DNA of 64,000 nucleotides from Planctomycetaceae bacterium (lineage in GTDB: Bacteria; Planctomycetota; Planctomycetia; Planctomycetales; Planctomycetaceae). The notes under the pieces were generated by a model. That model was not told where the DNA came from, made no database searches, and saw only the letters and a list, made by a program, of their open reading frames with translations. Location: the NCBI GenBank assembly GCA_021732785.1, contig JAKFUG010000048.1:1-64000 (forward strand). Direction: 5' to 3'. The first letter of the stretch is position 1, and each line of letters begins with the position of its first letter. This document shows positions 1 to 64,000 of this stretch, one piece after another. A program made the position numbers and the translations under genes.

Positions 1-123
1 CTGTGTCACCAGGACGGCCGTACGATTCGACATCGAACATCCTTGTTCCAAGAGTGAAGACGGATTCGGTGCTCTCCGATCCCCCCAATCATAAACTGTG
101 CCCCCATTGGCGGGGAGATGTAC

Positions 124-3100
124 TTAGCGCGCCTTCTTCAGCAGCCTGGCAAGTGAGTTCGTGCGCGGTTTAGGCAGGCTCGGGAGGACAACCGTCGCGG
201 TGTCGGTTTCGAGGATGGATGGTAACGCCGCCGGCCTCGAAGCGGCGGGGCGCGGCGCGACGCCGGTCGTGATGACGGAGGTCGTGTTGTCGGTGACGTT
301 TGCAATTCCATCGTTGACAAAGACCGTGAAAGTGGTCGTTTCGCTGGTGCCAATCGGGACGTTGGTGCGCGGTTGGAAGATGAGGGTCCGGATGGCGGCT
401 TGGACCGTGGCACCGATGTTTGTGGTCGGATTGAAGTAACGGGAATAGATGATGTTGGTGCCGCTCACCGAGCGAGTCCACCCGGTTGCCGACGCCGAGG
501 TGAAGTCACCACGAGCCGTGCCAGCGTTGATGGTCACGCGCGCCAACGTGTCCTGTGTGTCGGGATCAGTGATGGTGAGCGTGTTGAAGACAGCTTTGGT
601 AGTGTTGTCGTTCAGCGTTTGATTCGCCAGCGCCCCGCCGATGACCGGAGTGTTGTTCACACTGGTGACGGTAACGCGAGTCCCGGTTCCCAGCACGGCC
701 GGGGCAACGCCGTCACTGACGGTGGCCTGAAAGTCCGTCGCTTCCGTTGTTCCCGGCTTGATGGCATTGCTGCGGGGTTGGAAGACGAGGGCCCGGAACG
801 CAGCCTGCGCGGCGGCTCCGACGTTGGGACCGGGGCCAAAGTACTGTTTGTAGGTGATGTTATTTCCGATGACATACCGCACCGCCCAGTTGGCCGTGCT
901 GGCACTGGTGAAATCTCCGCGGGCGACGCCGTTGAGAATCGTCACCGAGATCAGCATTTCCTGCATGTCGGCATCGGTGACCGTCAAGATGCTGAAAGGG
1001 TTGACCGTGGCGTTATCGTTCACGACAACGCCGGGATTGGGACCACCCATGGTCGGAGCATCATTGACGCTGGTGGTCCTGACCGAGGCGAGATTGTTGG
1101 AAACGGGAGTCGCCAGACCATCGCTCACGGTAACGGTAAAAACGGCAGTTTCCGTTGTGGCAGGCTTGATGGCATTGGTCCGCGGTTGAAAAACGAACGC
1201 GCGAATGGCCGACTGCGCAACTCCACCGATGTTCGCCGCCGCGCTGAAAGTCCGGGCATACTGAATGTCGTTGCCAATAATTGACCGCGTCCATCCGGTC
1301 GAAGAAGCCGGTGTGAAGTCGCCACGGACGATCCCGTTGCCAATGGAGACGATGGCACTCATGGCTTGCGTGTCAGGGTCGGTGACCGTGAATGTGTTCA
1401 ACGGGCTAATGATGGCGTTGTCGTTCACAGCTTGATTGGCAATCGCCCCACCGATCGTCGGGGGGGTGTTGGTTCCCGTCACCGTGAAGTTGACATCGGA
1501 AAGATCGAAGAAGACGTTGCCGACGGCCTCGACCCGGATGCGGGCCTGCGTCGTCGAGAGATACGGGACGAGAATCGACTCGGACCCGTCGTTCGCGGTG
1601 CTGCTGGCCAAGGTCGTGTTGTAGGTGTTGCCGCCGTCCGTCGACAACAGGATGCGGACATTGGCGGTATTGATGCCGTTCCCCGTCGTTCCGGCGACAT
1701 TCCATGTGACGGTTTCGAATGTCCCGCCGGTCCAGGTGACGTTCGACGTTTGCGAGGTGATCGCGAACGGGGCACCGGTATCGACGACGTTGAGAACCAT
1801 ATCATCGGTGTTCACGCCGCCGCCGCCAGCATTGTTGTCCCGCACGGTTGCGCGGAAATTCATCGTCCGGGTTAACGAAGGAATCTTTTCCCCCTTCACC
1901 AGCGTGCCGTCGAGAATGTCTTCCAACCGTGGGAACGTCCGGGTGGGATCGCTGGTGGGCGTCCATGACCGGAAGATCGGGCTGGTGGTGTTTTGTGCGG
2001 CGTTCAATTTTTGCGCGGGACCGAGATCGCGTTCTTCCCAGTTGTACGTCAGCGATCCATTGCCGTTCGCATCGGACCCGATGGCCGTCAATTTGAACGG
2101 GGTGTTCGCGGGAATGGTGTAGTCACTGCCGGCGTTAATCGTCGGTGCGGAATTCCCGGTGTTGGTTCGAGTTCCTACGTTGGGGATGGTGTTGTCCACA
2201 TAGGCAATAATCTCGTCGAAACTGATCGAATGGAAATACGGATCGTTCGTTGCTTGCAGATTATTCTGTGCTGCAAACAGTCCCGCATACGACATGATCG
2301 TGGACCCGCTGCCGGGTTCGTAGGCCGCGAGCGGGTCGCGTTGCGGGTCGCCAATATTGAACGTATGGCGAGCACGAAACTGATGCCCGAATTCGTGGCA
2401 GACATAGTCCACGAAGAACGGGTCGCCGACGGGATTGGGTAACCCGGTGGCTGCCCCTGCCTTTGATCCCGCTTGCCCGACCACGCCAAATCCAGCGACG
2501 CCGCCGCCGACCGTGCCAAACACATGGCCGATGTCATAGTTCGCATCGCCGATGATCTGATCGATAATCGGTTGGTTTTCATCGGACATGGCATTGACAT
2601 CGTCGTTCGTGTACGGATCGGTCTGCGCATCGGTGTAGATCAGCGAGGCGTTGTTGCCCACGAGTTGAAAAGCGATCGAGAATTCTGTGGTGTAGAGACC
2701 ACTGACACGGTTCATCCCGGTCACAATGGCGGCTTGTGCCATTTCGACGGTCCCGCCATGAAACGCCGTGTATTCACCCGTGGCCGCGATTGCGGCCCGA
2801 TAGGTGCGCAGTTGCGTTCCCGAACGTCCGGCGACCGGTGACGATGCACTCGCCGCCTCCTGATTGGGAGCAATGCGCACCGTCGCGTCGGCGGCGTCCT
2901 CATGCTGGCTGGCTGTCGACGCATGATCGCGGAGGTCGTTCATCTCACTCTGGATGGATGCGAGACTGGACTCCGAAGGCCGAGCCGCAGTTGCGTAATA
3001 GCTGGCATAGTAATCGTCGTTCAGATGGAAATACGGATCGATGTACCAACGACCGTTTTCGGACAGCACCTGGGCGTGAAAGCCCTCGGGCGTCAGATCG

Positions 3101-3588
3101 AGTTGCGCGACCGCGGTGGGATCGTCGATTCCTTGTCCCACATACGTCTTGATGCTCGGAAACTGCGCCGCGAGTTCCGGGGCCATGATTTGCGTTTCGT
3201 AGATCGCAAAGCGTTCTGGTTTCCCGTCCGGATCGAGCAGCGTGATGGATGCCGTGTCGATCGAAAAGTTCCCCGCCGCTTCCGGCGCTGCAGCACCGAG
3301 CGTTTGGCGAACCGCGGCTTCGTTCATCGCGAACGCCGTGTAATCGGACAAATGCAGATCGCTGACGGCCCGCGCAGCGACATCGGTAGGAAAGGATTCC
3401 AACGGTTGCCAGAGGTCTGTTGCGGCCTGATCCACGGGAGCCGTTGACGAGAGTAGAACTCGTGGCTCCATGAGTTGGAGTTCCATCGGAAACGGAGCAT
3501 GAGACGCGGTGCGCCGCCGCGAACGTGGATGGGAAGCCGTGTCCGCCAGCCAGTGACGAAACAGCATCAACCAAGGGGAGCGGTCCAT
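124..3588 (-). CDS. Secreted LEPR-XLL metzincin-like metalloprotease with C-terminal repeats
   Basis: Probable secreted zinc protease of 1154 residues. Near residue 43 it carries MEPRVLLS, a form of the LEPR-XLL motif found at the N-terminus of many large planctomycete exported proteins. The zinc site HEFGHQFRARH, near residue 397, fits the metzincin pattern HExxHxxxxxH of reprolysin-like proteases; a propeptide-like region precedes it. An Ig/PKD-like stretch follows, then three tandem repeats of about 125 residues from about residue 708 to 1090. Each contains a VNDN-type start, TVTDPDTQ and an FQPRTN-like end. The longest open frame begins at a TTG (3603), but the ATG at 3588 has AAGGA about 8 bases upstream and is preferred. 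Protease family is seen from the motif; the substrate is unknown. Confidence 0.85.
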   Translation of the reverse strand: MDRSPWLMLFRHWLADTASHPRSRRRTASHAPFPMELQLMEPRVLLSSTAPVDQAATDLWQPLESFPTDVAARAVSDLHLSDYTAFAMNEAAVRQTLGAAAPEAAGNFSIDTASITLLDPDGKPERFAIYETQIMAPELAAQFPSIKTYVGQGIDDPTAVAQLDLTPEGFHAQVLSENGRWYIDPYFHLNDDYYASYYATAARPSESSLASIQSEMNDLRDHASTASQHEDAADATVRIAPNQEAASASSPVAGRSGTQLRTYRAAIAATGEYTAFHGGTVEMAQAAIVTGMNRVSGLYTTEFSIAFQLVGNNASLIYTDAQTDPYTNDDVNAMSDENQPIIDQIIGDANYDIGHVFGTVGGGVAGFGVVGQAGSKAGAATGLPNPVGDPFFVDYVCHEFGHQFRARHTFNIGDPQRDPLAAYEPGSGSTIMSYAGLFAAQNNLQATNDPYFHSISFDEIIAYVDNTIPNVGTRTNTGNSAPTINAGSDYTIPANTPFKLTAIGSDANGNGSLTYNWEERDLGPAQKLNAAQNTTSPIFRSWTPTSDPTRTFPRLEDILDGTLVKGEKIPSLTRTMNFRATVRDNNAGGGGVNTDDMVLNVVDTGAPFAITSQTSNVTWTGGTFETVTWNVAGTTGNGINTANVRILLSTDGGNTYNTTLASSTANDGSESILVPYLSTTQARIRVEAVGNVFFDLSDVNFTVTGTNTPPTIGGAIANQAVNDNAIISPLNTFTVTDPDTQAMSAIVSIGNGIVRGDFTPASSTGWTRSIIGNDIQYARTFSAAANIGGVAQSAIRAFVFQPRTNAIKPATTETAVFTVTVSDGLATPVSNNLASVRTTSVNDAPTMGGPNPGVVVNDNATVNPFSILTVTDADMQEMLISVTILNGVARGDFTSASTANWAVRYVIGNNITYKQYFGPGPNVGAAAQAAFRALVFQPRSNAIKPGTTEATDFQATVSDGVAPAVLGTGTRVTVTSVNNTPVIGGALANQTLNDNTTKAVFNTLTITDPDTQDTLARVTINAGTARGDFTSASATGWTRSVSGTNIIYSRYFNPTTNIGATVQAAIRTLIFQPRTNVPIGTSETTTFTVFVNDGIANVTDNTTSVITTGVAPRPAASRPAALPSILETDTATVVLPSLPKPRTNSLARLLKKAR

Positions 3589-3737
3589 CGTAGCATCCTT
3601 CAAATGTAAGCTCGGTTGTCCGGCGGCAATGGCGAAATACGGCGAATTTCTGATGAGAGTACACGCAACAACACGAAATCTGTCACGGTGCGACCAGGTT
3701 TTTCGAGAAAGTCACCGGATTCGTGTGTGGGAGAACA

Positions 3738-6700
3738 TCATTGGGATGGTACGTCGCGCAGCACCAGCGGCGGGACGGTCCACGGCATGTTGAGGAACGG
3801 GTTTTGTTTGCCGTTCGTGGCCTTGCGGACCTCGGAGAAGACGACTGAGTAGATGTGGTGCGTGTAGAGAACGTGCTCGTGCGGGTCGAACGGCACGCCC
3901 TGGCCCAATTTCAGCGCTTTCAGAAAGGCCGCGGTGAAGTAACCGTTTTCTTCCGTCGCCGAAGCGACTTCATGCGCCATCGCCGCCGCCAGAATGGTGA
4001 CACCGGCGGTGTCATCGGTCAGACTGCGGGTGAGATCATCGGTCGCCGGACGGAAGGCTTTCACACCACTGGCGGAATGGCATGCGTCCATGATCAGCAG
4101 CACCGGACATTCCATGTCCGAGAGGGCCGTCCGCAGGTCATCTCCCGAGAGCGATTTCCCTTTCAGGCTTGCGCTCGGGTCCGCTTCATGGGTCATCAGG
4201 TAGAATTCATCCTGCTGCTTGATGCCGTGTCCGGCAAACAGAAAGACGACGAGATCGCCCGGTTTGGCGGCCTTGCGGATGTCGCCAATCGCCTTGAGTA
4301 CACCGCCCCGCGTCGCTTGTTGATTGGTGAGCACGGCCCCTTTCGCCGTGCCGAAATGGTTCTCGGTCCCGACGCAATACTTTTCCAGCGCGGCGAAGAC
4401 GTCGGTCGCATCTTTCGCCGCGGAGCCGAGATTGAACGAGGAAAGTTGGTACTCGTTGATCCCGACACAGAGGCGATGCAACACCGGTTGATTGGCAGTT
4501 GATTTCGGGCCCGTCACGATCAGCGGATCGGAGACGGCGGAGCTGTCGTCGTTGCGGGCAAGCAGCTTCAGTTCGTGATTGCCCGCGGGAATGTCAATCT
4601 CCCACATCGCTTCGGCCTTTTCCCCGGCGGCAACGGCTCTCTGTCCAACACCGCCGATGACCGGCCGACCGTCGAGCAGCAGACGCATCGAGACGACCGG
4701 CTTGTCCTTCACCAAGGAGACCGCCGAGGCTTGAAGACGCACCCGGCCCCCCGTCTGTTGGAGGAGTTTCAACGCACATTTCGGCGGCAGGATGTCGTCA
4801 ATCGTTGGAGCCCGCACCTCGATTTGCTTGAGCGCCGCTACCATCGACCCGAGTTCGAGCGCGCGTTTCAGCAGGTCCGGGCGACGAAAGTGTTTGGCAA
4901 ATTTCTCCGCGGGGTGAAACGTGGCGAACTGATTCGGGCCGTGACTTTCAGACCAGCCGAACATTTTTTCGCCACCGGGGCTGGCGGCGTAATACCCATT
5001 GGCCGACCACGCGACCCATTCGCCATTCACGCGTGCCAGGGACAATAAGGGATACGGCTCGCCTCCCACGGCATAAATGCCCAGCCGGTGTGTGCCGGTG
5101 GAGACGAGGACATATCGGCCATCCGGCGAGGCGACCAGATCGCGGGAAAACACCGGATTCGGTCGCAACTGCGCGACGGAACGGCCATCGTGCTGGACGA
5201 TCCGAACGGTGGAATATCCACGTTGTGTCAGGTTGGCGGACCACGCCATCCATGGGGGGGCTTCCCCGCGCGGAATCAGAGTGCCGGCACTCACTTTCGT
5301 CCCTCCCTGAACGACGGCGGTTTGCTGGTCTCCCTGAAAAATCGCCAGCGAATTGCCACCCGGCTTGGTGAATTTCCAGTCACGAATCGATCGGAGGGCG
5401 ACACCGAAGTCCGCGGGATTCACGTCACTGACGGGCTGCATCTCCTTCAAGTCAAACGCAAATCGCAAGTCGTCGGGCTGAGTATTGAAGCGATTCGGAG
5501 GACTCGCTTCCGACCAGGCAATGGCCGGCGCTTCGAGGTCGTTGGACCATCCGACCAGCGTGGGAACCGGAGACGCAGCACCACACCGCGCGACCTCGGT
5601 GCCGTCTTTCACTCGATACACCACGGTATCCAATCCCGAAGAAACGGTGATGGCTGCGAGATCCCGCTTCGGAGACAGCGCGCCGTAGACATGAAATTGG
5701 CCGGGTTCGCCGACCGTTCGTAACAGTTGTGGCGTCTTGGTTTTCAGATCGAACCGGATGGCCGTGGAAGCCAGATCGCCCTGTTGCAATCCATGATTCG
5801 TGGTCAACAGCAACGTCTGCGGATCGAGATAGACCGCCGAGCGAACGGAGCTGACACTACGGAACGGGGGCGTTTCATCGGTAAACAGATACTCCCATTC
5901 TAATTCGCCGTTGGCCTTGCGGAGTTCCAGCCCCTTGGGATCTCCGAGGAAGGCATTCCAGCAACGAACGAAGTGCTGACCATCGGGCGACCAGGCAATG
6001 CACGTGGTGGCCCCGCGCGGTTCGAGTCTGGCGATCCGTTTCGGTTCGGCGGGCGTCAGATCCCAGAGATACGTTTCATTCGGTGCCGTCGCACACAGGC
6101 GTTTGCCGTCGGGACTGAACTGCAGCACTTCGATCTCCCGGGACACCTCGTTCCTTTCTCGATTCCCCGTCCCTTTTTCGTCCCGCGTCAAGTCGTCCAG
6201 GGGGATCGCCATGACACCCGTCCGCGGCACGAAATGTCCCGGCACCTGATCGGGCGGCGGGTAGATGGAAATCTCCCAGTCCTTCGGTGCCACATGCTGC
6301 GACACCGCGAGGCGGTTATCGGGCGCGAAGCCCAAGGCGGTCACGGCTCCGTTGTTGACCGCCACGGGACGCATGGATCGACGGGCCAGGTCGATGATCA
6401 CCAGCTTGGCCCGCGCCGAATCCTTGTCTGTCGACAGTCCCTTTTTCTGCCCCCCGCCCACAGCTACCCACCGGCCGTCGGCCGAGATCGCGGCGGCGTT
6501 CCACTCTTTGGTGTTGTAACCCTGTTCGTGGCCGTAAGACGGCAAGCGAAGAATGTCGAGCCGTTCACCGGTGGCGGTGCTCCAGATTTGAACGGAGAAA
6601 TCGAGGCCGACGGTGATCAGCCGCGACTGGTCGTGGTTGAATCCCAAGGCCCGAATCGACCGTGTGTGCGAACCGGGATCGAAGACCGGCACGATGCGCG

Positions 6701-6839
6701 GGATGTTTTCGTCTTCGGCTTCGTCGTCCGCAGCTCTCGCGGTGGCCGCCTCTTTCGCCGCCTTCTTTTTTCCCTTGGCCTGCGCGAACAACGGTGTGGC
6801 AACGCACAGCAACAGCAGAATCGTAAGCCAGCGAGTCAT
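3738..6839 (-). CDS. Secreted WD40 protein with C-terminal caspase-like (C14) domain
   Basis: A 1033-residue protein with a clear signal peptide (about residues 1-20, ending FAQA), a Lys/Ala-rich linker, a long WD40-like beta-propeller region and a caspase/metacaspase-type peptidase domain from about residue 788. The catalytic His lies in FAGHG (about 870) and the Cys in DACHS (about 917), so the dyad is intact. Such WD40-caspase proteins are common in planctomycetes and cyanobacteria; their targets are mostly unknown. It lies downstream of an ECF sigma factor, a kinase-WD40 protein and a small secreted protein, all on the same strand. A 146-base gap with two palindromes separates it from the last, so it may have its own promoter. 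AGGA lies about 7 bases before the ATG. Confidence 0.85.
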   Translation of the reverse strand: MTRWLTILLLLCVATPLFAQAKGKKKAAKEAATARAADDEAEDENIPRIVPVFDPGSHTRSIRALGFNHDQSRLITVGLDFSVQIWSTATGERLDILRLPSYGHEQGYNTKEWNAAAISADGRWVAVGGGQKKGLSTDKDSARAKLVIIDLARRSMRPVAVNNGAVTALGFAPDNRLAVSQHVAPKDWEISIYPPPDQVPGHFVPRTGVMAIPLDDLTRDEKGTGNRERNEVSREIEVLQFSPDGKRLCATAPNETYLWDLTPAEPKRIARLEPRGATTCIAWSPDGQHFVRCWNAFLGDPKGLELRKANGELEWEYLFTDETPPFRSVSSVRSAVYLDPQTLLLTTNHGLQQGDLASTAIRFDLKTKTPQLLRTVGEPGQFHVYGALSPKRDLAAITVSSGLDTVVYRVKDGTEVARCGAASPVPTLVGWSNDLEAPAIAWSEASPPNRFNTQPDDLRFAFDLKEMQPVSDVNPADFGVALRSIRDWKFTKPGGNSLAIFQGDQQTAVVQGGTKVSAGTLIPRGEAPPWMAWSANLTQRGYSTVRIVQHDGRSVAQLRPNPVFSRDLVASPDGRYVLVSTGTHRLGIYAVGGEPYPLLSLARVNGEWVAWSANGYYAASPGGEKMFGWSESHGPNQFATFHPAEKFAKHFRRPDLLKRALELGSMVAALKQIEVRAPTIDDILPPKCALKLLQQTGGRVRLQASAVSLVKDKPVVSMRLLLDGRPVIGGVGQRAVAAGEKAEAMWEIDIPAGNHELKLLARNDDSSAVSDPLIVTGPKSTANQPVLHRLCVGINEYQLSSFNLGSAAKDATDVFAALEKYCVGTENHFGTAKGAVLTNQQATRGGVLKAIGDIRKAAKPGDLVVFLFAGHGIKQQDEFYLMTHEADPSASLKGKSLSGDDLRTALSDMECPVLLIMDACHSASGVKAFRPATDDLTRSLTDDTAGVTILAAAMAHEVASATEENGYFTAAFLKALKLGQGVPFDPHEHVLYTHHIYSVVFSEVRKATNGKQNPFLNMPWTVPPLVLRDVPSQ

Positions 6840-6897
6840 GTCCGAATCCTATATCCGACGAGGGCCATCGGTTTCTGTCGCAGTCCCAGTTGTCTTA

Positions 6898-6967
6898 GCC
6901 CCCGGTCAATGACCGGGGGCGTGTCACTTTGCGAATCGTTATCCCCGGGTCATTGCCCCGGGGATAA
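6898..6967. repeat. Two related palindromes between minus-strand genes
   Basis: Positions 6898-6920 form a near-perfect palindrome (11-base arms GCCCCCGGTCA around one base). Positions 6939-6967 form a perfect 11-bp stem (TTATCCCCGGG) with a 7-base loop. Both have CCCGG-rich arms and a TCA(A/T)TG centre. Neither is followed by a T-run on either strand, so they are not classical intrinsic terminators. They may be a repetitive element or protect mRNA ends. Confidence 0.6.
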
Positions 6968-6985
6968 GACGATGAGGAACGGTTC

Positions 6986-7726
6986 TCAGTTCGTCGTCAC
7001 GGTGTACGCCACCGGTGGGCCGCCTTTGTTGATGACGCGGACGGTGACGTTTTTATGTCCGCCGTTGCCCGGGTGCCAATTGTAGAAGCCCCATGATCCC
7101 TGACTATGCCACAGGGTCTTGCCGCCGGCACCGATGACTTCAAACTGCGTCTTGCCGGTGCCGCGCATGGTGACACTGGCAGGTGAGCGGGGGTCGAACG
7201 CGATTTGAATGTTGTGAACTTTGCCCGTTTTGATGGTGCGATTGATCACCTGTGGACCGGCGGTCGCCCCGCGGGATTCGACCGTCTTCGCCTGCTTGAT
7301 GAGCGCTTCCAATGCGGCTTTGTCTTTCGATGGGAGCGCACGAGCCTCGTCGAACAACGCTTCCGCTTCATCGGCGAAAGAAGGAGCCTGGCCCTCTTCG
7401 GCGATGACGGTGCCATCGCTGTCTTCCACTTTGGCTTCCGAGGGCTTGGTTTTTCCGCCGGTCGCTTTCTGGGCGCGCAGGTAAATGGCCCCGGCGGCAA
7501 CCAGCGCTTCCGGCGATTTGAAGTCTTTCAGTCCCGTCGCATCGGCCATTTCACCCCGGCCGAACGCCACGAGTTGTGCCGCTGTGCCGAGGCCTTCGAC
7601 CAGCGCGGCACTTTTCTCGGCTTCGGTCAGTTCGACTTTGGCCTGGGCAAACACAGTGTATCCGGGCGACAGCATTCCGACGGCCACAACGGCTGCCAAC
7701 GACCATCTACAAAAACACGCTTTCAT
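6986..7726 (-). CDS. Small secreted protein of unknown function
   Basis: Not recognised as a known family. From the internal ATG at 7726 the protein is 246 residues, beginning with a clear signal peptide (MKACFCRWSLAAVVAVG..., cleavage probably after VFAQA). The longer frame (start 7792) would add an Arg-rich lead that spoils the signal, so the internal start is preferred. The mature part is Ala/Lys-rich and probably helical. It ends in a beta-rich stretch of about 90 residues (fragments VINRTIKTGKVHNIQIAF and VTVRVINKGGPPVAYTV) that resembles a secreted pre-peptidase-type sandwich domain; that reading is inference. It lies 75 bases downstream of the kinase-WD40 gene on the same strand. Confidence 0.65.
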   Translation of the reverse strand: MKACFCRWSLAAVVAVGMLSPGYTVFAQAKVELTEAEKSAALVEGLGTAAQLVAFGRGEMADATGLKDFKSPEALVAAGAIYLRAQKATGGKTKPSEAKVEDSDGTVIAEEGQAPSFADEAEALFDEARALPSKDKAALEALIKQAKTVESRGATAGPQVINRTIKTGKVHNIQIAFDPRSPASVTMRGTGKTQFEVIGAGGKTLWHSQGSWGFYNWHPGNGGHKNVTVRVINKGGPPVAYTVTTN

Positions 7727-7801
7727 GGTACGGACTTTCTCTGTGCAAAAACGGTACGACCGCCGACGAAACGCTCGCCGACCTGCTTTCATTAAACGGA
7801 A

Positions 7802-10273
7802 TCAGGGAAACGGCAGTTGCCAGAGACGGACGGTTCCGTCGGCCGCGGCTGAGACCGCCTGCCTCCCATTACCGAGATACGCCACCGATTGGACCGCACG
7901 GGAATGGCCGTGCAGCATACCGCGCATTTCCCCTGTGGCGACCGACCAGAGGCGGACGTTTCCGTCAGCATCGCCCGTGAGGAGTTGTTCGCCATCGGTG
8001 GAGACACTCATTGCAAGAATCGGCCGAACGATGCTGACGAATGCACGCGGTTCCATCTCATTCTCGGACCAGATGCGAATTGCGCCGTCATCTCCCGCCG
8101 CGACAATCTTCTCTTTGATGAATCCCACAGCCCGCGCTCCGGACGCGCGACTTTGTTTCCGCTCCTTCGTTGCGACGTCCCATAGTGTGACGATGGAATC
8201 TCCACCGGTTAACAGCCGACGACTGTCTGATGAGAATGCAAGGGAGGCGACTCCGTACGGATTACCATCCGGCGATAATTCCTGCAGGAGTTGCGACTCG
8301 CCGGTGGCTCGGTTCCAAAGCAAAACACCCTCGGCGCTTCCCGATGCCAACCAGACTCCATCGGAAGAGTAGGCCAGCGCGGTGACGATGCGGGTATGGC
8401 CTTCGAGCTTTCTCACCGGCCCGTCCCACTGATTTGCAGAACGAAGTTCAATGACGGTTTCGCGCGGCACGGTCTTGTTTCCCCCAGCCGTGGCAATTTC
8501 GACACCATCGGGAGAAATCGCGATGCAGCGTGCCGCGTAACTCAGGTTCTCGAAGACGGGCAATGCTTTCTGCGCCGGTTCCCAACGGACCAACGCGCGA
8601 TCCTGCCCCACGGAAAAGATCACGGGCGGATTCACCCCCGACATCACCGCAATGCCCGTGACCATTTGCGTGTGCGTGGCATGCCGTGCGAGTTCCCCGA
8701 CGTAAGCCATTCGGACAATCTGCGATTTGTCTTCGGTGACCACGAATTGTTCGGGGACGAGCGTGCGGTGTTCCGATGCCGTTGTCGGCCGAACGGCATA
8801 GTCACCGGGCGGAAGTGATAGCGTCGTTTCCGGCCCGAGATGCAGCGGCCATTCGTGGCTGTCCCGACGTACGATGATGTCGATTCCCGGTTCATCACCC
8901 AGAAACGTCACAGGCACCGGCTTCGCCACGCGGGGTGCGGCAAAGAGGGCCCAACCCCCGACTCCGGCTCCGCCCAAGACCGCGGCACCGAACATGGCCA
9001 CCAACCAGCGCCGCCGCACGATCCCACCGCGCAGCTCGGCGAAGTGGCGATCGATCGAATCGAGAACCTCGATCACATCCGACACCGTTGCCGGACGATG
9101 GACCGCAGCACGCGACATCATGCGTTCAATCAGTTCGCTCAACGCTTCCGGAATCTGCGGATTGAGTTCGTTCGCAGATTCCGGCGGGTCGGACAACACC
9201 GTCCAGAGGGCTTTCATTCGCTTTTCGCCGGTGAACGGCGCGGTGCCGGTCGCCATGCGATAGAGCACGCACCCCAGGCTGAAAATGTCGGTCCGTTGAT
9301 CGAGCGGCAATCCTCTGGCTTGTTCCGGAGCGAGATACCCCGGTGTCCCGGAAATGCTGCGAGCGTCTCCCTCACCGTCGCCGTGGATGATCGCCAAACC
9401 GAAATCGAGAATCTTGGCCCGGTCTCGCGGCGATTCCAGCCAGATGTTGGCCGGTTTGATATCGCAGTGAATCAGTCCCTGCGCATGCGCCGCCGCGAGA
9501 CCATTCGCGGCATCGCGGGCAATCCGCAGGATCTCGTCCAAAGGCAATGGTCCATCGACTTCTGCCAGACGCTGATGCAGTGACATGCCTTTCAGCAATG
9601 GCATCACGATGCACGGACTGCCGAGCCGGACTTCGACGGAATAAATCGAGACGATGTTATCGTGTTCCACGGCCGCCGCGGCGCGAGCCTCTTTGACCAG
9701 CCGTTCGGCCATCCCGTCTTCGGCGACCCATTCCGGCTGGAGAATCTTGATGGCTACCGACCGATTCAACACCGGATCGAAGCCGTGCAGCACGGTCCCC
9801 ATGCCACCGCGACCGAGCAAGCCACGGATTTCGTAACGCCCCAGCATGCTCGGCAACGGCGTCTCCGTCTCACTGGGAGCGCCACTGCCGGCGGTGAAGG
9901 TGCTCACGAGCGCGGACACGGCGGAATTCGTGGCGAACGATGACGGCGTCGCGGTCTCTTCGAGTTGCCGAGCGATGCGCTTGAAGTGCGGGACCAGTAC
10001 TTGCACCAAGTCCGCGGGAGCTTCTGCCGGCTTCGCGCGATCGGCTTTGCCATCGGACTTCGGTTCGCGAAGAGCCCGCACCAATTCGTCTTCTGCCGCC
10101 AGCGCTTTTAACCGCTGACGGCATTCGTCACACTCCAGAAGGTGGGATTCAATGTTCTGCGCCTGCTCATCGTCGTGGTAACCGAGCAGAAACTGCTCCA
10201 GTTCCGTCGGCGGTAAGCAGGCACTGTATACCGTCACGGCAATGGACTCCGAATGCAATCGCGTTGAAACCAT
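7802..10273 (-). CDS. Membrane Ser/Thr protein kinase with N-terminal zinc finger and C-terminal WD40 repeats
   Basis: About 823 residues. The N-terminus has an anti-sigma-like zinc finger (pattern HLLECDEC, about residue 44). A eukaryotic-type kinase domain follows: glycine loop LLGRGGMG near 146, catalytic HCDIKPAN near 268 and DFG near 289. One membrane segment lies near 428-448, then WD40 repeats run to the C-terminus, probably outside the membrane. It sits 91 bases downstream of an ECF sigma factor gene on the same strand. This is the known planctomycete ECF-kinase pairing, in which the kinase is thought to control the sigma factor. Start is uncertain: ATG at 10273 (AGGA too close), GTG at 10306, or GTG at 10237, which has GGAG 9 bases upstream. 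Confidence 0.88.
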   Translation of the reverse strand: MVSTRLHSESIAVTVYSACLPPTELEQFLLGYHDDEQAQNIESHLLECDECRQRLKALAAEDELVRALREPKSDGKADRAKPAEAPADLVQVLVPHFKRIARQLEETATPSSFATNSAVSALVSTFTAGSGAPSETETPLPSMLGRYEIRGLLGRGGMGTVLHGFDPVLNRSVAIKILQPEWVAEDGMAERLVKEARAAAAVEHDNIVSIYSVEVRLGSPCIVMPLLKGMSLHQRLAEVDGPLPLDEILRIARDAANGLAAAHAQGLIHCDIKPANIWLESPRDRAKILDFGLAIIHGDGEGDARSISGTPGYLAPEQARGLPLDQRTDIFSLGCVLYRMATGTAPFTGEKRMKALWTVLSDPPESANELNPQIPEALSELIERMMSRAAVHRPATVSDVIEVLDSIDRHFAELRGGIVRRRWLVAMFGAAVLGGAGVGGWALFAAPRVAKPVPVTFLGDEPGIDIIVRRDSHEWPLHLGPETTLSLPPGDYAVRPTTASEHRTLVPEQFVVTEDKSQIVRMAYVGELARHATHTQMVTGIAVMSGVNPPVIFSVGQDRALVRWEPAQKALPVFENLSYAARCIAISPDGVEIATAGGNKTVPRETVIELRSANQWDGPVRKLEGHTRIVTALAYSSDGVWLASGSAEGVLLWNRATGESQLLQELSPDGNPYGVASLAFSSDSRRLLTGGDSIVTLWDVATKERKQSRASGARAVGFIKEKIVAAGDDGAIRIWSENEMEPRAFVSIVRPILAMSVSTDGEQLLTGDADGNVRLWSVATGEMRGMLHGHSRAVQSVAYLGNGRQAVSAAADGTVRLWQLPFP

Positions 10274-10364
10274 TTCCTCGCGACACCAGCAGTACACTCC
10301 GCCCACGCTAAATCTGTCGCGCTTTCATCCGATTTCGAAAGAATTGCGAAAATGCAAACGATGA

Positions 10365-10934
10365 TCAATCGAGAAACCAGCGGAGTTCCTGTCGTAAATG
10401 ACGCAGCACGCGGGATTTGGCCAGATACACCGCGTTCTCGCTGATTCCCAGTTCGGCGGCGACATCGGCCGCGGCGCGGTCCTGCACCACGAACTCCCAG
10501 CAGGCTTTCCAGGTGTTCGGCTCGAATTGTGCCTGCATCAATGTGAGTGCCCGCCGGACCAATTGCGCGCGATACTCCGCTTCGTCGAGTTGCAGCCGCG
10601 GATCGGTTTCCGGGATGAGATCGGGATCCAGGATGTTTCCCGCGGAGGCCGCGCGCGAGGAACGTTGCCGAACCTGATTTCGCCAGGCATTCATCAGCAC
10701 GGTCTTCAACCACGCGCGAAAACTCCGCGCGGGGTCGTAACGAAATTCCGACAACTTTTCGTAGAGTGTGACGAACACCGTTTGCATCAGATCGGCGGCA
10801 TCGGCATCGGACAGACCAATCCGCCGACACCACGCCAGCAGCATCGGCGTGTACAACTCGACGAACCGCCCCCAGGCATCGGAGTCCGCTCCGCTGCTGA
10901 GACGCTCGATCAAGGTGTGCGACGTCGTCGTCAA
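10365..10934 (-). CDS. ECF-type RNA polymerase sigma factor
   Basis: A 189-residue sigma-70-family factor. Region 2 is recognisable as LYTPMLLAWCRR...DADAADLMQTVFVTLYEKL and continues to RSFRAWLKTVLMNAWRN. Region 4 is the helix-turn-helix AAADVAAELGISENAVYLAK near the C-terminus. Its role is to direct RNA polymerase to a regulon, probably under control of the kinase-WD40 protein encoded just downstream. The only start in reach is a TTG with AGGA about 9 bases upstream; no ATG or GTG fits. The stop-to-start gap to the kinase is about 90 bases, consistent with an operon. Confidence 0.88.
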   Translation of the reverse strand: MTTTSHTLIERLSSGADSDAWGRFVELYTPMLLAWCRRIGLSDADAADLMQTVFVTLYEKLSEFRYDPARSFRAWLKTVLMNAWRNQVRQRSSRAASAGNILDPDLIPETDPRLQLDEAEYRAQLVRRALTLMQAQFEPNTWKACWEFVVQDRAAADVAAELGISENAVYLAKSRVLRHLRQELRWFLD

Positions 10935-11014
10935 AGCCAGGATTTCCTGTCCGGACGGAGATCAAAACCACCGCCGGAACCACGGTCGCGTTGCACTACT
11001 GGAGATGGCAGATC

Positions 11015-11122
11015 ATGGCAAAATCCATCGCCGCATACTACCGAGTGCAAACCGCTCGCCAAGGAATTCGCGGGCTCGACATCGAAGTCCACCAGTTGGT
11101 CGTTGAGCCATTCACTCGATGA
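11015..11122 (+). pseudogene. Remnant of a serine recombinase N-terminus
   Basis: A 35-codon frame on the opposite strand to its neighbours reads MAKSIAAYYRVQTARQG, then GLDIEVHQLVVEPF. This follows the N-terminal pattern of serine resolvases/invertases (YYRVSTARQGxSGLGxExQ), with the catalytic Ser position changed to Gln. A stop follows at 11120 and the rest of the domain is not readable, so it is a dead fragment. GGAG lies 10 bases upstream of the ATG. Identification rests on this short pattern only. Confidence 0.45.
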
Positions 11123-11212
11123 CGTACCGAACTCCGTCACTTCGCCGCGTTGGGGTGACGACAGATCGTTCATTGGACCTCGCGGAAATTGCCACGCTTT
11201 TAGCGCGCGTGG

Positions 11213-14200
11213 CTACCCGACAGTTTCACGCGAACTGCCGACCAGTGATCGGCGCGCCTCTTGCGAGCGCGTGCCCAGGTTACCGTAGCGGTGGTAGTCG
11301 TGCGAGACGCTTTGCTCGCGGACGTAGCACAGCAATTCGATCAGGCCTTCGCTGACGACCGGGACGTCGGCCAGCCAATATCCCGATTGAGCGGCGTGTC
11401 GGCGGAGTTCGGCGGGGACGCGGTCGCGGGCTGCGAAGCGGATGCGTCCGTCCGGTGCTTGTTGCAATTCGGTCAGCAACTCGGCGTCTGTCTGTTCGAG
11501 CAATTCGATACCGCCGGCCCAAGAGTCGGTCAGGCGGTCGAGCGTGTCGTGCCACTCGGCGGGACAGTCGGGGGCGAAGCTGGCGAGGACTCGCGCGCCG
11601 GTGGCGCGTGCGGCGGCGATCCGCGCGAGCCTGTCGAAACGCGCGTCGGACGGCGTGATGCGGACGCAGATTTCTGGAAACGGCAGGTAGCGGCGCACGT
11701 TGTCCTGGCCGAGCAAACGCAAATGATCGTGCTCGCACGCGAATTCGTCGCGCCAGGCGTGATCGTAGCTGGCGAGCGCGCAGCGCAGTCGCACATCGTC
11801 CGGCTGAGTCGGATCAAGCTGGTCGGCCAAGGTTGCGAGGTCGGCGTTTTTGATTTCACCGCAAATCAGCGTCGCGGGCAGTTCGGCGTCCTGGAAGTGC
11901 ATCAGGCTGGCGACGTAGTTCGGTCCGCCAGCTTTCAGGCCGGGTCCGATGCAGGACTGGCCCATGCCGCCGAACGGCTGACGGAGTACGACGGCTCCGG
12001 TCGTGCCGCGATTGACGTACAAATTGCCGGCGCGGATGCCCGCTTTCCACTGTTCGATCTCGCGGTCGTCGAGACTGTGAATCGCGCTCGTCAGGCCGTA
12101 GCCGGTCGCGTTGACCAGATCGATGGCTTCCGCCAGGTTCTCGAAACGCATCACGCCCAGGACCGGGCCGAAGAATTCGGTGAGGTGCGTCGCGCTGCCG
12201 TGTGTGACTCCATACTTCACGCCGGGGGACCAGAGATGCGGGTTGTCTCCGATGGGTCGCGGCATCACGGCCCACGTCTCGCCCGGTTCGAGCGTCTTCA
12301 GCGCTTCTTCGAGCGCTCCCGACGGCGGGCGGATCAGTGGGCCGACGCGCGTGTGAAGTTCATACGCCGAACCGACCTGCAAACTCGTCACGGCATCGCA
12401 AAGCATCCGCTGGAAACCGTCGTCGTCGTAGACTTCGGCATCGAGCAGCAACAGCGATGTTGCCGAGCACTTCTGCCCGCCGTGTCCGAACGCCGATTGC
12501 ACGACATGCTTAATGGCCAGTTCGCGGTCGGACAGCGCGGAGACGATCGTCGCGTTCTTGCCTCCCGTTTCGGCGGAGAGTCGCAGGTCCGGCTTCTTTT
12601 CGAGCATGCGCAGCGCTGTGTCGGTGCCGCCGGTGAGAATGACCGCGTCCACGTCGGGATGACTGACGAGCCGACTGCCCGGGCCGCTGCCGGGACACGG
12701 CAGGAATTGCAGCGTGTGGGGTGAGACTCCCGCCCGCCAGAAGCACTGACACAGTTCCCACGCGACGAGCACTGTGTCCGACGCCGGCTTGAGGATCACC
12801 GTGTTGCCGGCCGCGAGCGCCGCCGCGATCCCACCGCAGGGAATCGCGATCGGAAAGTTCCACGGCGGCACGACGACGACCACTCCGCTCCCTGTGGCCC
12901 GCACCGAATTCAGTTCGTGGAAGCGGCGGACCGAGGCTCGATAGAACTCCACGAAGTCGATCGCTTCGGAAACTTCGGGATCGCTCTCGGTCAGAATTTT
13001 GCCGCCGTTCACGAGCGCCGCGTGCAGCAGGTCCGCCCGCGCGCGACGCAACTCGACGGCGGCTCGGCCGAGGATTTCGCTGCGGCGATCCACCGGCATC
13101 GCACGCCACCCGCTCAGATCGAAACGGGCGCAGGCCACGGCGGCGTCCACATCGGCGTCGGTCGCCAACGCATAACGGCAGACCGGAATCTCCGGCCGAG
13201 ACGGATTGAGACAGGGCTTCGTCGCGCGATCGCGCAGTTCGTGACCGCCCACGACCACCGGCAGCACGCGCTCCGACAGTGACTGCGCCTCGCGGCGCAC
13301 GAGGGACTCGGCCCAGGCGGCGTTCTGCGGCAGCGACCAATCGGTGTCCGGCTCGTTCTCGAAATCGTGCCACGGCCTCTCCGGCCGAGCGCACTCGAAC
13401 GACTCGATCATCCGGTTCTGCGAGCGCTGCGGTGCGTTATCGATCGGCGTCGCGAACGCCGCGCGAAATCCTTGTTCGAGCGATCGCCACTCACCGCTGC
13501 CCACCGTCAGCCGGAACGCGTGTCCGAGAAAATTCTCCGGGCCGGTGTTCTCGTCCAGGCGGCGGATCAGGTAGCCGATGGCGTTCAAAAACTCTTCCTT
13601 GCGGCAGGCCGGAGCATACAGCAAGAGGTGCCGCGTCCGTTCGAGCAGCGCGCGCCGCTGATGGTTGGCCATGCCTTCGAGCATCTCGAATTGGATGCGG
13701 TCGCCGGCGTGGACCTCGGCCGCAAGAACTAAGCCGTACGCCACGTCGAACAAATTGTGCGACGCGATGCCGACGCGCACGGCGTCGAGATGTTCCGGCC
13801 GCAGCGCGTAGTGCAGCATCCGTTTGTAGTTGGCGTCGGTTTCGGCCTTGGTGCGGAATGGAGCCTGCGGCCAGTCGTGCAGCGCGGCGTCGATCCGCTC
13901 CATCTCCAGGTTGGCCCCTTTGACGATGCGGATCGTGACCGGAGCGCCGCCGCGAGCGACTCGCCGCCGCGCCCACTCCGTGATCTGCTGCTGCATCAGG
14001 AACGAGTCGGGAATGTAGGCCTGCAGCGCGATGCCGCCACTGATGTGCTGCAAGCCGGGCCGACCCAGCGTGCGCATGAAGACGTCGGCCGTCAGCGGCA
14101 GGTCGCGGTATTCCTCCATGTCGAGGTACACGAACTTCGGCACCTGCTCAGCCTCCGACCGCTGGTAGCTCGTGCGTGCCGATTGGCGGTACAGCAACTC

Positions 14201-14827
14201 CATCCGCTGACAGAGTTGTTTGAGTGTGTGTTCGCGCGCGATGGGCAGAATCTGCGAATAGATTGTGGATATTTTTACCGACAACACTTCGACCTCCGGC
14301 GACTGCAACGCCGCGAGGTACTTGTTGAGCCGCTGCCGCGCTTCCTCCTCGCCCATCAGCGACTCGCCGAGAAAATTGAGATTCATCCGCACGCCCTGAC
14401 CGCGCCGCGCGGCCAAGTGCTCGCGCAGGAGTTCCGGTTCCGCCGGCAGCACGACGTTCGCCGTCTCTTGTTGCAGATGTGCCTTGACCAGTGGCACGGT
14501 CACGGTCGGCAACCACCCGCCGAACGTCTGAAATCCGCGCAGCAATGCCTGATCGAGCGGACTGAAAAATCGCGGAATTCCCTGTACGTCGAGAATGTGC
14601 GTGAACTGCTCCGCCGTCCGCGCCGCTGTCCGCGACCGAAACGACTGATCGGTCAATTGCACGAGCGTCGCCTTGTCGGCCGGATTGCGCAGCATCCGAT
14701 CCAATTCTGCCTGCTGCTTCCGCTCGGCCGAAGTCTGCAACTCGGCGGCCCGCTGTTGCAGTTCCGCCGCCAACCGCACGGCGGCGTCGATCAAACGCTC
14801 GTCCGAAAGCGATGTGGTCGTCGTCAT
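11213..14827 (-). CDS. putA: Bifunctional proline dehydrogenase / glutamate semialdehyde dehydrogenase PutA
   Basis: A 1204-residue protein that oxidises proline to glutamate in two steps. The FAD-dependent proline dehydrogenase barrel covers about residues 100-450, with FVYLDMEEYRDL and the GGIALQAYIPDSF-like strand near 265. The NAD-dependent aldehyde dehydrogenase part covers about 540-1000; the general base Glu lies in SAETGGKN (about 752) and the nucleophile Cys in GGQKCSATS (about 786). There is no N-terminal ribbon-helix-helix, so this is the type that does not bind DNA. A C-terminal tail of about 200 residues resembles the extra ALDH-like domain of long PutAs. ATG at 14827 is preferred over a TTG five codons earlier; no strong ribosome site is seen. 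Confidence 0.93.
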   Translation of the reverse strand: MTTTTSLSDERLIDAAVRLAAELQQRAAELQTSAERKQQAELDRMLRNPADKATLVQLTDQSFRSRTAARTAEQFTHILDVQGIPRFFSPLDQALLRGFQTFGGWLPTVTVPLVKAHLQQETANVVLPAEPELLREHLAARRGQGVRMNLNFLGESLMGEEEARQRLNKYLAALQSPEVEVLSVKISTIYSQILPIAREHTLKQLCQRMELLYRQSARTSYQRSEAEQVPKFVYLDMEEYRDLPLTADVFMRTLGRPGLQHISGGIALQAYIPDSFLMQQQITEWARRRVARGGAPVTIRIVKGANLEMERIDAALHDWPQAPFRTKAETDANYKRMLHYALRPEHLDAVRVGIASHNLFDVAYGLVLAAEVHAGDRIQFEMLEGMANHQRRALLERTRHLLLYAPACRKEEFLNAIGYLIRRLDENTGPENFLGHAFRLTVGSGEWRSLEQGFRAAFATPIDNAPQRSQNRMIESFECARPERPWHDFENEPDTDWSLPQNAAWAESLVRREAQSLSERVLPVVVGGHELRDRATKPCLNPSRPEIPVCRYALATDADVDAAVACARFDLSGWRAMPVDRRSEILGRAAVELRRARADLLHAALVNGGKILTESDPEVSEAIDFVEFYRASVRRFHELNSVRATGSGVVVVVPPWNFPIAIPCGGIAAALAAGNTVILKPASDTVLVAWELCQCFWRAGVSPHTLQFLPCPGSGPGSRLVSHPDVDAVILTGGTDTALRMLEKKPDLRLSAETGGKNATIVSALSDRELAIKHVVQSAFGHGGQKCSATSLLLLDAEVYDDDGFQRMLCDAVTSLQVGSAYELHTRVGPLIRPPSGALEEALKTLEPGETWAVMPRPIGDNPHLWSPGVKYGVTHGSATHLTEFFGPVLGVMRFENLAEAIDLVNATGYGLTSAIHSLDDREIEQWKAGIRAGNLYVNRGTTGAVVLRQPFGGMGQSCIGPGLKAGGPNYVASLMHFQDAELPATLICGEIKNADLATLADQLDPTQPDDVRLRCALASYDHAWRDEFACEHDHLRLLGQDNVRRYLPFPEICVRITPSDARFDRLARIAAARATGARVLASFAPDCPAEWHDTLDRLTDSWAGGIELLEQTDAELLTELQQAPDGRIRFAARDRVPAELRRHAAQSGYWLADVPVVSEGLIELLCYVREQSVSHDYHRYGNLGTRSQEARRSLVGSSRETVG

Positions 14828-15024
14828 GGTTTCATTTCTCAATCAGGGACGCAGGGTGGGACCAGCGGCGCTCAGAGCGAGCTTGTTCCATCCTACAAAT
14901 TCGCAGGGAAGATTTCGTAGCCAGGCTCGCAGGAACGTGGGGTTTCCAACAGTCCACCCACACTCCCGGCGAGCGTGGCGACCCAGAGATCAATGCGGGT
15001 TGACTGAGGATCCTCTGCCCGCAC

Positions 15025-15430
15025 AGCGCATTGCATGCGCGGGTGATGAAAGAAACTCTTCCACAGGATGCCTTTGGTTGTGGTCGAGGGGCGGCCGTCG
15101 CGATGGAGGTAGCCGAACTATTCACCGTGGTCCGGGTTCGTGAAGTGGCGATGGCTCCAATCATGAATCTGCTGATGCCAGCGAGCGTACTTCTCGTCGC
15201 CAGTCAGTTCGTAGGCCAGCAGCGTGGCAATGACCGTCTCGTCGTGCGGTCACCAGAACTTCATGTCGTGCCAGTATTTCTGTACCGGCTTGTCGAACAG
15301 GTCACGGAAGTAAAACAGGCCGCCGCATTCCTCGTCCCAGCCGCGCAGCCACATCCAGTCGAGCATGTCGCAGCCCAGCCGGATCAAATCCGCATCGCCG
15401 CGAAGTCGGCCTTCCTGCATGCTGGGCAGC
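15025..15430 (-). pseudogene. N-acylglucosamine 2-epimerase (AGE) pseudogene, C-terminal part
   Basis: One reading frame on the minus strand gives a clear AGE-family C-terminal half: SMQEGRLRGDADLI, WDEECGGLFYF, KYWHDMKFW, then after a stop PHDETVIATLLAYELTGDEK, HDWSHRHF, then after a second stop FGYLHRDGRPSTTTKGILWK. The two stops (TGA at 15250-15252, TAG at 15118-15120) sit where the family has Trp, so each is one base away from TGG. The N-terminal half is missing and the C-terminal end is altered near 15030. The gene is therefore inactive. It lies upstream of the sulfatase cluster, fitting a lost sugar-catabolism locus. Confidence 0.75.
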
Positions 15431-15474
15431 GGCGCATCGGGAGATCGCGACCAAGATCGCCGTCAATGTTTTCA

Positions 15475-15735
15475 TGGCGTCACCCAGTCGAAAAAGCCCA
15501 TGGTTTCGAGTTTGATAACTAGCTCGGTCACTTGCTCGGCAGACAGACTGCCGTTCGGCAGGCGCGCGGGTCCGACGGGGATACCGAGCGAGTGCCGACG
15601 GACTTTCAATCTTGCCGGAGTCGAGAAGCGATTGGTAATACCGGGCGATCCGGAGCGGATCAATCTTCGGTTTCGCAACCTCTTGGACCACCTGTGGACG
15701 ATTCCAGGCCGTCAATGTGATGACCGCCGCTCGAC
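15475..15735 (-). pseudogene. Frameshifted remnant of an unidentified gene
   Basis: Two adjacent minus-strand frames read as protein: WNRPQVVQEVAKPKIDPLRI...YYQSLLDSGKIESPSALARYP, and then, shifted, GIPVGPARLPNGSLSAEQVT followed by LVIKLETMGFFDWVTP and a stop at about 15475. They look like halves of one C-terminus joined by a frameshift near 15600. I do not recognise the family. The stretch between it and the sulfatase (15736-15899) has a further short protein-like frame but no gene I can support. Confidence 0.4.
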
Positions 15736-15899
15736 GTAACCTATTGAGTGCGTTAGCACCTCGCTCCACGAATCGGTGATGTGCCTGAGAACGCCTCGGG
15801 GAGCTTGAACAGGAAGTCATTTTTGCACGAATGGCTGACGGTCTTCTTGTTTTCGTCGACCGGACGGAAATCGCTCAATGCTCTGTTACGGCTGTGATT

Positions 15900-18296
15900 T
15901 CATTTTCTGGTCACGTCAAACGTGAGCTTGTTAATCTGGCCGGTGAACTCAAACTGACCCTTGTTCTTGTAGGCGGGGTCGACTGGAGTGATTGAGTCGC
16001 GGCCGACTTCAAACGGTTCCAGGCCGTGGCGGAACGAGGAACGCTTCAGCTTGCCCTCGCCAGCGGGCTTGCCGTTGACGAATAGTTTTAGGGTGCCGCC
16101 ACCCTGCTTCGAGCCATCCGGTGCGAATTCGGTCTTGAGCGTCACTTTTCCTTCGGGAATGGGCTCCGTACCGGGAATCGTCACATCCGCAACATCGAAA
16201 AACGTGTAACGGAACCAAGGTTTACCGTCCTTGATGTAGACCGACCAGCCTCCGGAGAAAGAGCCCGCACAGGTGATAACGCCTTCTGCGCCTCCCTTGG
16301 GAATTGTCAGCTCGGCGGTGATGGTATGGGCCCGCGGGAACAGCTGCGGGCCGATTGGTTCCGGCAGCCAGACATTGTTGCCGAAGTACGTCCACTTCGT
16401 CGGCGGAGTCCCGGACTCGCGCAGCTTCGGGTCGAGCCGCTCTGCCATTCGCGGGTCGAGCGGAAGGACGTCGTACTTCGTCGCTTCCTCAAGGAACTTC
16501 GCCTGGAGTGCTTTGAGCTTCTCCGGTTCTTTCGCGGCGAGATCGGCCGCCTGGCTGAAGTCCTCGGTAGTGTTGTAAAGTTCCCACGGCGCTTTGAGGA
16601 AGTCCGTTCCCTTCCCGGCGGTATCCCACGGATAGCCGAAACGGCTACAAGCGACCCAGCCGTCGTGGTAAATGGCCCGGTTGGTCATCATCTCGAAGTA
16701 CTGCGTCGGGCGCGTGCTCTTGGCTTTGGCGTTGTCGAAAGAGTAACGCATCGAGACGCCCTCAAGCGGTTTCTGCGGGATGCCATTAACAACCTTCGGT
16801 TCCGGAATCTGACACGCATCCAGAATGGTGGGCACGAGATCGATGACGTGGTGGAACTGGCTGCGGATTTCTCCCTTGGCCTTGATGCCGTTCGGCCAAT
16901 GGACGACGAGTGGATTGCGGGTGCCGCCGAAGTGTGAGGCGACCTGCTTGGTCCACTGGAACGGGGCATTCATGGCCCACGCCCAGCCGACGGGAACGTG
17001 TGGCTCGCTGGTGGGACCGCCGATTTCGTCGATCCGTTTGACCGTGCTCTCCAGTCCGAGTTGAACGCCGAGCAGACTCGCCAGTTCGCTGAATGTCCCT
17101 TCCAAGCCGCCTTCGGCGCTGGCCCCGTTATCGCCGACGACGTACAGCACCAGCGTGTTGTCGAGTTCGCCGGACGCTTCGAGGCTGTCGAGCAACCGCC
17201 CCACCTGGTGGTCGGTGTACTCCATGTAGCCGGCATAATTCTCCATCAAGCGGGCATACACCTTCTTTTCGTCCGCCGACCGCGAGTCCCAGGCTGGAAT
17301 GGCTTCATCGCGCGGCGTGAGTTTGGCCCCCTTCGGGATGACGCCGATTTCCAGTTGCTTCGCGTGGGTTAACTCGCGCTGCTGATCCCACCCGTAATCG
17401 AACTTCCCTTTGTACTTTTCGCGATACTCTTTCGGCGGCTGATGTGGGGCATGCACGCCGGATGTGCTGAAGTAGTTGAACCACGGCTTGTCGGGGTTGG
17501 CGGCCCGCACATTGTGCGTCCAGGCAATGGCCTCGTTGGTCATATCCTCCATGAAGAAATAACCCTCTTTCGCCGACTTTGGCTGGGCGACCGGGTTCGT
17601 ATTGCGATAGAGCGTGGGAAAGTACTGGTTCGTTTCGCCCTGATTGAAACCGTAGAAGTATTCAAACCCCTGACCCGTCGGCCAATTGTGAAACGGTCCG
17701 GCGGGACTGATTTCCGGTTCGGGGGTGTTGTGGGCCTTGCCGAACATGGCCGTGGCGAAACCGTTGTCGCGCAGCGTTTGAGCAACGACACTCGTGCTCT
17801 TGGGAATCATCCCCGTGTAGCCGGGATAGCCAGTCCCCATTTCGATGATCACACCAGTGGCACTCGTGTGGTGATTGCGGCCGGTGAGCAACGCGGCCCG
17901 TGTCGGACTGCACAGCGCCGTCGTATGGAACTGGTTGTACGTCAGCCCGTTCTTCGCGAGTTTGTCGAGGTGCGGCGTCGGCACGGGGCCGCCGAACGTG
18001 GAGCACATCCCGAAGCCGACGTCGTCGAGTAACACGAGCAGGACATTGGGCGCACCTTTCGGAGCCCTCACCGGCTGTGGATAATCGGGAGTCGAATCCT
18101 TGAACGTCTCGCCGATCTTGCCTTTGAACTTTGGATCGGGCTTCGGAAGCTGCGTGCCATCGGCGACTTGTTGCGACTTTGCGGCGGGTTTGTCCTGAGC
18201 CATCAATGGATTCAGTTTGCCGGACGTTGTCAGCCATGCCAAGGTGCAACTGACAGCAATCACCCCGGCGATCATGATGTTTCTGGTGCGCTTCAT
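15900..18296 (-). CDS. Secreted arylsulfatase (formylglycine sulfatase)
   Basis: A sulfatase of 798 residues. An N-terminal membrane/signal segment (about residues 6-26) is followed by the metal-binding LLVLLDDVGFG near 90 and the active-site signature [12 protein letters not shown] near 128. There the Cys must be converted to formylglycine by a sulfatase-modifying enzyme encoded elsewhere. The length matches the long arylsulfatases of planctomycetes, and the last ~150 residues form the LamG-like end domain ending NKLTFDVTRK. It probably removes sulfate from polysaccharides outside the cytoplasm. ATG at 18296 is preferred over a GTG six codons upstream (18314). It is the first of two intact sulfatases in a tandem array with remnants. 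Confidence 0.93.
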   Translation of the reverse strand: MKRTRNIMIAGVIAVSCTLAWLTTSGKLNPLMAQDKPAAKSQQVADGTQLPKPDPKFKGKIGETFKDSTPDYPQPVRAPKGAPNVLLVLLDDVGFGMCSTFGGPVPTPHLDKLAKNGLTYNQFHTTALCSPTRAALLTGRNHHTSATGVIIEMGTGYPGYTGMIPKSTSVVAQTLRDNGFATAMFGKAHNTPEPEISPAGPFHNWPTGQGFEYFYGFNQGETNQYFPTLYRNTNPVAQPKSAKEGYFFMEDMTNEAIAWTHNVRAANPDKPWFNYFSTSGVHAPHQPPKEYREKYKGKFDYGWDQQRELTHAKQLEIGVIPKGAKLTPRDEAIPAWDSRSADEKKVYARLMENYAGYMEYTDHQVGRLLDSLEASGELDNTLVLYVVGDNGASAEGGLEGTFSELASLLGVQLGLESTVKRIDEIGGPTSEPHVPVGWAWAMNAPFQWTKQVASHFGGTRNPLVVHWPNGIKAKGEIRSQFHHVIDLVPTILDACQIPEPKVVNGIPQKPLEGVSMRYSFDNAKAKSTRPTQYFEMMTNRAIYHDGWVACSRFGYPWDTAGKGTDFLKAPWELYNTTEDFSQAADLAAKEPEKLKALQAKFLEEATKYDVLPLDPRMAERLDPKLRESGTPPTKWTYFGNNVWLPEPIGPQLFPRAHTITAELTIPKGGAEGVITCAGSFSGGWSVYIKDGKPWFRYTFFDVADVTIPGTEPIPEGKVTLKTEFAPDGSKQGGGTLKLFVNGKPAGEGKLKRSSFRHGLEPFEVGRDSITPVDPAYKNKGQFEFTGQINKLTFDVTRK

Positions 18297-18360
18297 AGCG
18301 ATGCTCACTTTCACGTGGAAATTTATTCCAATTGATTGCCGGAGAATTACGTCTGATTGC

Positions 18361-18812
18361 CTACTTCCACTCGAACGTCACGCTGTCGATCTTCCCGGTA
18401 GACCGGAATGGGCACTGGTAGTCCGCCGACGGGGTGCCGGTGTCTTCCCCGACATCGAGTGTTTCACCGCCAGTGAAGCCGAGTGGCACGGTGGCCGGAA
18501 TCGTTCCTTCACCGGTCAGTTTGTCATTCACGAACAGTTCTGCGGCCCCCCTTTGCCGAGCCCGCCGCCGTCATAAGCGAATTCGAAACGCAGATTAACT
18601 TTGCCTGATGGGAGTTTGGATTTACCAGCGATGGTGGTGTAGGTCGAGCCGAAGTGATTGTACGTCAACTGCGGGATTCCTTCATTGACGGACAGTGAAA
18701 ATCACGCGAAGTATCCGCCGGCGGCCACGATCACCCCTTCCAAATCCCCATCGGCGGGGACTTCAATCGCCGCGCCAATGTTGTATGAACGATTGAATGT
18801 CGTGCGAGCCAT
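18361..18812 (-). pseudogene. C-terminal remnant of a sulfatase
   Basis: The minus strand reads ARTTFNRSYNIGAAIEVP, DLEGVIVAAGGYFA, stop (18702-18704, where sulfatases have Trp), FSLSVNEGIPQLTYNHF, KLPSGKVNLRFEFAYDGG. After a frameshift near 18550 it continues LFVNDKLTGEGTIPATVPLG...GETLDVGEDTGTP up to a TAG at 18361. This matches the C-terminal domain of the flanking intact sulfatases. The catalytic domain is absent. It lies exactly between the two intact genes. Confidence 0.75.
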
Positions 18813-18881
18813 GGCCTTGTGCGATGAAAGGTGATTGAATCCAGTGCGGCGAATCTTTGGTTCCGTTGGGTCTGCGCGGAC

Positions 18882-21242
18882 TCATTTCACGTCAATAGTC
18901 ACTTTGTCGAGTGTGCCTGTAAATGCGAAGGGTGCTTTGTACTCGTGGCTGACCGGGGTGCCGGTGTTGCGACCGATCAGCAGACCGTACCCGGTAATGG
19001 CACTGTATTGCCCGGCTACCTTGATGCCCTTCCGCTCACCCGCCGGCTTGCCGTCCACGGAAATCGTGACGTTGCCAATGAAGTAATCTGGCTTCAAGGA
19101 TTTCTCGGTCGGTGTGAAATGAACGCTCAGCGTGTGTTTGCCGACTGGTACCGCTGCGGAGGAAGACACCGTGAACTGGTCGAGCTTCAGGTAGTTGTGG
19201 ACGTAATGAAACTTCTCGTCTTTGAGGAAGAGCGACCAGCCGCCGAACTCGCCGCCGCTACAGGCGAGCACGCCTTCCGCCCCTTTTTCGGGGAGGGTCA
19301 CGTGCGCGGTGATCGTATGCTCGACACCGAGAATTTGGGGGCCGGCCAGCGGGTGCAGGATCGATGTCCCCGGGTAGTAAGTATATTGCTTCTTCGGGAT
19401 CGCCGCGACCGGTCGCGTGGGATCGGCGACCCGTTCATACCGGCGGTCGTCCAGCGGGAAGACGTTGTACTGCTTCGCCTCGGTCTCCCACAGCGCGATT
19501 AACTCCTTCAGCTTTTCCGGGTTCGTCGCGGCGAGGTCGTGGGCCTCGGTGAAATCCACATCCGTGTTGTAAAGCTCCCACTTGTCGTCGGACCACGGCG
19601 TGTCCTTCTTGTGCCACGTCACCGCGGTCCACCCGTCGGCCCAGATCGCGCGGCTGCCGAGCATCTCGTAGTACTGCACCTTCTTGCGGGTCTTTTCCTT
19701 CCCATCCGTGAACGAGTAAAACATGCTTACGCCATGCAACGGCATTTGCTGGACACCGTTGACGGAAGTCGGGGCCGGCAGATCGGTCGCTTCGAGAATC
19801 GTCGGGACGATATCGATGATGTGGTGGTACTGGTTGCGAATCGCGCCGCCGTCCTTGATTTTCGCAGGCCATGAGACGATGAGCGGATCGGTGTTGCCTC
19901 CCGAGTGGGTGTCCTGCTTCCAGCGCTTCAGTGGCGAGTTGCCGGCCATTGCCCATCCAAACGGGTAATGCGGATCGGTGGACGGACCGCCCGCCTCGTC
20001 CAGCTTCGTGATCATTTCCTCCACGGTATCCGGAAAATAGTTTCGGAAGCGGTCGGTGTTGAGCGTGCCGTTCTGCAAGCCTTCCTGCGACGCCCCGTTA
20101 TCGGAGACGAGAATGACGAGGGTATTCTCGCGGACGCCCAACTCGTCGAGAGCATCGAACACGCGGCCGAGGTGATGATCGGTGTGGTGGAGGAATCCGG
20201 CGAAGACTTCCTGCAACCGGCAGTAGACTTTCTTCTGATTGTCGTTCAGTTCAGTCCAGGCTTGCACGCCAGGGTTTGCCGGCGGCAGCACCGCATCTTG
20301 CGCGATAATGCCGAGCTTCTTCTGCCGCTCGAACGTCTCCTCACGGACCTGGTCCCACCCTTGGTCGAATTTCCCTTTGTACTTCGCGATGAATTCCTTG
20401 GGGGCGTGCAATGGCGCGTGGGCCGCACCGAGAGCGAGGTAGGTGAAGAACGGACGGCCCGTGTTCGCCTGCTGCTGGTCACGGATGTCGGCGATGACGT
20501 GGTCGCAGAGGTCGGCAGTCAGGTGGTATCCGGGGCGCGGCGGCGTGTCGATGAAGTGATTATCCTGTGCTAACAGCGGGGCCCACTGATCGGTTTCACC
20601 GCCGAGAAACCCGTAGTATTTCTCAAACCCCATGCCGAGTGGCCAGCGGTCGAACGGCCCGGCCGCGGTGTAGGCCGTGTACGGAGCGAGGTGCCACTTG
20701 CCCTGTGCCATCGTGTTGTAGCCGTTCTGCTTGAGCGTCTCGGCGATGGTCCCCGCACTCTTGGGGATCGACCCGAAGCTGCCCGGATAACCGGTCGCGG
20801 CTTCCGTGATGGCCGCGAGGCCAATCGCGTGGTGATTGCGGCCAGTGAGCAGCGCGCCGCGCGAGGGCGAGCAGAGCGCGGTGGTGTGGAAGTTGTTATA
20901 GCGCAGTCCGCTCGCTGCCAGCTTGTCGATGTTCGGCGTCGCGATCGGGCCGCCGTAACAGCCGAGTTGCCCGTATCCAACATCATCGAGAACGACGATC
21001 AGAACATTGGGAGTACCGGCGGGGGCCGTCACCGGCAATGCCGGCCCGAAATCCGGGGTGGACTCCTTGTAGTTCGGACCGATCTTGCCCTTGAACTCTG
21101 GAGTCGGCGGGGGCAGCACCGACCGATCCAGCTTCGCGGGTGGCTCCCCCGATGGATTCCGGTCCTGTGAGGCGACGGTTCGCCAGCCGAGTGTGCAGGC
21201 GAACGCAATCAACGTAACTAGAGTGAGAAAATGGAACCGCAT
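18882..21242 (-). CDS. Secreted arylsulfatase (formylglycine sulfatase)
   Basis: A 786-residue paralogue of the sulfatase at 15900. Signal peptide about 1-25; LIVVLDDVGYGQLGCYGG near 83; active-site signature CSPSRGALLTGR near 121, with the Cys that becomes formylglycine; end domain closing LDKVTIDVK. The signature differs from the upstream copy (Ser instead of Thr after Pro), so the two probably differ in substrate. The ATG at 21242 begins the signal peptide directly. Probably acts on sulfated polysaccharide outside the cytoplasm. Confidence 0.93.
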   Translation of the reverse strand: MRFHFLTLVTLIAFACTLGWRTVASQDRNPSGEPPAKLDRSVLPPPTPEFKGKIGPNYKESTPDFGPALPVTAPAGTPNVLIVVLDDVGYGQLGCYGGPIATPNIDKLAASGLRYNNFHTTALCSPSRGALLTGRNHHAIGLAAITEAATGYPGSFGSIPKSAGTIAETLKQNGYNTMAQGKWHLAPYTAYTAAGPFDRWPLGMGFEKYYGFLGGETDQWAPLLAQDNHFIDTPPRPGYHLTADLCDHVIADIRDQQQANTGRPFFTYLALGAAHAPLHAPKEFIAKYKGKFDQGWDQVREETFERQKKLGIIAQDAVLPPANPGVQAWTELNDNQKKVYCRLQEVFAGFLHHTDHHLGRVFDALDELGVRENTLVILVSDNGASQEGLQNGTLNTDRFRNYFPDTVEEMITKLDEAGGPSTDPHYPFGWAMAGNSPLKRWKQDTHSGGNTDPLIVSWPAKIKDGGAIRNQYHHIIDIVPTILEATDLPAPTSVNGVQQMPLHGVSMFYSFTDGKEKTRKKVQYYEMLGSRAIWADGWTAVTWHKKDTPWSDDKWELYNTDVDFTEAHDLAATNPEKLKELIALWETEAKQYNVFPLDDRRYERVADPTRPVAAIPKKQYTYYPGTSILHPLAGPQILGVEHTITAHVTLPEKGAEGVLACSGGEFGGWSLFLKDEKFHYVHNYLKLDQFTVSSSAAVPVGKHTLSVHFTPTEKSLKPDYFIGNVTISVDGKPAGERKGIKVAGQYSAITGYGLLIGRNTGTPVSHEYKAPFAFTGTLDKVTIDVK

Positions 21243-21323
21243 GATGTGTATCTCTACTTGCTTGGTGCAAAGGCAATCGCTGACTGGAAGCCTTCGCTCC
21301 AGTTTCTCAGGATCAGCGACGCA

Positions 21324-21584
21324 TCATTGATTTAGTTCAATCATCACGTTCCCCAGCTTGCCGGTGAACTGATTCTTTCGCTCGTCATACTTTTCGGTGA
21401 CAGGAGTGCCACGATCCAGGCCCTCATCGGCGGTCTCGTGCGATTTGCCAAACGCGGCGGTGTTGAAACCGTTGAGCCGCAGCATCTCGGCGAGCGGGGC
21501 GACATTCTGCGGCCGCTGACCGGTCATCAGCCACCCACAACTGAAGACCACCAGTACGGCACAGTTCGCACATCGGGCACGCAT
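21324..21584 (-). pseudogene. Sulfatase remnant with internal deletion
   Basis: An 86-codon open frame combines a mid-catalytic-domain piece of a sulfatase (APLAEMLRLNGFNTAAFGKS) directly with a C-terminal tail (GLDRGTPVTEKYDERKNQFT, then GKLGNVMIELN). The metal site, the CxPxR signature and several hundred residues are missing, so it cannot be an active sulfatase. The frame remains open, which points to an in-frame deletion. Confidence 0.7.
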
Positions 21585-21625
21585 GCCAGAGTCTCCGTTG
21601 AAGCACAGGGGGTTTCAGTCGATCG

Positions 21626-22105
21626 TCACTTTAACTCGACTTTGTCGTAGCCGGTGGCGAGTTCCGTAATTCCTGCGAAGGCCGCGGAATGGTGATTACG
21701 CCCCGTGATCAGGGCGGCCCGCGTCGGACTGCACAGCGCGGTGGTGTGGAAGCGGTTATACCGCAAACCCTCGGCCGCCAATTTGTCCATCGTCGGCGAT
21801 GTCACGCCGCCGCCGAAGGTGCTGAACTGCCCGAAGCCGGCATCATCGAGCAGGATCAGCACGACGTTCGGCGCCCCCTTGGGCGGCTGCACCGGTTGCG
21901 GAAACTGCGCTTTGTCCGAATCAAGATACGTCCGGCCAACTTCACCGGGGAAATGGAAGTCCGGTCGAGGCAATACCTGCGGCGTGCCTTTTGGCCGCGC
22001 TGCGGTCGCATCCGTTTTTTTGTCCTGAGCGTTGGACGCCAGCCCGCCATACAAACCGCCGATAACCAGAATTGCGATCAAACCGGTTCGCGCAATTTGG
22101 AACAT
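21626..22105 (-). pseudogene. Sulfatase N-terminal remnant fused to the last codons
   Basis: A 159-residue frame starts properly (ATG at 22105, AAGGA 9 bases upstream) with a signal peptide, the metal site [17 protein letters not shown] and the signature [12 protein letters not shown]. Just after ITELATGY it jumps to DKVELK and stops; intact sulfatases end in almost the same way (DKVTIDVK). So an internal deletion has removed about 600 residues in frame. The product would hold the formylglycine site but not the fold. It might still be translated. Confidence 0.75.
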
Positions 22106-22281
22106 GCTGATAATCCTTAGCTCTTTTGCGATTTGTTTGTGATGCCGAATGGTCGTCATCGGGGATCAATGACGAGCCGCCATTCGTCGAATGAATGGGG
22201 ACTATGATGTGCAGGATCAATACCATCGTTCCAAGATCGCGCTGGCGAGTGTCGAATTCGCGCATCATCGGTCGGACAGCC

Positions 22282-23190
22282 TCATTGAGTCCCCGCATCC
22301 ATGCCCAACTGCGACACGAGAAAGGCGAACACGTCCGCTTCCTGGGCCACGCGTTCCGCCAGCGGCGTTCCTTGCCCGTGACCGGTGTCGAAACTGTAGC
22401 GCAACAGGATTGGCTTCGTCGACTTCGTAGCGGCCTGGAGCCGAGCCGTCATTTTTCGAGAGTGATACGGATCGACACGGCCATCATGGTCGCCGGTGAG
22501 AAACAGCACCGCCGGATAGGACGTGCCGTCGTTGACGTGATGGTACGGTGAGTAAGCGAATAACGCGTCGAACTGCGAACGATTCTTGACGGTGCCGAAC
22601 TCGGTGATATTGAAGGCCCCATTGGGATGGAGTTCCACGCGCAGCATGTCGTAGATGCCGACGTGCGCGACGACAGCGGCGAAGAGTTCCGGGTGCTGGG
22701 TCAAGGTGGCTCCCATCAGCAGACCGCCATTGCTCCCTCCTTCAATGGCGAGTTTTTTCGGATGCGTGTATCCCCGCTCGATCAGGTGCTGGGTGCAGGC
22801 GGCGAAGTCGTCGAACACGTTTTGTTTGTGGGTGAGATGGCCAGCCTTGTGCCAGTCGTCGCCGAATTCGCCCCCACCGCGCAGATTCGCGACGGCGAAG
22901 ACGCCGCCACGGTTCAGCCAAACCTCGCGGCTGGCTTTGAAGGAAGGTGATAAGCTGATCCCGTAACCGCCGTAGGCATACAATAAGGTGGGGTTCGCAC
23001 CATCCAGGCGAATTCCCTTGCGGCGGATGATGTTCAACGGCACGCGCGTTCCGTCTTTGGAAGTGGCGAACTCGCGGACGACTTCACAATGGTTGAAATC
23101 CGCTGGCGTCGTTCGATACAGCGCCGGGCGTTGGCTGTCACCATGAGCGGGATCGAACTGATACCAGGCGGCGGGTTGCCGAGTTTCAAA
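22282..23190 (-). pseudogene. Prolyl oligopeptidase (S9A) fragment, catalytic domain only
   Basis: The frame holds the alpha/beta-hydrolase domain of prolyl oligopeptidase with the full triad: Ser in EGGSNGGLL, Asp in DHDGRVDP, His in DTGHGQG. Family-like sequence continues upstream of the first possible start (GTG, 23043) as WYQFDPAHGDSQRPALY up to about 23170. It then ends abruptly at a stop, in sequence belonging to a GH105 gene on the other strand. The N-terminal beta-propeller (about 400 residues) is missing. A product of 253 residues could be made, but without the propeller it is unlikely to work as a normal oligopeptidase. Confidence 0.8.
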
Positions 23191-23549
23191 AGCACATGGG
23201 GGCCCTCAAACCTTATCAGGATGCCAAAACCGGCTGCTGGCATCAGGTCATCGATCATCCTGAGAGTTACGACGAATACTCCTGCACCTGCATGATCGGC
23301 TTCGCCATGCAGCGCGGGATCCGCCGGGGCTGGCTGCCGCAGAACGAATACCAACCCTGCGTTAATCAAGCGTGGCGGGCCATTCAGGAACGGACCAGCG
23401 CCGATGGAAAACTCATCAATGTCTGCTCAGGCACCGGCAAACAGAAAACACTTCAAGACTACTTCGACCGCCCGGCGATCAATGGTCGCGATGACCGCGG
23501 CGGTGCGATGGGGTTGCTCTTCGCAACGGAACTTATTGAGAGTGAGTAG
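23178..23549 (+). pseudogene. GH105 unsaturated rhamnogalacturonyl hydrolase, C-terminal fragment
   Basis: The plus-strand frame reads AEFQKHMGALKPYQDAKTG, CWHQVIDHPESYDEYSCTCM, INGRDDRGGAMGLLFATEL. This is the typical C-terminal third of a GH105/GH88-type unsaturated glucuronyl hydrolase, an enzyme of pectin breakdown. The first two thirds of the gene, including its start, are missing. The break lies within a few dozen bases of the break in the oligopeptidase gene on the opposite strand, so one rearrangement cut both. Confidence 0.7.
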
Positions 23550-23578
23550 TCAAACCAACCGCACGCTATTGACGGCGG

Positions 23579-24865
23579 CTATTGTCGATGAATCGTTCCT
23601 TCCTTCATGACGAAGATCACTTTCCGCATCGCGCGGATATCTTCGAGGGGATTGCCTTCCACGGCGATGATGTCGGCGACTTTCCCAGCTTCAATCGTGC
23701 CCAGGCGATCATCGATCTTGAGAAGCTGCGCTGCTACCAGCGTGGCCGATTGAATGGCGACCATCGGTGGCATGCCCCCTTCGGCCATGAGTTCGAATTC
23801 ATGAGCATTCTCGCCATGCGGTGACACCCCCGAATCGGTGCCGAACGCGATCTTCAGTCCCGCGGCATAACCCTTCACGAAGGTGGCTTTCATTTGGGGA
23901 CCGATTGCGGCCGCTTTGGGGCGGACAATCTCCGGAAAGTAGCCCGGCTCTTCGGCCTTCTTCGCGACCCACTCCCCGGCCATGTTGGTGGGAACCCAAT
24001 AGGTGCCTCTCTCTTTCATCAACGCGATCACTTCGTCGGTGAGGAAAGTGCCGTGCTCGATTGATGTCACACCCGCCAGGACGGCCCGCCGAATCCCTTC
24101 GGTCCCGTGGGCATGCACCGCGACCGTCATGTCATAATCTCGGGCCGTTTCCACCACGGCCTGAAGTTCTGCCTCGGTAAACTGCGGATTCTGACCGTTT
24201 GCTGCCAGACTCAAAACGCCGCCAGTGGCGGTGAGCTTGATCAGATTGGCACCATCCTTGTAACGCTGTCGCACCGCCTTCCGCGCATCATCGACGCCGT
24301 TGATCACCCCTTCCACGGGACCGCCATCTTTCCGATAGTCCCCGCGTAAAGAGTTTGTCGGGTCTGCATGCCCGCCCGTGGTCGCCAGTGATTTCCCAGC
24401 GGTGAAAATCCGGGGACCAACCACCCAGCCCTTCTCAATCGCGTTCCGGAGCGCGACCGAATTGACGCCGTTGTCACCGAGTTCGCGAACCGTCGTGAAT
24501 CCCGCCATCAGCGTGGCACGAGCATAGACCGTCGACCGCAGCGCGTAATCGGCCTGCTCCATAAAGAACCGCTCGGTGTACGAGTCCTTGGAGTGCTGGG
24601 ACATCAGATGCGTGTGCATGTCCATGAGGCCGGGCATCACCGTGCGATCCGTCAGCGAGATCAACCGATCGCCTTCGCCGGGTTTGGCAAACCCGTCGTC
24701 GATTCGCACGATTTTGCCGCCGTCGATGTAGATCGAGACCTTGCTGCGCGGCTCGGCGCTGCGACCGTCGATCAGTCGCCCGGCGTGAATCAGAGTTCCT
24801 GCGGCGGAGACATTGGTTCCCCATACGATTCCGAGAGACACGACGGCGAAGCCTATCGATCGCAT
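23579..24865 (-). CDS. Secreted metal-dependent amidohydrolase
   Basis: A 428-residue protein of the amidohydrolase superfamily (imidazolonepropionase/Xaa-Pro dipeptidase-like branch). Signal peptide about 1-21. Metal ligands: HTH in [11 protein letters not shown] near 83, later [13 protein letters not shown] and SIEHG, and the Asp in [12 protein letters not shown]. The lysine ligand position is plausible in LIKLTATGG. These enzymes hydrolyse amide bonds of peptides or cyclic amides; the substrate cannot be read from sequence. ATG at 24865; the ribosome site is weak. It follows a beta-helix gene on the same strand by about 120 bases. Confidence 0.88.
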
Positions 24866-24987
24866 TTATGAATGCCCACAAGTGGAGAGGTGACGTAGGA
24901 CAAGGGCTATCGTGATCGATGGTTGAAAGTCCCGCAATGCAGCCGGGATCGTCCTGGTATTCCCATCTGCAATTTCCTGAGGACGAT

Positions 24988-26292
24988 TCAGGGCTTCAAC
25001 TCGATATTGGCCACGCCGCCACTTCCCGCGGGAAAGAGATTGCCGAGAAAATGCAGATTGCGCGGGGCATTCGGTTCCCCTTCAATGCGCACTGCGTACC
25101 GATAGCGTGCTTCCCCGACCGTGTGCAGCATGTTTCCCTGAATGATCACATCGCTCAAAGGCGGATCATCGGGTTCCTGGCCGTGATCGAACCGAATTGG
25201 CGACCGTTCCAAGCCCCAGATCCAATGCGCATCGCCGTATCCGAAGTCAGAGATGATGTTGTTCGCGATGATGGAGCCGCCGTCGGTGTTCTTGGTGTGT
25301 GATGCCACGCCCGGCATCAGCCCGATCGCCCAGAGGCTGTTCTTGATGAACTGATTGCCCGTGATGAGGACATTCCGTGAGCCGTGCATCGCCTTCATGC
25401 CCATGAACGAATTGACGATGAGATTGCTGGATACGATCACATGATCGGAGTGCAGATCGATTCCCTGGGCGGCATTCTCGATGTGGTTCCCGATGATCCG
25501 GGTGAGATCACTGACTTCCGGCCCCGTCACAATGATGGCGGAACCTTGCTGCCAAGCGTCGGTATAGGCCGCGTCCCATGCCTGCTGGTTCATGAGCCGG
25601 CCTTTTGTGGGACTCTTTTTGACCCAGTCACCGAGCTGGAATTGGGCTTTGATTTCCGGCGTGGGGCGCAGATTCTCTTCGATAATGCGGTTGCTCTCAA
25701 TCAGCGTGCCAGTCGATCGATTCACGTTAATTCCCGTGCCGTCGGTGCAGTTGAAGGCATATCCCCAGTTCATATCCGCGGTACGATCATCCACGGAGAC
25801 TCTCATGTAGTTCCGCACGAAACAGTGACTGATGCGCGACCCATGGCATTCCCGTAGCGAGATCGCTGCTGCGCGCGTCTGGTTATCGATGACACGCACA
25901 TTGTCGATCACCAGATCCCGGCAACTGATCGCGATAATGCCCTCTTTCGACGTCTCCCGCTTGGTGTCAAGCCGTGTTAGCGTTAGGTCACGCAGTTCGA
26001 CACCAACCGCGTTTTCGATCTCGATAATCGGATGATCGGGATGGCTTTGGATGATTCGGCCGGGACCCCATAATCCCGAACGATCACGGTGCAATTGAAT
26101 CTTCGTGGAGACTTCGTGATCACCCGCGGGAACGTAAAGCCTTCGACCGGGATTGGCATTAATGGCCGCCTGGATCGAGGGGTAGTCCGTAACGGAGAGC
26201 AGCGCCGGCGAATTCGGATTCGCGGGGTTGGCTTGAAGCCCGACGGCTTGAACGCAGACGAACAAGAACAGACCGTGCAGCACGAGATTCAT
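24988..26292 (-). CDS. Secreted right-handed beta-helix (pectate-lyase-like) protein
   Basis: A 434-residue protein with a signal peptide (about 1-20). It opens with a typical parallel beta-helix cap (DYPSIQAAINANPGRRLYVP). Repeating strand motifs follow (VELRDLTL, LVIDNVRV, RISHCFV, TLIESNRI, LTRIIGNHIE, VLITGNQF, GSIIANNI, VIIQGNML, LHFLGNLF), each with a turn Asn or Asp. This fold is used by polysaccharide lyases and epimerases, but I see no assured catalytic set, so the activity is open. It sits among sulfatases and a GH105 remnant, suggesting work on polysaccharide. Confidence 0.82.
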   Translation of the reverse strand: MNLVLHGLFLFVCVQAVGLQANPANPNSPALLSVTDYPSIQAAINANPGRRLYVPAGDHEVSTKIQLHRDRSGLWGPGRIIQSHPDHPIIEIENAVGVELRDLTLTRLDTKRETSKEGIIAISCRDLVIDNVRVIDNQTRAAAISLRECHGSRISHCFVRNYMRVSVDDRTADMNWGYAFNCTDGTGINVNRSTGTLIESNRIIEENLRPTPEIKAQFQLGDWVKKSPTKGRLMNQQAWDAAYTDAWQQGSAIIVTGPEVSDLTRIIGNHIENAAQGIDLHSDHVIVSSNLIVNSFMGMKAMHGSRNVLITGNQFIKNSLWAIGLMPGVASHTKNTDGGSIIANNIISDFGYGDAHWIWGLERSPIRFDHGQEPDDPPLSDVIIQGNMLHTVGEARYRYAVRIEGEPNAPRNLHFLGNLFPAGSGGVANIELKP

Positions 26293-26433
26293 GCGTTTTC
26301 CAGTATCGGGTTGATGGTGTCCGACGCAATCGGCTTGGAAGGCTCTGGCTCATTGTTTGAGTGGGCACTGGGATGTTACAACCGTGCGGCTGCCGGTTCC
26401 TCCGGTCGATCATGATTGCTGTCGAGGTCACCC

Positions 26434-26625
26434 ATGACCATGAGCTTGTGCGAACGCTGCTGCTACAGGAAAGAAGTCGTCTCGGGAAAGGGTTCCCGCT
26501 TTCTTCTTTGCCAGAAGTCGACGACGGATCATCACTTTCCCAAATACCCGCCGCAGCCCGTCACCGAATGTATCGCCTTTGAGCCGACGAGATTCGAAAA
26601 AAACGCGACCGACGATCCAACTTGA
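26434..26625 (+). CDS. Small CxxC protein conserved in planctomycetes
   Basis: A 63-residue protein beginning MTMSLCERC, then GSRFLLCQK and KYPPQPVTECIAFEP. The four Cys (CxxC, then two single Cys) suggest a zinc-binding knuckle. The pattern (SLCxxC, VVSGKGSRFLLC, FPKYPPQPVxxC) matches short hypothetical proteins I know from planctomycetes. GAGG lies 6 bases before the ATG at 26434, which decides this start over an earlier one in the open frame. Function unknown. Confidence 0.65.
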   Translation: MTMSLCERCCYRKEVVSGKGSRFLLCQKSTTDHHFPKYPPQPVTECIAFEPTRFEKNATDDPT

Positions 26626-26629
26626 GATG

Positions 26630-26944
26630 TCACGGTATTCTCAAGGAAATCAACGACTCTTTTGCATCTCTTGTAAGACGCTTGATCGCAAACTCACGTT
26701 TCAGGGCCTGGCTTCGGCTTGGCAACGATTCCTGGTAGGTCAGCATCACCGGCCGTCGGGAGCGCGTATAGCGAGAGGCGGTTCCCTGATTATGTTGATC
26801 GACGCGGCGCACCAAGTTGTTCGTGATCCCGGTGTAGAGGGTGGCATCAGCACACCGCACGATATAGACGAACCAGCCTCGATCGAGTGGACTTTTCTCG
26901 GGTTGGACCGCGCTGCGTGCCACTTTGGATTCATTCCCCGTCAT
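26630..26944 (-). CDS. GIY-YIG nuclease family protein
   Basis: Carries a compact GIY-YIG domain like YhbQ: WFVYIVRCADATLYTGITNN, LVRRVDQHNQG, SRYTRSRRPV, and a Glu-bearing ALKREFAIKRLTR helix. These small endonucleases cut DNA; the cellular role of the stand-alone family is not settled. The start is uncertain: ATG at 26944 gives 104 residues with about 23 before the domain, while a GTG at 27013 and an ATG at 27001 are also open. No strong ribosome site at any of them. Its 3' end nearly touches the convergent CxxC gene. Confidence 0.8.
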   Translation of the reverse strand: MTGNESKVARSAVQPEKSPLDRGWFVYIVRCADATLYTGITNNLVRRVDQHNQGTASRYTRSRRPVMLTYQESLPSRSQALKREFAIKRLTRDAKESLISLRIP

Positions 26945-27438
26945 CGATGCTGACCGAGTGCAATTGGCCCGTGCAAATCGCTTTACAGCCGAACCTGACA
27001 TTCCTGAATTCACGCAGCGGGTCCGGAGAGAGTGTCGTTGGCGTTCGACGCCCGCCGAGAGTTTGGACCACGAGAATCAGGCCGACTCAAGAAGGGGGAA
27101 TTGCTCTCCCTCAGAGCGTTTCTAACGCTGTCGTCGTCGCGGGTCAGGAAGCCGGCTTCAGTCAGCAGGCATAACGTCTTTTTTGCACGTTTCGTCGCAA
27201 AAAAGGTATCTCCGAAGGTATCACCGAGCCCATAAACGACACAAGGCCGCATGAGCGGCCTTGTGCTAAGTCTTTTTGCAACAGTGAGTTGCATTCCAGT
27301 CGGGACAACAGGACGGCTATTGAACTTTTCTTGGCCGGCATCCGGGGCTGGGAAGCCGGAGTTCGGCGGCGGATGGATGACGGAAAGCCTTTCCCAGAAT
27401 GACCTTGCTTCTGTTATCGCTCGACAGGTCGGTGATCG
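26945..27438. other. Gene-free stretch between nuclease and merR
   Basis: About 490 bases with several overlapping open frames on both strands, none showing a recognisable domain. A strong hairpin with a T-run lies at 27240-27277. The mercury region starts to the right of it, so a boundary of an acquired segment could lie here, but no att-like repeat was found. Confidence 0.4.
27240..27277 (+). terminator. Intrinsic terminator hairpin
   Basis: Perfect 11-bp stem CACAAGGCCGC / GCGGCCTTGTG with the loop ATGA (27240-27265), followed after five bases by TCTTTTT. It reads as a terminator for plus-strand transcription, although no plus-strand gene is seen just upstream. Confidence 0.65.
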
Positions 27439-27855
27439 TCACTTGGTCTCCGACGTTTCTCGCAACGTCTCGATGACGTGGCAGCAGTCGAGCTGCTCCG
27501 TATCTTTGCATTTCTCCAGTGACTCCTTCAGCACTCGCTGAACATGACGCAAGTCCTTTAGCCGTTGATCCACTTCAGACAGCCGATCTTCAATGCGCGA
27601 CTGCACTTCTCGACAAGATGCAGCGGTGTTACTCGGCGTTGAAAGAAGCGCCTTCACGTCATCCAGCGTGAAACCGATGGCCTGCGCTGCCCGAATGAAC
27701 TTCAACTTGCGGAGTGACCCCTCGCTGTAGAGCCGATAGTTGCCCGCACTGCGGTCTTCCGGCTCGACCAGTCCCACCCGCTCGTAGTAACGAACCGTCG
27801 TTGTTGGTATCTCGGCTGCGTGCGCTAGTTGGCTGACGGTGTACTGCTTGCTCAT
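27439..27855 (-). CDS. merR: MerR mercury-responsive transcription regulator
   Basis: A 138-residue MerR-family regulator. The winged helix is at the N-terminus (YTVSQLAHAAEIPTTTVRYYERVGL), followed by the dimerisation helix. Cysteines at 81, 116 and 125 have the same spacing (35 and 9) as the Hg(II) ligands C82, C117, C126 of classical MerR, so mercury sensing is strongly suggested. It is divergent from the fusion transporter gene. A perfect palindrome sits between the -35 and -10 elements of the opposite promoter, as expected for a DNA-distorting MerR activator. ATG at 27855 has AGAGG directly adjacent, so spacing is poor. Confidence 0.9.
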   Translation of the reverse strand: MSKQYTVSQLAHAAEIPTTTVRYYERVGLVEPEDRSAGNYRLYSEGSLRKLKFIRAAQAIGFTLDDVKALLSTPSNTAASCREVQSRIEDRLSEVDQRLKDLRHVQRVLKESLEKCKDTEQLDCCHVIETLRETSETK

Positions 27856-27932
27856 CCTCTTGGCTTAACTCCCTGAAATTACAGGCGTTGTGACCATTAC
27901 GCGGGAACATTCAAGAATCCCGATAATCGGCC

Positions 27933-27966
27933 TTGACCTTGCACTCAAGTGCAAGGTCAATAATAC
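27933..27966 (+). promoter_or_regulatory. MerR-type promoter and operator
   Basis: TTGACC (27933-27938) as -35 and AATAAT (27959-27964) as -10 are 20 bases apart, the overlong spacer typical of MerR-family promoters. Between and over them lies a perfect inverted repeat with 13-base arms (TTGACCTTGCACT at 27933-27945, its complement at 27948-27960). Transcription runs towards the fusion gene at 28012. Confidence 0.8.
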
Positions 27967-28011
27967 AGAAAACGAACTCGAGGGGCAATTCAATTCAGGG
28001 GAAGAGACGCC

Positions 28012-29529
28012 ATGCCAGTTGGAGCGACAACCCAAACAACCTTGGTCTGCCCCTCGTGCGGAACCAAGGGAAAACGTGTCGGTCTGGCCACGTTGCGGGC
28101 CTTGCTGAAGGAAGAGTTCGCACACGAGTTCGGCGGCGAGCAGGCATCCTGCGATGCAAAGAGCAACGGCGGTTCTGGCTGCTCGCCGCTCGGGGGTGAC
28201 ACGGGCTGGCGATTTTGCGACTCGCAGGAGTGCGATGTCGTCTACTTTTCCGAGACCAGCGACCGCACCTTCCTGAAGTCTCACTTACAGGTGGCTGTCG
28301 GCGTCAAGGAGAGGGCTGGAGACCGGCCGCTTTGCTACTGCTTCGGCCACTCCGTCGCCAGCATCAAAGAGGAACTGCACACGAAGGGCCGCTGTGACGC
28401 CTTAGCGGACATCCGGGCGAATATGAAAGACCCCGGTTGCCGTTGTGAAACCGAGAATCCTTCCGGGGCGTGTTGCCTCGGGAGTGTCACCAAAGGCATT
28501 CAGATCGCCCAGAAGGAATTGGGAATGACAACCGCTCCAAGGGAAACAGCGCTCGTGCAGACCGCAGAAGAAATTCCGTCAAGTGCAGCCTCTTTTCAGT
28601 CGTCCACCGGTCGCGGCGAGAAGTTCGCCAAGATCGGCACGGTTGTCTCGGCGATCATGGCATCGGCCTGCTGCTGGTTGCCGCTGGCCTTGCTGGCGGT
28701 CGGTGTTTCCGGTGTCGGAATCGCCGCCACACTCGAAACGTATCGGCCGCTGTTCATCGTGGTGACGTTCGGCTTCCTGGCGGCGGCGTTTTACTTCACC
28801 TATCGGCCGAAGAAGGCGGCTTCCGAAGCTGGACACGGTTGTTGTCCCCCGGAGCCGGCCGCTGGGGCAGGCACCGACGCCAATTGCTGCTCCCCCGCTC
28901 AAAAGGGCCGATTCAGCATGATGGCCATGAACAAGGTCATGCTCTGGGCTGTGACAATTCTGACCGTCGCCTTTCTGCTGTTCCCGCATTACGTCGGAGC
29001 GCTCCTCGGCACGTCAGGCGGCCACGCCGTGGTCGTGACGCCGGACATGAACCGTGCCGTCCTGCAAATTGATGGTATGACCTGCCAGGGATGCGAAGCG
29101 GTGGCCGAGAAGGCGATGCGCACTGTGCCCGGCGTGCTCGCCGTCGAGGTCAGCCACGAGAAGAGGGAGGCGGTCGTCGGCGTCGACGAGTCTCGCGATA
29201 TTCCGCGTGATGAGATTTTGGCCGCTCTTGCGAAGGTCGGCTATCAAGGCCGCTTCGTGCAGGCACCCCCTGGTTTGGACAAAACGACCGGGGAGCAGAT
29301 CTCGCTCTCGACTGTCACCTTGAGCATATCGGGCATGACCTGTCCAGCCTGTGCCGTCTCGGCGCAGTCGGCCCTGATGAACCTTCCCGGCGTTCAGTCG
29401 GCCCGCGTCGATGCCAAGACCGGTGAAGCCCTCGTGCAATTCGACACCGACCAAGTGAAGCCCGAAGACTTAGCCAAGGCCGTCACCAATGTCGGGTTTG
29501 AGAGCAGCGTGAAGAAAGATGAGAACTGA
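28012..29529 (+). CDS. Fusion mercury transporter: CopZ N-domain, MerT-like, two HMA domains
   Basis: A 505-residue four-part protein. Residues ~10-160 match the zinc/[2Fe-2S] N-domain known from Archaeoglobus CopZ: LVCPSCGTKGKRV, WRFCDSQECDVVYFS, CYCFGHSVASI, then CRC and GACCLGSV. Residues ~205-330 match MerT: a first helix with the paired Cys in SACCWLPLALL (~219), a second helix with TYRPLFIVVTF, a Cys-rich loop GHGCCPPEP...ANCCSP, and a third helix. Two HMA (MerP-like) domains follow, with GMTCQGC (~354) and GMTCPAC (~441). Expected role: bind and import Hg(II) or shuttle soft metal ions under MerR control. No merA is seen next to it. The GGGGAAGAGACGCC leader before the ATG gives a usable ribosome site. 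Confidence 0.88.
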   Translation: MPVGATTQTTLVCPSCGTKGKRVGLATLRALLKEEFAHEFGGEQASCDAKSNGGSGCSPLGGDTGWRFCDSQECDVVYFSETSDRTFLKSHLQVAVGVKERAGDRPLCYCFGHSVASIKEELHTKGRCDALADIRANMKDPGCRCETENPSGACCLGSVTKGIQIAQKELGMTTAPRETALVQTAEEIPSSAASFQSSTGRGEKFAKIGTVVSAIMASACCWLPLALLAVGVSGVGIAATLETYRPLFIVVTFGFLAAAFYFTYRPKKAASEAGHGCCPPEPAAGAGTDANCCSPAQKGRFSMMAMNKVMLWAVTILTVAFLLFPHYVGALLGTSGGHAVVVTPDMNRAVLQIDGMTCQGCEAVAEKAMRTVPGVLAVEVSHEKREAVVGVDESRDIPRDEILAALAKVGYQGRFVQAPPGLDKTTGEQISLSTVTLSISGMTCPACAVSAQSALMNLPGVQSARVDAKTGEALVQFDTDQVKPEDLAKAVTNVGFESSVKKDEN

Positions 29530-30114
29530 GAAACTTACTTTTCCTATGGAGTGTTTGCGGAATGGTTTGAGCTGCGACTGGCCACAAATTATCTGGTCGA
29601 ACGTCAGCGAATGATTGGCCAGACCGGTTCGACGAAAAGTGGTACGGACGACATGTTAGTCGCTGCAAGAGTCGCCCTCTTCAAGCAAGACGGCTGGCTT
29701 CCCGATCTCACTGCATTCCCTCAGATGTGTGTCCCCACCGGATCATCCGTATTTTCGGCTAGGGAGGTGCTTCCCGGCGTAAATCTGGCCTGTAGCTGGG
29801 CCGTGACAGAGGTGATCGAGATCGAATGCAACACTGTGTTCAATGAGAAACACAACGGATCGACCAACTACCTGGAAACATTTCAAGGGGGCAACATCGA
29901 ATGCGACTTGGGCGAAAGATGGCTGCTGTTTACCGAGTCTGCTTTATTCGCCCCGTCCGGGAGCGTTAGCGCCCAGTTTGAGCACTATTTCCATGCGGGA
30001 GCACAATATTTCCTGACCCCCAACTGGCAACTCGACATTCAGTCATTCATGTATATCACTTCAAGTAATTCACGATGTCACGGAATTCGCCAGCCAAACC
30101 TACCACAGCCTTAA
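29530..30114 (+). pseudogene. Truncated MetA-like outer-membrane barrel protein
   Basis: Directly after the stop of the fusion gene, and in the same frame, the sequence reads ETYFSYGVFAEWFELRLATN, then RVALFKQDGWLPDLTAFPQM, ECDLGERWLLFTESALFAPS, HYFHAGAQYFLTPNWQLDIQ. This resembles the 'MetA-pathway of phenol degradation' outer-membrane barrel family. The N-terminal part, including signal and first strands, is absent, and the last ~20 residues diverge, suggesting a second lesion near 30075. A GTG at 29551 could start translation, but a working barrel is unlikely. Confidence 0.55.
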
Positions 30115-30128
30115 AAACAGGTCACTAT

Positions 30129-31715
30129 TTATTGCCCAATCTGTGCCGCTGGAAGAAGTTGCTTGGACGCTCGGTCTTTGACTTCGTTAAGCAACGCGCG
30201 TTGCCGCTGCGTCGAGCCACCTGGCTGTGATTGGATCGCGGAACCAATCGCGGCGGGGTTTAAGCCGCCCGTTAGCTGAAGTCCGTCGATTTCCGTCACG
30301 ACTTTTCGCAATTCGGTGAGCGCCTCGATGTATGCCACTCGGCTTTCGGCATACGCTTGCTGCGCGGCGAGTACATCGCGAAACGGCACTTCCCCGCCTT
30401 TGTATGATCGCTGAGTTAGTTTTAGATTCTCTGCCGTATTTGGCAGAATTGACTGCCCAAGACGTTCCGCCTGGACTCGACTCGTCTTGTATCGCCGGAA
30501 GGAATCGGCTAACTGGTCACGCAGCACAAGCTGTACTCGACAGATTTCCGACTGATCGGCTCGAATGTCAGCGTTTGCCTTATCGATATTTCCCTGGTTC
30601 CGGTTGTAGAAAGGGATCGGGAGGGCGACCAAGGTGGACACTGTGGTCGAGTTCGTGATCCGGTCATAGTCCGTCACATTTTGTATCGTGACGTTTGGAA
30701 TTGCCTGGGCCTTCGCGGAGTGAAGTTCGGCTCTGCCGTGGTCCAATTCCGATTCGGAAGCCCGTAGCTGAGGGCTTGCCGCGAGCAGTGTCTGCCAGCA
30801 CGATTCTTGATCCAGTGTTGGAATATCGCCTTCTAAGTCTCCGACCAGTGGAGTGATTTTCATTGAGGGCGTTCCCAGCATGATCGTCAACTGTTCCCAC
30901 GCGGCCTCGTATCGGTGGGTCGCGTCCGCCAGATTGATTCGCGAAGTCTCCAGCAGCACATTCGCTTGCAAAACATCGGACCGAGAAACCGTTTTCGCAT
31001 CAAATAGGGCTTGAGCGCTGGACAGGCTCTCGTCCGCCAGATGTTCTAATTGCCGAGCAGTCTCAACAACCTTTTGCGCCCCCAGCACTTCGTAGTATCG
31101 GATTTTCAGGTCATTCATGACGCGCATCCGCTGTGCTTCCTGATCCCATTGTAGGCGTTTGACCTCTTGCGAAGCGGACTGCTGCGCGAGCGTCAACTTC
31201 TTGGCCGTGACAATTTCCTGGCTGAAGAAAACGCCATTCGACTGTTTGGGCGCATTCTGATTGGCCGTGGAATTCAGATAGCCCAGTTGTGGATTCGGGT
31301 AGAGTCCCGACTGACGATAGAATCCGCGCTCCTGATCCACGGCTGCGGCGGCCTGCGATAACGTGGGGTTGTTCTGCATCGCGATCACTTCCAAGTCTGC
31401 CAGCGATAACACTCCATTGGCAGGAGCGGTTCCTGTCGCATCCCGACTCACTTCTTCCGGCCTGACGGTGGGAGCGGAGCTGACATCTTGATTGTCACTC
31501 ACCAGCCGAATTCTTGAACTGCCGGTTACCGCGTCGGGAGCTTCGTCTCTCCGTTCACTGTTGACGGCATCCGTCTCTGCGTCGGCTGTAGCGGATTCCA
31601 AGTCGACGGGCTTTTTCGCGGACACCGTGACCCGGTTGGAATGAGTGTGCGCGCAACCACAAACCAAGACTCCGAGAGTTGTGACAAGCAACCCCACCAG
31701 AACCAATCTCGACAT
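30129..31715 (-). CDS. TolC-family outer-membrane channel of the metal efflux system
   Basis: A 528-residue outer-membrane factor. An N-terminal lipoprotein signal (LVCGC, lipidation Cys about residue 21) is followed by a variable linker and two TolC repeats rich in long helices, with LADLEVIAMQNNPTLSQAAA near the start and GEVPFRDVLAAQQAYAESRV near the end. It is the last gene of the minus-strand operon coding for the RND pump, adaptor and metal-binding proteins, so it most likely forms the outer channel (CzcC role). GGGAGG lies about 8 bases before the ATG. It converges with the barrel fragment at 30114. Confidence 0.88.
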   Translation of the reverse strand: MSRLVLVGLLVTTLGVLVCGCAHTHSNRVTVSAKKPVDLESATADAETDAVNSERRDEAPDAVTGSSRIRLVSDNQDVSSAPTVRPEEVSRDATGTAPANGVLSLADLEVIAMQNNPTLSQAAAAVDQERGFYRQSGLYPNPQLGYLNSTANQNAPKQSNGVFFSQEIVTAKKLTLAQQSASQEVKRLQWDQEAQRMRVMNDLKIRYYEVLGAQKVVETARQLEHLADESLSSAQALFDAKTVSRSDVLQANVLLETSRINLADATHRYEAAWEQLTIMLGTPSMKITPLVGDLEGDIPTLDQESCWQTLLAASPQLRASESELDHGRAELHSAKAQAIPNVTIQNVTDYDRITNSTTVSTLVALPIPFYNRNQGNIDKANADIRADQSEICRVQLVLRDQLADSFRRYKTSRVQAERLGQSILPNTAENLKLTQRSYKGGEVPFRDVLAAQQAYAESRVAYIEALTELRKVVTEIDGLQLTGGLNPAAIGSAIQSQPGGSTQRQRALLNEVKDRASKQLLPAAQIGQ

Positions 31716-31938
31716 CGTAAAGCCCTCCCTGGCTGAGATAGGAAACGATCAACATTCCCGCGCAACTGGCATCCGACCTTCGCCATCGCACCGGTAGCTG
31801 ATGCTTCGAATGATCCTCTGAACTCAATTCATTTCTGATTTTGGTGGTTGTTTGCCATACATGGATTGGCGGCTAACTTCGCTTGGCGTTCCGGAACGAA
31901 CAGGAAGATGAAACCGCCCGTCATTTTTCCTAACGGTG

Positions 31939-32283
31939 TCAGTGCTTCGGCTTGTTGACAAAAGACCCGCTTGGTCCAACTAACCGGACCGGTTGCTCAC
32001 CACCGAGTTCCACCGTCTCCCAGAGTACTCGCGGCGAAAGCTTACCATCGGCGACCGGACGGACGATAAACGTCTTCGACTCAACGTCCGCGCGCGCGTC
32101 GGCCACGCTTTGGGACTGACGAAGCTTGTCCACAATCTTCTTTGCACATACCGGACACATTTTTTTCGTGGTGATCACTGTCTCCGTTTTCGGCCCTGCC
32201 GCCCAAGCGGCGGTTCCAGCTCCAGTGGCGACAGCCATCACGATGGCCACAAACACGTTTCTCGACAGTTGCAGAGAATCCAT
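31939..32283 (-). CDS. Exported single-HMA metal-binding protein
   Basis: A 114-residue protein from ATG 32283 (GGAGAGTGAGA just upstream; the longer frame from 32370 lacks such a site). A signal peptide (FVAIVMAVATGAGTAAWAA) is followed by a short HMA-like domain with the metal loop KKMCPVCAKKIVDKL. Unlike typical HMA loops (GMTCxxC) the first position is Lys-Met. It probably carries metal in the periplasm for the RND system. It lies between the metal-motif lipoprotein and the TolC-like gene in the same operon. Confidence 0.75.
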   Translation of the reverse strand: MDSLQLSRNVFVAIVMAVATGAGTAAWAAGPKTETVITTKKMCPVCAKKIVDKLRQSQSVADARADVESKTFIVRPVADGKLSPRVLWETVELGGEQPVRLVGPSGSFVNKPKH

Positions 32284-32408
32284 TCTCACTCTCCTAAAAG
32301 GGATTTCGGAAACGAACAGGGCGACCACAATACTTCCTTGGAGCAAATCGCTATTCCTCGCTCCAAACACATCAGAGCAGGAAATCGCCCGCTGTCACGG
32401 GGCGGCAA

Positions 32409-32765
32409 CTATTCCGCAGGCTTCGGGGCCTTCTTCCCATATTTCGCTTGGTATTGAGCAGCGAATTTTGCTTCGAGTTCAGGGTGACAAATGAAGCATT
32501 GCGACTCAGGTCGGTCATGTTCCTTGCACCAGTCGCCCTTTTTCTTGAGGTCGGCCGCCACTTTGCTGTTGCACTGGGCGCAGATTCCTTCCGGTACACC
32601 ATGTTCGGTGCACCACCAACCATCGTTTGGTTCCGCCTTCGACGCGGGAGTCGCCGTCGTTGGCGTGGACTTGCTGACTGTCGGAGTCGTTCCCGCCTGT
32701 CCGCAACCGCTTACGAACGCCGCAAACAAGACCAGCGTGGCTGTAGTCCAAAGTTTCATCCTCAT
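32409..32765 (-). CDS. Lipoprotein with two WCxEHxxPExxCxxC metal motifs
   Basis: A 118-residue lipoprotein: signal ending FVSGCG (lipidation Cys about residue 21), a Thr/Pro linker, then two copies of a Cys/His motif: WCTEHGVPEGICAQC and WCKEHDRPESQCFIC. The RND adaptor encoded upstream has the same motif near its membrane segment, so the lipoprotein looks like a free copy of that metal-binding part. Probable periplasmic metal carrier; metal unknown. AGGAG lies 7 bases before the first ATG (32765), which decides the start. Confidence 0.75.
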   Translation of the reverse strand: MRMKLWTTATLVLFAAFVSGCGQAGTTPTVSKSTPTTATPASKAEPNDGWWCTEHGVPEGICAQCNSKVAADLKKKGDWCKEHDRPESQCFICHPELEAKFAAQYQAKYGKKAPKPAE

Positions 32766-32791
32766 TCGTTACTCCTGCAAAGGGTAAATGA

Positions 32792-35700
32792 CTATTCAGT
32801 CGATCCTGCTAAAACCGGTTCAGCAGGTATTTCTTCGTCATGCGTTCGGCCTTGCTCATGAAGAGCCACCGGCGTATTGAAGATCAGATAAAGCACTCGC
32901 AGCACCAAGAGCGACATAATCATCGCCCCGATGACACCACCGATGACGACAGTTGCGAGAGGTCGTTGTACTTCTGCTCCTACACCTTCGCTAAAAGCCA
33001 TCGGCAGGAAGCCGAGACTCGCAACGAGCGTTGTCATTAACACCGGACGCAGACGCGTGATTGCGGCTTGCGTGACCGCTTCATCCAGAGGCAGACCTTT
33101 TTGACGAAGTTGTCGGATGTAGGAAACAAGAATCATGTCATCGAGTACAGCCACGCCCGACATGGCGATGAAGCCGATCCCGGCAGAGATCGAAAACGGC
33201 ATGTCCCGCAGCCATAAGGCGAAGATGCCGCCGACCCAAGCAAACGGAATGCCGGTGAACACTCGCAATGTGTCCACGATGTTGTGATAGGTCATGTAGA
33301 GCAGGCCGAAGATCAGGACGAGAGCCAGCGGGACGACGATCATCAAGCGAGTCTGAGCCCGCTGAAGATTCTCAAATTGCCCACCGTACTCGACCCGATA
33401 GCGTGCGGACGGTAAAGCAACATCTTTACCGATTTTCTGACGGGCTTCAGCGACAAAACTCCCCAAATCGCGGCCACGGACGTTTGAGGTGATCGTGATT
33501 CGTCGCTGTCCCCATTCCCGCGTGATGGTGGACGGCCCTTCGACGACTTCCACTGACGCGAGGCGAGATAGCGGGATGCGCTCGCCAGCGGGCGTAGAGA
33601 TCAGCATGTTTCCAATAGCCTGCGGGCTGGCCCGGAATTCTTCCGGCAGTCGCACGATAAGGGGAAACCGGAGCTGCCCTTCAACGACTTCGCCGAGTGG
33701 TTTGCTGCCAATGGATTCGACCAAATCAAGGACAGTCTGAGCGGACACTCCATAGCGAGCGACTTGGTCCTGGTTGACCTTAATTTGGAGCATCGGCTGA
33801 CCAGTGACTTGCTCGACATTGACATCAGCCGCCCCCTTGATGGCCTTTAGAATAGCTTCAATTTCCTGTCCTTTTTTCACGAGCAAATCGAAATCGTCGC
33901 CAAAGAGTTTCACTCCGAGGTCGGCCCTCACGCCCGACACCATCTCGTTCACCCGCATTTCGATCGGCTGCGAAAAGCCAAGCTTTACACCCTTGGATTC
34001 CCTTAACATCTCTTCTAGCTGCTCCGTTAAATGGGATTGCGTACGCGCCTTCTTCCATTGTGAACGAGGCTTGAGCGTAATGAAAATGTCCGTGAGCTCG
34101 ACGCCCATCGGATCGGTGGCGACCTCCGCTGTTCCGACGCGGCTCCAGACGTTTTCGACTTCGTCGGGGAAGGATGAGAGGATGACTTTCTCCATTTCCG
34201 TATTGGCACGAATCGAATCCTTGAGGTCGGTGCCCGCGAGCCGAATCACACCAACGACGATTGCTCCCTCAGAAAGTTTGGGCACAAATTCAGAACCGAG
34301 ATGCGGAGCAATCATGCCGAATGCCACTATCAGGACGCTGGCTGCGAATCCCATAACGGCCAACTTGTGGTGCATGGCGAACTGGAGAATCGGGTAGTGG
34401 ATCGCATGGGCGACCCGCATTAGGAATGGTTCGTGTTCCTCAATTTGTTTCGGCAAAAAGAAGCTCGCCAAGACCGGCATGAGGGTCAAAGACAGAATCA
34501 TCGACCCCATGAGGGCGAAGATCACGGTGAGGGCCATCGGGCGAAACATCTTTCCCTCGATCCCTTCGAGCGTCAGGATCGGCAGATAGACAATCATGAT
34601 GATGAGTTCGCCGAACATCGTCGGCTTGCGGACTTCGACGGCGGCGTCCCGAATGATGTCCAAGCGACTCTTGCCGCTGTTCGAATCGTGTGCCAGGTGC
34701 CGCACACAGTTCTCGATCATCACGACCGAACTATCAACCACGAGCCCAAAGTCGATGGCACCAAGGCTGAGCAGGCTGGCAGCGATGCCAAAGCGGTACA
34801 TGCCGGTGAAGGCAAACAGCATCGCCAATGGAATCGCCATCGCTACGATAGCGGCAGCCCGCAGGTTGCCCAGAAAAGCAAAAAGAACGGCGATGACGAG
34901 TAGCCCACCTTCGAATAGGTTTTTTCGCACGGTGTCGATTACAAAGTCCACCAACTGGGTGCGGTCGTAAACAGGCTTGACCTGAACATTAGGTGGCAAG
35001 CTTCCTTCGACGGACTTCAGCTTGTCCTTCATCGCCCAAGTGACTTCGTGGCTGTTTTCGTGCATGAGCATGAAGCCCAAGCCAAGAACAACCTCACCTT
35101 GCCCGTTAGCGGTGACGGCACCACGGCGAATCTCATGACCGATAATTACCTCGCCGACGTCGCTAACTCGGATGGGAACACCGTCCGTTGCGGTGACCAC
35201 GATCTGCCGAAGTTGTTCGATATTTGTGGTGCGGCCAAGACCCTGGACTAGCAGCATTCCGCTCTCATGCGTGATGTTGCCGCCGCCGACGTTGAAATTG
35301 TTTTTCTGGACAGCGTCAACCACCTGCTCGAAAGTCAGCCCGTGCTTGATGAGCTTCTCTGGATTGATGCGAATCTGATACTGCTTCTCGTAGCCGCCCC
35401 AACTGTTGATTTCTGCTGTTCCCCGCACCGTCCGCATTGGCGGCTTTATAACCCAATCGTGAACCGTTCGCAGCTCGGTCACGTCACTTCCCTGGCCTGT
35501 GACGATGTAGTGGAAGACCTCACCCAACCCGGTCGCTACCGGTCCCATCTTCGGACGTGCGATGCCCTGGGGCGTCTCGACGGTGGCGAGCCGTTCATTG
35601 ATGAGTTGGCGGGCAAAGTAGATGTCGACCCCATCTTTGAAGACGACAACGACCTGTGACAGGCCAAACTTTGAAATTGACCGAAGCTGCTCCAGCCCTG

Positions 35701-35935
35701 GCAAACCGCTGATGGCCTGCTCAATGGGAAAGGTGATCTGCCGCTCGACCTCTTCTGGGCTGAGCGCAGGAGCGACTGTGTTGATCTGTACTTGGACCGG
35801 AGTCGTGTCCGGGAAAGCGTCAATGTCGAGGTGCAGGAGTGAAAACACGCCCGCTACGCCGGCCGCCAATACACCCAATATGACCAGCATCCTGTGGTGA
35901 AGGGAAAAATCGATGACGCGATTGAGGAAATCCAT
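32792..35935 (-). CDS. CzcA-type heavy-metal RND efflux pump
   Basis: A 1047-residue inner-membrane proton/cation antiporter of the heavy-metal RND family. Twelve hydrophobic segments in the usual layout: one at the N-terminus (HHRMLVILGVLAAGVAGVF), a large periplasmic loop, then six in the first half. The helix-4 motif IDFGLVVDSSVVMIEN keeps the Asp-Asp-Glu set of pumps for divalent ions (Zn/Co/Cd), unlike the Cu/Ag type. It would export metal with the adaptor (35959-37584) and the TolC-like channel (30129-31715). It follows the adaptor by 23 bases and precedes the lipoprotein by 26, so co-transcription is likely. Confidence 0.92.
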   Translation of the reverse strand: MDFLNRVIDFSLHHRMLVILGVLAAGVAGVFSLLHLDIDAFPDTTPVQVQINTVAPALSPEEVERQITFPIEQAISGLPGLEQLRSISKFGLSQVVVVFKDGVDIYFARQLINERLATVETPQGIARPKMGPVATGLGEVFHYIVTGQGSDVTELRTVHDWVIKPPMRTVRGTAEINSWGGYEKQYQIRINPEKLIKHGLTFEQVVDAVQKNNFNVGGGNITHESGMLLVQGLGRTTNIEQLRQIVVTATDGVPIRVSDVGEVIIGHEIRRGAVTANGQGEVVLGLGFMLMHENSHEVTWAMKDKLKSVEGSLPPNVQVKPVYDRTQLVDFVIDTVRKNLFEGGLLVIAVLFAFLGNLRAAAIVAMAIPLAMLFAFTGMYRFGIAASLLSLGAIDFGLVVDSSVVMIENCVRHLAHDSNSGKSRLDIIRDAAVEVRKPTMFGELIIMIVYLPILTLEGIEGKMFRPMALTVIFALMGSMILSLTLMPVLASFFLPKQIEEHEPFLMRVAHAIHYPILQFAMHHKLAVMGFAASVLIVAFGMIAPHLGSEFVPKLSEGAIVVGVIRLAGTDLKDSIRANTEMEKVILSSFPDEVENVWSRVGTAEVATDPMGVELTDIFITLKPRSQWKKARTQSHLTEQLEEMLRESKGVKLGFSQPIEMRVNEMVSGVRADLGVKLFGDDFDLLVKKGQEIEAILKAIKGAADVNVEQVTGQPMLQIKVNQDQVARYGVSAQTVLDLVESIGSKPLGEVVEGQLRFPLIVRLPEEFRASPQAIGNMLISTPAGERIPLSRLASVEVVEGPSTITREWGQRRITITSNVRGRDLGSFVAEARQKIGKDVALPSARYRVEYGGQFENLQRAQTRLMIVVPLALVLIFGLLYMTYHNIVDTLRVFTGIPFAWVGGIFALWLRDMPFSISAGIGFIAMSGVAVLDDMILVSYIRQLRQKGLPLDEAVTQAAITRLRPVLMTTLVASLGFLPMAFSEGVGAEVQRPLATVVIGGVIGAMIMSLLVLRVLYLIFNTPVALHEQGRTHDEEIPAEPVLAGSTE

Positions 35936-35958
35936 CGTAGTTCTCGGCTCCGCTTGTT

Positions 35959-37584
35959 CTAATCCTTGTGACAGCCACAGCCAGCACCAAGGCTGCTGCG
36001 CAGCAGTTGGGCGAGCAGAACGGGACTTCCCTTGGTCACGACAACTTCGCCCGGAAGGACTCCCGCAAGTAGCTCTACGAACTGATCATCCCGCGCTCCG
36101 ACACGCACCTGACGAACGTGAAATACCTTAGGTGCGTCCTCTTTGAGGAAGTTCTTGTCCCGGACGAAGACGAAATGGGACTCTGGAGTCGATTGCACTG
36201 AGTCTCGGGGAACGACGATGGCGTTTGGCTCTTTACGCAGAATGATTTTACCTGTTCCGTACCCCTTGTCCCTCAATGTGCCGTCTGGGTTGGCAATCGT
36301 AATTCGCACTTGCAATGAGCGAGTTTTTCCATCGACCGCAGGACTGATCCAAGAGACGGAACCGGATACTTCTTGTTTGTGATCGTCAGTCTGGAATGTG
36401 ACCGGTAAGCCAAGTCGAACATACATCGCTTCCTCTTGACGCACATTGAGCAGCAACCACATTCGACTCGGATCGGCTACTGTGAAGAGTGTGGCGGATA
36501 CATCGACGACCTCGCCCGCGACGACTTCGGAGGCGACGACCAATCCGCCGAAAGGAGCACGGACGGGAATCAAGTTGGCCGTCTTGGTGCCTGCCGGTAA
36601 CGCGGCGATTACGGAAGTGGGAATGTCGAGAAACCGGAGATCGTCGGCGACCTTCTCGGGATCAGCAGACTCCAAGTCATTAGGGATCTCGAAACCGAGA
36701 TTAGCAATCGCTTGGCGACTTGAAATAAACCCGATTTTCGCCTCTTGGAATGCGGATTCAGCATCAAGTAGCACTTTGCCGGCGACGGCTCCCCCTACAG
36801 ATGCGGTTCGCAACCGTTCGACTGTCGTCTTCCGCAATTGAAGCTGCACAAGCGCCTGCAGAAGCTGAGCTTTGACCTGACCTACCTGCGAGGCATCGAT
36901 CAGGGCCAGTATTTCTCCTGGGGCGACTTTTTCTCCGACAGTTTTGAAGACGATGGCTACCGAACCCGGAACCCTTGCGGAGAGGTGAGCGACATGTGTC
37001 GGATCGAAATTCAACTGTCCATTGGCGCTTATTGTTTCCGCCATGGAATGTTCCTGCACCACATCCACATCAATACCGGACCTGTTCACACTTTCAATTG
37101 AAGTGAACTGGATGCGGTTCTTGTGGAGCGCGTCCCGGCTGCTGTTCTCCGATCTTGCGACAAGAGCAATGGCCTGGGTGGTGTCGTATTTCGGAAGCTG
37201 CGGTTCTCCTTCAACCTGAGCGAGCTCTGGGTGGTGAATGACGCACTCGGCAACTCCATGCTCACGGCAGAACCCAAACGGTTTTGCTTTCGGATAGAGT
37301 TCGGGCTTACATTCGATACATTGCGACTCGGGAACAAGATGTTCCGCGCACCAGTCGTGTGTCGCGACATCTGTCGTTCCCAGAAACTCGGACATCTTCG
37401 GCATCTTCCAGCCGGTGTGATGACCAAAATACATGACGCCGCCGAGAAGTGAGAACACGGCGATGTTTGGAATGGCCTTGAGGGCGGTCAGCCACCAGCG
37501 TCGTCGTGGCCGAACGAGTGGCTGATGCTCAACCTTTGGCGGCGTGGTCGTTGGACATGCAGGGGCTGAAACAGATGCAGACAT
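35959..37584 (-). CDS. Heavy-metal RND periplasmic adaptor with N-terminal Cys/His motif
   Basis: From ATG 37584 (GGAGAGAG upstream; the longer frame to 37710 lacks a site) the adaptor is 541 residues. A membrane segment (about 30-55) is followed by WCAEHLVPESQCIEC and a second, degenerate copy FCREHGVAEC with HHPEL. The usual membrane-fusion parts follow: lipoyl-like half (GQLNFDPTHVAHLSARVPGS), helical hairpin, second lipoyl half (IPVRAPFGGLVVASEVVAGE) and beta-barrel. It links the CzcA-like pump to the TolC-like channel. The Cys/His motif is shared with the operon's lipoprotein. The protein ends GAGCGCHKD, a third possible metal site. Confidence 0.9.
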   Translation of the reverse strand: MSASVSAPACPTTTPPKVEHQPLVRPRRRWWLTALKAIPNIAVFSLLGGVMYFGHHTGWKMPKMSEFLGTTDVATHDWCAEHLVPESQCIECKPELYPKAKPFGFCREHGVAECVIHHPELAQVEGEPQLPKYDTTQAIALVARSENSSRDALHKNRIQFTSIESVNRSGIDVDVVQEHSMAETISANGQLNFDPTHVAHLSARVPGSVAIVFKTVGEKVAPGEILALIDASQVGQVKAQLLQALVQLQLRKTTVERLRTASVGGAVAGKVLLDAESAFQEAKIGFISSRQAIANLGFEIPNDLESADPEKVADDLRFLDIPTSVIAALPAGTKTANLIPVRAPFGGLVVASEVVAGEVVDVSATLFTVADPSRMWLLLNVRQEEAMYVRLGLPVTFQTDDHKQEVSGSVSWISPAVDGKTRSLQVRITIANPDGTLRDKGYGTGKIILRKEPNAIVVPRDSVQSTPESHFVFVRDKNFLKEDAPKVFHVRQVRVGARDDQFVELLAGVLPGEVVVTKGSPVLLAQLLRSSLGAGCGCHKD

Positions 37585-37744
37585 GCGCTCTCTCCGATCG
37601 AAAGCCGGTAATGCTCTATCCAAATACGGTACGACAAAAAAACGTCGTGACGTGCGAGCAGAAACGTGGCGAGGATAGGCCGGGTGAGGACAATCACGAG
37701 TCGTGACCATCGACTCAGCACGACAACGCCGAGCAGAGGCTGCT

Positions 37745-38236
37745 TTAGCAGCGAATGACGACCGTCGAAATGACGGTCAATGCGAAATCACGGAGAGAAG
37801 GTGGACTGCTCCAGCGGACGGGCAGCAATCGAGGGGCCACAATCTCTTTGCCGGTGAACATGCACGGCTGAAAGGCAACAAGCTGAGCGAATCGCTCGGT
37901 GTCGGAGATCGTCGAGTTTCGAGCAACCGAAGGCGGCTGCTCAGCCGAAGTGGCGATCAAGATATGCGTGCATCCACACGGACTGGACGGCGACATTTGT
38001 CCAGTGATTTTGACCGCTCCGCCTTGTCGACAGTCGCATTTTTTCGCTTTGCAAGAACAGCAGGGACCATCCTCTTCGACCGGCGTTATTTGTCGTTGGC
38101 AGCACGTGCAGGACGCCGGGCCTGAGTCCAGACACCAAAAGGAACCATCGTTGCTGATGCACAGATAGACAGATGCTCCGCCCCCGGTAAGGAGTTGCGT
38201 CGCTATCAGCATCAAAATGCACAACGATTTCGCCAC
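37745..38236 (-). CDS. Cys-rich exported protein at head of metal efflux operon
   Basis: Not assigned to a named family. From the GTG at 38236 (GGACGAG upstream) it is 163 residues: a hydrophobic segment (SLCILMLIATQLLTGGGAS), then a Cys-rich stretch with CISNDGSFWCLDSG, CTCCQ, GPCCSCKAKKCDCRQGG and CGCTH, then a tail with RDFALTVISTVVIRC. The Cys clusters suggest metal binding outside the cytoplasm. It is the first gene of the minus-strand run leading into the RND adaptor (160-base gap), so it may act as a sensor or buffer. The open frame extends to 38413 but the upstream part looks non-coding. Confidence 0.6.
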   Translation of the reverse strand: MAKSLCILMLIATQLLTGGGASVYLCISNDGSFWCLDSGPASCTCCQRQITPVEEDGPCCSCKAKKCDCRQGGAVKITGQMSPSSPCGCTHILIATSAEQPPSVARNSTISDTERFAQLVAFQPCMFTGKEIVAPRLLPVRWSSPPSLRDFALTVISTVVIRC

Positions 38237-38519
38237 CGAGGCTCGTCCTTCCGAAAATGGAGTGATTGTTGATTTTATCGGCAGACAGCTTGTGAAACAA
38301 TAGGGAAACCTCGAGATTTGGCTCAAGTGTCGTCTTTGGACGCTCTCATCTGGGCAGAGGGCTTTGGATGGGTGCGGAGACAAGCGTCGAACCTGCACCC
38401 CCCAGTAACGCAAACCACCGGTTCTGTTGGGCGTACCGGTGCGGACGGGAATTGATTGAATTCAATTGACATCGGCCCGCAAATAGACAATGGGTTTCCT
38501 CATAGAGAGGAATTCCAAA

Positions 38520-39119
38520 TTGGAAGCATTGAATCATACGGTTTTCTTGATGATTAACGCTGGCGCTTCACCGGCCCCTGAAATCTTGTTCTTCGCAACT
38601 TTTCTGGCTCAGTGGCTCATTGGCGGTGTGCCGCTCTTATTAGCGGGGTTGTGGCTGTGGGGGACTCGCGGCGACCGTGCGGTAGTGCTTGTGGCCACCA
38701 CCAGTATCGCTTTCTCGCTTGCCTGCAACCAGCTGGTCCGCTCTCTCTGGCCGCATCCCAGGCCGTTTATGATAAGTCTCGGACACAATTTCCTTTCACA
38801 CCGGCCAGAAGCGTCGTTCCCGAGCGATCATTCCACTGCGTTCTTTGTCCTGGGACTGTGCCTCATGCTGACTTCGCTGCCCAGACTCGGCGGTATCGTC
38901 GTCCTCCTTGGTATCGTAGTTGGGTGGTCGCGTATCTACTTGGGAGTGCATTTTCCTTTCGACATTTTCGGGTCGATGTTATTTGCGATCCCAAGCAGTT
39001 GGCTTGTGCTTTTCGTGTTCACACGCTGGCGACTCGGTGAACGTGTGCTGGATTTTCTGGAACGCCTCTACCGACTTGTATTCGCAATGCCGATCACCAA
39101 AGGATGGGTTCGCCCCTAG
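38520..39119 (+). CDS. PAP2-family membrane phosphatase (undecaprenyl-diphosphatase-like)
   Basis: A 199-residue membrane protein from a TTG start with AGAGGA 8 bases upstream, giving LEALNHTVFLMINA, the usual beginning of BcrC-like proteins. The longer frame from ATG 38490 has no ribosome site. PAP2 motifs: RSLWPHPRP, PEASFPSDHSTAFF, SRIYLGVHFPFD. About six membrane segments. Such enzymes recycle undecaprenyl diphosphate; copies of PAP2 and lspA genes often travel with cadmium operons in proteobacteria. It converges with the lspA-cadA-arsR cassette. Confidence 0.85.
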   Translation: MEALNHTVFLMINAGASPAPEILFFATFLAQWLIGGVPLLLAGLWLWGTRGDRAVVLVATTSIAFSLACNQLVRSLWPHPRPFMISLGHNFLSHRPEASFPSDHSTAFFVLGLCLMLTSLPRLGGIVVLLGIVVGWSRIYLGVHFPFDIFGSMLFAIPSSWLVLFVFTRWRLGERVLDFLERLYRLVFAMPITKGWVRP

Positions 39120-39279
39120 CATCATAGCCCTCCGCTTCCCGTTCCCGTTCCCGGCATGGAAATGGAGCTGCAAAGTAATCCGTCGAAAATCGCCGTGACG
39201 TGCCGGAACCTGGACTCAAGGCAGGGCTTGGTTCCTGGTCGATGCGTTGCCAATCCATTGGAATGGGTTCATGGAACAT
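39094..39279 (-). pseudogene. Partial copy of the 3' end of the methylase/helicase gene
   Basis: The minus strand reads WQRIDQEPSPALS where the large methylase/helicase gene at 42551 ends RQRQRIEQEPSLS and stops. Plus-strand positions 39214-39251 and 42549-42585 align with 34 identities over 38 columns, three mismatches and one gap; the gap destroys the stop codon. Only about 40-60 bases of the similarity are clear. The two copies bracket the lspA-cadA-arsR cassette in the same orientation. Confidence 0.55.
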
Positions 39280-39328
39280 CCTCGGCGGATTGATCGATGG
39301 CTTTTGGACAGTTGCTGAGGCTGCGTGC

Positions 39329-39775
39329 TTATCTAGGTCGATAGATAAGCATTATAGCGCCAATGAAGATGGCACAATCAGTGACATTGAAAGCAGGCCA
39401 ATGGTGGCCGAAGGCGTGGAAATCCAAATAGTCCGCTACTGCACCGAAGCGCATACGATCAATGATATTGCCCGTTGATCCGCCGATAATAAGGCCAAGC
39501 GCTGTTGCAGTAAGTGGACACGAAGTGCGAAAGAGCCAGCGTAGCAGGATAAGACTGATTACCATACTTAAGCCGGAAAGCAGCCACTGGCCGTAGGCGA
39601 GGCCGTGAAGCATGCCAAAGCTGATACCGCGATTCCATATCTCCACTAAGTTAAAAAACGGTAAAACTTCGATGCTATGGCGCTGCGCGGCAACAGCATC
39701 AAAAGCCGTCACGCGCGCAAACCGATGGCCGAGGATGACCAGCGTCGCAAGAAAAAGATACCGCCCACGTTTCAT
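39329..39775 (-). CDS. lspA: Signal peptidase II-like protein of the cadmium cassette
   Basis: A 148-residue lipoprotein signal peptidase. Conserved parts: IEVLPFFNLVEIWNRGISFG, GGSTGNIIDRMRFGAVADYL (first catalytic Asp) and HWPAFNVTDCAIFIGA (second Asp). The N-terminal Asp-Gln motif usual near residue 15-20 is replaced by LGHRFARVTAF, perhaps from compensating frameshifts. Its first codon overlaps the cadA stop by 4 bases (ATGA), so translation is coupled. Its stop lies in a 9-bp inverted repeat (GCTTATCTA...). Such lspA copies are commonly found behind cadA in proteobacterial metal islands. Confidence 0.85.
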   Translation of the reverse strand: MKRGRYLFLATLVILGHRFARVTAFDAVAAQRHSIEVLPFFNLVEIWNRGISFGMLHGLAYGQWLLSGLSMVISLILLRWLFRTSCPLTATALGLIIGGSTGNIIDRMRFGAVADYLDFHAFGHHWPAFNVTDCAIFIGAIMLIYRPR

Positions 39776-41916
39776 TTCTTAACTTTCAGCAGGCGCAGGC
39801 CGTTGAATACGACAATCAGACTCGCGCCCATATCGGCGAAAACGGCCATCCCGAGAGTTGCGTGGTTGGCAAAATTAAGTGCCAGAAATACTGCCTTGAT
39901 GCCAATCGCCAGGGTAATATTCTGTCTTAAGATGCTGCCTGTTTTGCTGCTCAGAGTGATAAAAAGCGGAATGCGGCGCAGATCATCCTCCATTAACGCC
40001 ACGTCCGCCGTTTCCAGTGCCGTATCGGTACCTGCCGCGCCCATCGCAAAGCCGATGGAGGATTTGGCAAGCGCAGGCGCATCATTGATCCCATCCCCTA
40101 CCATGCCGACCTCGCCATAACGCTGCTGCAATTCTTCAATGGCGGCGAGCTTGTCTTCCGGCAGCATATTGCCCCGTACATCCTTGATGCCGACTTCTGC
40201 GGCAATGGCGTTGGCGGTATTCTGATTATCGCCCGTCAGAAGGACGCAACGCACCCCTTGCGCCTGCAGGGTCTTAACCGCCTGCACGCTAGAATCGCGG
40301 ATGGTGTCTGCCACGGCAAAGATGCAGAGCGGCTTTTGTTCGGTAGCAAGTGTTACTACCGTCTTGCCTTCTTTTTCGAGCTTTTCCAGCGTCGCTTCCA
40401 AATCGGGCTGACAAATGCCGAGTTCTTCGATCAGCCGGTGATTTCCAATGTAATACAGCGTGCCATCGATTACGCCTTTGACGCCGCGCCCGGTAATGGA
40501 TTCGAAACTCATGACCTCCAGCAACTGATATTGCTGCTGTCCCAAAGAACCGACAATGGCATGAGCAACCGGATGCTCGGAATGCGAATTGAGGCTTGCC
40601 GCCAAATGCAGGCATGTTTCCTTTGACTGGTTATCAAGCGGCAAAATATCCGTCACCTTCGGCTTGCCATGCGTCAGCGTGCCAGTCTTATCGAGAGCAA
40701 GAGCTTTGAGTTTGCGACCTTCCTCCAGATACACGCCGCCCTTGATAAGTATGCCGCACCGCGCGGCGGCGGCAAGGCCGCTGACTACCGTGACCGGCGT
40801 GGAGATCACCAGCGCGCACGGGCAGGCGATCACAAGCATGACCAGCGCCTTGTAAAACCACGGAGTGAAGGCCGCGCCGAAGGCCAGTGGTGGAGCAGCG
40901 GCAAGCAACACCGCCAGCAACACCACGGCGGGCGTGTAATAGTGTGCGAAGCGGTCAACGAAGCGCTGCGTGGGCGCTCGCTCGCCTTGCGCCGCCTGCA
41001 CAGAGCGGATGACGCGCGCCAACGTCGTATTGCCCTTATTGGCCGTGACGCGAAACTCAAATGAGCCTCGCTCGTTAATCGTACCAGCAAATACCGCGTC
41101 GCCTGTCTTCTTTTCCACCGGCATGCTCTCGCCGGTGATTGGAGCCTGGTTGACGGTGGACTGGCCGCTGATGATTTTACCGTCAAGCGGGATGCGCTCG
41201 CCCGGCTTCACAAGCACGATGGCTTCCATCGCCACATTGTCCACCACCGTCGTTTGCCAACTGCCGTCTGGCTGCTTGACGCTGGCCGATTCCGGAGTCA
41301 TTTCCATCAGGCTGCGAATGGCATTACGCGCGCGGTCGAGAGAATAAGCTTCGATCAACTCGGCCAGTGCGAAAAGACACGTCACCATCGCCGCTTCCGG
41401 CCACTGGCCAATCAGAATTGCACCGACAATAGCGATCATCATCAGGAAATTGATATTGAGTGTGAAATGGCGCAGGGCCACGAGCCCCTTTTTGACGGTG
41501 TCGATGCCCCCGGTGGTAATAGCCAGGAGAGAAAGCCCGATCACCAGCGGCGAGCTTTCCTGATGGGTAGTCCAACTGATAATTTCGGCAATGAGCGCCA
41601 TCGCGCCGGAGAATCCCACAAGCAGTTTGGTTTTAAGGGATACGGCTTCCACATGCTTGGCAGGGGCATCGGCTTCACTGTCTCGGCGTTCGGGCTCCAT
41701 TCTAAGTTCTTGCAAAGCGGTAAATACCGCAGCGTCATCAGCCAGATGATGGGTGACTGTCAGCTCCCGCTGTATCAGATTGAAGCGAAGCGATTGCACC
41801 CCTTCGATGCCTACCAGCCGGTGGCGAATCAGCTTTTCCTCACTGGGGCAATCCATCTTGTGGACGGTGTAAACAGTTTCCTTTGGGTGGGTAGAGTTGG
41901 GGATCATACGAGTCAT
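39772..41916 (-). CDS. cadA: Cd/Zn/Pb-exporting P1B-type ATPase
   Basis: A 714-residue heavy-metal P-type ATPase. The N-terminal metal domain is atypical: KMDCPSEE replaces the GMTCxxC loop, as in a known subset of Cd/Zn pumps. Further landmarks: actuator motif ITGESMPVEK, membrane metal site VIACPCALVIS (CPC near 365), phosphorylation site ALDKTGTLTHGKP (Asp near 409), nucleotide-domain HP in SEHPVAHAI, hinge GDGINDAPAL. It would pump Cd(II), Zn(II) or Pb(II) out of the cytoplasm. AAGGAAGG lies about 8 bases before the ATG. It follows arsR and a tiny ORF and overlaps lspA. Confidence 0.95.
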   Translation of the reverse strand: MTRMIPNSTHPKETVYTVHKMDCPSEEKLIRHRLVGIEGVQSLRFNLIQRELTVTHHLADDAAVFTALQELRMEPERRDSEADAPAKHVEAVSLKTKLLVGFSGAMALIAEIISWTTHQESSPLVIGLSLLAITTGGIDTVKKGLVALRHFTLNINFLMMIAIVGAILIGQWPEAAMVTCLFALAELIEAYSLDRARNAIRSLMEMTPESASVKQPDGSWQTTVVDNVAMEAIVLVKPGERIPLDGKIISGQSTVNQAPITGESMPVEKKTGDAVFAGTINERGSFEFRVTANKGNTTLARVIRSVQAAQGERAPTQRFVDRFAHYYTPAVVLLAVLLAAAPPLAFGAAFTPWFYKALVMLVIACPCALVISTPVTVVSGLAAAARCGILIKGGVYLEEGRKLKALALDKTGTLTHGKPKVTDILPLDNQSKETCLHLAASLNSHSEHPVAHAIVGSLGQQQYQLLEVMSFESITGRGVKGVIDGTLYYIGNHRLIEELGICQPDLEATLEKLEKEGKTVVTLATEQKPLCIFAVADTIRDSSVQAVKTLQAQGVRCVLLTGDNQNTANAIAAEVGIKDVRGNMLPEDKLAAIEELQQRYGEVGMVGDGINDAPALAKSSIGFAMGAAGTDTALETADVALMEDDLRRIPLFITLSSKTGSILRQNITLAIGIKAVFLALNFANHATLGMAVFADMGASLIVVFNGLRLLKVKK

Positions 41917-41996
41917 TTATTGGCCTTCCTTGCATGCTTGACGAACGTCGTGGACGGGTTTAATCCTTAACAGCACCCAATTCTTCGTAGAGCTCG

Positions 41997-42119
41997 TCAC
42001 TGGTTGAAGCTAGCAAAAATTGCGAAAGTCGAACTTACCTCGCTGAGGAAATATAGAATTGCGCTGAGTGCGGCGATTAAGAAGCAAACAAACAATAATG
42101 CGTGTTTCATAGGATTCAT
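41997..42119 (-). CDS. 40-residue membrane peptide coupled to arsR
   Basis: MNPMKHALLFVCFLIAALSA, then ILYFLSEVSS and a stop. The ATG overlaps the arsR stop by 4 bases (ATGA), so it is probably translated by coupling. It has one strong membrane segment. In the +1 frame after a run of five T the sequence continues as ASTSDELYEELGAVKD and a stop, which reads like a natural tail, so the present peptide may be a frameshifted form of a ~50-residue protein. Function unknown; its place between arsR and cadA suggests a link to metal export. Confidence 0.5.
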   Translation of the reverse strand: MNPMKHALLFVCFLIAALSAILYFLSEVSSTFAIFASFNQ

Positions 42120-42433
42120 GGCCTGGTTTGTGATACATGTCGCATCAGATCAACTAGAATGCAGCGGACATGGTCGCCGTTCACGCCATAAAAAATGTGC
42201 CGTCCCTGACGCTTAGCCTTGAGCATTCCGGTGCCCCGGAGCAGGCGCAAATGATGGCTCACCAGCGATTGTGAAAGCTCGACCTTTTCGATGATGTCGG
42301 AAACGCAGGTCGGGCTTTCCATGCAGGCGATGATGATTTTCAATCGGCTGGGATCGCCCATCAGCCGAAGGATGTCCGACAGCTCGGTGAGCTGGTCGTC
42401 ATCAATGCGGGGAATCGTGCTGACGTTTTTCAT
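42116..42433 (-). CDS. ArsR/SmtB-family metal-responsive repressor
   Basis: A 105-residue winged-helix repressor: DILRLMGDPSRLKIIIACME, then ESPTCVSDIIEKVELSQSLV and SHHLRLLRGTGMLKAKRQGR, followed by FYGVNGDHVRCILVDLMRHV. The Cys in ESPTC sits where CadC-type sensors have their metal-binding Cys, and a second Cys lies in VRC. It most likely represses its own operon (arsR-sORF-cadA-lspA) until Cd, Pb or Zn binds. ATG at 42433 gives the family-typical N-terminus; no good ribosome site is visible. An AT-rich sequence with repeated ATACAT lies upstream. Confidence 0.88.
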   Translation of the reverse strand: MKNVSTIPRIDDDQLTELSDILRLMGDPSRLKIIIACMESPTCVSDIIEKVELSQSLVSHHLRLLRGTGMLKAKRQGRHIFYGVNGDHVRCILVDLMRHVSQTRP

Positions 42434-42470
42434 GGAGCATTCGATCTTCGTTGCGGTTGTTACTACCCAA

Positions 42471-42496
42471 ATACATGAATACATATTGATGTGTAT
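42471..42496 (-). promoter_or_regulatory. Possible ArsR operator
   Basis: ATACAT occurs twice in direct orientation (42471-42476, 42479-42484) and the second faces ATGTGTAT (42489-42496) as an imperfect inverted repeat. ArsR-family operators are AT-rich imperfect palindromes near the start of the regulated operon, and this one lies 38-63 bases before arsR. Inferred from position and sequence only. Confidence 0.35.
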
Positions 42497-42550
42497 ATCC
42501 GGTTGTGTTTTCGCTGTAAAGTCCAAAACGCTTTAGTAGGCATCGGAGAC

Positions 42551-45500
42551 TCAAGACAGGCTTGGTTCCTGTTCTATGCGTTGCCGCTGCCTTGCGATGC
42601 GATCTTGGAAGGTCATCTCAGGCTTGATGGATGAATTCTGTGTCGTGCCGGCGTGGTTGGAGGGAGTTTCGGAAGGCGCGAGGTCCTTGAGAATGGGCTC
42701 GACCGTGACGTCGGACAATGTGGCCGTTCCTGCCACGGATGCTGCGTCATCGGCAACCATCGTTGGATCGGAAATGGGAAGCACCGGTGACCGCCTGCGG
42801 ATGCGGGCGGTGATGGGTTCCTCGGCGGTGGAGTGCTTTTGACGGGCACGCTGCGGTGCGGCCTCAATGCTGTTGGCGGCCTTGAGTGCCTTGATCTTGT
42901 CGGCCAGTTCGGAAGCAGTTGGCCCCTCCTCATTGTCCGGCTGATGTCCCGCGTTCGCGGAAAGCCCCGCTTTGAGCTGGTCACGCAGCCCGGTCAACTC
43001 GGTGAGGTAGGTGTCGTGGGTGAAGGGCTTGCCCAGCCGGGCCTGGTAGTCGCGAAGCTGAGATTCGGCGATGGTGAGGTCTTGCCGCACCCGAACAGAT
43101 TCGGAGCCGTAGGCGTTGGCAAGGCGCTCCAGATTATTCAGGACCGCACGCGGTCCCTGGTGTTCGTGGGACAGGCCGGTTTGGCGAGTGACCGCCCCTT
43201 CGAGATACACGTCGGGCGGAAACTGAGGATTCAGGACAATCCCAAATCGCAGGCCCCGATAGATACCAAGAGGCACGCGGGTTGTTTCGCGGACGCTCAG
43301 GGGCAAGGTATCGAGTTTGCCGCCGAGAACGGCGGCTACATCCTCGCGGGGCCAGGTGCGTTTGCCGATGGTAATGGGGTCGTCTGCATGAGTATCGGCG
43401 GTGGCGTGATCGGTCGTGAGATTGGACAACCGACCGGATAGGCCCGCGATCATGGCCGGTAAATCACGCACACTGCGGCGGGCGACATATTGTTCATCAA
43501 GATGGTTCTTCTTGAGCAAGGTGAGCCTTTGCAGTTCAGCGTCAGCCTCGGCAAGGGTCAGTACCGCCGGGTTGCCCGATGCAATCGCTTTAACCTCGGC
43601 GTAGGAGAGTTCCTGACCGCCAATGTCTTCGGCGCGGCGGGCGGCGTTGTCGCCAGTGATGACCTGGCCGATAAACCTGGCCTTGGTCTCTAACGCCTGC
43701 CACATATAGGCATCGAAGGAACCTTCGGTGACGTAACGGTAAATCGCGACTTCCTCGTTTTCATTCCCCTGGCGGAGAATCCGGCCGTCGCGTTGCTCAA
43801 CCTCGGCAGGTTTCCAGGGGGCATCGAGGTGATGCAGCGCGACAAGACGTTTCTGGACGTTGGTGCCAGTGCCCATTTTCTGCGTGCTGCCAATCAGCAC
43901 CCGCACGGAACCGTTGCGGACCTTCTCGAACAGTGCCTGTTTCTTGGCGTCGGATTCGGCGTCGCCGATGGCGGCGATCTGCTCGGCCGGAACGTCGGCA
44001 GCGATGAGTTTGTTGATAATTTCACTGTAGGGCGAATACCCCCACGGGGTACGGTTCACGCCCATGTCGGCAAAGATCATTTGCGTGCCGCGTGTCACGG
44101 CGGACTTTTTCCAAACATCCACGACGTTTTCAACGAGGCGGTTGACCTTCGATTCCGGGAAGTCGGGGGCCGTGGCTGAAAGCATCCTGGCGTCGGTCGC
44201 CAGTTTTCGGCCATCGGTGGTGATGGACAATGCGTTATCGACGCGGGGGTCCACCTTTTGTGACCGCAGGCGTTCGTAGCGTTCCACCAGTTCTTGCTGG
44301 AGTTCCTGTTGCTCGTCGGACATCGGACAGGCAACCACGGTGGGTTTTCCGCCTTGCAGGCGGGGACGCGGCAGGTTCAGCATCTCGGCCGTCTGCACGT
44401 CCGAGAAGGCCCGGAACATTTGCTGGAGTTCCGGCAGGTTGGTGAATCGGGCAAAGCGGCTTCGTGGCCGCAGGCCCGCACCGTCCGGGGAGATTTCCAT
44501 CGTATCGACGACTTCGCCGAAGGTGGCTGCCCAGGCGTCGAAATGTTCCAGCCCACGGCTTTTAAGTCCCTCGGGGTCGAGGAAACGCTGCATTGTGTAC
44601 ATCTCGACCATCGTGTTGCTGATCGGCGTGCCGGTGGCAAACGTCACCCCGTGGCCGGTGTGCTGCTCGTCGAGGTAACGGGCTTTCATGTACACGTCGA
44701 AGGCCCGCTCGCTGCCGCCGGTCTGGATGCCCGCGACCCGCTCCATCTTGGTAGGCGTCTCCAGGTTCTTGAAATAATGGGCTTCGTCGATGAAGACGTG
44801 ATCGACGCCAAGTTCATCGAACACCAGCCCGTCATCCTTCTTCTTCTCGGCGAGCAGGTTTTTGAGGCGTTCCGCACGAGCCGCCTTTTGTTTCTCGATG
44901 GTCTTGATGAGATTGCGGTTGGCTCCCCTGGCACCCGCGTGTTCGCGGAGCAATTCGTCATATTCGGCGATCTGCTCCACGAGGAATTTTTCCTGATAGT
45001 CCCGTGACATGCCGATCCGCTCGAAGCTGCTATGCGTCACGATGATGCCATCCCATTCGCCGCTGGCAATTTTGGCGGTGAGGAATTTCCGGCGATCTTT
45101 CGTGAGGTCTTCCTTGGCGGCAATCAGCAGCTTGGCATTCGGATAAAGCTGCATGAACTCGCGGGAGAATTGCTCCAGCAGGTGATTGGGGACGACGAAC
45201 ATCGGCTTCTTGATGAGCCCGGCTTGCTTCATCTTCATGCCGGTCGCGGCCATTGTGAACGTCTTGCCCGCACCGACGGTGTGGGCAAGCAGCGTGTTGC
45301 CGGAACTCATCCCCCGCCACACCGCGTCGTCCTGATGAGGCCGGAGTTTAATTGCTTGATTCATCCCTGGAAAATCCAAGTGCGAACCGTCGAACAGGCG
45401 GGGACGCAGATTGTTGTACGTGTCGTTGTAGATCCGCACGAGGCGCTCGGTGCGATCAGGATCAGAGAACACCCATGAGCGGAAGCGCTCCTTGATGAGC

Positions 45501-47878
45501 TTCTGCTTTTCTCTCGCGGCCATCGTGTCTTCCTGATTGACCACCCGCTCCTCATGGTCGCCGTGGTCGATGGTGTCATAGATCGTGGGAGACTTCATGT
45601 TGAGGGCCAGGTCGAGAAGCCATGTGCCGTTGGCTCGCGGCGTGCCGAATTCGGACGTGGCCGCCACGGACGCCTTGGCCGCGTAGTCGGCGTCGAGACT
45701 CCAGACGGCATCTTTTTTCAGGTGGGCGACGGGAACCGCAGAGGGATCAACATTGAACAAGTGGGCTGCAAACGCATTGATATCGCGTTCCGGTATCCAC
45801 GGTGCCCCGAGATTGGCGTCGATGTCGCCGGGTAGCACGTCTTCCGGCTGTACTTGGCGTAGGGCACTGACATTGCGGGCATATTCGGGGCCAGCCCGCT
45901 CGGCGGTCGCGAGCTTCTCCCGGACGTTGCCGGACAAATACGCATCGGCGGTCTGCCAGCTTTTCGATTCAGGGTCATGAAAGATCAGGTCGCCCAATTC
46001 GTCGATGATTTGCGGTTCGGGCTTGCCGTAAAGTGTGGCGATGTACGGCAGGTCCACCGTCCCGCGTTGGTTCAGAGAGACGAGCAACCCTTCCTCGGCG
46101 CTTCTCACCTGGGTGACGGGCGGCGTCTTGCCGACCACGTCCTTGATCATGATGGCGGCCTTGGTCGCCTTGCCCGTCATTTCGTCGTAATCCTCCAGGG
46201 ACATGACGAGCATGGCGTCGGGGTCTTCCTTGAATTTCACAAGGTTGGGCATCCGGCGGATAATGCTGCCATCGGACGTTTCGCCGAAGGTTGTCTTGTT
46301 GACGGGGCCGTAAGTGGCGACGAACATTTCGTAAGCCCGATTAAGATCGCCCCGCGCGTCGCGGCGATTGGCCTCGGGCCAGCCTTCGTTCTGGGATTGC
46401 AGCACGCGGCGGGCACGGTCACGTAAGCCAACGAGTGCGGAGAGGCGTTTGCCGACAAGTGATCCATCGGACCTCAGCGTGGTGCCACCATAAACCACGG
46501 GCACTCCTTGTCCGCCCTGCGATTGGTACACGATCCGGTCAGCGCCGACGAAAAAGCTGCCTTCGTCGATGTGTCGCTCTGGCGGCGGTGGAACAAAGGC
46601 CGGTGCTGTTTCCGCTTTGTTGGCCGTTGCCTGCATCGCCTCGAATTTCGGAAGGCGTTCAACGGCTTGCCGGAGTTGTCCGGCCAGATCGCCGTTGCTT
46701 TTGACACTGAAACCTTCACCTCCGTAGAGCGTGTCTTTGCGGGACCACTCTCCAAGGACCATTTCTGGATGGTTCAGAAAGTAGCGGTTGACAGTAACCT
46801 CTGCGCCATCGATCTCCAGCGGAGCGACGCCCAGCCAGTCGGGGTCGACATGGCGGGCGGGTTCGCTCCGGTCACGCTTACGCAGAAATACGATGTCGGT
46901 CACCACGGCGGTTCCTTCCCGCTTGAAGGCATCGGATGGAAGGCGGATGGCCCCGACGAAGTCGGCTTTGGAGGCGAGGTATTCGCGGATGGCGGCGTTT
47001 TGTTTGTCGAGGGTGAAGTGGGTGGTCACCAGCGCCATCACTCCGCCGGACTTGAGGGCGTCGATGGATTTGGCGAAGAAGTAATCATGCAGGGACAGTC
47101 TTTGACCCTGGTAGTCGAGCTTGACGTCGGCGAACGGCACGTTACCGACCACGGCGTCAATGCGGTCTTCCGGCAGGCCGGTGTCGCGGAAGTTCTCGAT
47201 GCGGATGTCTTGGCCGGGGTGGATCGCTTTCGCAATCCGCCCCGAGATGGAATCCATTTCAACGCCGATGAAACGCGCCCCCGGCTGGCCATGCCCCATG
47301 AAATTGCCGGTGCCGCATCCCGGTTCCAGGATGGTGGCATTCGCAGGCACACCCAGACGGGCGATGGCCTCGTGGATTTTGGTGATGACAATCGGCGACG
47401 TGTAAAACGCATTGAAGGTCGTGCGTTTGGCGCTGTCATATTCCGCAGGTGTCAGAAGCGATTTCAGTTCCTCGCCGAGTGCCTGCCAACCGGCGTCCTT
47501 GAACTTACCGGTGACGGGATCGGGGAAAATGGACAAGGCCACGGGGCCGAACCCCGCGAATCGAGCCAGTGCCTGTTTTTCTTCCGATGTTGCCTGACGG
47601 ACCGATTGTTCGACCGCCTTCAAGGTGCGGACGGCGGCGATAATGTCGCGCGCTTTCCCCTTTTCGCCGCTGGCAATCGGGACGGATGGAATCGGCCCTG
47701 TGGCATCGGAGCGAGGGGCCTGTGCGATGGACGGAGTGATGGCCTCGGCTGGAATGGTGATTGGCGTACCCGGCACGGGTATCGTCGCGACGCTATCGGC
47801 TGGCGATGTAGATGGACCGGGCGCGGGTTCGCTGGGTAGAGCGTCGAAGAGGCTGCGCTGGCCGCGTGACCGGTTCAG
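42551..47878 (-). CDS. Giant DNA methylase-SNF2 helicase (DarB-like, N12 class)
   Basis: About 1775 residues. A Pro-rich N-terminal part is followed by a DNA adenine methylase domain with ILEPGCGTGNFMG (~183-195) and the catalytic-loop variant VVGNVPFADV (~246). A superfamily-2 helicase follows: Walker A HTVGAGKTFTM, FIDEAHYFKNL, and the C-terminal half with STQKMGTGTNVQKRL and QRDGRILRQGNENEE. Coiled-coil and charged tail. Such proteins occur on phages, plasmids and integrative elements and include the anti-restriction protein DarB of P1. The frame is open up to an ATG at 48301, but a well-supported 105-residue gene occupies that part in another frame. I place the start at a CTG (47878) overlapping that gene's stop. 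Confidence 0.8.
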   Translation of the reverse strand: MNRSRGQRSLFDALPSEPAPGPSTSPADSVATIPVPGTPITIPAEAITPSIAQAPRSDATGPIPSVPIASGEKGKARDIIAAVRTLKAVEQSVRQATSEEKQALARFAGFGPVALSIFPDPVTGKFKDAGWQALGEELKSLLTPAEYDSAKRTTFNAFYTSPIVITKIHEAIARLGVPANATILEPGCGTGNFMGHGQPGARFIGVEMDSISGRIAKAIHPGQDIRIENFRDTGLPEDRIDAVVGNVPFADVKLDYQGQRLSLHDYFFAKSIDALKSGGVMALVTTHFTLDKQNAAIREYLASKADFVGAIRLPSDAFKREGTAVVTDIVFLRKRDRSEPARHVDPDWLGVAPLEIDGAEVTVNRYFLNHPEMVLGEWSRKDTLYGGEGFSVKSNGDLAGQLRQAVERLPKFEAMQATANKAETAPAFVPPPPERHIDEGSFFVGADRIVYQSQGGQGVPVVYGGTTLRSDGSLVGKRLSALVGLRDRARRVLQSQNEGWPEANRRDARGDLNRAYEMFVATYGPVNKTTFGETSDGSIIRRMPNLVKFKEDPDAMLVMSLEDYDEMTGKATKAAIMIKDVVGKTPPVTQVRSAEEGLLVSLNQRGTVDLPYIATLYGKPEPQIIDELGDLIFHDPESKSWQTADAYLSGNVREKLATAERAGPEYARNVSALRQVQPEDVLPGDIDANLGAPWIPERDINAFAAHLFNVDPSAVPVAHLKKDAVWSLDADYAAKASVAATSEFGTPRANGTWLLDLALNMKSPTIYDTIDHGDHEERVVNQEDTMAAREKQKLIKERFRSWVFSDPDRTERLVRIYNDTYNNLRPRLFDGSHLDFPGMNQAIKLRPHQDDAVWRGMSSGNTLLAHTVGAGKTFTMAATGMKMKQAGLIKKPMFVVPNHLLEQFSREFMQLYPNAKLLIAAKEDLTKDRRKFLTAKIASGEWDGIIVTHSSFERIGMSRDYQEKFLVEQIAEYDELLREHAGARGANRNLIKTIEKQKAARAERLKNLLAEKKKDDGLVFDELGVDHVFIDEAHYFKNLETPTKMERVAGIQTGGSERAFDVYMKARYLDEQHTGHGVTFATGTPISNTMVEMYTMQRFLDPEGLKSRGLEHFDAWAATFGEVVDTMEISPDGAGLRPRSRFARFTNLPELQQMFRAFSDVQTAEMLNLPRPRLQGGKPTVVACPMSDEQQELQQELVERYERLRSQKVDPRVDNALSITTDGRKLATDARMLSATAPDFPESKVNRLVENVVDVWKKSAVTRGTQMIFADMGVNRTPWGYSPYSEIINKLIAADVPAEQIAAIGDAESDAKKQALFEKVRNGSVRVLIGSTQKMGTGTNVQKRLVALHHLDAPWKPAEVEQRDGRILRQGNENEEVAIYRYVTEGSFDAYMWQALETKARFIGQVITGDNAARRAEDIGGQELSYAEVKAIASGNPAVLTLAEADAELQRLTLLKKNHLDEQYVARRSVRDLPAMIAGLSGRLSNLTTDHATADTHADDPITIGKRTWPREDVAAVLGGKLDTLPLSVRETTRVPLGIYRGLRFGIVLNPQFPPDVYLEGAVTRQTGLSHEHQGPRAVLNNLERLANAYGSESVRVRQDLTIAESQLRDYQARLGKPFTHDTYLTELTGLRDQLKAGLSANAGHQPDNEEGPTASELADKIKALKAANSIEAAPQRARQKHSTAEEPITARIRRRSPVLPISDPTMVADDAASVAGTATLSDVTVEPILKDLAPSETPSNHAGTTQNSSIKPEMTFQDRIARQRQRIEQEPSLS

Positions 47879-48192
47879 TTGATCGACGTGTGACCCACGA
47901 GATACGCCATTGCGTTGTCGAGAGTCGGCAGTTCCCCGTCGTCCTGTGGAGACAAGGAGCGCAAACGATCCTCCAGTTCCTTGAGGGCCAGTTCCAGAGC
48001 CTGGCTGTTGATCTGGCTCGGGTCGCTGTCCGGCATCGCCTGGGAGAGGGTTTCCTTCCAGGATTCGTGATTGTCCTTCAGTTGCTGGGCGCAGACCTCC
48101 AACGTCGGAAGCAACCGTCGAGTGATCCGTAGCAGGTCGTAAAACTCCGTTTGCTGTTTCAGCAGTTCCAGAACGATGGTCTTGTATTGCAT
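47875..48192 (-). CDS. Small conserved mobile-element protein (105 aa)
   Basis: Begins MQYKTIVLELLKQQTEFYDL, then RRLLPTLEVCAQQLKDNHES and PSQINSQALELALKELEDRL. Mostly helical. An AAAGGAG seven bases before the ATG makes this a real gene even though it lies inside the longer open frame of the methylase-helicase. Similar short proteins sit before large methylase genes on plasmids and integrative elements, in my recollection; function unknown. Its TGA overlaps the proposed CTG start of the next gene (CTGA). Confidence 0.7.
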   Translation of the reverse strand: MQYKTIVLELLKQQTEFYDLLRITRRLLPTLEVCAQQLKDNHESWKETLSQAMPDSDPSQINSQALELALKELEDRLRSLSPQDDGELPTLDNAMAYLVGHTSIN

Positions 48193-48453
48193 GTGTGTCT
48201 CCTTTAGTTGGATAGGATACCGGTTTTTGCGGTTCAGGTGAATCGACCGGATTCCGTGGAAATAGAGAGGGCTGTCGCCAGAAGGGCGGTTTCTTCTTCA
48301 TGGCCAGGAACGCGATACTGTTTCGTGTTCCCGACGAATCGGCTGACTCCAGGGGTGCGGTTGGCCCTCAGCCTGAAGTGAATCCCATCTGCCTTGCTGT
48401 GCATCCCGTGGCGATTGAACTGCTTGGTCAATGCGGGGTTTGCTGGGCATGGC
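48193..48453 (-). other. Ambiguous small-ORF interval
   Basis: Two overlapping minus-strand frames compete. One (ATG 48450 to stop 48298, 50 codons) has GAGGTGA just upstream and ends with ATGA overlapping an ATG at 48301. The other, ending at 48234, reads FNRHGMHSKADGIHFRLRAN...NTKQYRVPGHEEET and has the more GC-rich third positions, but only a GTG (48482), TTG (48434) or ATG (48404) start. I cannot choose between them; either would be a gene of unknown function in the same operon. Confidence 0.35.
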
Positions 48454-48660
48454 TCACCTCGACCGGCCACGCCCTGGGTCACGATCAGACCCGAACGCCT
48501 CTTTCAAGACCTGGCTCGCGGCCAGTCCCGTCATGAGAATCATGGAACCGAGAGCGACATATTGCAGAATCATCGCTACGCGCTGATCGTTGCAGTTTTT
48601 CGACATCATCTGGGCCTGCGGGCCGAGGTCATGAAAGAAGTGAGTTGGAGGTACGGTCAT
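48454..48660 (-). CDS. 68-residue single-membrane-segment protein, copy A
   Basis: Reads MTVPPTHFFHDLGPQAQMMS then KNCNDQRVAMILQYVALGSM and ILMTGLAASQVLKEAF, ending in a basic tail. One membrane segment (about 31-48). It has the same length and roughly half identical residues as the protein at 54944-55150 on the other strand, so the element carries a paralogous pair. Function unknown; coupling to the mobilization machinery is possible. Lies 23 bases after the 143-residue gene. Confidence 0.7.
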   Translation of the reverse strand: MTVPPTHFFHDLGPQAQMMSKNCNDQRVAMILQYVALGSMILMTGLAASQVLKEAFGSDRDPGRGRSR

Positions 48661-48683
48661 GGGATGCCCATCTCAGTGTGGGT

Positions 48684-49115
48684 TCAGAACGGGACTTCCT
48701 GCCCGGTTTCGATCCCCTTGTCCTGCCGGATCATCTGGCGGACTTCCTGATAGAGCCGTTCGGCTTCAATCCGGGTCGTGCGTGCGGATTCAACTCTGAT
48801 GGGGTGAACCCACACCTTGTCCCTAGGGTTCCAGCGGAAGCCCGAATCCTTCAGCCTGTCGATCACTTCCTGGCTGGGCTTCTCGTCGAATTTGATGGCC
48901 ATGAGCCGGTCCTGGCGGCTCTCGAACAACCGGACGCCAGCAGCGAAGTCGCTGGCGATGCCGAAAGGATCGGGTGCGGTGATCCGGTTATTGCGTTCAC
49001 CGAGGCGTTCGACAAAGCTCGGTCGTTGTTCGCCGTTTTGATCCGGGACCGGTTCGGCGACGGCGGTGGTTTCGGTTTCTGTGGTGGGTTGATCTGGTGT
49101 GCGTTTACGTGGCAT
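48684..49115 (-). CDS. Conserved mobile-element protein of unknown function (143 aa)
   Basis: A 143-residue soluble protein with a disordered Thr/Glu/Pro-rich N-terminus and a basic folded C-terminal part containing KPSQEVIDRLKDSGFRWNPR then DKVWVHPI. Fragments of the type SGFRWNxRDKVW are familiar from proteins of integrative elements that accompany ArdC; no function known to me. GGAGG lies 6 bases before the ATG. It opens the minus-strand operon that runs through the 68- and 105-residue genes to the giant methylase-helicase. Confidence 0.7.
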   Translation of the reverse strand: MPRKRTPDQPTTETETTAVAEPVPDQNGEQRPSFVERLGERNNRITAPDPFGIASDFAAGVRLFESRQDRLMAIKFDEKPSQEVIDRLKDSGFRWNPRDKVWVHPIRVESARTTRIEAERLYQEVRQMIRQDKGIETGQEVPF

Positions 49116-49711
49116 AAAATCCTCCGTGATTACATGCGGGTCAATCCTTAACCCACATTAGGGATAGTATCACGGTTCAACACGCTGCGCAATAGAGTGA
49201 GTGCGGGTTACAGCGTATTCGTACCGTTGAAACCCGCAGAAACTCACGGTTTTATGCAACACGACATTCGCTCATCCGCAGTATTGCTCATATAAATGAC
49301 AGCGGCGGTGGTGACTAATTGTCGTGCTGTTGGATTGCGCTTCCGTGTGTGACGACATCAGGAGTAGCCACACTATGAGTGGCGGTAAGGCGTCGAAGCG
49401 GAAATACGGACACGAGCACACGCGAATGACCGAGTTTCCCCGGGAAACCCGGCCTATGCAGAGCATAGGGAAGACGCCTGAATCCTTATGTTTTGCCAGC
49501 CCTCGCAAAGATCGTGCGGTCGCAAACCAGCATGGATGCTGGGTTCGAGTCAATTTCCAAGGACTGGAGCGAGAGTGGAAGCGGCTGTCCACAAGGGGCA
49601 CACCGATGCCCGTCACGCAGTGTACGGGCAAGCGAAAGAAGGACCGAATGCGGCAGGCTTCGCTATCTGTTTTTGTGGTGGGGGAACGTCCGAAGTCGGA
49701 GCCATTTGGCT
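49116..49711. other. Gene-free or unrecognised stretch
   Basis: Nearly 600 bases without a convincing gene. Three plus-strand frames and one minus-strand frame are open for 90-220 codons, but none shows a domain, a good ribosome site or protein-like composition. The 49120-49230 part probably holds the promoter of the minus-strand operon. Confidence 0.4.
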
Positions 49712-49902
49712 TCAGCTGGTGGCCGTCGGCCAAGGCTTGGAAGCACGTTCAGACAAGGCCTCTTCATAGTGCTGGTAAGCATGCTGACGGGTGGCCTCCG
49801 AACAAGGCATTTGGTCGGAGGCAATGGCAAGCTCTACGAAGGCTTGCAGGGCACACCCGAGGAACGGTCATCAAGGATGGAATGGAGGCTCGACAAGGTC
49901 AT
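49712..49902 (-). pseudogene. Frameshifted small gene
   Basis: Starts with ATG at 49902, overlapping the preceding gene's stop (ATGA) and with GAGGAGGAG just upstream, as MTLSSLHSILDDRSS. The frame closes after 20 codons, but the next frame continues without a gap in protein-like sequence, CALQAFVELAIASDQMPCSE then ATRQHAYQHYEEALSERAS, to a stop at 49712. One missing base in the GGG at the switch point would join them into a ~63-residue protein. Either a pseudogene or a sequencing error. Confidence 0.45.
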
Positions 49903-50231
49903 GGCGACTCCTCCTCGTCAGGCTTGGTTTCAAAGCTGACTTCAACGGTAGCACCTGCGGGCCAAGGTTTCTGGGTGATGAGGTAGCCAAGCCGGTTAAT
50001 CCACCGAAGCCCTGAGATGATGTTCATTGTTCCGTCGTTATTGTCCACGAGGGTCCAAACCCGGCTCTGGTCATGGGATTTGATGAATTCGTATTCCTCG
50101 CCATAAGTCTCAAAAAGGCACCCTTGGGCATCCCCTTGGTCCCAAGGGGCGGTCGGATTGAGGTGGTTCGGAAGAGTACGGAATTGCTCGTCGAATGCTT
50201 CCTCGGTCAGTTCAATGAAGGTCGTTGTCAT
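49899..50231 (-). CDS. Small acidic protein of the mobile element (110 aa)
   Basis: From ATG 50231 (GGGAGG 7 bases upstream; the longer open frame is not used): MTTTFIELTEEAFDEQFRTL, APWDQGDAQGCLFETYGEEY, VWTLVDNNDGTMNIISGLRW, ending DEEESP. Acidic, mixed alpha/beta, no domain recognised. It lies in a run of small minus-strand genes typical of integrative elements. Function unknown. Confidence 0.7.
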   Translation of the reverse strand: MTTTFIELTEEAFDEQFRTLPNHLNPTAPWDQGDAQGCLFETYGEEYEFIKSHDQSRVWTLVDNNDGTMNIISGLRWINRLGYLITQKPWPAGATVEVSFETKPDEEESP

Positions 50232-50242
50232 AATCGGCCTCC

Positions 50243-50476
50243 CTATCGACGCTGATTCTTTTTGGCAGTATCGCCAAAAAGTGAATGGGCGGCCGCATCG
50301 AGTGTTTCCCAACTAACCCCGAAATTGGCGTCGTGGCTTCGTTCCACCAGTTGAAGCACTTCCCACGCTTGGGCATCGGTCAGGTCGGGGCGAACCTCTT
50401 TGACATCTTGAATGCTCCATACGATGGCGATTTGCTGGCTTTCAGCGAGGTGTTTGTGAACGTCTATCTCAGTCAT
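50243..50476 (-). CDS. Small protein of the mobile element (77 aa)
   Basis: MTEIDVHKHLAESQQIAIVW, then SIQDVKEVRPDLTDAQAWEV and LQLVERSHDANFGVSWETLD. The middle part (WSIQDVKEVRPDLTxxQAWEVL) resembles small conserved proteins of conjugative elements. AAAGGA lies 8 bases before the ATG. Function unknown. A GC-rich hairpin separates it from the 68-residue gene upstream. Confidence 0.7.
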   Translation of the reverse strand: MTEIDVHKHLAESQQIAIVWSIQDVKEVRPDLTDAQAWEVLQLVERSHDANFGVSWETLDAAAHSLFGDTAKKNQRR

Positions 50477-50498
50477 GGTCGGATTCCTTTCGGATAAG

Positions 50499-50520
50499 GG
50501 GCGGGCACGGTGGCCCGCCC
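50499..50520. terminator. GC-rich hairpin between small genes
   Basis: Stem GGGCGGGC / GCCCGCCC of 8 bp with a 6-base loop, just downstream of the gene ending at 50528 and upstream of the next start at 50476. No T-run follows. May attenuate transcription or protect mRNA. Confidence 0.5.
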
Positions 50521-50527
50521 GGTTTGA

Positions 50528-50734
50528 TTAGTCTTTCTTTTCGGTGGCAATGCGAATGGTGATGCGTCCATCGACTGGCAGGCATTCGAGCTGAAGTTGG
50601 AACCCTTTGCCGTCCTGATGGGGCCATACGCTGCCGATGCGTGTCCAGATGCCTTTCTTTCCTTCGCGGTCTCGCACCTGGTAGGCGATGTGGCTGGGGC
50701 CTTTGGATTCGGTTTCGTTCTTGCAGTCGGACAT
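50528..50734 (-). CDS. Small conserved mobile-element protein (68 aa)
   Basis: Starts at ATG 50734 with GGAG 9 bases upstream. Sequence: MSDCKNETESKGPSHIAYQV then RDREGKKGIWTRIGSVWPHQ and DGKGFQLQLECLPVDGRITI. The HIAYxVR...WTRIGxxWxHxDGKGFxxQLxCxPVDGRI pattern is widely seen in short proteins of integrative elements and plasmids; function unknown. It looks like a small beta-barrel. Confidence 0.75.
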   Translation of the reverse strand: MSDCKNETESKGPSHIAYQVRDREGKKGIWTRIGSVWPHQDGKGFQLQLECLPVDGRITIRIATEKKD

Positions 50735-51114
50735 TTTTGGTCTCCTTCTCTTTGTTCCGGCCACGACCATCGCGGCCTCATGGGAAGTCGACCAAAGCCG
50801 CATCAGTCCGGGGCGAAGCGAGCGTTAGCGACCGGGCAAGCGGAAAATCGGGGGAGACCTTCAGGGGGAACCGATTATCCGCTTGAGCGGACCGGCGGCG
50901 GCTTTAGACCTGCCCATATCCAAGGCCGTGTTCGTGGTAGACACGGGAGGAGGGGAGTCACGCGGATAGCAACAGAAGTCGATTGCTGTGGGTCGGCGTT
51001 AGCCTAAAAGGAAGCGTGGCGTGTTGAACGATACGGGGGGGAGTGCAACGGAGCCTTATACGAGGCAAGCGGTTCGCGGAAATGCAGAGCCGTTATGACT
51101 CAGGTATAAAACGA
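50735..51114. other. Stretch without a supported gene
   Basis: About 380 bases. Overlapping frames are open, but none looks like protein. A short perfect hairpin TCCGCT-TG-AGCGGA occurs near 50880. It may hold the promoter for the small minus-strand genes to the left. Confidence 0.35.
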
Positions 51115-51423
51115 TCAAGAAATACGAGAGCGGGGCGAGATGCTTATCGCATGATCGAGGGCGTCAATGATTTGTTCAGTAGCCCCGGTGAGGCGGCCGC
51201 TGTCTGTCGACACGCCCAGGTCCTTAAGCATCTTCTCGAATCGCTCCTCGCGGAGCGCATTGCCGGTGGCTGGGACGGTAAAGTCCAGATGGTAGGAGTC
51301 AGTAGACGCGGGAGCGTCTTTGTTGCGTTTGAATTCCGCCACGAAGTCATACGGCTTTAGTCCGCGACGTTCTGTCAACGCATTCAGCTTTGAGTAAACC
51401 GCAAAGTTTTGATTGTCCTGCAT
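51115..51423 (-). CDS. Small protein of the mobile element (102 aa)
   Basis: MQDNQNFAVYSKLNALTERR, GLKPYDFVAEFKRNKDAPAS, then TDSYHLDFTVPATGNALREE and a helical C-terminus. No known domain. The ATG at 51423 is the first that gives this sequence; an AAGGAG lies rather far (about 20 bases) upstream and fits a different frame better, so the start is uncertain. Divergent from the relaxase. Confidence 0.6.
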   Translation of the reverse strand: MQDNQNFAVYSKLNALTERRGLKPYDFVAEFKRNKDAPASTDSYHLDFTVPATGNALREERFEKMLKDLGVSTDSGRLTGATEQIIDALDHAISISPRSRIS

Positions 51424-51761
51424 GACACATATCCATCGTTGTTTGCTCCTTGCAGGATAAGGCAAAGAATTTAATAAACCGTAAACAGCGGGGTGCCGAA
51501 GGTTAACGGCAAGCATCGCAATGTCGGTGATAGCGGGATTCAAAGGCCAGCAGAAGCAAACCAAGTGTCCACGCGGAGAGAACAAGAGAATCTGCAAATT
51601 ATCACGAATGAGACACGCAACAGGTGAGCATCGAAGTGGCATTTCAGCCGCGCACGGGTGACACCGTGAAATGTCCACCCCCTTCAAACCAAGGCTGGCT
51701 GCGGCTCTCACAGGATGCGTTAACGAATGCTTAACGAATAAGTGCTATTTTATAATGGGGC
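51424..51761. other. Intergenic region before the relaxase, candidate oriT
   Basis: About 340 bases between divergent genes, the usual place for a transfer origin of a MobF relaxase. An imperfect inverted repeat, GTGGCATTTCA (51636-51646) and TGAAATGTCCAC (51667-51678), encloses a second short one (CACGG / CCGTG). Near the relaxase, TTAACGAA is repeated 11 bases apart (51720-51727 and 51731-51738). No nick site can be named from sequence alone. Confidence 0.35.
51751..51756 (+). promoter_or_regulatory. TATAAT box five bases before the relaxase start
   Basis: A perfect -10 consensus lies only 5 bases upstream of the relaxase ATG (51762). A start of transcription 6-8 bases after it would fall on the start codon, giving a leaderless mRNA. 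No convincing -35 at 17 bases is present; the two TTAACGAA repeats lie in that area and may bind a regulator. Confidence 0.4.
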
Positions 51762-54422
51762 ATGATTCGCATCTCGCAACAGGATTCTGCCAAGTCCGCA
51801 AAGTCGTATTACACGACCGCAGACTATTACACCGAAGGCCAGGAACTCATCGGTTCATGGGGCGGCAAAGGGGCTGCCCGTCTCGGCCTTTCCGGGCCGG
51901 TAGACCAATCCTCCTTTGAGCGGCTATGCGATAACCTCGATCCTCAAACGGGCGAGCAGTTAACCGTTCGCACCCGGTCGGAACGGACGGTGGGCTACGA
52001 CTTCACCTTCTCCGTGCCGAAGTCGGTATCACTGCTTTACGCCATGAGCGGCGATCAAGACATCCTGGGGGCGTTCCGTAGTGCCGTCGATGAGACCATG
52101 CAGGATATGGAAGCGGAAATGAAAACCCGCGTGCGTGTGGGCCGTCAGGACCATAACCGCACGACGGGCAACATGGCCTGGGCGGAGTTCATCCATACCA
52201 CGTCGCGGCCAGTCGATGGCATTCCTGATCCGCAGTTACACGCCCATGTCTTCGTGTTCAATACGACCTACGACAACGAAGAAAACCGTTGGAAGGCAGG
52301 CCAGTTCCGGGAACTGAAGCGGGATGCCCCATACTTCCAAGCGGCATTTCGGGTTCGGTTGGCGGGCAAACTTCAGGATCTGGGCTTTAGCGTTGAACGC
52401 AAGCGGGATGATTTTGAGATCGCCGGACTTCCGGCGGATGTGCTGGGGCGATACTCGCGCCGCACGGCCCTGATCGAGCAGAAAGCGGCGGAACTCGGCA
52501 TTACCAATCCCGACCGCAAGGGCGAACTGGGAGCGGAAACCCGCGAGAAGAAAGCCAAGACACTGGGCTGGGAAGGCCTTCGCAAGGAATGGAATGGCCG
52601 TCTGTCTAAAGAAGAACGCGACGCCCTGGCGGCGGTGCATCGCCGCGAAGTGGCGGCACCGAAGCCGGAGCCAAGCGAAGCAAAGGCGGTCGATCATGCC
52701 ATCGAGCACAGTTTTGTGCGCGAGGCTGTGATCCCGGAACGCAAGCTCATGACCGAAGCCCTGAAGCGTGGCATCGGTGAAGTCACGGTGGAGCGGACCG
52801 CACACGAAGTGCAGGCACGTTCCCTGATTCGCCGCGAAGTGGCGGGGCGGTCGATGGTGACTACCAAAGCCATGCTGGCCCAAGAGGCAAAACTCATCGA
52901 CTTCGCCCGCCAGGGGCGTGGGCGGTGTCGGCCGCTCGGCGACCCGAACCGGCAATTCACCCGCGATTGGTTCAATGAGGGCCAGAAAGCAGCCGTGCGG
53001 CATGTGCTCGCCTCGCGTGACCGCGTCATGATAATCCGTGGTGCGGCCGGAACGGGCAAAACCACGTTGGAGCAGGAAATCGGCGAGGCCCTGGCCGAAG
53101 CCGGGAAGCCCGTGGTGGCGATTGCTCAATCGGTCACGGCAAGCCGTGAAGTATTGCGCAATGAAGCCGGGTTCAGCGAAGCGGACACGGTTGCCCGGTT
53201 CCTGAAGGATAAGGACATGCAGGAGTCGGCCCGTGGCGGCGTCATCCTCATGGATGAGGCCAGCCAACTGGGCACGGCGGACATGGTCAAAGTCTTTGAA
53301 GTGGCAGAAACGGTCAATGCCCGTGTGATCCTCGTGGGTGACCGTCGCCAGCATCGAAGCGTCACCGCAGGTGAACCGCTGAAGCTGCTGGAACACTCGG
53401 CGGGATTGTACGTCGCGGAAGTAACAGAAATTCTGCGTCAGGGCGGCGACTATAAGAAAGCAGCCAAAGCCTTGAGCGAAGGCGCAATGGCCAAAGCTTT
53501 CTATGAACTTGACCGGCTGGGCTGGGTCAAGGAAGTGGATAACGAACACCGCAACGGGCAGCTTGCCGATGCGTACCTCGCCGCGTCAGCGGAGAAAAAG
53601 CAAGACGGCAAGCTCAAGACCGCGTTAGTGGTATCGCCCACGCACGCCGAAGCCGCCCGCATCACGGATGCAATCCGTGCGGGCCTGAAGGCGCGGGGCA
53701 AGATTGGGCAGGAGCATGTTGTCGGGGCCTGGATTCCAGCTCATCTCACTGATGCCCAAAAAGCCGACGCGACCCAGTACGCGGCGGGTGACTTGGTGCA
53801 ATTCCAGCAGAATGCCTCTGGCTTCAAGAAAGGAAGCCGCGTGTTGGTCGGTGTCGGGGCGAAGCCCCCAATCGAACAAGCAAAGCGGTACGAGGTCTAC
53901 CGGCCAACGCAATTGGCGTTGGCGACGGGGGACCGTGTCCGTGTCACGGCGGGCGGCAAAACCAAGGACGGCAAGCATCGCCTCAACAATGGGGCGTTGC
54001 TGAACGTGCAAGGCTTCACCAAGCAAGGCGACATCGTTGTCGATCATGGTTGGGTGATCGACCGTGACTTCGGACATCTGACGCATGGTTATGTGGTCAC
54101 AAGCCATGTCAGTCAGGGCGTGACGGTCGATAAGGTTTTTGTGGGCATCTCCAGCCAGTCGTTGCCCGCAACCGACGAGCGGACCGCCTATGTGGCGGTC
54201 ACGCGCGGCCGGGAGAAAGTGGAGATATTCACCGATGATAAGGCCGAATTGCTCGAAGCCATGACGCGCACCGATAACCCGATGTCAGCGACGGAGCTGA
54301 CGAGCAAGCACAACCGCTCGAAGAAGCGGAGTCAAAGCATGACCACTACAAGAGCCGACGTGCCGCAGGCAACGGCGGCGAAAGAAACTAGGCAGCAGCG
54401 GGAGTTGGACCATGAACGATGA
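51762..54422 (+). CDS. MobF-family conjugative relaxase-helicase (TrwC-like)
   Basis: An 886-residue relaxase. N-terminus MIRISQQDSAKSAKSYYTTA, then DYYTEGQELIGSWGGKGAAR, holds the nicking Tyr residues. The metal-binding His cluster is at DPQLHAHVFVFN (~158). The C-terminal half is a superfamily-1 helicase with Walker A IIRGAAGTGKTTLEQ (~426), VILMDEASQLG and VILVGDRRQHRSV, ending with TAYVAVTRGREKVEIF. It would nick one strand at oriT, stay bound to it and unwind the DNA for transfer. The last 11 bases overlap the next gene. The ATG gives the family-typical start. Confidence 0.93.
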   Translation: MIRISQQDSAKSAKSYYTTADYYTEGQELIGSWGGKGAARLGLSGPVDQSSFERLCDNLDPQTGEQLTVRTRSERTVGYDFTFSVPKSVSLLYAMSGDQDILGAFRSAVDETMQDMEAEMKTRVRVGRQDHNRTTGNMAWAEFIHTTSRPVDGIPDPQLHAHVFVFNTTYDNEENRWKAGQFRELKRDAPYFQAAFRVRLAGKLQDLGFSVERKRDDFEIAGLPADVLGRYSRRTALIEQKAAELGITNPDRKGELGAETREKKAKTLGWEGLRKEWNGRLSKEERDALAAVHRREVAAPKPEPSEAKAVDHAIEHSFVREAVIPERKLMTEALKRGIGEVTVERTAHEVQARSLIRREVAGRSMVTTKAMLAQEAKLIDFARQGRGRCRPLGDPNRQFTRDWFNEGQKAAVRHVLASRDRVMIIRGAAGTGKTTLEQEIGEALAEAGKPVVAIAQSVTASREVLRNEAGFSEADTVARFLKDKDMQESARGGVILMDEASQLGTADMVKVFEVAETVNARVILVGDRRQHRSVTAGEPLKLLEHSAGLYVAEVTEILRQGGDYKKAAKALSEGAMAKAFYELDRLGWVKEVDNEHRNGQLADAYLAASAEKKQDGKLKTALVVSPTHAEAARITDAIRAGLKARGKIGQEHVVGAWIPAHLTDAQKADATQYAAGDLVQFQQNASGFKKGSRVLVGVGAKPPIEQAKRYEVYRPTQLALATGDRVRVTAGGKTKDGKHRLNNGALLNVQGFTKQGDIVVDHGWVIDRDFGHLTHGYVVTSHVSQGVTVDKVFVGISSQSLPATDERTAYVAVTRGREKVEIFTDDKAELLEAMTRTDNPMSATELTSKHNRSKKRSQSMTTTRADVPQATAAKETRQQRELDHER

Positions 54423-54927
54423 TAGAACCACGCATCAGGAGCGGTTGGAGCGCAACCAGCACTTGGCAGGCCGAACAGGCCAAACGCCTAAGAAAGAGGG
54501 TGACGCCGATGGCACGGAAGGCGCATGTCAGGCGTTTGGCTTTCTACGCGGAATCCGCGACCGTGCAGACGCGATTGAGTTTCGCTTCGTGGATGGCAAC
54601 AGCATTTGGTTTCCTTACGGTTGGCTGGGAACCTGGAAGTTCAATCCGTCGGAAGGTTTGCTGCTCAAGTTCTCAGGTGACCTGATTTATATGGTGCTCA
54701 TCAAGGGCAGCAACCTCGATATGCCCCTTGGTGACACCGGCATCAACCTGATGCGAAGCGGTTTGCAACGTCATCGCATCGTTTGGGTGCGTGAGATGAC
54801 CAAAGAAGAAATCCGGGAATTGGGTGATTCCGGGCCGACGGTGGACAGCATCGAGATCGGCGAATGTGAATCCAATGAAGATGTGCGAGGATGGGTCGGC
54901 GAACGCGCACCGGCCCTTCTGCATTGA
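54412..54927 (+). CDS. Conserved protein following the relaxase (171 aa)
   Basis: Starts inside the last codons of the relaxase (11-base overlap), so it is translated with it. A disordered, charged N-terminus is followed by a folded part: DAIEFRFVDGNSIWFPYGWL, FNPSEGLLLKFSGDLIYMVL and HRIVWVREMTKEEIREL. No known domain; the beta-rich core with GNSIWFPYxWLG resembles hypothetical proteins of similar elements. Probably an accessory mobilization protein. Confidence 0.7.
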   Translation: MNDDRTTHQERLERNQHLAGRTGQTPKKEGDADGTEGACQAFGFLRGIRDRADAIEFRFVDGNSIWFPYGWLGTWKFNPSEGLLLKFSGDLIYMVLIKGSNLDMPLGDTGINLMRSGLQRHRIVWVREMTKEEIRELGDSGPTVDSIEIGECESNEDVRGWVGERAPALLH

Positions 54928-54943
54928 TGTAGGGAGTTTGTGT

Positions 54944-55150
54944 ATGTCGATACCTCCAACCGTGCCGTTCCAGGCCCTGGGCAATCAAGCCCAGTTCATG
55001 TCACGTCAATGCGGCAATGACCGCCTTGCCATGATTCTGCAATACGTGGCATTGGGTTCATTCATTGCCATGACGGGTTTTACGGCCAGCAAGATTCTGA
55101 AGGAAGCCTTCGATACGCCAGATAAGCCTCGGGGACGCGGCCATCATTGA
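54944..55150 (+). CDS. 68-residue single-membrane-segment protein, copy B
   Basis: Reads MSIPPTVPFQALGNQAQFMS then RQCGNDRLAMILQYVALGSF and IAMTGFTASKILKEAF, with a basic tail. AGGGAG lies 8 bases before the ATG. It is the same length as copy A (48454-48660), and the core LAMILQYVALGS is almost identical. Third gene of the relaxase operon; probably an inner-membrane protein. Confidence 0.75.
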   Translation: MSIPPTVPFQALGNQAQFMSRQCGNDRLAMILQYVALGSFIAMTGFTASKILKEAFDTPDKPRGRGHH

Positions 55151-55190
55151 CGCGAAAGCGGTCCTTCAGCCATTCGCGGAATAACAAAAG

Positions 55191-55345
55191 GGCGCGACGA
55201 AGTCGCGCCGCGAATTGCTTCCTCGTGCCCGCCAGGACGGCGGGCACAAATTTGCCAAGGATGGCTTCGGGCGAGGCGCTCTGAGCGCCTCGCCCGAAAA
55301 TTCTCGATGAAAACCGACCGGCCGCCGAGGGAGTGGCGGCCGGTC
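55191..55345. terminator. Cluster of four perfect hairpins between convergent operons
   Basis: Four perfect stems in 155 bases: 55191-55209 (8 bp, loop GAA), 55225-55247 (9 bp, loop AGGAC), 55266-55298 (15 bp, loop CTG) and 55316-55345 (11 bp, 8-base loop). The last is followed by AACTTTTT and is a good intrinsic terminator for the relaxase operon. The others have no T-run. All are GC-rich and unrelated in sequence. Confidence 0.75.
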
Positions 55346-55360
55346 AACTTTTTGCCGTGG

Positions 55361-55711
55361 TCATCGGTCGCGACAATCGGGGCAGCGTCCGCAATAATTT
55401 GCCTGGGGAAGTGCGAAAGCGGGTTCGATCTCGCTCCATCCTTCAGTTATGGCCTGCTCTTCCGTATGGATGCCGTCGCCAGCATCGCAATCACAGCAAA
55501 TCAGAGTAAAGAGCGGTTCGGGGCCGTGTCCGGCCGTGCGTCGCATGACGGAAGCAATATAGGCGTGCATCGCCTCGGGGGTGAACTGGTGCGGATAAAA
55601 TCCGCCTTTGGCAAACCAGTCCTTCAGAGCAATGGCACGCTCGCGTGCGGTCTCGAATTCTTCTGACTTCATCGCCTCGAACATGTCCAAAAATGTTTGG
55701 TTGGGGTCCAT
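55361..55711 (-). CDS. Small protein with Cys-rich C-terminus (116 aa)
   Basis: From ATG 55711 (GGAG 9 bases upstream): MDPNQTFLDMFEAMKSEEFE, then ALKDWFAKGGFYPHQFTPEA, and a C-terminal cysteine cluster TLICCDCDAGDG...YCGRCPDCRDR that looks like a zinc site. It lies downstream of ardC on the same strand, separated by a hairpin. Function unknown. Confidence 0.7.
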   Translation of the reverse strand: MDPNQTFLDMFEAMKSEEFETARERAIALKDWFAKGGFYPHQFTPEAMHAYIASVMRRTAGHGPEPLFTLICCDCDAGDGIHTEEQAITEGWSEIEPAFALPQANYCGRCPDCRDR

Positions 55712-55746
55712 CTTTAAAACTCCGGTAAGAAAATGAGCAAGAAGAA

Positions 55747-55773
55747 TCCGCCCGCCGGTCATCCCGGCGGGCG
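55747..55773. terminator. Hairpin after ardC
   Basis: Perfect 11-bp stem CCGCCCGCCGG / CCGGCGGGCGG with a 5-base loop, just downstream of the ardC stop (55792). No T-run on the minus strand. Confidence 0.55.
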
Positions 55774-55791
55774 GCTGAAATGTCCGGTGAA

Positions 55792-56694
55792 TCAGGCGGC
55801 GGGTTGCGGTTGCAGGCTGTGCAGGAATTCCGCTGCCTTGCTGGCGTGCGATGCGGCAGAGAAAATCGCCCGCTTGTCGTCCTTCAATACCTTCAGCCAG
55901 TTGTCGATATAGGCTGCGTGGTCGTCGCGAATCTCGGGCGTGATGTTGAGGTCGGCACAAAGGAAAGCCGAACCGAGTTCGGCCACCAGTTCTTCCACCG
56001 CGTAGCCTTCATCGCCCCAGCGTTTGCGGCCGAATTCCCGGTTAAGACGGGTTTCGTGCCGTGTCCAGTGCGTCAACTCATGGGCAAGCGTTGCCGCGTG
56101 TGATTCCGCATCGCGAAATGCTTCAAGCGGCGGCATCTGGACATAATCGCCCGTGGTGGCGTAATAGGCTTGATTGCCACCGTTGCGGATGTCGGCTTTC
56201 GTATTGGCGAATAAGGTTTCCGCCCGCTCGATACGTTCAATCTTTTCCGTGGGCTGTTGGGCCAGCGTGAAAAAGTGCTGGGGCAGTCCCTCGCATTGCT
56301 CGGCGTTGAAAACCGTGTATTCCTTCAAGAACGGGATATCAGCTTCGGTTTCGCTGCCGTCTTCGGTTTGCTCCTTCTTCTTGAATGTACTGGCGTACAC
56401 AACAGGGGAGCCGTGTTGCCCCTTCTTGACGTGTCCGCCGAATTCTTTTGTCTGTTGGAAGGTAAGCCAGAACGGGCAGGAATAGCCCTGCATTTCAGCC
56501 GATGCCCAAAGCATCAGGACATTAACGCCATTGTAAGGCAAGCCATTATGCCGAAGTGGCCGTGTGATCCGTCCGGCGGCGTTTTCGGCATTCCAAGGCT
56601 TGAGCCAAGGCCTTACGCCTCGCTCAAGCTCTTCGACGATGTGAGAAGTAACACGGGTGTAAACATCGGTGCGGCTGGTGGTGGCGGTGGCCAT
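55792..56694 (-). CDS. ardC: ArdC-like anti-restriction protein
   Basis: A 300-residue protein with an N-terminal single-strand-DNA-binding ArdC domain (RVTSHIVEELERGVRPWLKP, NGLPYNGVNVLMLWASAEM, CPFWLTFQQTKEFGGHVKKG) and a C-terminal zincin-like metallopeptidase domain with HELTHW (~203) and a later Glu. ArdC proteins protect incoming plasmid DNA from host restriction. AAGGGG lies before the ATG at 56694. It reads away from the integrase and belongs with the relaxase module. Confidence 0.9.
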   Translation of the reverse strand: MATATTSRTDVYTRVTSHIVEELERGVRPWLKPWNAENAAGRITRPLRHNGLPYNGVNVLMLWASAEMQGYSCPFWLTFQQTKEFGGHVKKGQHGSPVVYASTFKKKEQTEDGSETEADIPFLKEYTVFNAEQCEGLPQHFFTLAQQPTEKIERIERAETLFANTKADIRNGGNQAYYATTGDYVQMPPLEAFRDAESHAATLAHELTHWTRHETRLNREFGRKRWGDEGYAVEELVAELGSAFLCADLNITPEIRDDHAAYIDNWLKVLKDDKRAIFSAASHASKAAEFLHSLQPQPAA

Positions 56695-57219
56695 GATTCG
56701 GTTCCCCTTCGGAGTTTTTGAAATGCCCGCTTACGCGGAAACGCGCTCGCGTTTTCCGGCGGAAGGGGGGCGAAGCCCGAAAAGGAAAGGGGGGAGTGAA
56801 GTCAAGGACGGGCGGCGTGGGGGGACCCTGTCTGCACAAGCGAGGTTTTGGGAGCGCGGAAGATAGGGAGGGACCACGCCGCCCGCCGAAGGGAATCCTT
56901 TACTTCACGGGGGATGCTCCCCCTTGGTTTCTTGCGCACAAGAGGGCGAGAGGGGGCCTCAGCCGTCCGCCAGGACCGCAGCGAAGCGAAGCCCGGAAGC
57001 ACTCGGTCGCCTGGATGGCGAGGTGCCAAAAGGTTTAGAAAGATGGACTGTTTGGTATCGTTGGGGCTGACAATCTTGTTGGCGACAAAGTCCTGAACGG
57101 CCATCGCAGTAAACGGGGGTTGAAATATCGCAATGAGGCCTCTGATCGGCTTCCACAGCCATTTTCCCGAGGACAGATACATATTTCTGTGATACCATCG
57201 GTCTTGATGGAGTTTGGAT
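56695..57219. other. Structured non-coding stretch between ardC and the AlpA-like gene
   Basis: About 525 bases. It holds G-rich purine tracts, the large imperfect inverted repeat listed at 56796-56908 and a short stem GGGGGA-TGC-TCCCCC at 56909-56923. Frames are open on both strands, but none looks like protein. It may contain an origin, a regulatory RNA or promoters for the divergent genes. Confidence 0.45.
56796..56908. repeat. Large two-step inverted repeat
   Basis: Outer arms GTGAAGTCAAGGA (56796-56808) and TCCTTTACTTCAC (56896-56908) pair at 12 of 13 positions. Inner arms GGGCGGCGTGG (56810-56820) and CCACGCCGCCC (56874-56884) pair perfectly. The right side has 11 unpaired bases between the steps and the loop is 53 bases. 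It would form a long bulged hairpin as DNA or RNA. Confidence 0.6.
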
Positions 57220-57423
57220 ATGTACGATATTCCTGAGACTGGCTTTTTACGGTTGCCTCAAGTTCTGAGCGTGATTCCACTCGGCAAGACAAGCTGGTGG
57301 GAGGGAGTGAGAGCGGGACGTTTTCCGAAACCCGTTAAGCTGACGGAGAGATGTACCGCATGGCGGGCCGAAGATATTCGGGCCTTGATTGTAAGCCTCG
57401 CCGAGAACCAACAGGACCATTGA
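57220..57423 (+). CDS. AlpA-family regulator / excisionase-like protein
   Basis: A 67-residue helix-turn-helix protein: MYDIPETGFLRLPQVLSVIP, LGKTSWWEGVRAGRFPKPVK, LTERCTAWRAEDIRALIVSL. This is the MerR-like fold of AlpA proteins, which in P4-type elements activate the integrase gene or act as excisionase. GGAG lies 7 bases before the ATG at 57220, which decides the start. It lies upstream of the integrase on the same strand; the boxes between the two may be its targets. Confidence 0.85.
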   Translation: MYDIPETGFLRLPQVLSVIPLGKTSWWEGVRAGRFPKPVKLTERCTAWRAEDIRALIVSLAENQQDH

Positions 57424-57489
57424 CGTTAATGGTTACATTTCAACGGTCGTGGGAATTCATCTTCACGCGCAAAACGATCGTTGGGACAA

Positions 57490-57748
57490 GGGGTACAAAT
57501 CCGGGGTACATGCCAACCTTAGAGTTTGACTTCTTTTGATTAATCAATTGCTTCTCTGGCTTTCGTGGTTACCGCCCGGATCACCATTTAATGGCCGCCA
57601 ACGGTCGCCAACATCCGCACAAGCTAGACTCAGAGCCACTCAACGGACATGGATAGGCCGAGGACGTCCGCATGGAATTGTTGACATTCGCTCCGAAATA
57701 GGGGTACATCAAAGAATATATACCCCAGTCAACTTCTATTTGTACCCC
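57490..57748 (+). promoter_or_regulatory. Five GGGGTACA-type boxes before the integrase
   Basis: GGGGTACA occurs at 57490-57497, 57503-57510 and 57701-57708. In inverted form TATACCCC (one mismatch) lies at 57719-57726 and TGTACCCC at 57741-57748, ending right at the integrase ATG. A TTGACA at 57681-57686 with TACATC 18 bases on could be the promoter; the third box overlaps its -10. The boxes may bind the AlpA-like protein or be arm sites for the integrase. Confidence 0.55.
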
Positions 57749-58936
57749 ATGCCAGTCTCACTTTCGGATGCAAAGGCCCGGAACTCCAAGCCAAAAGAGA
57801 GGCCGTATAAGATCGCGGATGGGGAAGGACTGTTCCTTTTGATCATGCCGTCCGGCAGTAAATACTGGAGGCTGAAGTACTTCTTCGATGGCAAGGAAAA
57901 GGTCTTGGCCTTGGGCGTATACCCCGAAACCAGCCTAACCGAAGCACGTGAGCGGCGAGCACAGGCGAAGAAGAGCCTGGCTGCCGGAAAAGACCCCGGT
58001 GAGGCAAAGAAAGAGGCCAAGCGGCAATCGACGCTGAGCAATGCCAACACATTCGAGATAGTAGCCCATGAGTGGTTCGAGAATCGAAAGCACGAGTGGG
58101 CACCAAGTTCAGTGAGAACCAAGCGTATTCATCTCGAAAATCATCTACTACCGAAAATTGGTGAGCGTCCAATTGGCGAGATTAGCGCACCTGCGCTGCT
58201 TGAAATGGCTCGGGGCATTGAGGCGAGGGGCACTTTGGATACCGCTCGACGTGTAATGCAGATGTGTGGCCAAATCTTTCTTTACGCCATCGCAACCGGC
58301 AGGGTTGAGCGTAATCCAGTACCTGACCTGCGAGGAGCATTAAAAACTCCTGTCGTAAAACACCATTCGTTCTTGCAAGCATCTGAACTTCCAGAGTTCC
58401 TGAAGAAGTTAAATGTTTACGATGGCATCGCACTTACGAAACTGGCCCTTCGCCTGCTCTTACTTACGTTCGTCAGAACGAATGAATTGCGAGGCGCACT
58501 GTGGACCGAGATTGATTGGGAGAAGTCCGAATGGAGAATTCCTGCCGAGCGGATGAAGATGAAAGAGCTTCATATTGTTCCGCTTTCGCGGCAAGCCCTT
58601 GTTAGTCTCCGTGAGTTGGAAGACATCACCGGCAACTCGGAGTTTGTTTTCCCAAACCAGCACAATCCCACAACGTTTATGAGTGAAAACACGATGCTCT
58701 ATGCCCTGTACCGCATGGGCTATCATTCGCGGGCAACAGGTCACGGTTTCCGCAGCACAGCCAGCACAATCTTGAATGAGCACGAATTTCGTGCCGATGT
58801 GATCGAACGCCAGCTTGCGCACAGTGAACGCAATCGCGTCCGGGCTGCTTACAACCATGCCCAATACCTTCCGGAACGCCGGAAGATGATGCAATGGTGG
58901 GCCGATTACCTCGATAAAGCCGCTGAAAAGCAGTAG
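57749..58936 (+). CDS. Tyrosine integrase (P4-type)
   Basis: From ATG 57749 the protein is 395 residues and starts like P4-type integrases: MPVSLSDAKARNSKPKERPY, KIADGEGLFLLIMPSGSKYW, then LGVYPETSLTEARERR. Catalytic residues: Arg in VRTNELRG (~246), HGFRSTAS (~331), the second His in QLAHSERNRVRAAYNHAQYL, and the Tyr in the same segment (~368). It would insert and excise the mobile element, commonly at tRNA genes in this family, though no tRNA is seen nearby. The open frame begins at 57536, but the upstream 71 codons are not protein-like and hold the boxes. Confidence 0.92.
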   Translation: MPVSLSDAKARNSKPKERPYKIADGEGLFLLIMPSGSKYWRLKYFFDGKEKVLALGVYPETSLTEARERRAQAKKSLAAGKDPGEAKKEAKRQSTLSNANTFEIVAHEWFENRKHEWAPSSVRTKRIHLENHLLPKIGERPIGEISAPALLEMARGIEARGTLDTARRVMQMCGQIFLYAIATGRVERNPVPDLRGALKTPVVKHHSFLQASELPEFLKKLNVYDGIALTKLALRLLLLTFVRTNELRGALWTEIDWEKSEWRIPAERMKMKELHIVPLSRQALVSLRELEDITGNSEFVFPNQHNPTTFMSENTMLYALYRMGYHSRATGHGFRSTASTILNEHEFRADVIERQLAHSERNRVRAAYNHAQYLPERRKMMQWWADYLDKAAEKQ

Positions 58937-59133
58937 CCGCTGTGCAAAGCGAATAAGTAAGCATCTTTCGTCGGAGTTAAGCACGCTTGTACGCTACGCC
59001 GACCCATAGTGTCGTCACAGTTGTCCGAGACGTCCTCGTCAGGGAAGGGACTTCTTTTCTCTTACAACTACTGATTGTACAGAGGTGCCACATGTTGTAG
59101 CGTGATCTGGCAAATATCGTAAGGACATTGAAA

Positions 59134-59292
59134 GTGACTGACATTACTGCCTACATACTTTTGGCCTTGATAGCGGCGTCAATCGTTTGGCTAAACGTAT
59201 GGGTTTATCGTCGCAACAAATCGCTAACGCCAAAAGAACGTAAAGCGGAAGTAGACAAGATAGATGAAGAAACCTGGCCCTTCTCTATGTAG
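59134..59292 (+). CDS. Small membrane protein (52 aa)
   Basis: GTG start with AAGGAC 8 bases upstream. Sequence: MTDITAYILLALIAASIVWL (GTG read as Met), then NVWVYRRNKSLTPKERKAEV and DKIDEETWPFSM. One N-terminal membrane segment with a positive inside border and a charged tail. No known family. Lies just outside the integrase gene, perhaps beyond the element's end. Confidence 0.55.
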   Translation: MTDITAYILLALIAASIVWLNVWVYRRNKSLTPKERKAEVDKIDEETWPFSM

Positions 59293-59431
59293 CTCCACAA
59301 CTGGCCGCCTTCGGAACCAGTCTTCTCGCGCCGTTTGAGCGACAATTGGTGAACTCAACAGTTTCGGCGCATTGGCACAGATCTTTCCGCTTAAACTCCC
59401 TTTACCTTATAGTGTCGTACAACTGTCGCCT

Positions 59432-60577
59432 TCAACGCACCCGCGTTCGCAAGATGGAATAAAGCTTCGGTCTGACCCACCTTCGAACCGGTTCATCAAA
59501 CCACACGCTGGCAAGAAAAGAGGCCAGCATGACGGCACAAAGAAGCAACGGTGCGGTCACTGACGGTATTAAAGTTGGATCACTTGTGGCCAACAGCTTC
59601 CATGAACCGCAGAACCACAGAATAAGTGGCGTGTGCAAGATGTAAATGGCATAAGACATTCGTCCAAGCATATCGCAGGCGCGTTCCATCTGCGGTGGCA
59701 CCATTGCGTAGCAACCCAATATGACAAACCATGGGAACGCCAGAAATACACAAAACAGGTCGTAGAATACACCGGGTAGTGGAATGGGTGAAAGCAGGCA
59801 CACGCCGAGACCTGTCAGCAACAAGGCAACACCGATTTGCGGTACATGTGGTTGCATCGCTCGCTGGAAGCGGTAAATAATAACTCCAACGCTGAACGAA
59901 AATAGAATTCGCAAACTGCCGCCAACCAAGGTGGAAACTCCCCAGCCCATATCCATCGACCCGTAATCAAACGCGGCAACGGATAAACAGAGGGCCGACA
60001 CAACGGCGATGCCCGTCAGGAACGTCGTAGAAAAGTGGATCGCAAAAGCCGCGTACAACAAGTTGATAGCGACTTCGAGGGAAAGAGACCATGCCGCCGG
60101 ATTAAATGGAAACAGTCCATCTGTCAGGTTGGACATGTCGGGGATGAACAGTAGGTTTTCGCACAAAACGATAAGGCCATGCTCGAAATCAAAGCCCGCG
60201 TCGTGAATCAGTGTCGCCTTCAAGCAGAAGTACGCAAAGCCGAGCAATGTACCTGCGAAGTAAAGCGGCCACAGCCGTACCAACCGCGTTGCGCAGAAGC
60301 CAACAAAACGCATGTGCGACAAAAGTAGTTTGCTCTCATACGCGCGAGCGATAACGAATCCGCTCATAAGGAAAAAGAGATCAACAGCGAGATAACTATG
60401 CTGGAGCAACTGGGGAGTCGCCGACACGTATATTTGCGGATAAACATATTTGTGAATATGGTAAAGCATGACAATGATGGCAGCGACGCCGCGAGCAGCA
60501 TCCAGGGCCAAATAGTGCACCCTTGGAGTTTCTGATTGAATTGTCACTGTCGTCCCATTGGCGTGGCAGAGTCTCAC
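59432..60577 (-). CDS. Membrane acyltransferase (acyltransferase-3 family)
   Basis: About 381 residues with ten or so membrane segments. The family start is YLALDAARGVAAIIVMLYHI with the conserved Arg and His, followed by YLAVDLFFLMSGFVIARAYE and TRLVRLWPLYFAGTLLG, then SLSLEVAINLLYAAF. Such enzymes (OafA/ExoZ type) add acetyl or other acyl groups to surface polysaccharides. A divergent O-antigen ligase-like gene lies upstream. Start uncertain: GTG 60577 or GTG 60547, neither with a strong ribosome site. Confidence 0.87.
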   Translation of the reverse strand: MRLCHANGTTVTIQSETPRVHYLALDAARGVAAIIVMLYHIHKYVYPQIYVSATPQLLQHSYLAVDLFFLMSGFVIARAYESKLLLSHMRFVGFCATRLVRLWPLYFAGTLLGFAYFCLKATLIHDAGFDFEHGLIVLCENLLFIPDMSNLTDGLFPFNPAAWSLSLEVAINLLYAAFAIHFSTTFLTGIAVVSALCLSVAAFDYGSMDMGWGVSTLVGGSLRILFSFSVGVIIYRFQRAMQPHVPQIGVALLLTGLGVCLLSPIPLPGVFYDLFCVFLAFPWFVILGCYAMVPPQMERACDMLGRMSYAIYILHTPLILWFCGSWKLLATSDPTLIPSVTAPLLLCAVMLASFLASVWFDEPVRRWVRPKLYSILRTRVR

Positions 60578-60948
60578 TGCTCGAAGCAGCGTCGCCCCTT
60601 ATACAATGCCGCTATTACGTAGGCAATGCATAAATACCGGTCGAGATGGGAGTGAGTGAGCCTTGAGCACGCGAATCACCTACAAACGCATAAAACACTG
60701 AACTCATGCGAAAACAGGTGCTTGCCGCTGTCTTCGTTGGAAACATCTTGACTTGGAGCACACTTCTTATACGTTTGGCAGATGGACTTTTGTGGCTCTC
60801 GATTGCATCTTAACTTTATTTCGCTTGTCTGGCATTTGGCCTACCGTCGTTCAACCAATGTGGGAACGACAGAGCAACGTTGTCGCTCGGCATCTAACAT
60901 GCTCGTGAAAAAGCTAGAGGCCGATGGATTCGTGATAGTCACAATATT
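60578..60948. other. Gap between divergent polysaccharide genes
   Basis: About 370 bases. A 35-codon plus-strand frame (ATG near 60706: MRKQVLAAVFVGNILTWSTL, then hydrophobic to LWLSIAS) could be a small membrane peptide or a relic; later plus-strand frames are also short. No clear promoter. I do not call a gene here. Confidence 0.35.
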
Positions 60949-62268
60949 GTGCCTTCTGTGCTAGCTCGCGGACGCTTCGAGAATCTGAAACTTCAGCCAG
61001 AACGGCCGCCGCAGCGTCACATAAAAGATGGCTACGCCACGCTTTACGTAGCTGTCAGTACGATTGTAATGGCGTATGGGGGCGTCTTAGGGTCAGCTTC
61101 AATTGTTGCTTTTTATGCGATGTGGCTGCCTCGCTTTCAACGCAAGGGCAAGCCAACCATTAAGCCAGCGCTGAGCCTGATGCCGCTGCTGTTCTTTTTG
61201 CTTTGGTCTATTACTTCATCAGTGTGGTCGGCCTACCATCTTACGTCGCTATACGCATCGGTCGAGTATGCGTCACTGGTCGTTTGCACTTTGGTCATGA
61301 GCCACGTTGTGACGACGCGAGCATTTCTCAGAGGCCTAGTCCTGGGGATCACGGTCACGCTTATTGCTTCACTTGTCGATGGTCACTACGAGAGCGATCC
61401 ATTTAGCGGAAAGTATTCCTTAGTGGGGCTCTTCGGCTCAAAAAACATGATCGGTCTGTTCGCCGAGATGTTAATTATTGTGTCGTTGTTGCTGCGATAT
61501 GTTACCGAAGGCAAGTTTGCGCGACTCTTTATTTCTACGGGACCCTTGCTGCTTGGTCTTGTGTGCTTATTCGAGAGTAAATCGGCGACATCAGTAGTGT
61601 CTCTGGTGTGCGCGCTGTCAGTTTGGAGCCTGCTGAAACTGGTATCCATTCTGCCAAAGAAGGTGCGTGGAATAACTTTCGTGTTCGTGATGTTCTGGTG
61701 TGTTGTATTCTTTGTTGTGGGTTACACATTTGACGTTCAAGACGAGATTCTTCGGCTGTTCGGTAAGTCTTCGGATCTCACCGGTCGTACCTATCTGTGG
61801 GGCATAGGAATGCAACACGGCCTGGATAACTTCTTGATGGGGCATGGGTACGCTGGGTTTTGGGTTCAAGGCAACATACCTGCGGAGGCGTTATGGTTTA
61901 AGTTTGGCATAGCGAATCGCATTGGTTTTCATTTTCATAATTTGTACGTTCAAACATTTGTCGATTTGGGTGCAATTGGGGTAAGTACGATTGCTTTCCT
62001 TTTGCTTTGGACCTGCATTCAGAGTATTGGCTCGGTTCTCCGTCACGGCATGGTCATCGATTACGTGATGGGAGGGGTGTTGGCGGTCATGTTCTTGGTT
62101 CGGTCGTACGCTGAAGTTGACATTTTAGGCACGTTTAGTATCGGACCAATGGTGTTTTTCGCGTTGCTGCCACGAGTAAGGTCGGCCGAATTGTCGAAAC
62201 AAGGCCAGAGCGATGTTGACGTGCCAATCCTCAACGGCACCGGAATAAAGCCGTGCTGGACGAAGTGA
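60949..62268 (+). CDS. O-antigen ligase / polymerase-like membrane protein
   Basis: A 439-residue multi-membrane protein with about ten segments. The large loop and following segment carry the pattern of the O-antigen ligase family: GKSSDLTGRTYLWGIGMQHG, NFLMGHGYAGFW, RIGFHFHNLYVQTFVDLGAI. Such proteins (ExoQ/Wzy_C type) join or polymerise surface polysaccharide units. Start is a GTG at 60949 with another GTG three codons later; no good ribosome site, so the N-terminus is uncertain. Sits opposite the acyltransferase. Confidence 0.82.
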   Translation: MPSVLARGRFENLKLQPERPPQRHIKDGYATLYVAVSTIVMAYGGVLGSASIVAFYAMWLPRFQRKGKPTIKPALSLMPLLFFLLWSITSSVWSAYHLTSLYASVEYASLVVCTLVMSHVVTTRAFLRGLVLGITVTLIASLVDGHYESDPFSGKYSLVGLFGSKNMIGLFAEMLIIVSLLLRYVTEGKFARLFISTGPLLLGLVCLFESKSATSVVSLVCALSVWSLLKLVSILPKKVRGITFVFVMFWCVVFFVVGYTFDVQDEILRLFGKSSDLTGRTYLWGIGMQHGLDNFLMGHGYAGFWVQGNIPAEALWFKFGIANRIGFHFHNLYVQTFVDLGAIGVSTIAFLLLWTCIQSIGSVLRHGMVIDYVMGGVLAVMFLVRSYAEVDILGTFSIGPMVFFALLPRVRSAELSKQGQSDVDVPILNGTGIKPCWTK

Positions 62269-62513
62269 TTGGGTCGGAATTACGGTCGATACTCCCCGAC
62301 GTGAACAAGCCGACATAGACACGACTGGACAGTAGCCGCATATGTGAGCCGTGCGATTTGGAGCCGTGTCGGCCACCAAAGGTGATTCGATTCATTCGGA
62401 GGCCTGAGTACGTCGATCAAGCCGCTGCCAAGAAATAGTGGCCCGCAGGTTCGGGGCATTACCGGGCGGCGCTTGCGCCCGTGGGTGGATGGGCTTATAG
62501 TCAGCTCCCCCTT

Positions 62514-62669
62514 ATGCAGCAAATCGATTACACATGCACTCAATTGTCCGATGACGAATTGGCGGAGGTTTTCGAGAGAAAACGCCAAGAGGACGAACGC
62601 GACCGAAAAAAAGAACAATTGCGGTGGGTTAAAGCACGCAATTTCAGGTTCTCGGGAGGAATGTGTTAG
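62514..62669 (+). CDS. Small charged protein (51 aa), uncertain
   Basis: MQQIDYTCTQLSDDELAEVF then ERKRQEDERDRKKEQLRWVK, ending FRFSGGMC. The charged helix and the DDELAEVFERK stretch look like real protein, but there is no ribosome site (GCTCCCCCTT precedes the ATG) and no family is recognised. Its end overlaps the stop of the convergent XRE-type gene. Confidence 0.35.
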   Translation: MQQIDYTCTQLSDDELAEVFERKRQEDERDRKKEQLRWVKARNFRFSGGMC

Positions 62670-63742
62670 CCTTTCAAGCGTTTTAGGAAGCGACGGATCG
62701 CATCGATAAAAGGAAAGGAGCGGGTGACCTTTCCACCCTTAGTGGCTTGCTGTTGATCGTGTTCGATCTGATCTAAATCAATCATGGAACTAATTCGTTC
62801 CGTGTCGATTGATCCGGCTGCCATTTCGCGAGGTGTTTCCGTCTTAACCGCTCGGTGAAATATGCTGAGGCTGCCTCCCCGATCCACGCGAGGCATATTC
62901 AATAACACTAAAGGGCTTTGACTGAGAAGCAGTCGAGCAATAAACAAATCGTCGTCTTTAGGAAGCAGCCCTTCCGTGGATGCGTCTGCGGCGAGCCTAT
63001 GAAACGCTTTTGCAGACTCATCGTGACCGGGTGCGTCGGTCATTGCGTTTTGTGCTTTAGCGATTTTCCAGAGATACCACACATCCTTGCGATTAATGGA
63101 ATGCAAATGACTTTCTTCGTATGTGTTCGCCTCTAAATCACTCCGATTCAGCTCCCCTAACGCTTCTTTGACGCGAAGCAGCTCAGGCGTCCAGGCAAGC
63201 TCGATCCTTGATACCCCAAGCTCGTCCAATTTCCGTCTGCGCGGTGTGGATTCTCCATCTCCGAATGCTGAAACCAGCTTGAGTGCGTCCTCTTCGCTCA
63301 TCTCCAAAGTCACGACCAAGCTGCCCTGTTTCACGGATAAGACCCCGAATTCGGCCGTTGCTCCGATGGCATCGGCAAGGTTTTTCATCAGAGAAATGAG
63401 TTGATCGGAAGCATCGACATGGTCGAAATTCAGGGTGAAGTGGACGATTACTCCTGAAACGCGCCTGCTCTGGGGGTTCGGGTCTGAGTCGTCCTGGCTG
63501 GGGATCGGACCGGCGACGAGCACAGCAAAATTCACATCGAGCGCGTTTGCTATCCCGAAAAGCGTGATGGCATAGACACGTTTTCCGCCCTTCTCGATGT
63601 TCTCAATCGTTTTGATCGAATACCCCGCTTTGTGAGCGAGCGCGCCCACATCCCAGCAAAGTTCGCATCGTCGCGTTCTTACGGCATCGCCGTTGATGGG
63701 GATAGTCCTTCCTTTCGGAAGTGTCGGGTTCATCGTTTCCAT
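62666..63742 (-). CDS. XRE-type helix-turn-helix regulator with long C-terminal part
   Basis: About 358 residues. An N-terminal helix-turn-helix (RCELCWDVGALAHKAGYSIK then TIENIEKGGKRVYAITLFGI) is of the XRE class. A middle part, NLADAIGATAEFGVLSVKQG, SLVVTLEMSEEDALKLVSAF, resembles a small alpha/beta module that I recall from planctomycete regulators with the pattern GSxxVTLExxxEDA. The C-terminal ~150 residues are not recognised. Start uncertain: ATG 63742 or ATG 63733 (GGAAACG just before it). Divergent from the gene at 63840. Confidence 0.7.
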   Translation of the reverse strand: METMNPTLPKGRTIPINGDAVRTRRCELCWDVGALAHKAGYSIKTIENIEKGGKRVYAITLFGIANALDVNFAVLVAGPIPSQDDSDPNPQSRRVSGVIVHFTLNFDHVDASDQLISLMKNLADAIGATAEFGVLSVKQGSLVVTLEMSEEDALKLVSAFGDGESTPRRRKLDELGVSRIELAWTPELLRVKEALGELNRSDLEANTYEESHLHSINRKDVWYLWKIAKAQNAMTDAPGHDESAKAFHRLAADASTEGLLPKDDDLFIARLLLSQSPLVLLNMPRVDRGGSLSIFHRAVKTETPREMAAGSIDTERISSMIDLDQIEHDQQQATKGGKVTRSFPFIDAIRRFLKRLKG

Positions 63743-63839
63743 CACAACCAATCTCGGGTCTTTGCGGCGGCATCGCGGGAATTCTGGCGAACGTTCTCAG
63801 CATGGGGGGAGCGTTCTGCGGCCCCCAGGTAAATTTTCC

Positions 63840-64000
63840 ATGTCGGGCAAGGGAAAAGCAATCTGCGAGCCGCTGCCGCAGACGGATGTCCTGGGTTCAT
63901 TGGAGAAACTGATGATGATTCTAGCGAAAAAACCGTTGGCATGGTTCAAGACCGCCTCGCAAGTAAGGGAGCATTTTGAGGAGGAAGGACTTCGCCCTTT
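63840..64000 (+). CDS. Start of an unidentified gene, cut by the window end
   Basis: Open frame from ATG 63840 to the end of the window: MSGKGKAICEPLPQTDVLGS, LEKLMMILAKKPLAWFKTAS, QVREHFEEEGLRPF. It looks like a real protein, but 53 residues are too few to name it. CAGGTAAATTTTCC precedes the ATG. Divergent from the XRE-type regulator, which may control it. Confidence 0.55.
   Translation, partial: MSGKGKAICEPLPQTDVLGSLEKLMMILAKKPLAWFKTASQVREHFEEEGLRP

Follow-up and report, generated by a model that had tools for sequence, protein, structure and literature searches.

A MerR-controlled CopZ-N/MerT/HMA fusion protein of Planctomycetota as a candidate for mercury import and capture

The window analysed in this work, a stretch of 64,000 nucleotides from a Planctomycetaceae bacterium, carries a MerR-family regulator gene on the minus strand and, facing away from it on the plus strand, one open reading frame of 505 residues (28012-29529), which encodes four modules in the order CopZ-N, MerT, HMA and HMA (Table 1). 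An earlier sequence-only reading had described the four modules as a single gene; no break or stop separates them, and all the curated Pfam cut-offs are exceeded by the fusion protein (zf_CopZ, 52.0 bits against 28.4; MerT, 44.9 against 32.9; HMA in two stretches, 100.2 against 24.8). Among the NCBIfam profiles, the fusion exceeds the cut-off of CopZ_Nterm_CC (NF047645; 103.3 against 100) and falls short of that of MerTP_fusion (NF033556; 152.6 against 180). Near the fusion gene, the window also contains genes for an RND efflux set and for a heavy-metal P-type ATPase.

Table 1. Features of the fusion locus, with positions in the window
Feature	Position	Strand	Basis
Left-hand border of the conserved cassette, seen again in inverted orientation at other loci, after the fusion or after merA	27298..27370	+	DNA comparison
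Divergent MerR-family regulator gene, 138 aa	27439..27855	-	Pfam, NCBIfam, DNA comparison
MerR-type promoter, TTGACC-N20-AATAAT, perfect dyad with 13-bp arms, 20-bp spacer	27933..27964	+	Sequence, relatives, chance control
Fusion gene, 505 aa, CopZ-N / MerT / HMA / HMA	28012..29529	+	ORF translation, Pfam, NCBIfam, family alignment
CopZ-N domain, residues about 9-165	28036..28506	+	Pfam, 2HU9 alignment, fold search match 2HU9
MerT-like part, residues about 201-335, three predicted membrane helices	28612..29016	+	Pfam, alignment, model
HMA domain 1, Cys358/Cys361	29047..29256	+	Pfam, model, alignment
HMA domain 2, Cys444/Cys447; only part of the family has one	29308..29511	+	Pfam, model, alignment
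First codons of the next operon gene, common to L032 and L034; DNA identity ends at 29545	29519..29545	+	DNA comparison

Within CopZ-N, Cys13, Cys16, Cys69 and Cys74 are predicted from the sequence to form a zinc-type site, and Cys108, Cys110, Cys145, Cys154 and Cys155 a [2Fe-2S]-type site, by analogy with the ligands of Archaeoglobus fulgidus CopZ. The MerT-like part bears the vicinal pair Cys220-221 in helix 1, and the pairs Cys277-278 and Cys292-293 in the loop preceding helix 3. Sequence alignment matched the N-domain to 2HU9, the structure of the A. fulgidus CopZ N-domain, with an E-value of 1.1e-12; Cys69, Cys74, Cys108, Cys110, Cys145, Cys154 and Cys155 align well, Cys13 and Cys16 fall only in a weak first stretch, and Cys143 has no counterpart in 2HU9. 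Modelling with AlphaFold gave low confidence both for the whole protein and for the N-domain (mean pLDDT about 60), and a fold search placed 2HU9 at the top of its matches (E 5.6e-7), though the TM-scores were 0.34/0.45 and the rmsd 13; therefore, the geometry of the metal sites was not taken from the model.

The promoter, TTGACC-TTGCACTCAAGTGCAAGGTC-AATAAT (27933-27964), lies between the regulator gene and the fusion gene, and its exact first base is the start (27933) of the region marked out in the sequence-only reading, which had proposed a MerR promoter. The promoter pattern, which was defined after the window promoter and its relatives had been seen, has one match in the window at up to one mismatch and none in 100 shuffles. 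Sites of the form TTGACN-N20-NATAAT were found in 25 of the 49 rows compared, including the merA-bearing loci L032, L033, L034, L038 and L116 and many merA-less ones, and the 24 rows with no such site comprise 21 distant members together with L039, L044 (128 bases upstream) and L065. Among the rows with at least 900 bases of upstream sequence, a MerR-family gene was located no more than 2.5 kb upstream of the fusion in 39 of 45 (39 of 43 after removal of two duplicates). The window regulator contains Cys81, Cys116 and Cys124/125, so that the complete mercury triad previously ascribed to it is indeed present; nevertheless, the triad is not diagnostic for mercury, because zinc and cadmium regulators have it too. 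Furthermore, the regulator falls below the cut-off of the Hg(II)-specific MerR family (TIGR02051; 112.1 against 150.85) and likewise below that of the ZntR-type family (PRK09514; 108.4 against 143), and the regulators of merA-bearing relatives score similarly on TIGR02051 (L034, 112.7; L151, 111.9; L033, 104.5).

No mercuric reductase gene adjoins the fusion, as the sequence-only reading had stated, and neither the window nor its own genome (99.6% complete) has a MerA over the TIGR02053 cut-off; a MerA hidden elsewhere in this genome was considered and rejected, the best four of six matches reaching 272-343 bits against a cut-off of 454. Conversely, the window's nearest relatives, at 90% and 84% identity, continue into further mer genes and merA. 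The DNA is 93-94% identical to L032 over positions 27300-29545, with some 50 bases near 28140-28190 missing from L032, and 86% identical to L034 over positions 27437-29545; both matches stop at 29545, 16 bases past the fusion gene, and the start of the next gene is retained in the window (ATGAGAACTGAGAAACTTACTTTTCCT). In the tree of the fusions, across which merA-bearing rows are scattered, the window groups with L032 (98/80) and then with L034 (100/99), both of them merA-bearing, and since the window nests in this trio, parsimony places the loss of merA on its own branch. On this comparison, the window's locus is what remains at the leading end of a longer mer operon, the remainder of which, including merA, was lost directly behind the fusion gene. 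The dN/dS of the fusion is 0.32 to L032 and 0.23 to L034, with 27 synonymous and 27 nonsynonymous changes on the window branch and 14 and 11, respectively, on that of L032. A relic evolving without constraint would not show this pattern; however, merA may have been lost recently, and perhaps too recently for dN/dS to speak for a function without MerA.

The arrangement of the modules in a single gene had been regarded as unusual; a database search for the same order revealed instead a widespread planctomycete family. The aligned CopZ-N/MerT fusions comprise 47 rows, 45 of them distinct (L122 = L050 and L124 = L051 are duplicates), and 43 are from Planctomycetota, which was the phylum mainly searched and the only one covered by the genome surveys, other groups being reached through genome contig records and plasmids. 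The two fusion loci with other labels, L035 and L047, are from MAGs whose bins are labelled Bacteroidales and Porticoccaceae. In the survey of the own genome and its relatives, 11 of 99 genomes carry the fusion with an E-value of 1e-98 or better (the copy of G018 is cut by the contig end), and a scan of genome contigs yielded 30 loci, ranging from 87% identity to distant kin. At an E-value of 1e-20 or better, the fusion protein is matched in 39 of 392 planctomycete genomes, which were sorted by eye from the matched ranges into 27 with CopZ-N and MerT, 9 matched in MerT-HMA alone and 3 in CopZ-N alone. The CopZ_Nterm_CC cut-off is exceeded in 31 of these 392 genomes, including 26 of the 27 fusion genomes (G228 is the exception); 8 of the 9 MerT-HMA genomes have no CopZ-N match over E 0.001, and the ninth, G386, has one just ahead of the MerT match on the same contig. 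With five genomes shared between the two surveys (11 and 27), the fusion genomes total 33, of which 12 are less than 90% complete.

Conservation of the cysteines was read from the family alignment, with Cys13, Cys108, Cys110, Cys145, Cys154 and Cys155 of CopZ-N, Cys220-221 of helix 1 and Cys358/Cys361 of the first HMA domain found in 47/47 rows, Cys69, Cys74 and Cys292 in 46/47, and Cys16 and Cys143 in 36/47. A sequencing artefact or chance fusion was rejected in view of the same order in 45 distinct loci and of selection (dN/dS), and a fusion unique to the window genome in view of the genome surveys and the contig scan.

A MerA over the TIGR02053 cut-off is rare in the 392 planctomycete genomes, being found in 4, all among the 39 genomes that match the fusion protein, and in each of them merA lies no more than 1.2 kb from the match. 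In G328 (locus L151) and G310 (L152) it is beside the full fusion, with one gene between, and in G180 and G297 it is beside MerT-HMA genes without CopZ-N. The association is significant for all 39 matching genomes among the 392 (Fisher p 8.5e-5) and weaker for the 27 full fusions alone (2/27 against 2/365, p 0.025). Downstream merA genes were found behind the fusions of L032, L033, L034, L038, L151 and L152; in the first four, taken from genome contig records, the merA has a C-terminal CysCys, that of L033 is split over two frames, and the MerA of L034 and L038 reach 510.5 and 502.9, respectively (cut-off 454). In L032, a MerC-like gene (Pfam MerC, 43.7 against 27.6) and a double-HMA gene stand between the fusion and merA. 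This genomic association with merA supports the mercury role that the sequence-only reading had suggested for the fusion. The MerA proteins beside fusions have no N-terminal HMA; a role of CopZ-N as a replacement for this NmerA part was dropped, as the MerA of L056, beside a MerT-HMA gene without CopZ-N, has none either.

The merA-less state is nonetheless the usual one for fusion genomes, since MerA is absent or under the cut-off in 31 of 33 and over it in 2, and 19 of the 21 genomes at least 90% complete have none; three one-contig genomes (G006, G039 and G200) have the fusion and no MerA. The fusion of L036, with no adjoining merA, is 90-92% identical to those of L033 and L038, which have one; thus, merA comes and goes around a near-identical protein, and this favours one and the same metal with and without merA. 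Moreover, 6 of the 8 genomes with MerT-HMA and no CopZ-N are also without MerA, so that import parts exist without either, and the loss of merA need not mean its replacement by CopZ-N. As for merB, it exceeds its cut-off in 9 of the 392 genomes. G118 displays the order MerR-fusion-merB, with merB 1.2 kb behind the fusion and no MerA in the genome, and in G114 merB is on a different contig from two fusions. Enrichment of merB in fusion genomes was not significant (2/27 against 7/365, p 0.12), and CopZ-N is altogether missing from 7 of the 9 merB genomes, so that in Planctomycetota merB has no fixed link to this domain. In flanking sequence, the downstream side is shorter than 1300 bases in 8 of the 47 fusion rows.

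A search of plasmids with the N-domain gave 28 records, one of them the K2D fusion; the other 27 are from Deinococcus, Bacillota, Cyanobacteria, Methylomonas, Stenotrophomonas, haloarchaea and other hosts. The fusion on plasmid pK2D_1 has one HMA domain and is annotated as 'merA: Mercuric reductase'. Among the 22 of the 27 loci that were inspected (H37, H39, H50, H53 and H55 were left out), a MerR-family gene precedes CopZ-N in 16, being its immediate neighbour in 12 and separated from it by merF or merT-merP in 4. In 7 of the 22, mer structural genes are no more than 5 kb from CopZ-N: merB in H32 and H33, merF in H44 and H45, MerT-MerP in H48 and H56, and merA with merB in H49, the only one of the 22 with an annotated merA nearby; an oxidoreductase near H33 has no C-terminal CysCys. 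Both Methylomonas plasmids (H48 and H56) have the order MerR-MerT-MerP-CopZ-N with merA absent, which would represent the window's protein in separate pieces; the families of H48 were scanned by profile, and for H56 only CopZ-N was scanned, MerT and MerP being read by eye. Contexts that speak against a mercury link include ArsR and P-type ATPase genes beside the CopZ-N of H38 and H52, and YnfA beside that of H54; H57 has no annotated mer gene and H58 no annotation. In the look-up of the plasmid regulators, Hg(II) was the sole metal named among the 60 matches listed, but most of these have general names, and the look-up did not settle the metal.

The modules of the fusion are already named in databases, and their combination appears to be a variant of the mer system. 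It resembles MerT/MerP and the MerTP fusions (NF033556, TIGR02052) in the three-helix MerT, the Cys pair of helix 1, the Cys pairs before helix 3, a C-terminal HMA in the place of MerP, and MerR control; in contrast to MerTP fusions, it adds an N-terminal CopZ-N and, in some members, a second HMA, and occurs mostly without MerA. Likewise, the regulator, promoter type and uptake parts are those of MerA-dependent mer operons of the Tn21/Tn501 type, but the reductase is absent from the window and most fusion genomes, and the spacer is of 20 bp, as compared with the 19 bp given for Tn21/Tn501 in the relevant part of PMC11049809. Of the features by which a mer system is recognised, the locus thus has the MerR-family regulator with a long-spacer promoter and MerT/MerP uptake, and lacks MerA. 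A. fulgidus CopZ (2HU9) also joins a zinc/[2Fe-2S]-type N-domain to an HMA, whereas here the MerT membrane part stands between them and the context is mer-like. The stand-alone CopZ_Nterm_CC proteins (NF047645, 'putative iron-sulfur cluster-binding metallochaperone') have the same domain, over the cut-off, and on plasmids their genes stand after MerR, MerT-MerP or MerF, or ahead of merB; there it is a separate small protein, here one domain of a membrane protein. The MerT/CopZ fusion-like selenoprotein family (NF045683) likewise joins MerT to an HMA, but its 235 positions include no CopZ-N, its 'CopZ' being the HMA part, and the window protein scores 99.2 against a cut-off of 375.

Our literature search, with subscription literature largely outside its reach, found no published account of the fusion or of CopZ-N in mer loci. 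A survey of 2021 reports, in its relevant sections, 906 genomes with merB and without merA, in which some other handling of the released Hg(II) is required, and its main text never mentions 'CopZ' or 'iron-sulfur' (PMC8261052); the one MerA given for Planctomycetes in its table accords with the rarity of MerA here (4/392). Additionally, a '(2Fe-2S)-binding protein (copper chaperone Copz family)' and a 'putative mercuric transport protein' are named among selenoproteins in PMC13188914, whose relevant text gives the two no joint function.

With the integration of these findings, the reading that we favour, with moderate confidence, is that of a MerR-switched single-chain relay for mercury import and capture, in which CopZ-N serves as the end acceptor. 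This proposal builds on what can be read from the DNA, namely the modules, the regulator and promoter, the conserved cysteines, the merA genes beside relatives and the loss of merA in the window; from these we infer the identity of the metal, the membrane orientation, the cluster content and the handling of the metal by CopZ-N. Hg(II) would be taken up by the periplasmic HMA domains in the role of MerP, move to the Cys pair of membrane helix 1, then reach the Cys pairs on the cytosolic side of MerT, and end on the cytosolic CopZ-N with its Cys cluster of zinc and [2Fe-2S] type, the orientation of the fusion being presumably that of MerT. Where merA follows, CopZ-N would deliver Hg(II) to MerA; where merA is absent, as in the window and most fusion genomes, CopZ-N would keep Hg(II) harmless by storing it, reducing it slowly, or passing it to thiols or exporters. 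By the title of a work of Nakahara from 1979, MerT without MerA is reportedly expected to make cells more mercury-sensitive, and the joining of import to CopZ-N without MerA therefore suggests that CopZ-N receives the metal and so allows cells to tolerate its import. The genomes with MerT-HMA and neither CopZ-N nor MerA imply, in turn, that this is not the whole story. The self-contained system suggested by the sequence-only reading is made plausible by the 31 of 33 fusion genomes without MerA, but 6 of the 8 MerT-HMA genomes without CopZ-N have no MerA either. The iron-sulfur domain may give electrons or sense the redox state, and may equally well trap the metal or hand it over.

Several alternatives were weighed against this relay. 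The window's protein could be a stranded uptake remnant: with only the leading end of a mer operon kept and merA gone, it would confer no resistance and be decaying or merely tolerated under MerR control. The end of the DNA match to merA-bearing relatives only 16 bases past the gene, the loss of merA on the window's branch by parsimony, the lack of a MerA over the cut-off elsewhere in the nearly complete genome and the occurrence of MerT-HMA with neither CopZ-N nor MerA would all fit such a remnant; however, the gene, promoter and regulator are intact, the window's branch has no nonsynonymous excess, and the merA-less state is usual across the family, also in the more complete and one-contig genomes, and on balance we consider this account unlikely. 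Rather less credit is given to another soft metal (Cu, Zn, Cd or Pb) as the substrate of recruited mer-like parts. The regulator appears to speak against the mercury reading, in that it stays below the metal-specific cut-offs and fits a zinc-regulator family nearly as well, and the nearby RND efflux set and P-type ATPase gene and the copper protein of A. fulgidus point in the same direction; against this stand the association with merA, the one merB neighbour, and the closest relatives, which share the regulator (94% and 86% identity) and the promoter with merA-bearing loci. Reduction of Hg(II) takes two electrons and Hg(II) attacks Fe-S clusters, and these demands, together with the lack of an electron-input partner (beyond the fusion, MerR and MerA-like proteins, no gene cluster is common to more than 5 of the 35 loci compared) and the merA kept by some close relatives, make it very improbable that CopZ-N is a redox enzyme whose [2Fe-2S] electrons reduce incoming Hg(II) in place of MerA. 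That idea draws on the lack of MerA in most fusion genomes, on the reduction of Cu(II) by A. fulgidus CopZ through its iron-sulfur part, as described in the relevant part of PMC7558416, and on MerA-less Hg(II) reduction, ascribed to low-potential ferredoxins in a section of PMC8261052.

Beyond the single-chain relay, a broader reading can be put forward tentatively, as a possibility that we hold to be doubtful: CopZ-N may be an unrecognised, MerR-induced end-point of MerA-independent mercury detoxification, which sequesters or reduces Hg(II) both in Planctomycetota, where it is fused to uptake, and on plasmids of Deinococcus, Cyanobacteria, Methylomonas and Bacillota, where it stands beside MerT-MerP, MerF or MerB. 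It is not the sole answer to the absence of MerA, because 7 of the 9 merB genomes and the 6 MerA-less MerT-HMA genomes have no CopZ-N. The main value of these findings lies in the recurrent association of MerR and CopZ-N without MerA, more than in the single gene, and they raise the testable question of how mercury is detoxified in fusion-bearing cells without MerA. Should mercury prove to be held or reduced by CopZ-N, mer systems would have to be re-annotated and the estimates of mercury-volatilising microbes revised. The fusion and the MerR-CopZ-N pairs constitute a specific candidate for the missing Hg(II) step in part of the merB-positive, merA-less organisms, and the end-point reading, if true, would explain in concrete terms how certain organisms that have mer uptake or merB genes survive without merA.

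Behind the fusion gene or merA at other loci (L033, L034, L044 and L047), a stretch of 30-70 bp from the left edge of the window's cassette recurs in inverted orientation (table), a candidate likeness to the end repeats of mobile elements. Window positions 42551-58936, judged from the look of their encoded proteins, likely constitute an integrative mobile element. A metal-efflux island (window 30129-41916) adjoins the fusion gene.

Features of the window and of the compared loci
Feature	Position	Basis
Left-edge stretch of cassette	window 27298-27370	
Inverted copy	L033 10539-10599	
Inverted copy	L034 9543-9574	
Inverted copy	L044 1183-1244	
Inverted copy	L047 6277-6347	
TolC-like	window 30129-31715	sequence look
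RND pump	window 32792-35935	sequence look
Adaptor, Cys-rich N-part	window 35959-37710	sequence look
Heavy-metal P-type ATPase	window 39772-41916	family scan
Helicase/methylase-like ORF, large	window 42551-48301	sequence look only
Relaxase-like	window 51762-54422	sequence look only
ArdC-like	window 55792-56694	sequence look only
Tyrosine integrase-like	window 57536-58936	sequence look only
YnfA/UPF0060	L151 8481-8813	UPF0060 by Pfam
YnfA/UPF0060	L152 3699-4034	sequence look
YnfA/UPF0060	plasmid H54 (L110)	name in record
Double-HMA protein, exported-looking, between fusion and merA	L032 6451-7107	HMA by Pfam
Double-HMA protein, exported-looking, between fusion and merA	L151 6314-6871	

A gene for a small membrane protein of the YnfA/UPF0060 type repeatedly adjoins MerR, the fusion, merA or a stand-alone CopZ-N gene, being assigned by sequence inspection in L033, L035, L038, L046, L047 and L152, by Pfam in L151 and by the record name in L110. 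It is a candidate for linkage to mer.

On plasmid pK2D_1 (L092), the fusion gene (CP036351.1 37939-39174, corresponding to L092 9001-10236) is annotated as 'merA: Mercuric reductase', despite containing only CopZ-N, MerT and HMA parts. Because a second, window-like MerR/fusion copy (81-86% DNA identity) begins at 10539-11473, at the end of the L033 stretch examined, this genome seems to carry two versions of the fusion. The window's own genome encodes, on another contig (G000:C49:13797-14174), a second, stand-alone CopZ-N-like ORF, whose score of 72.6 bits falls short of the 100 required by CopZ_Nterm_CC (NF047645). The double-HMA proteins of L032 and L151, both loci with merA behind the fusion, may possibly act as additional periplasmic mercury binders.
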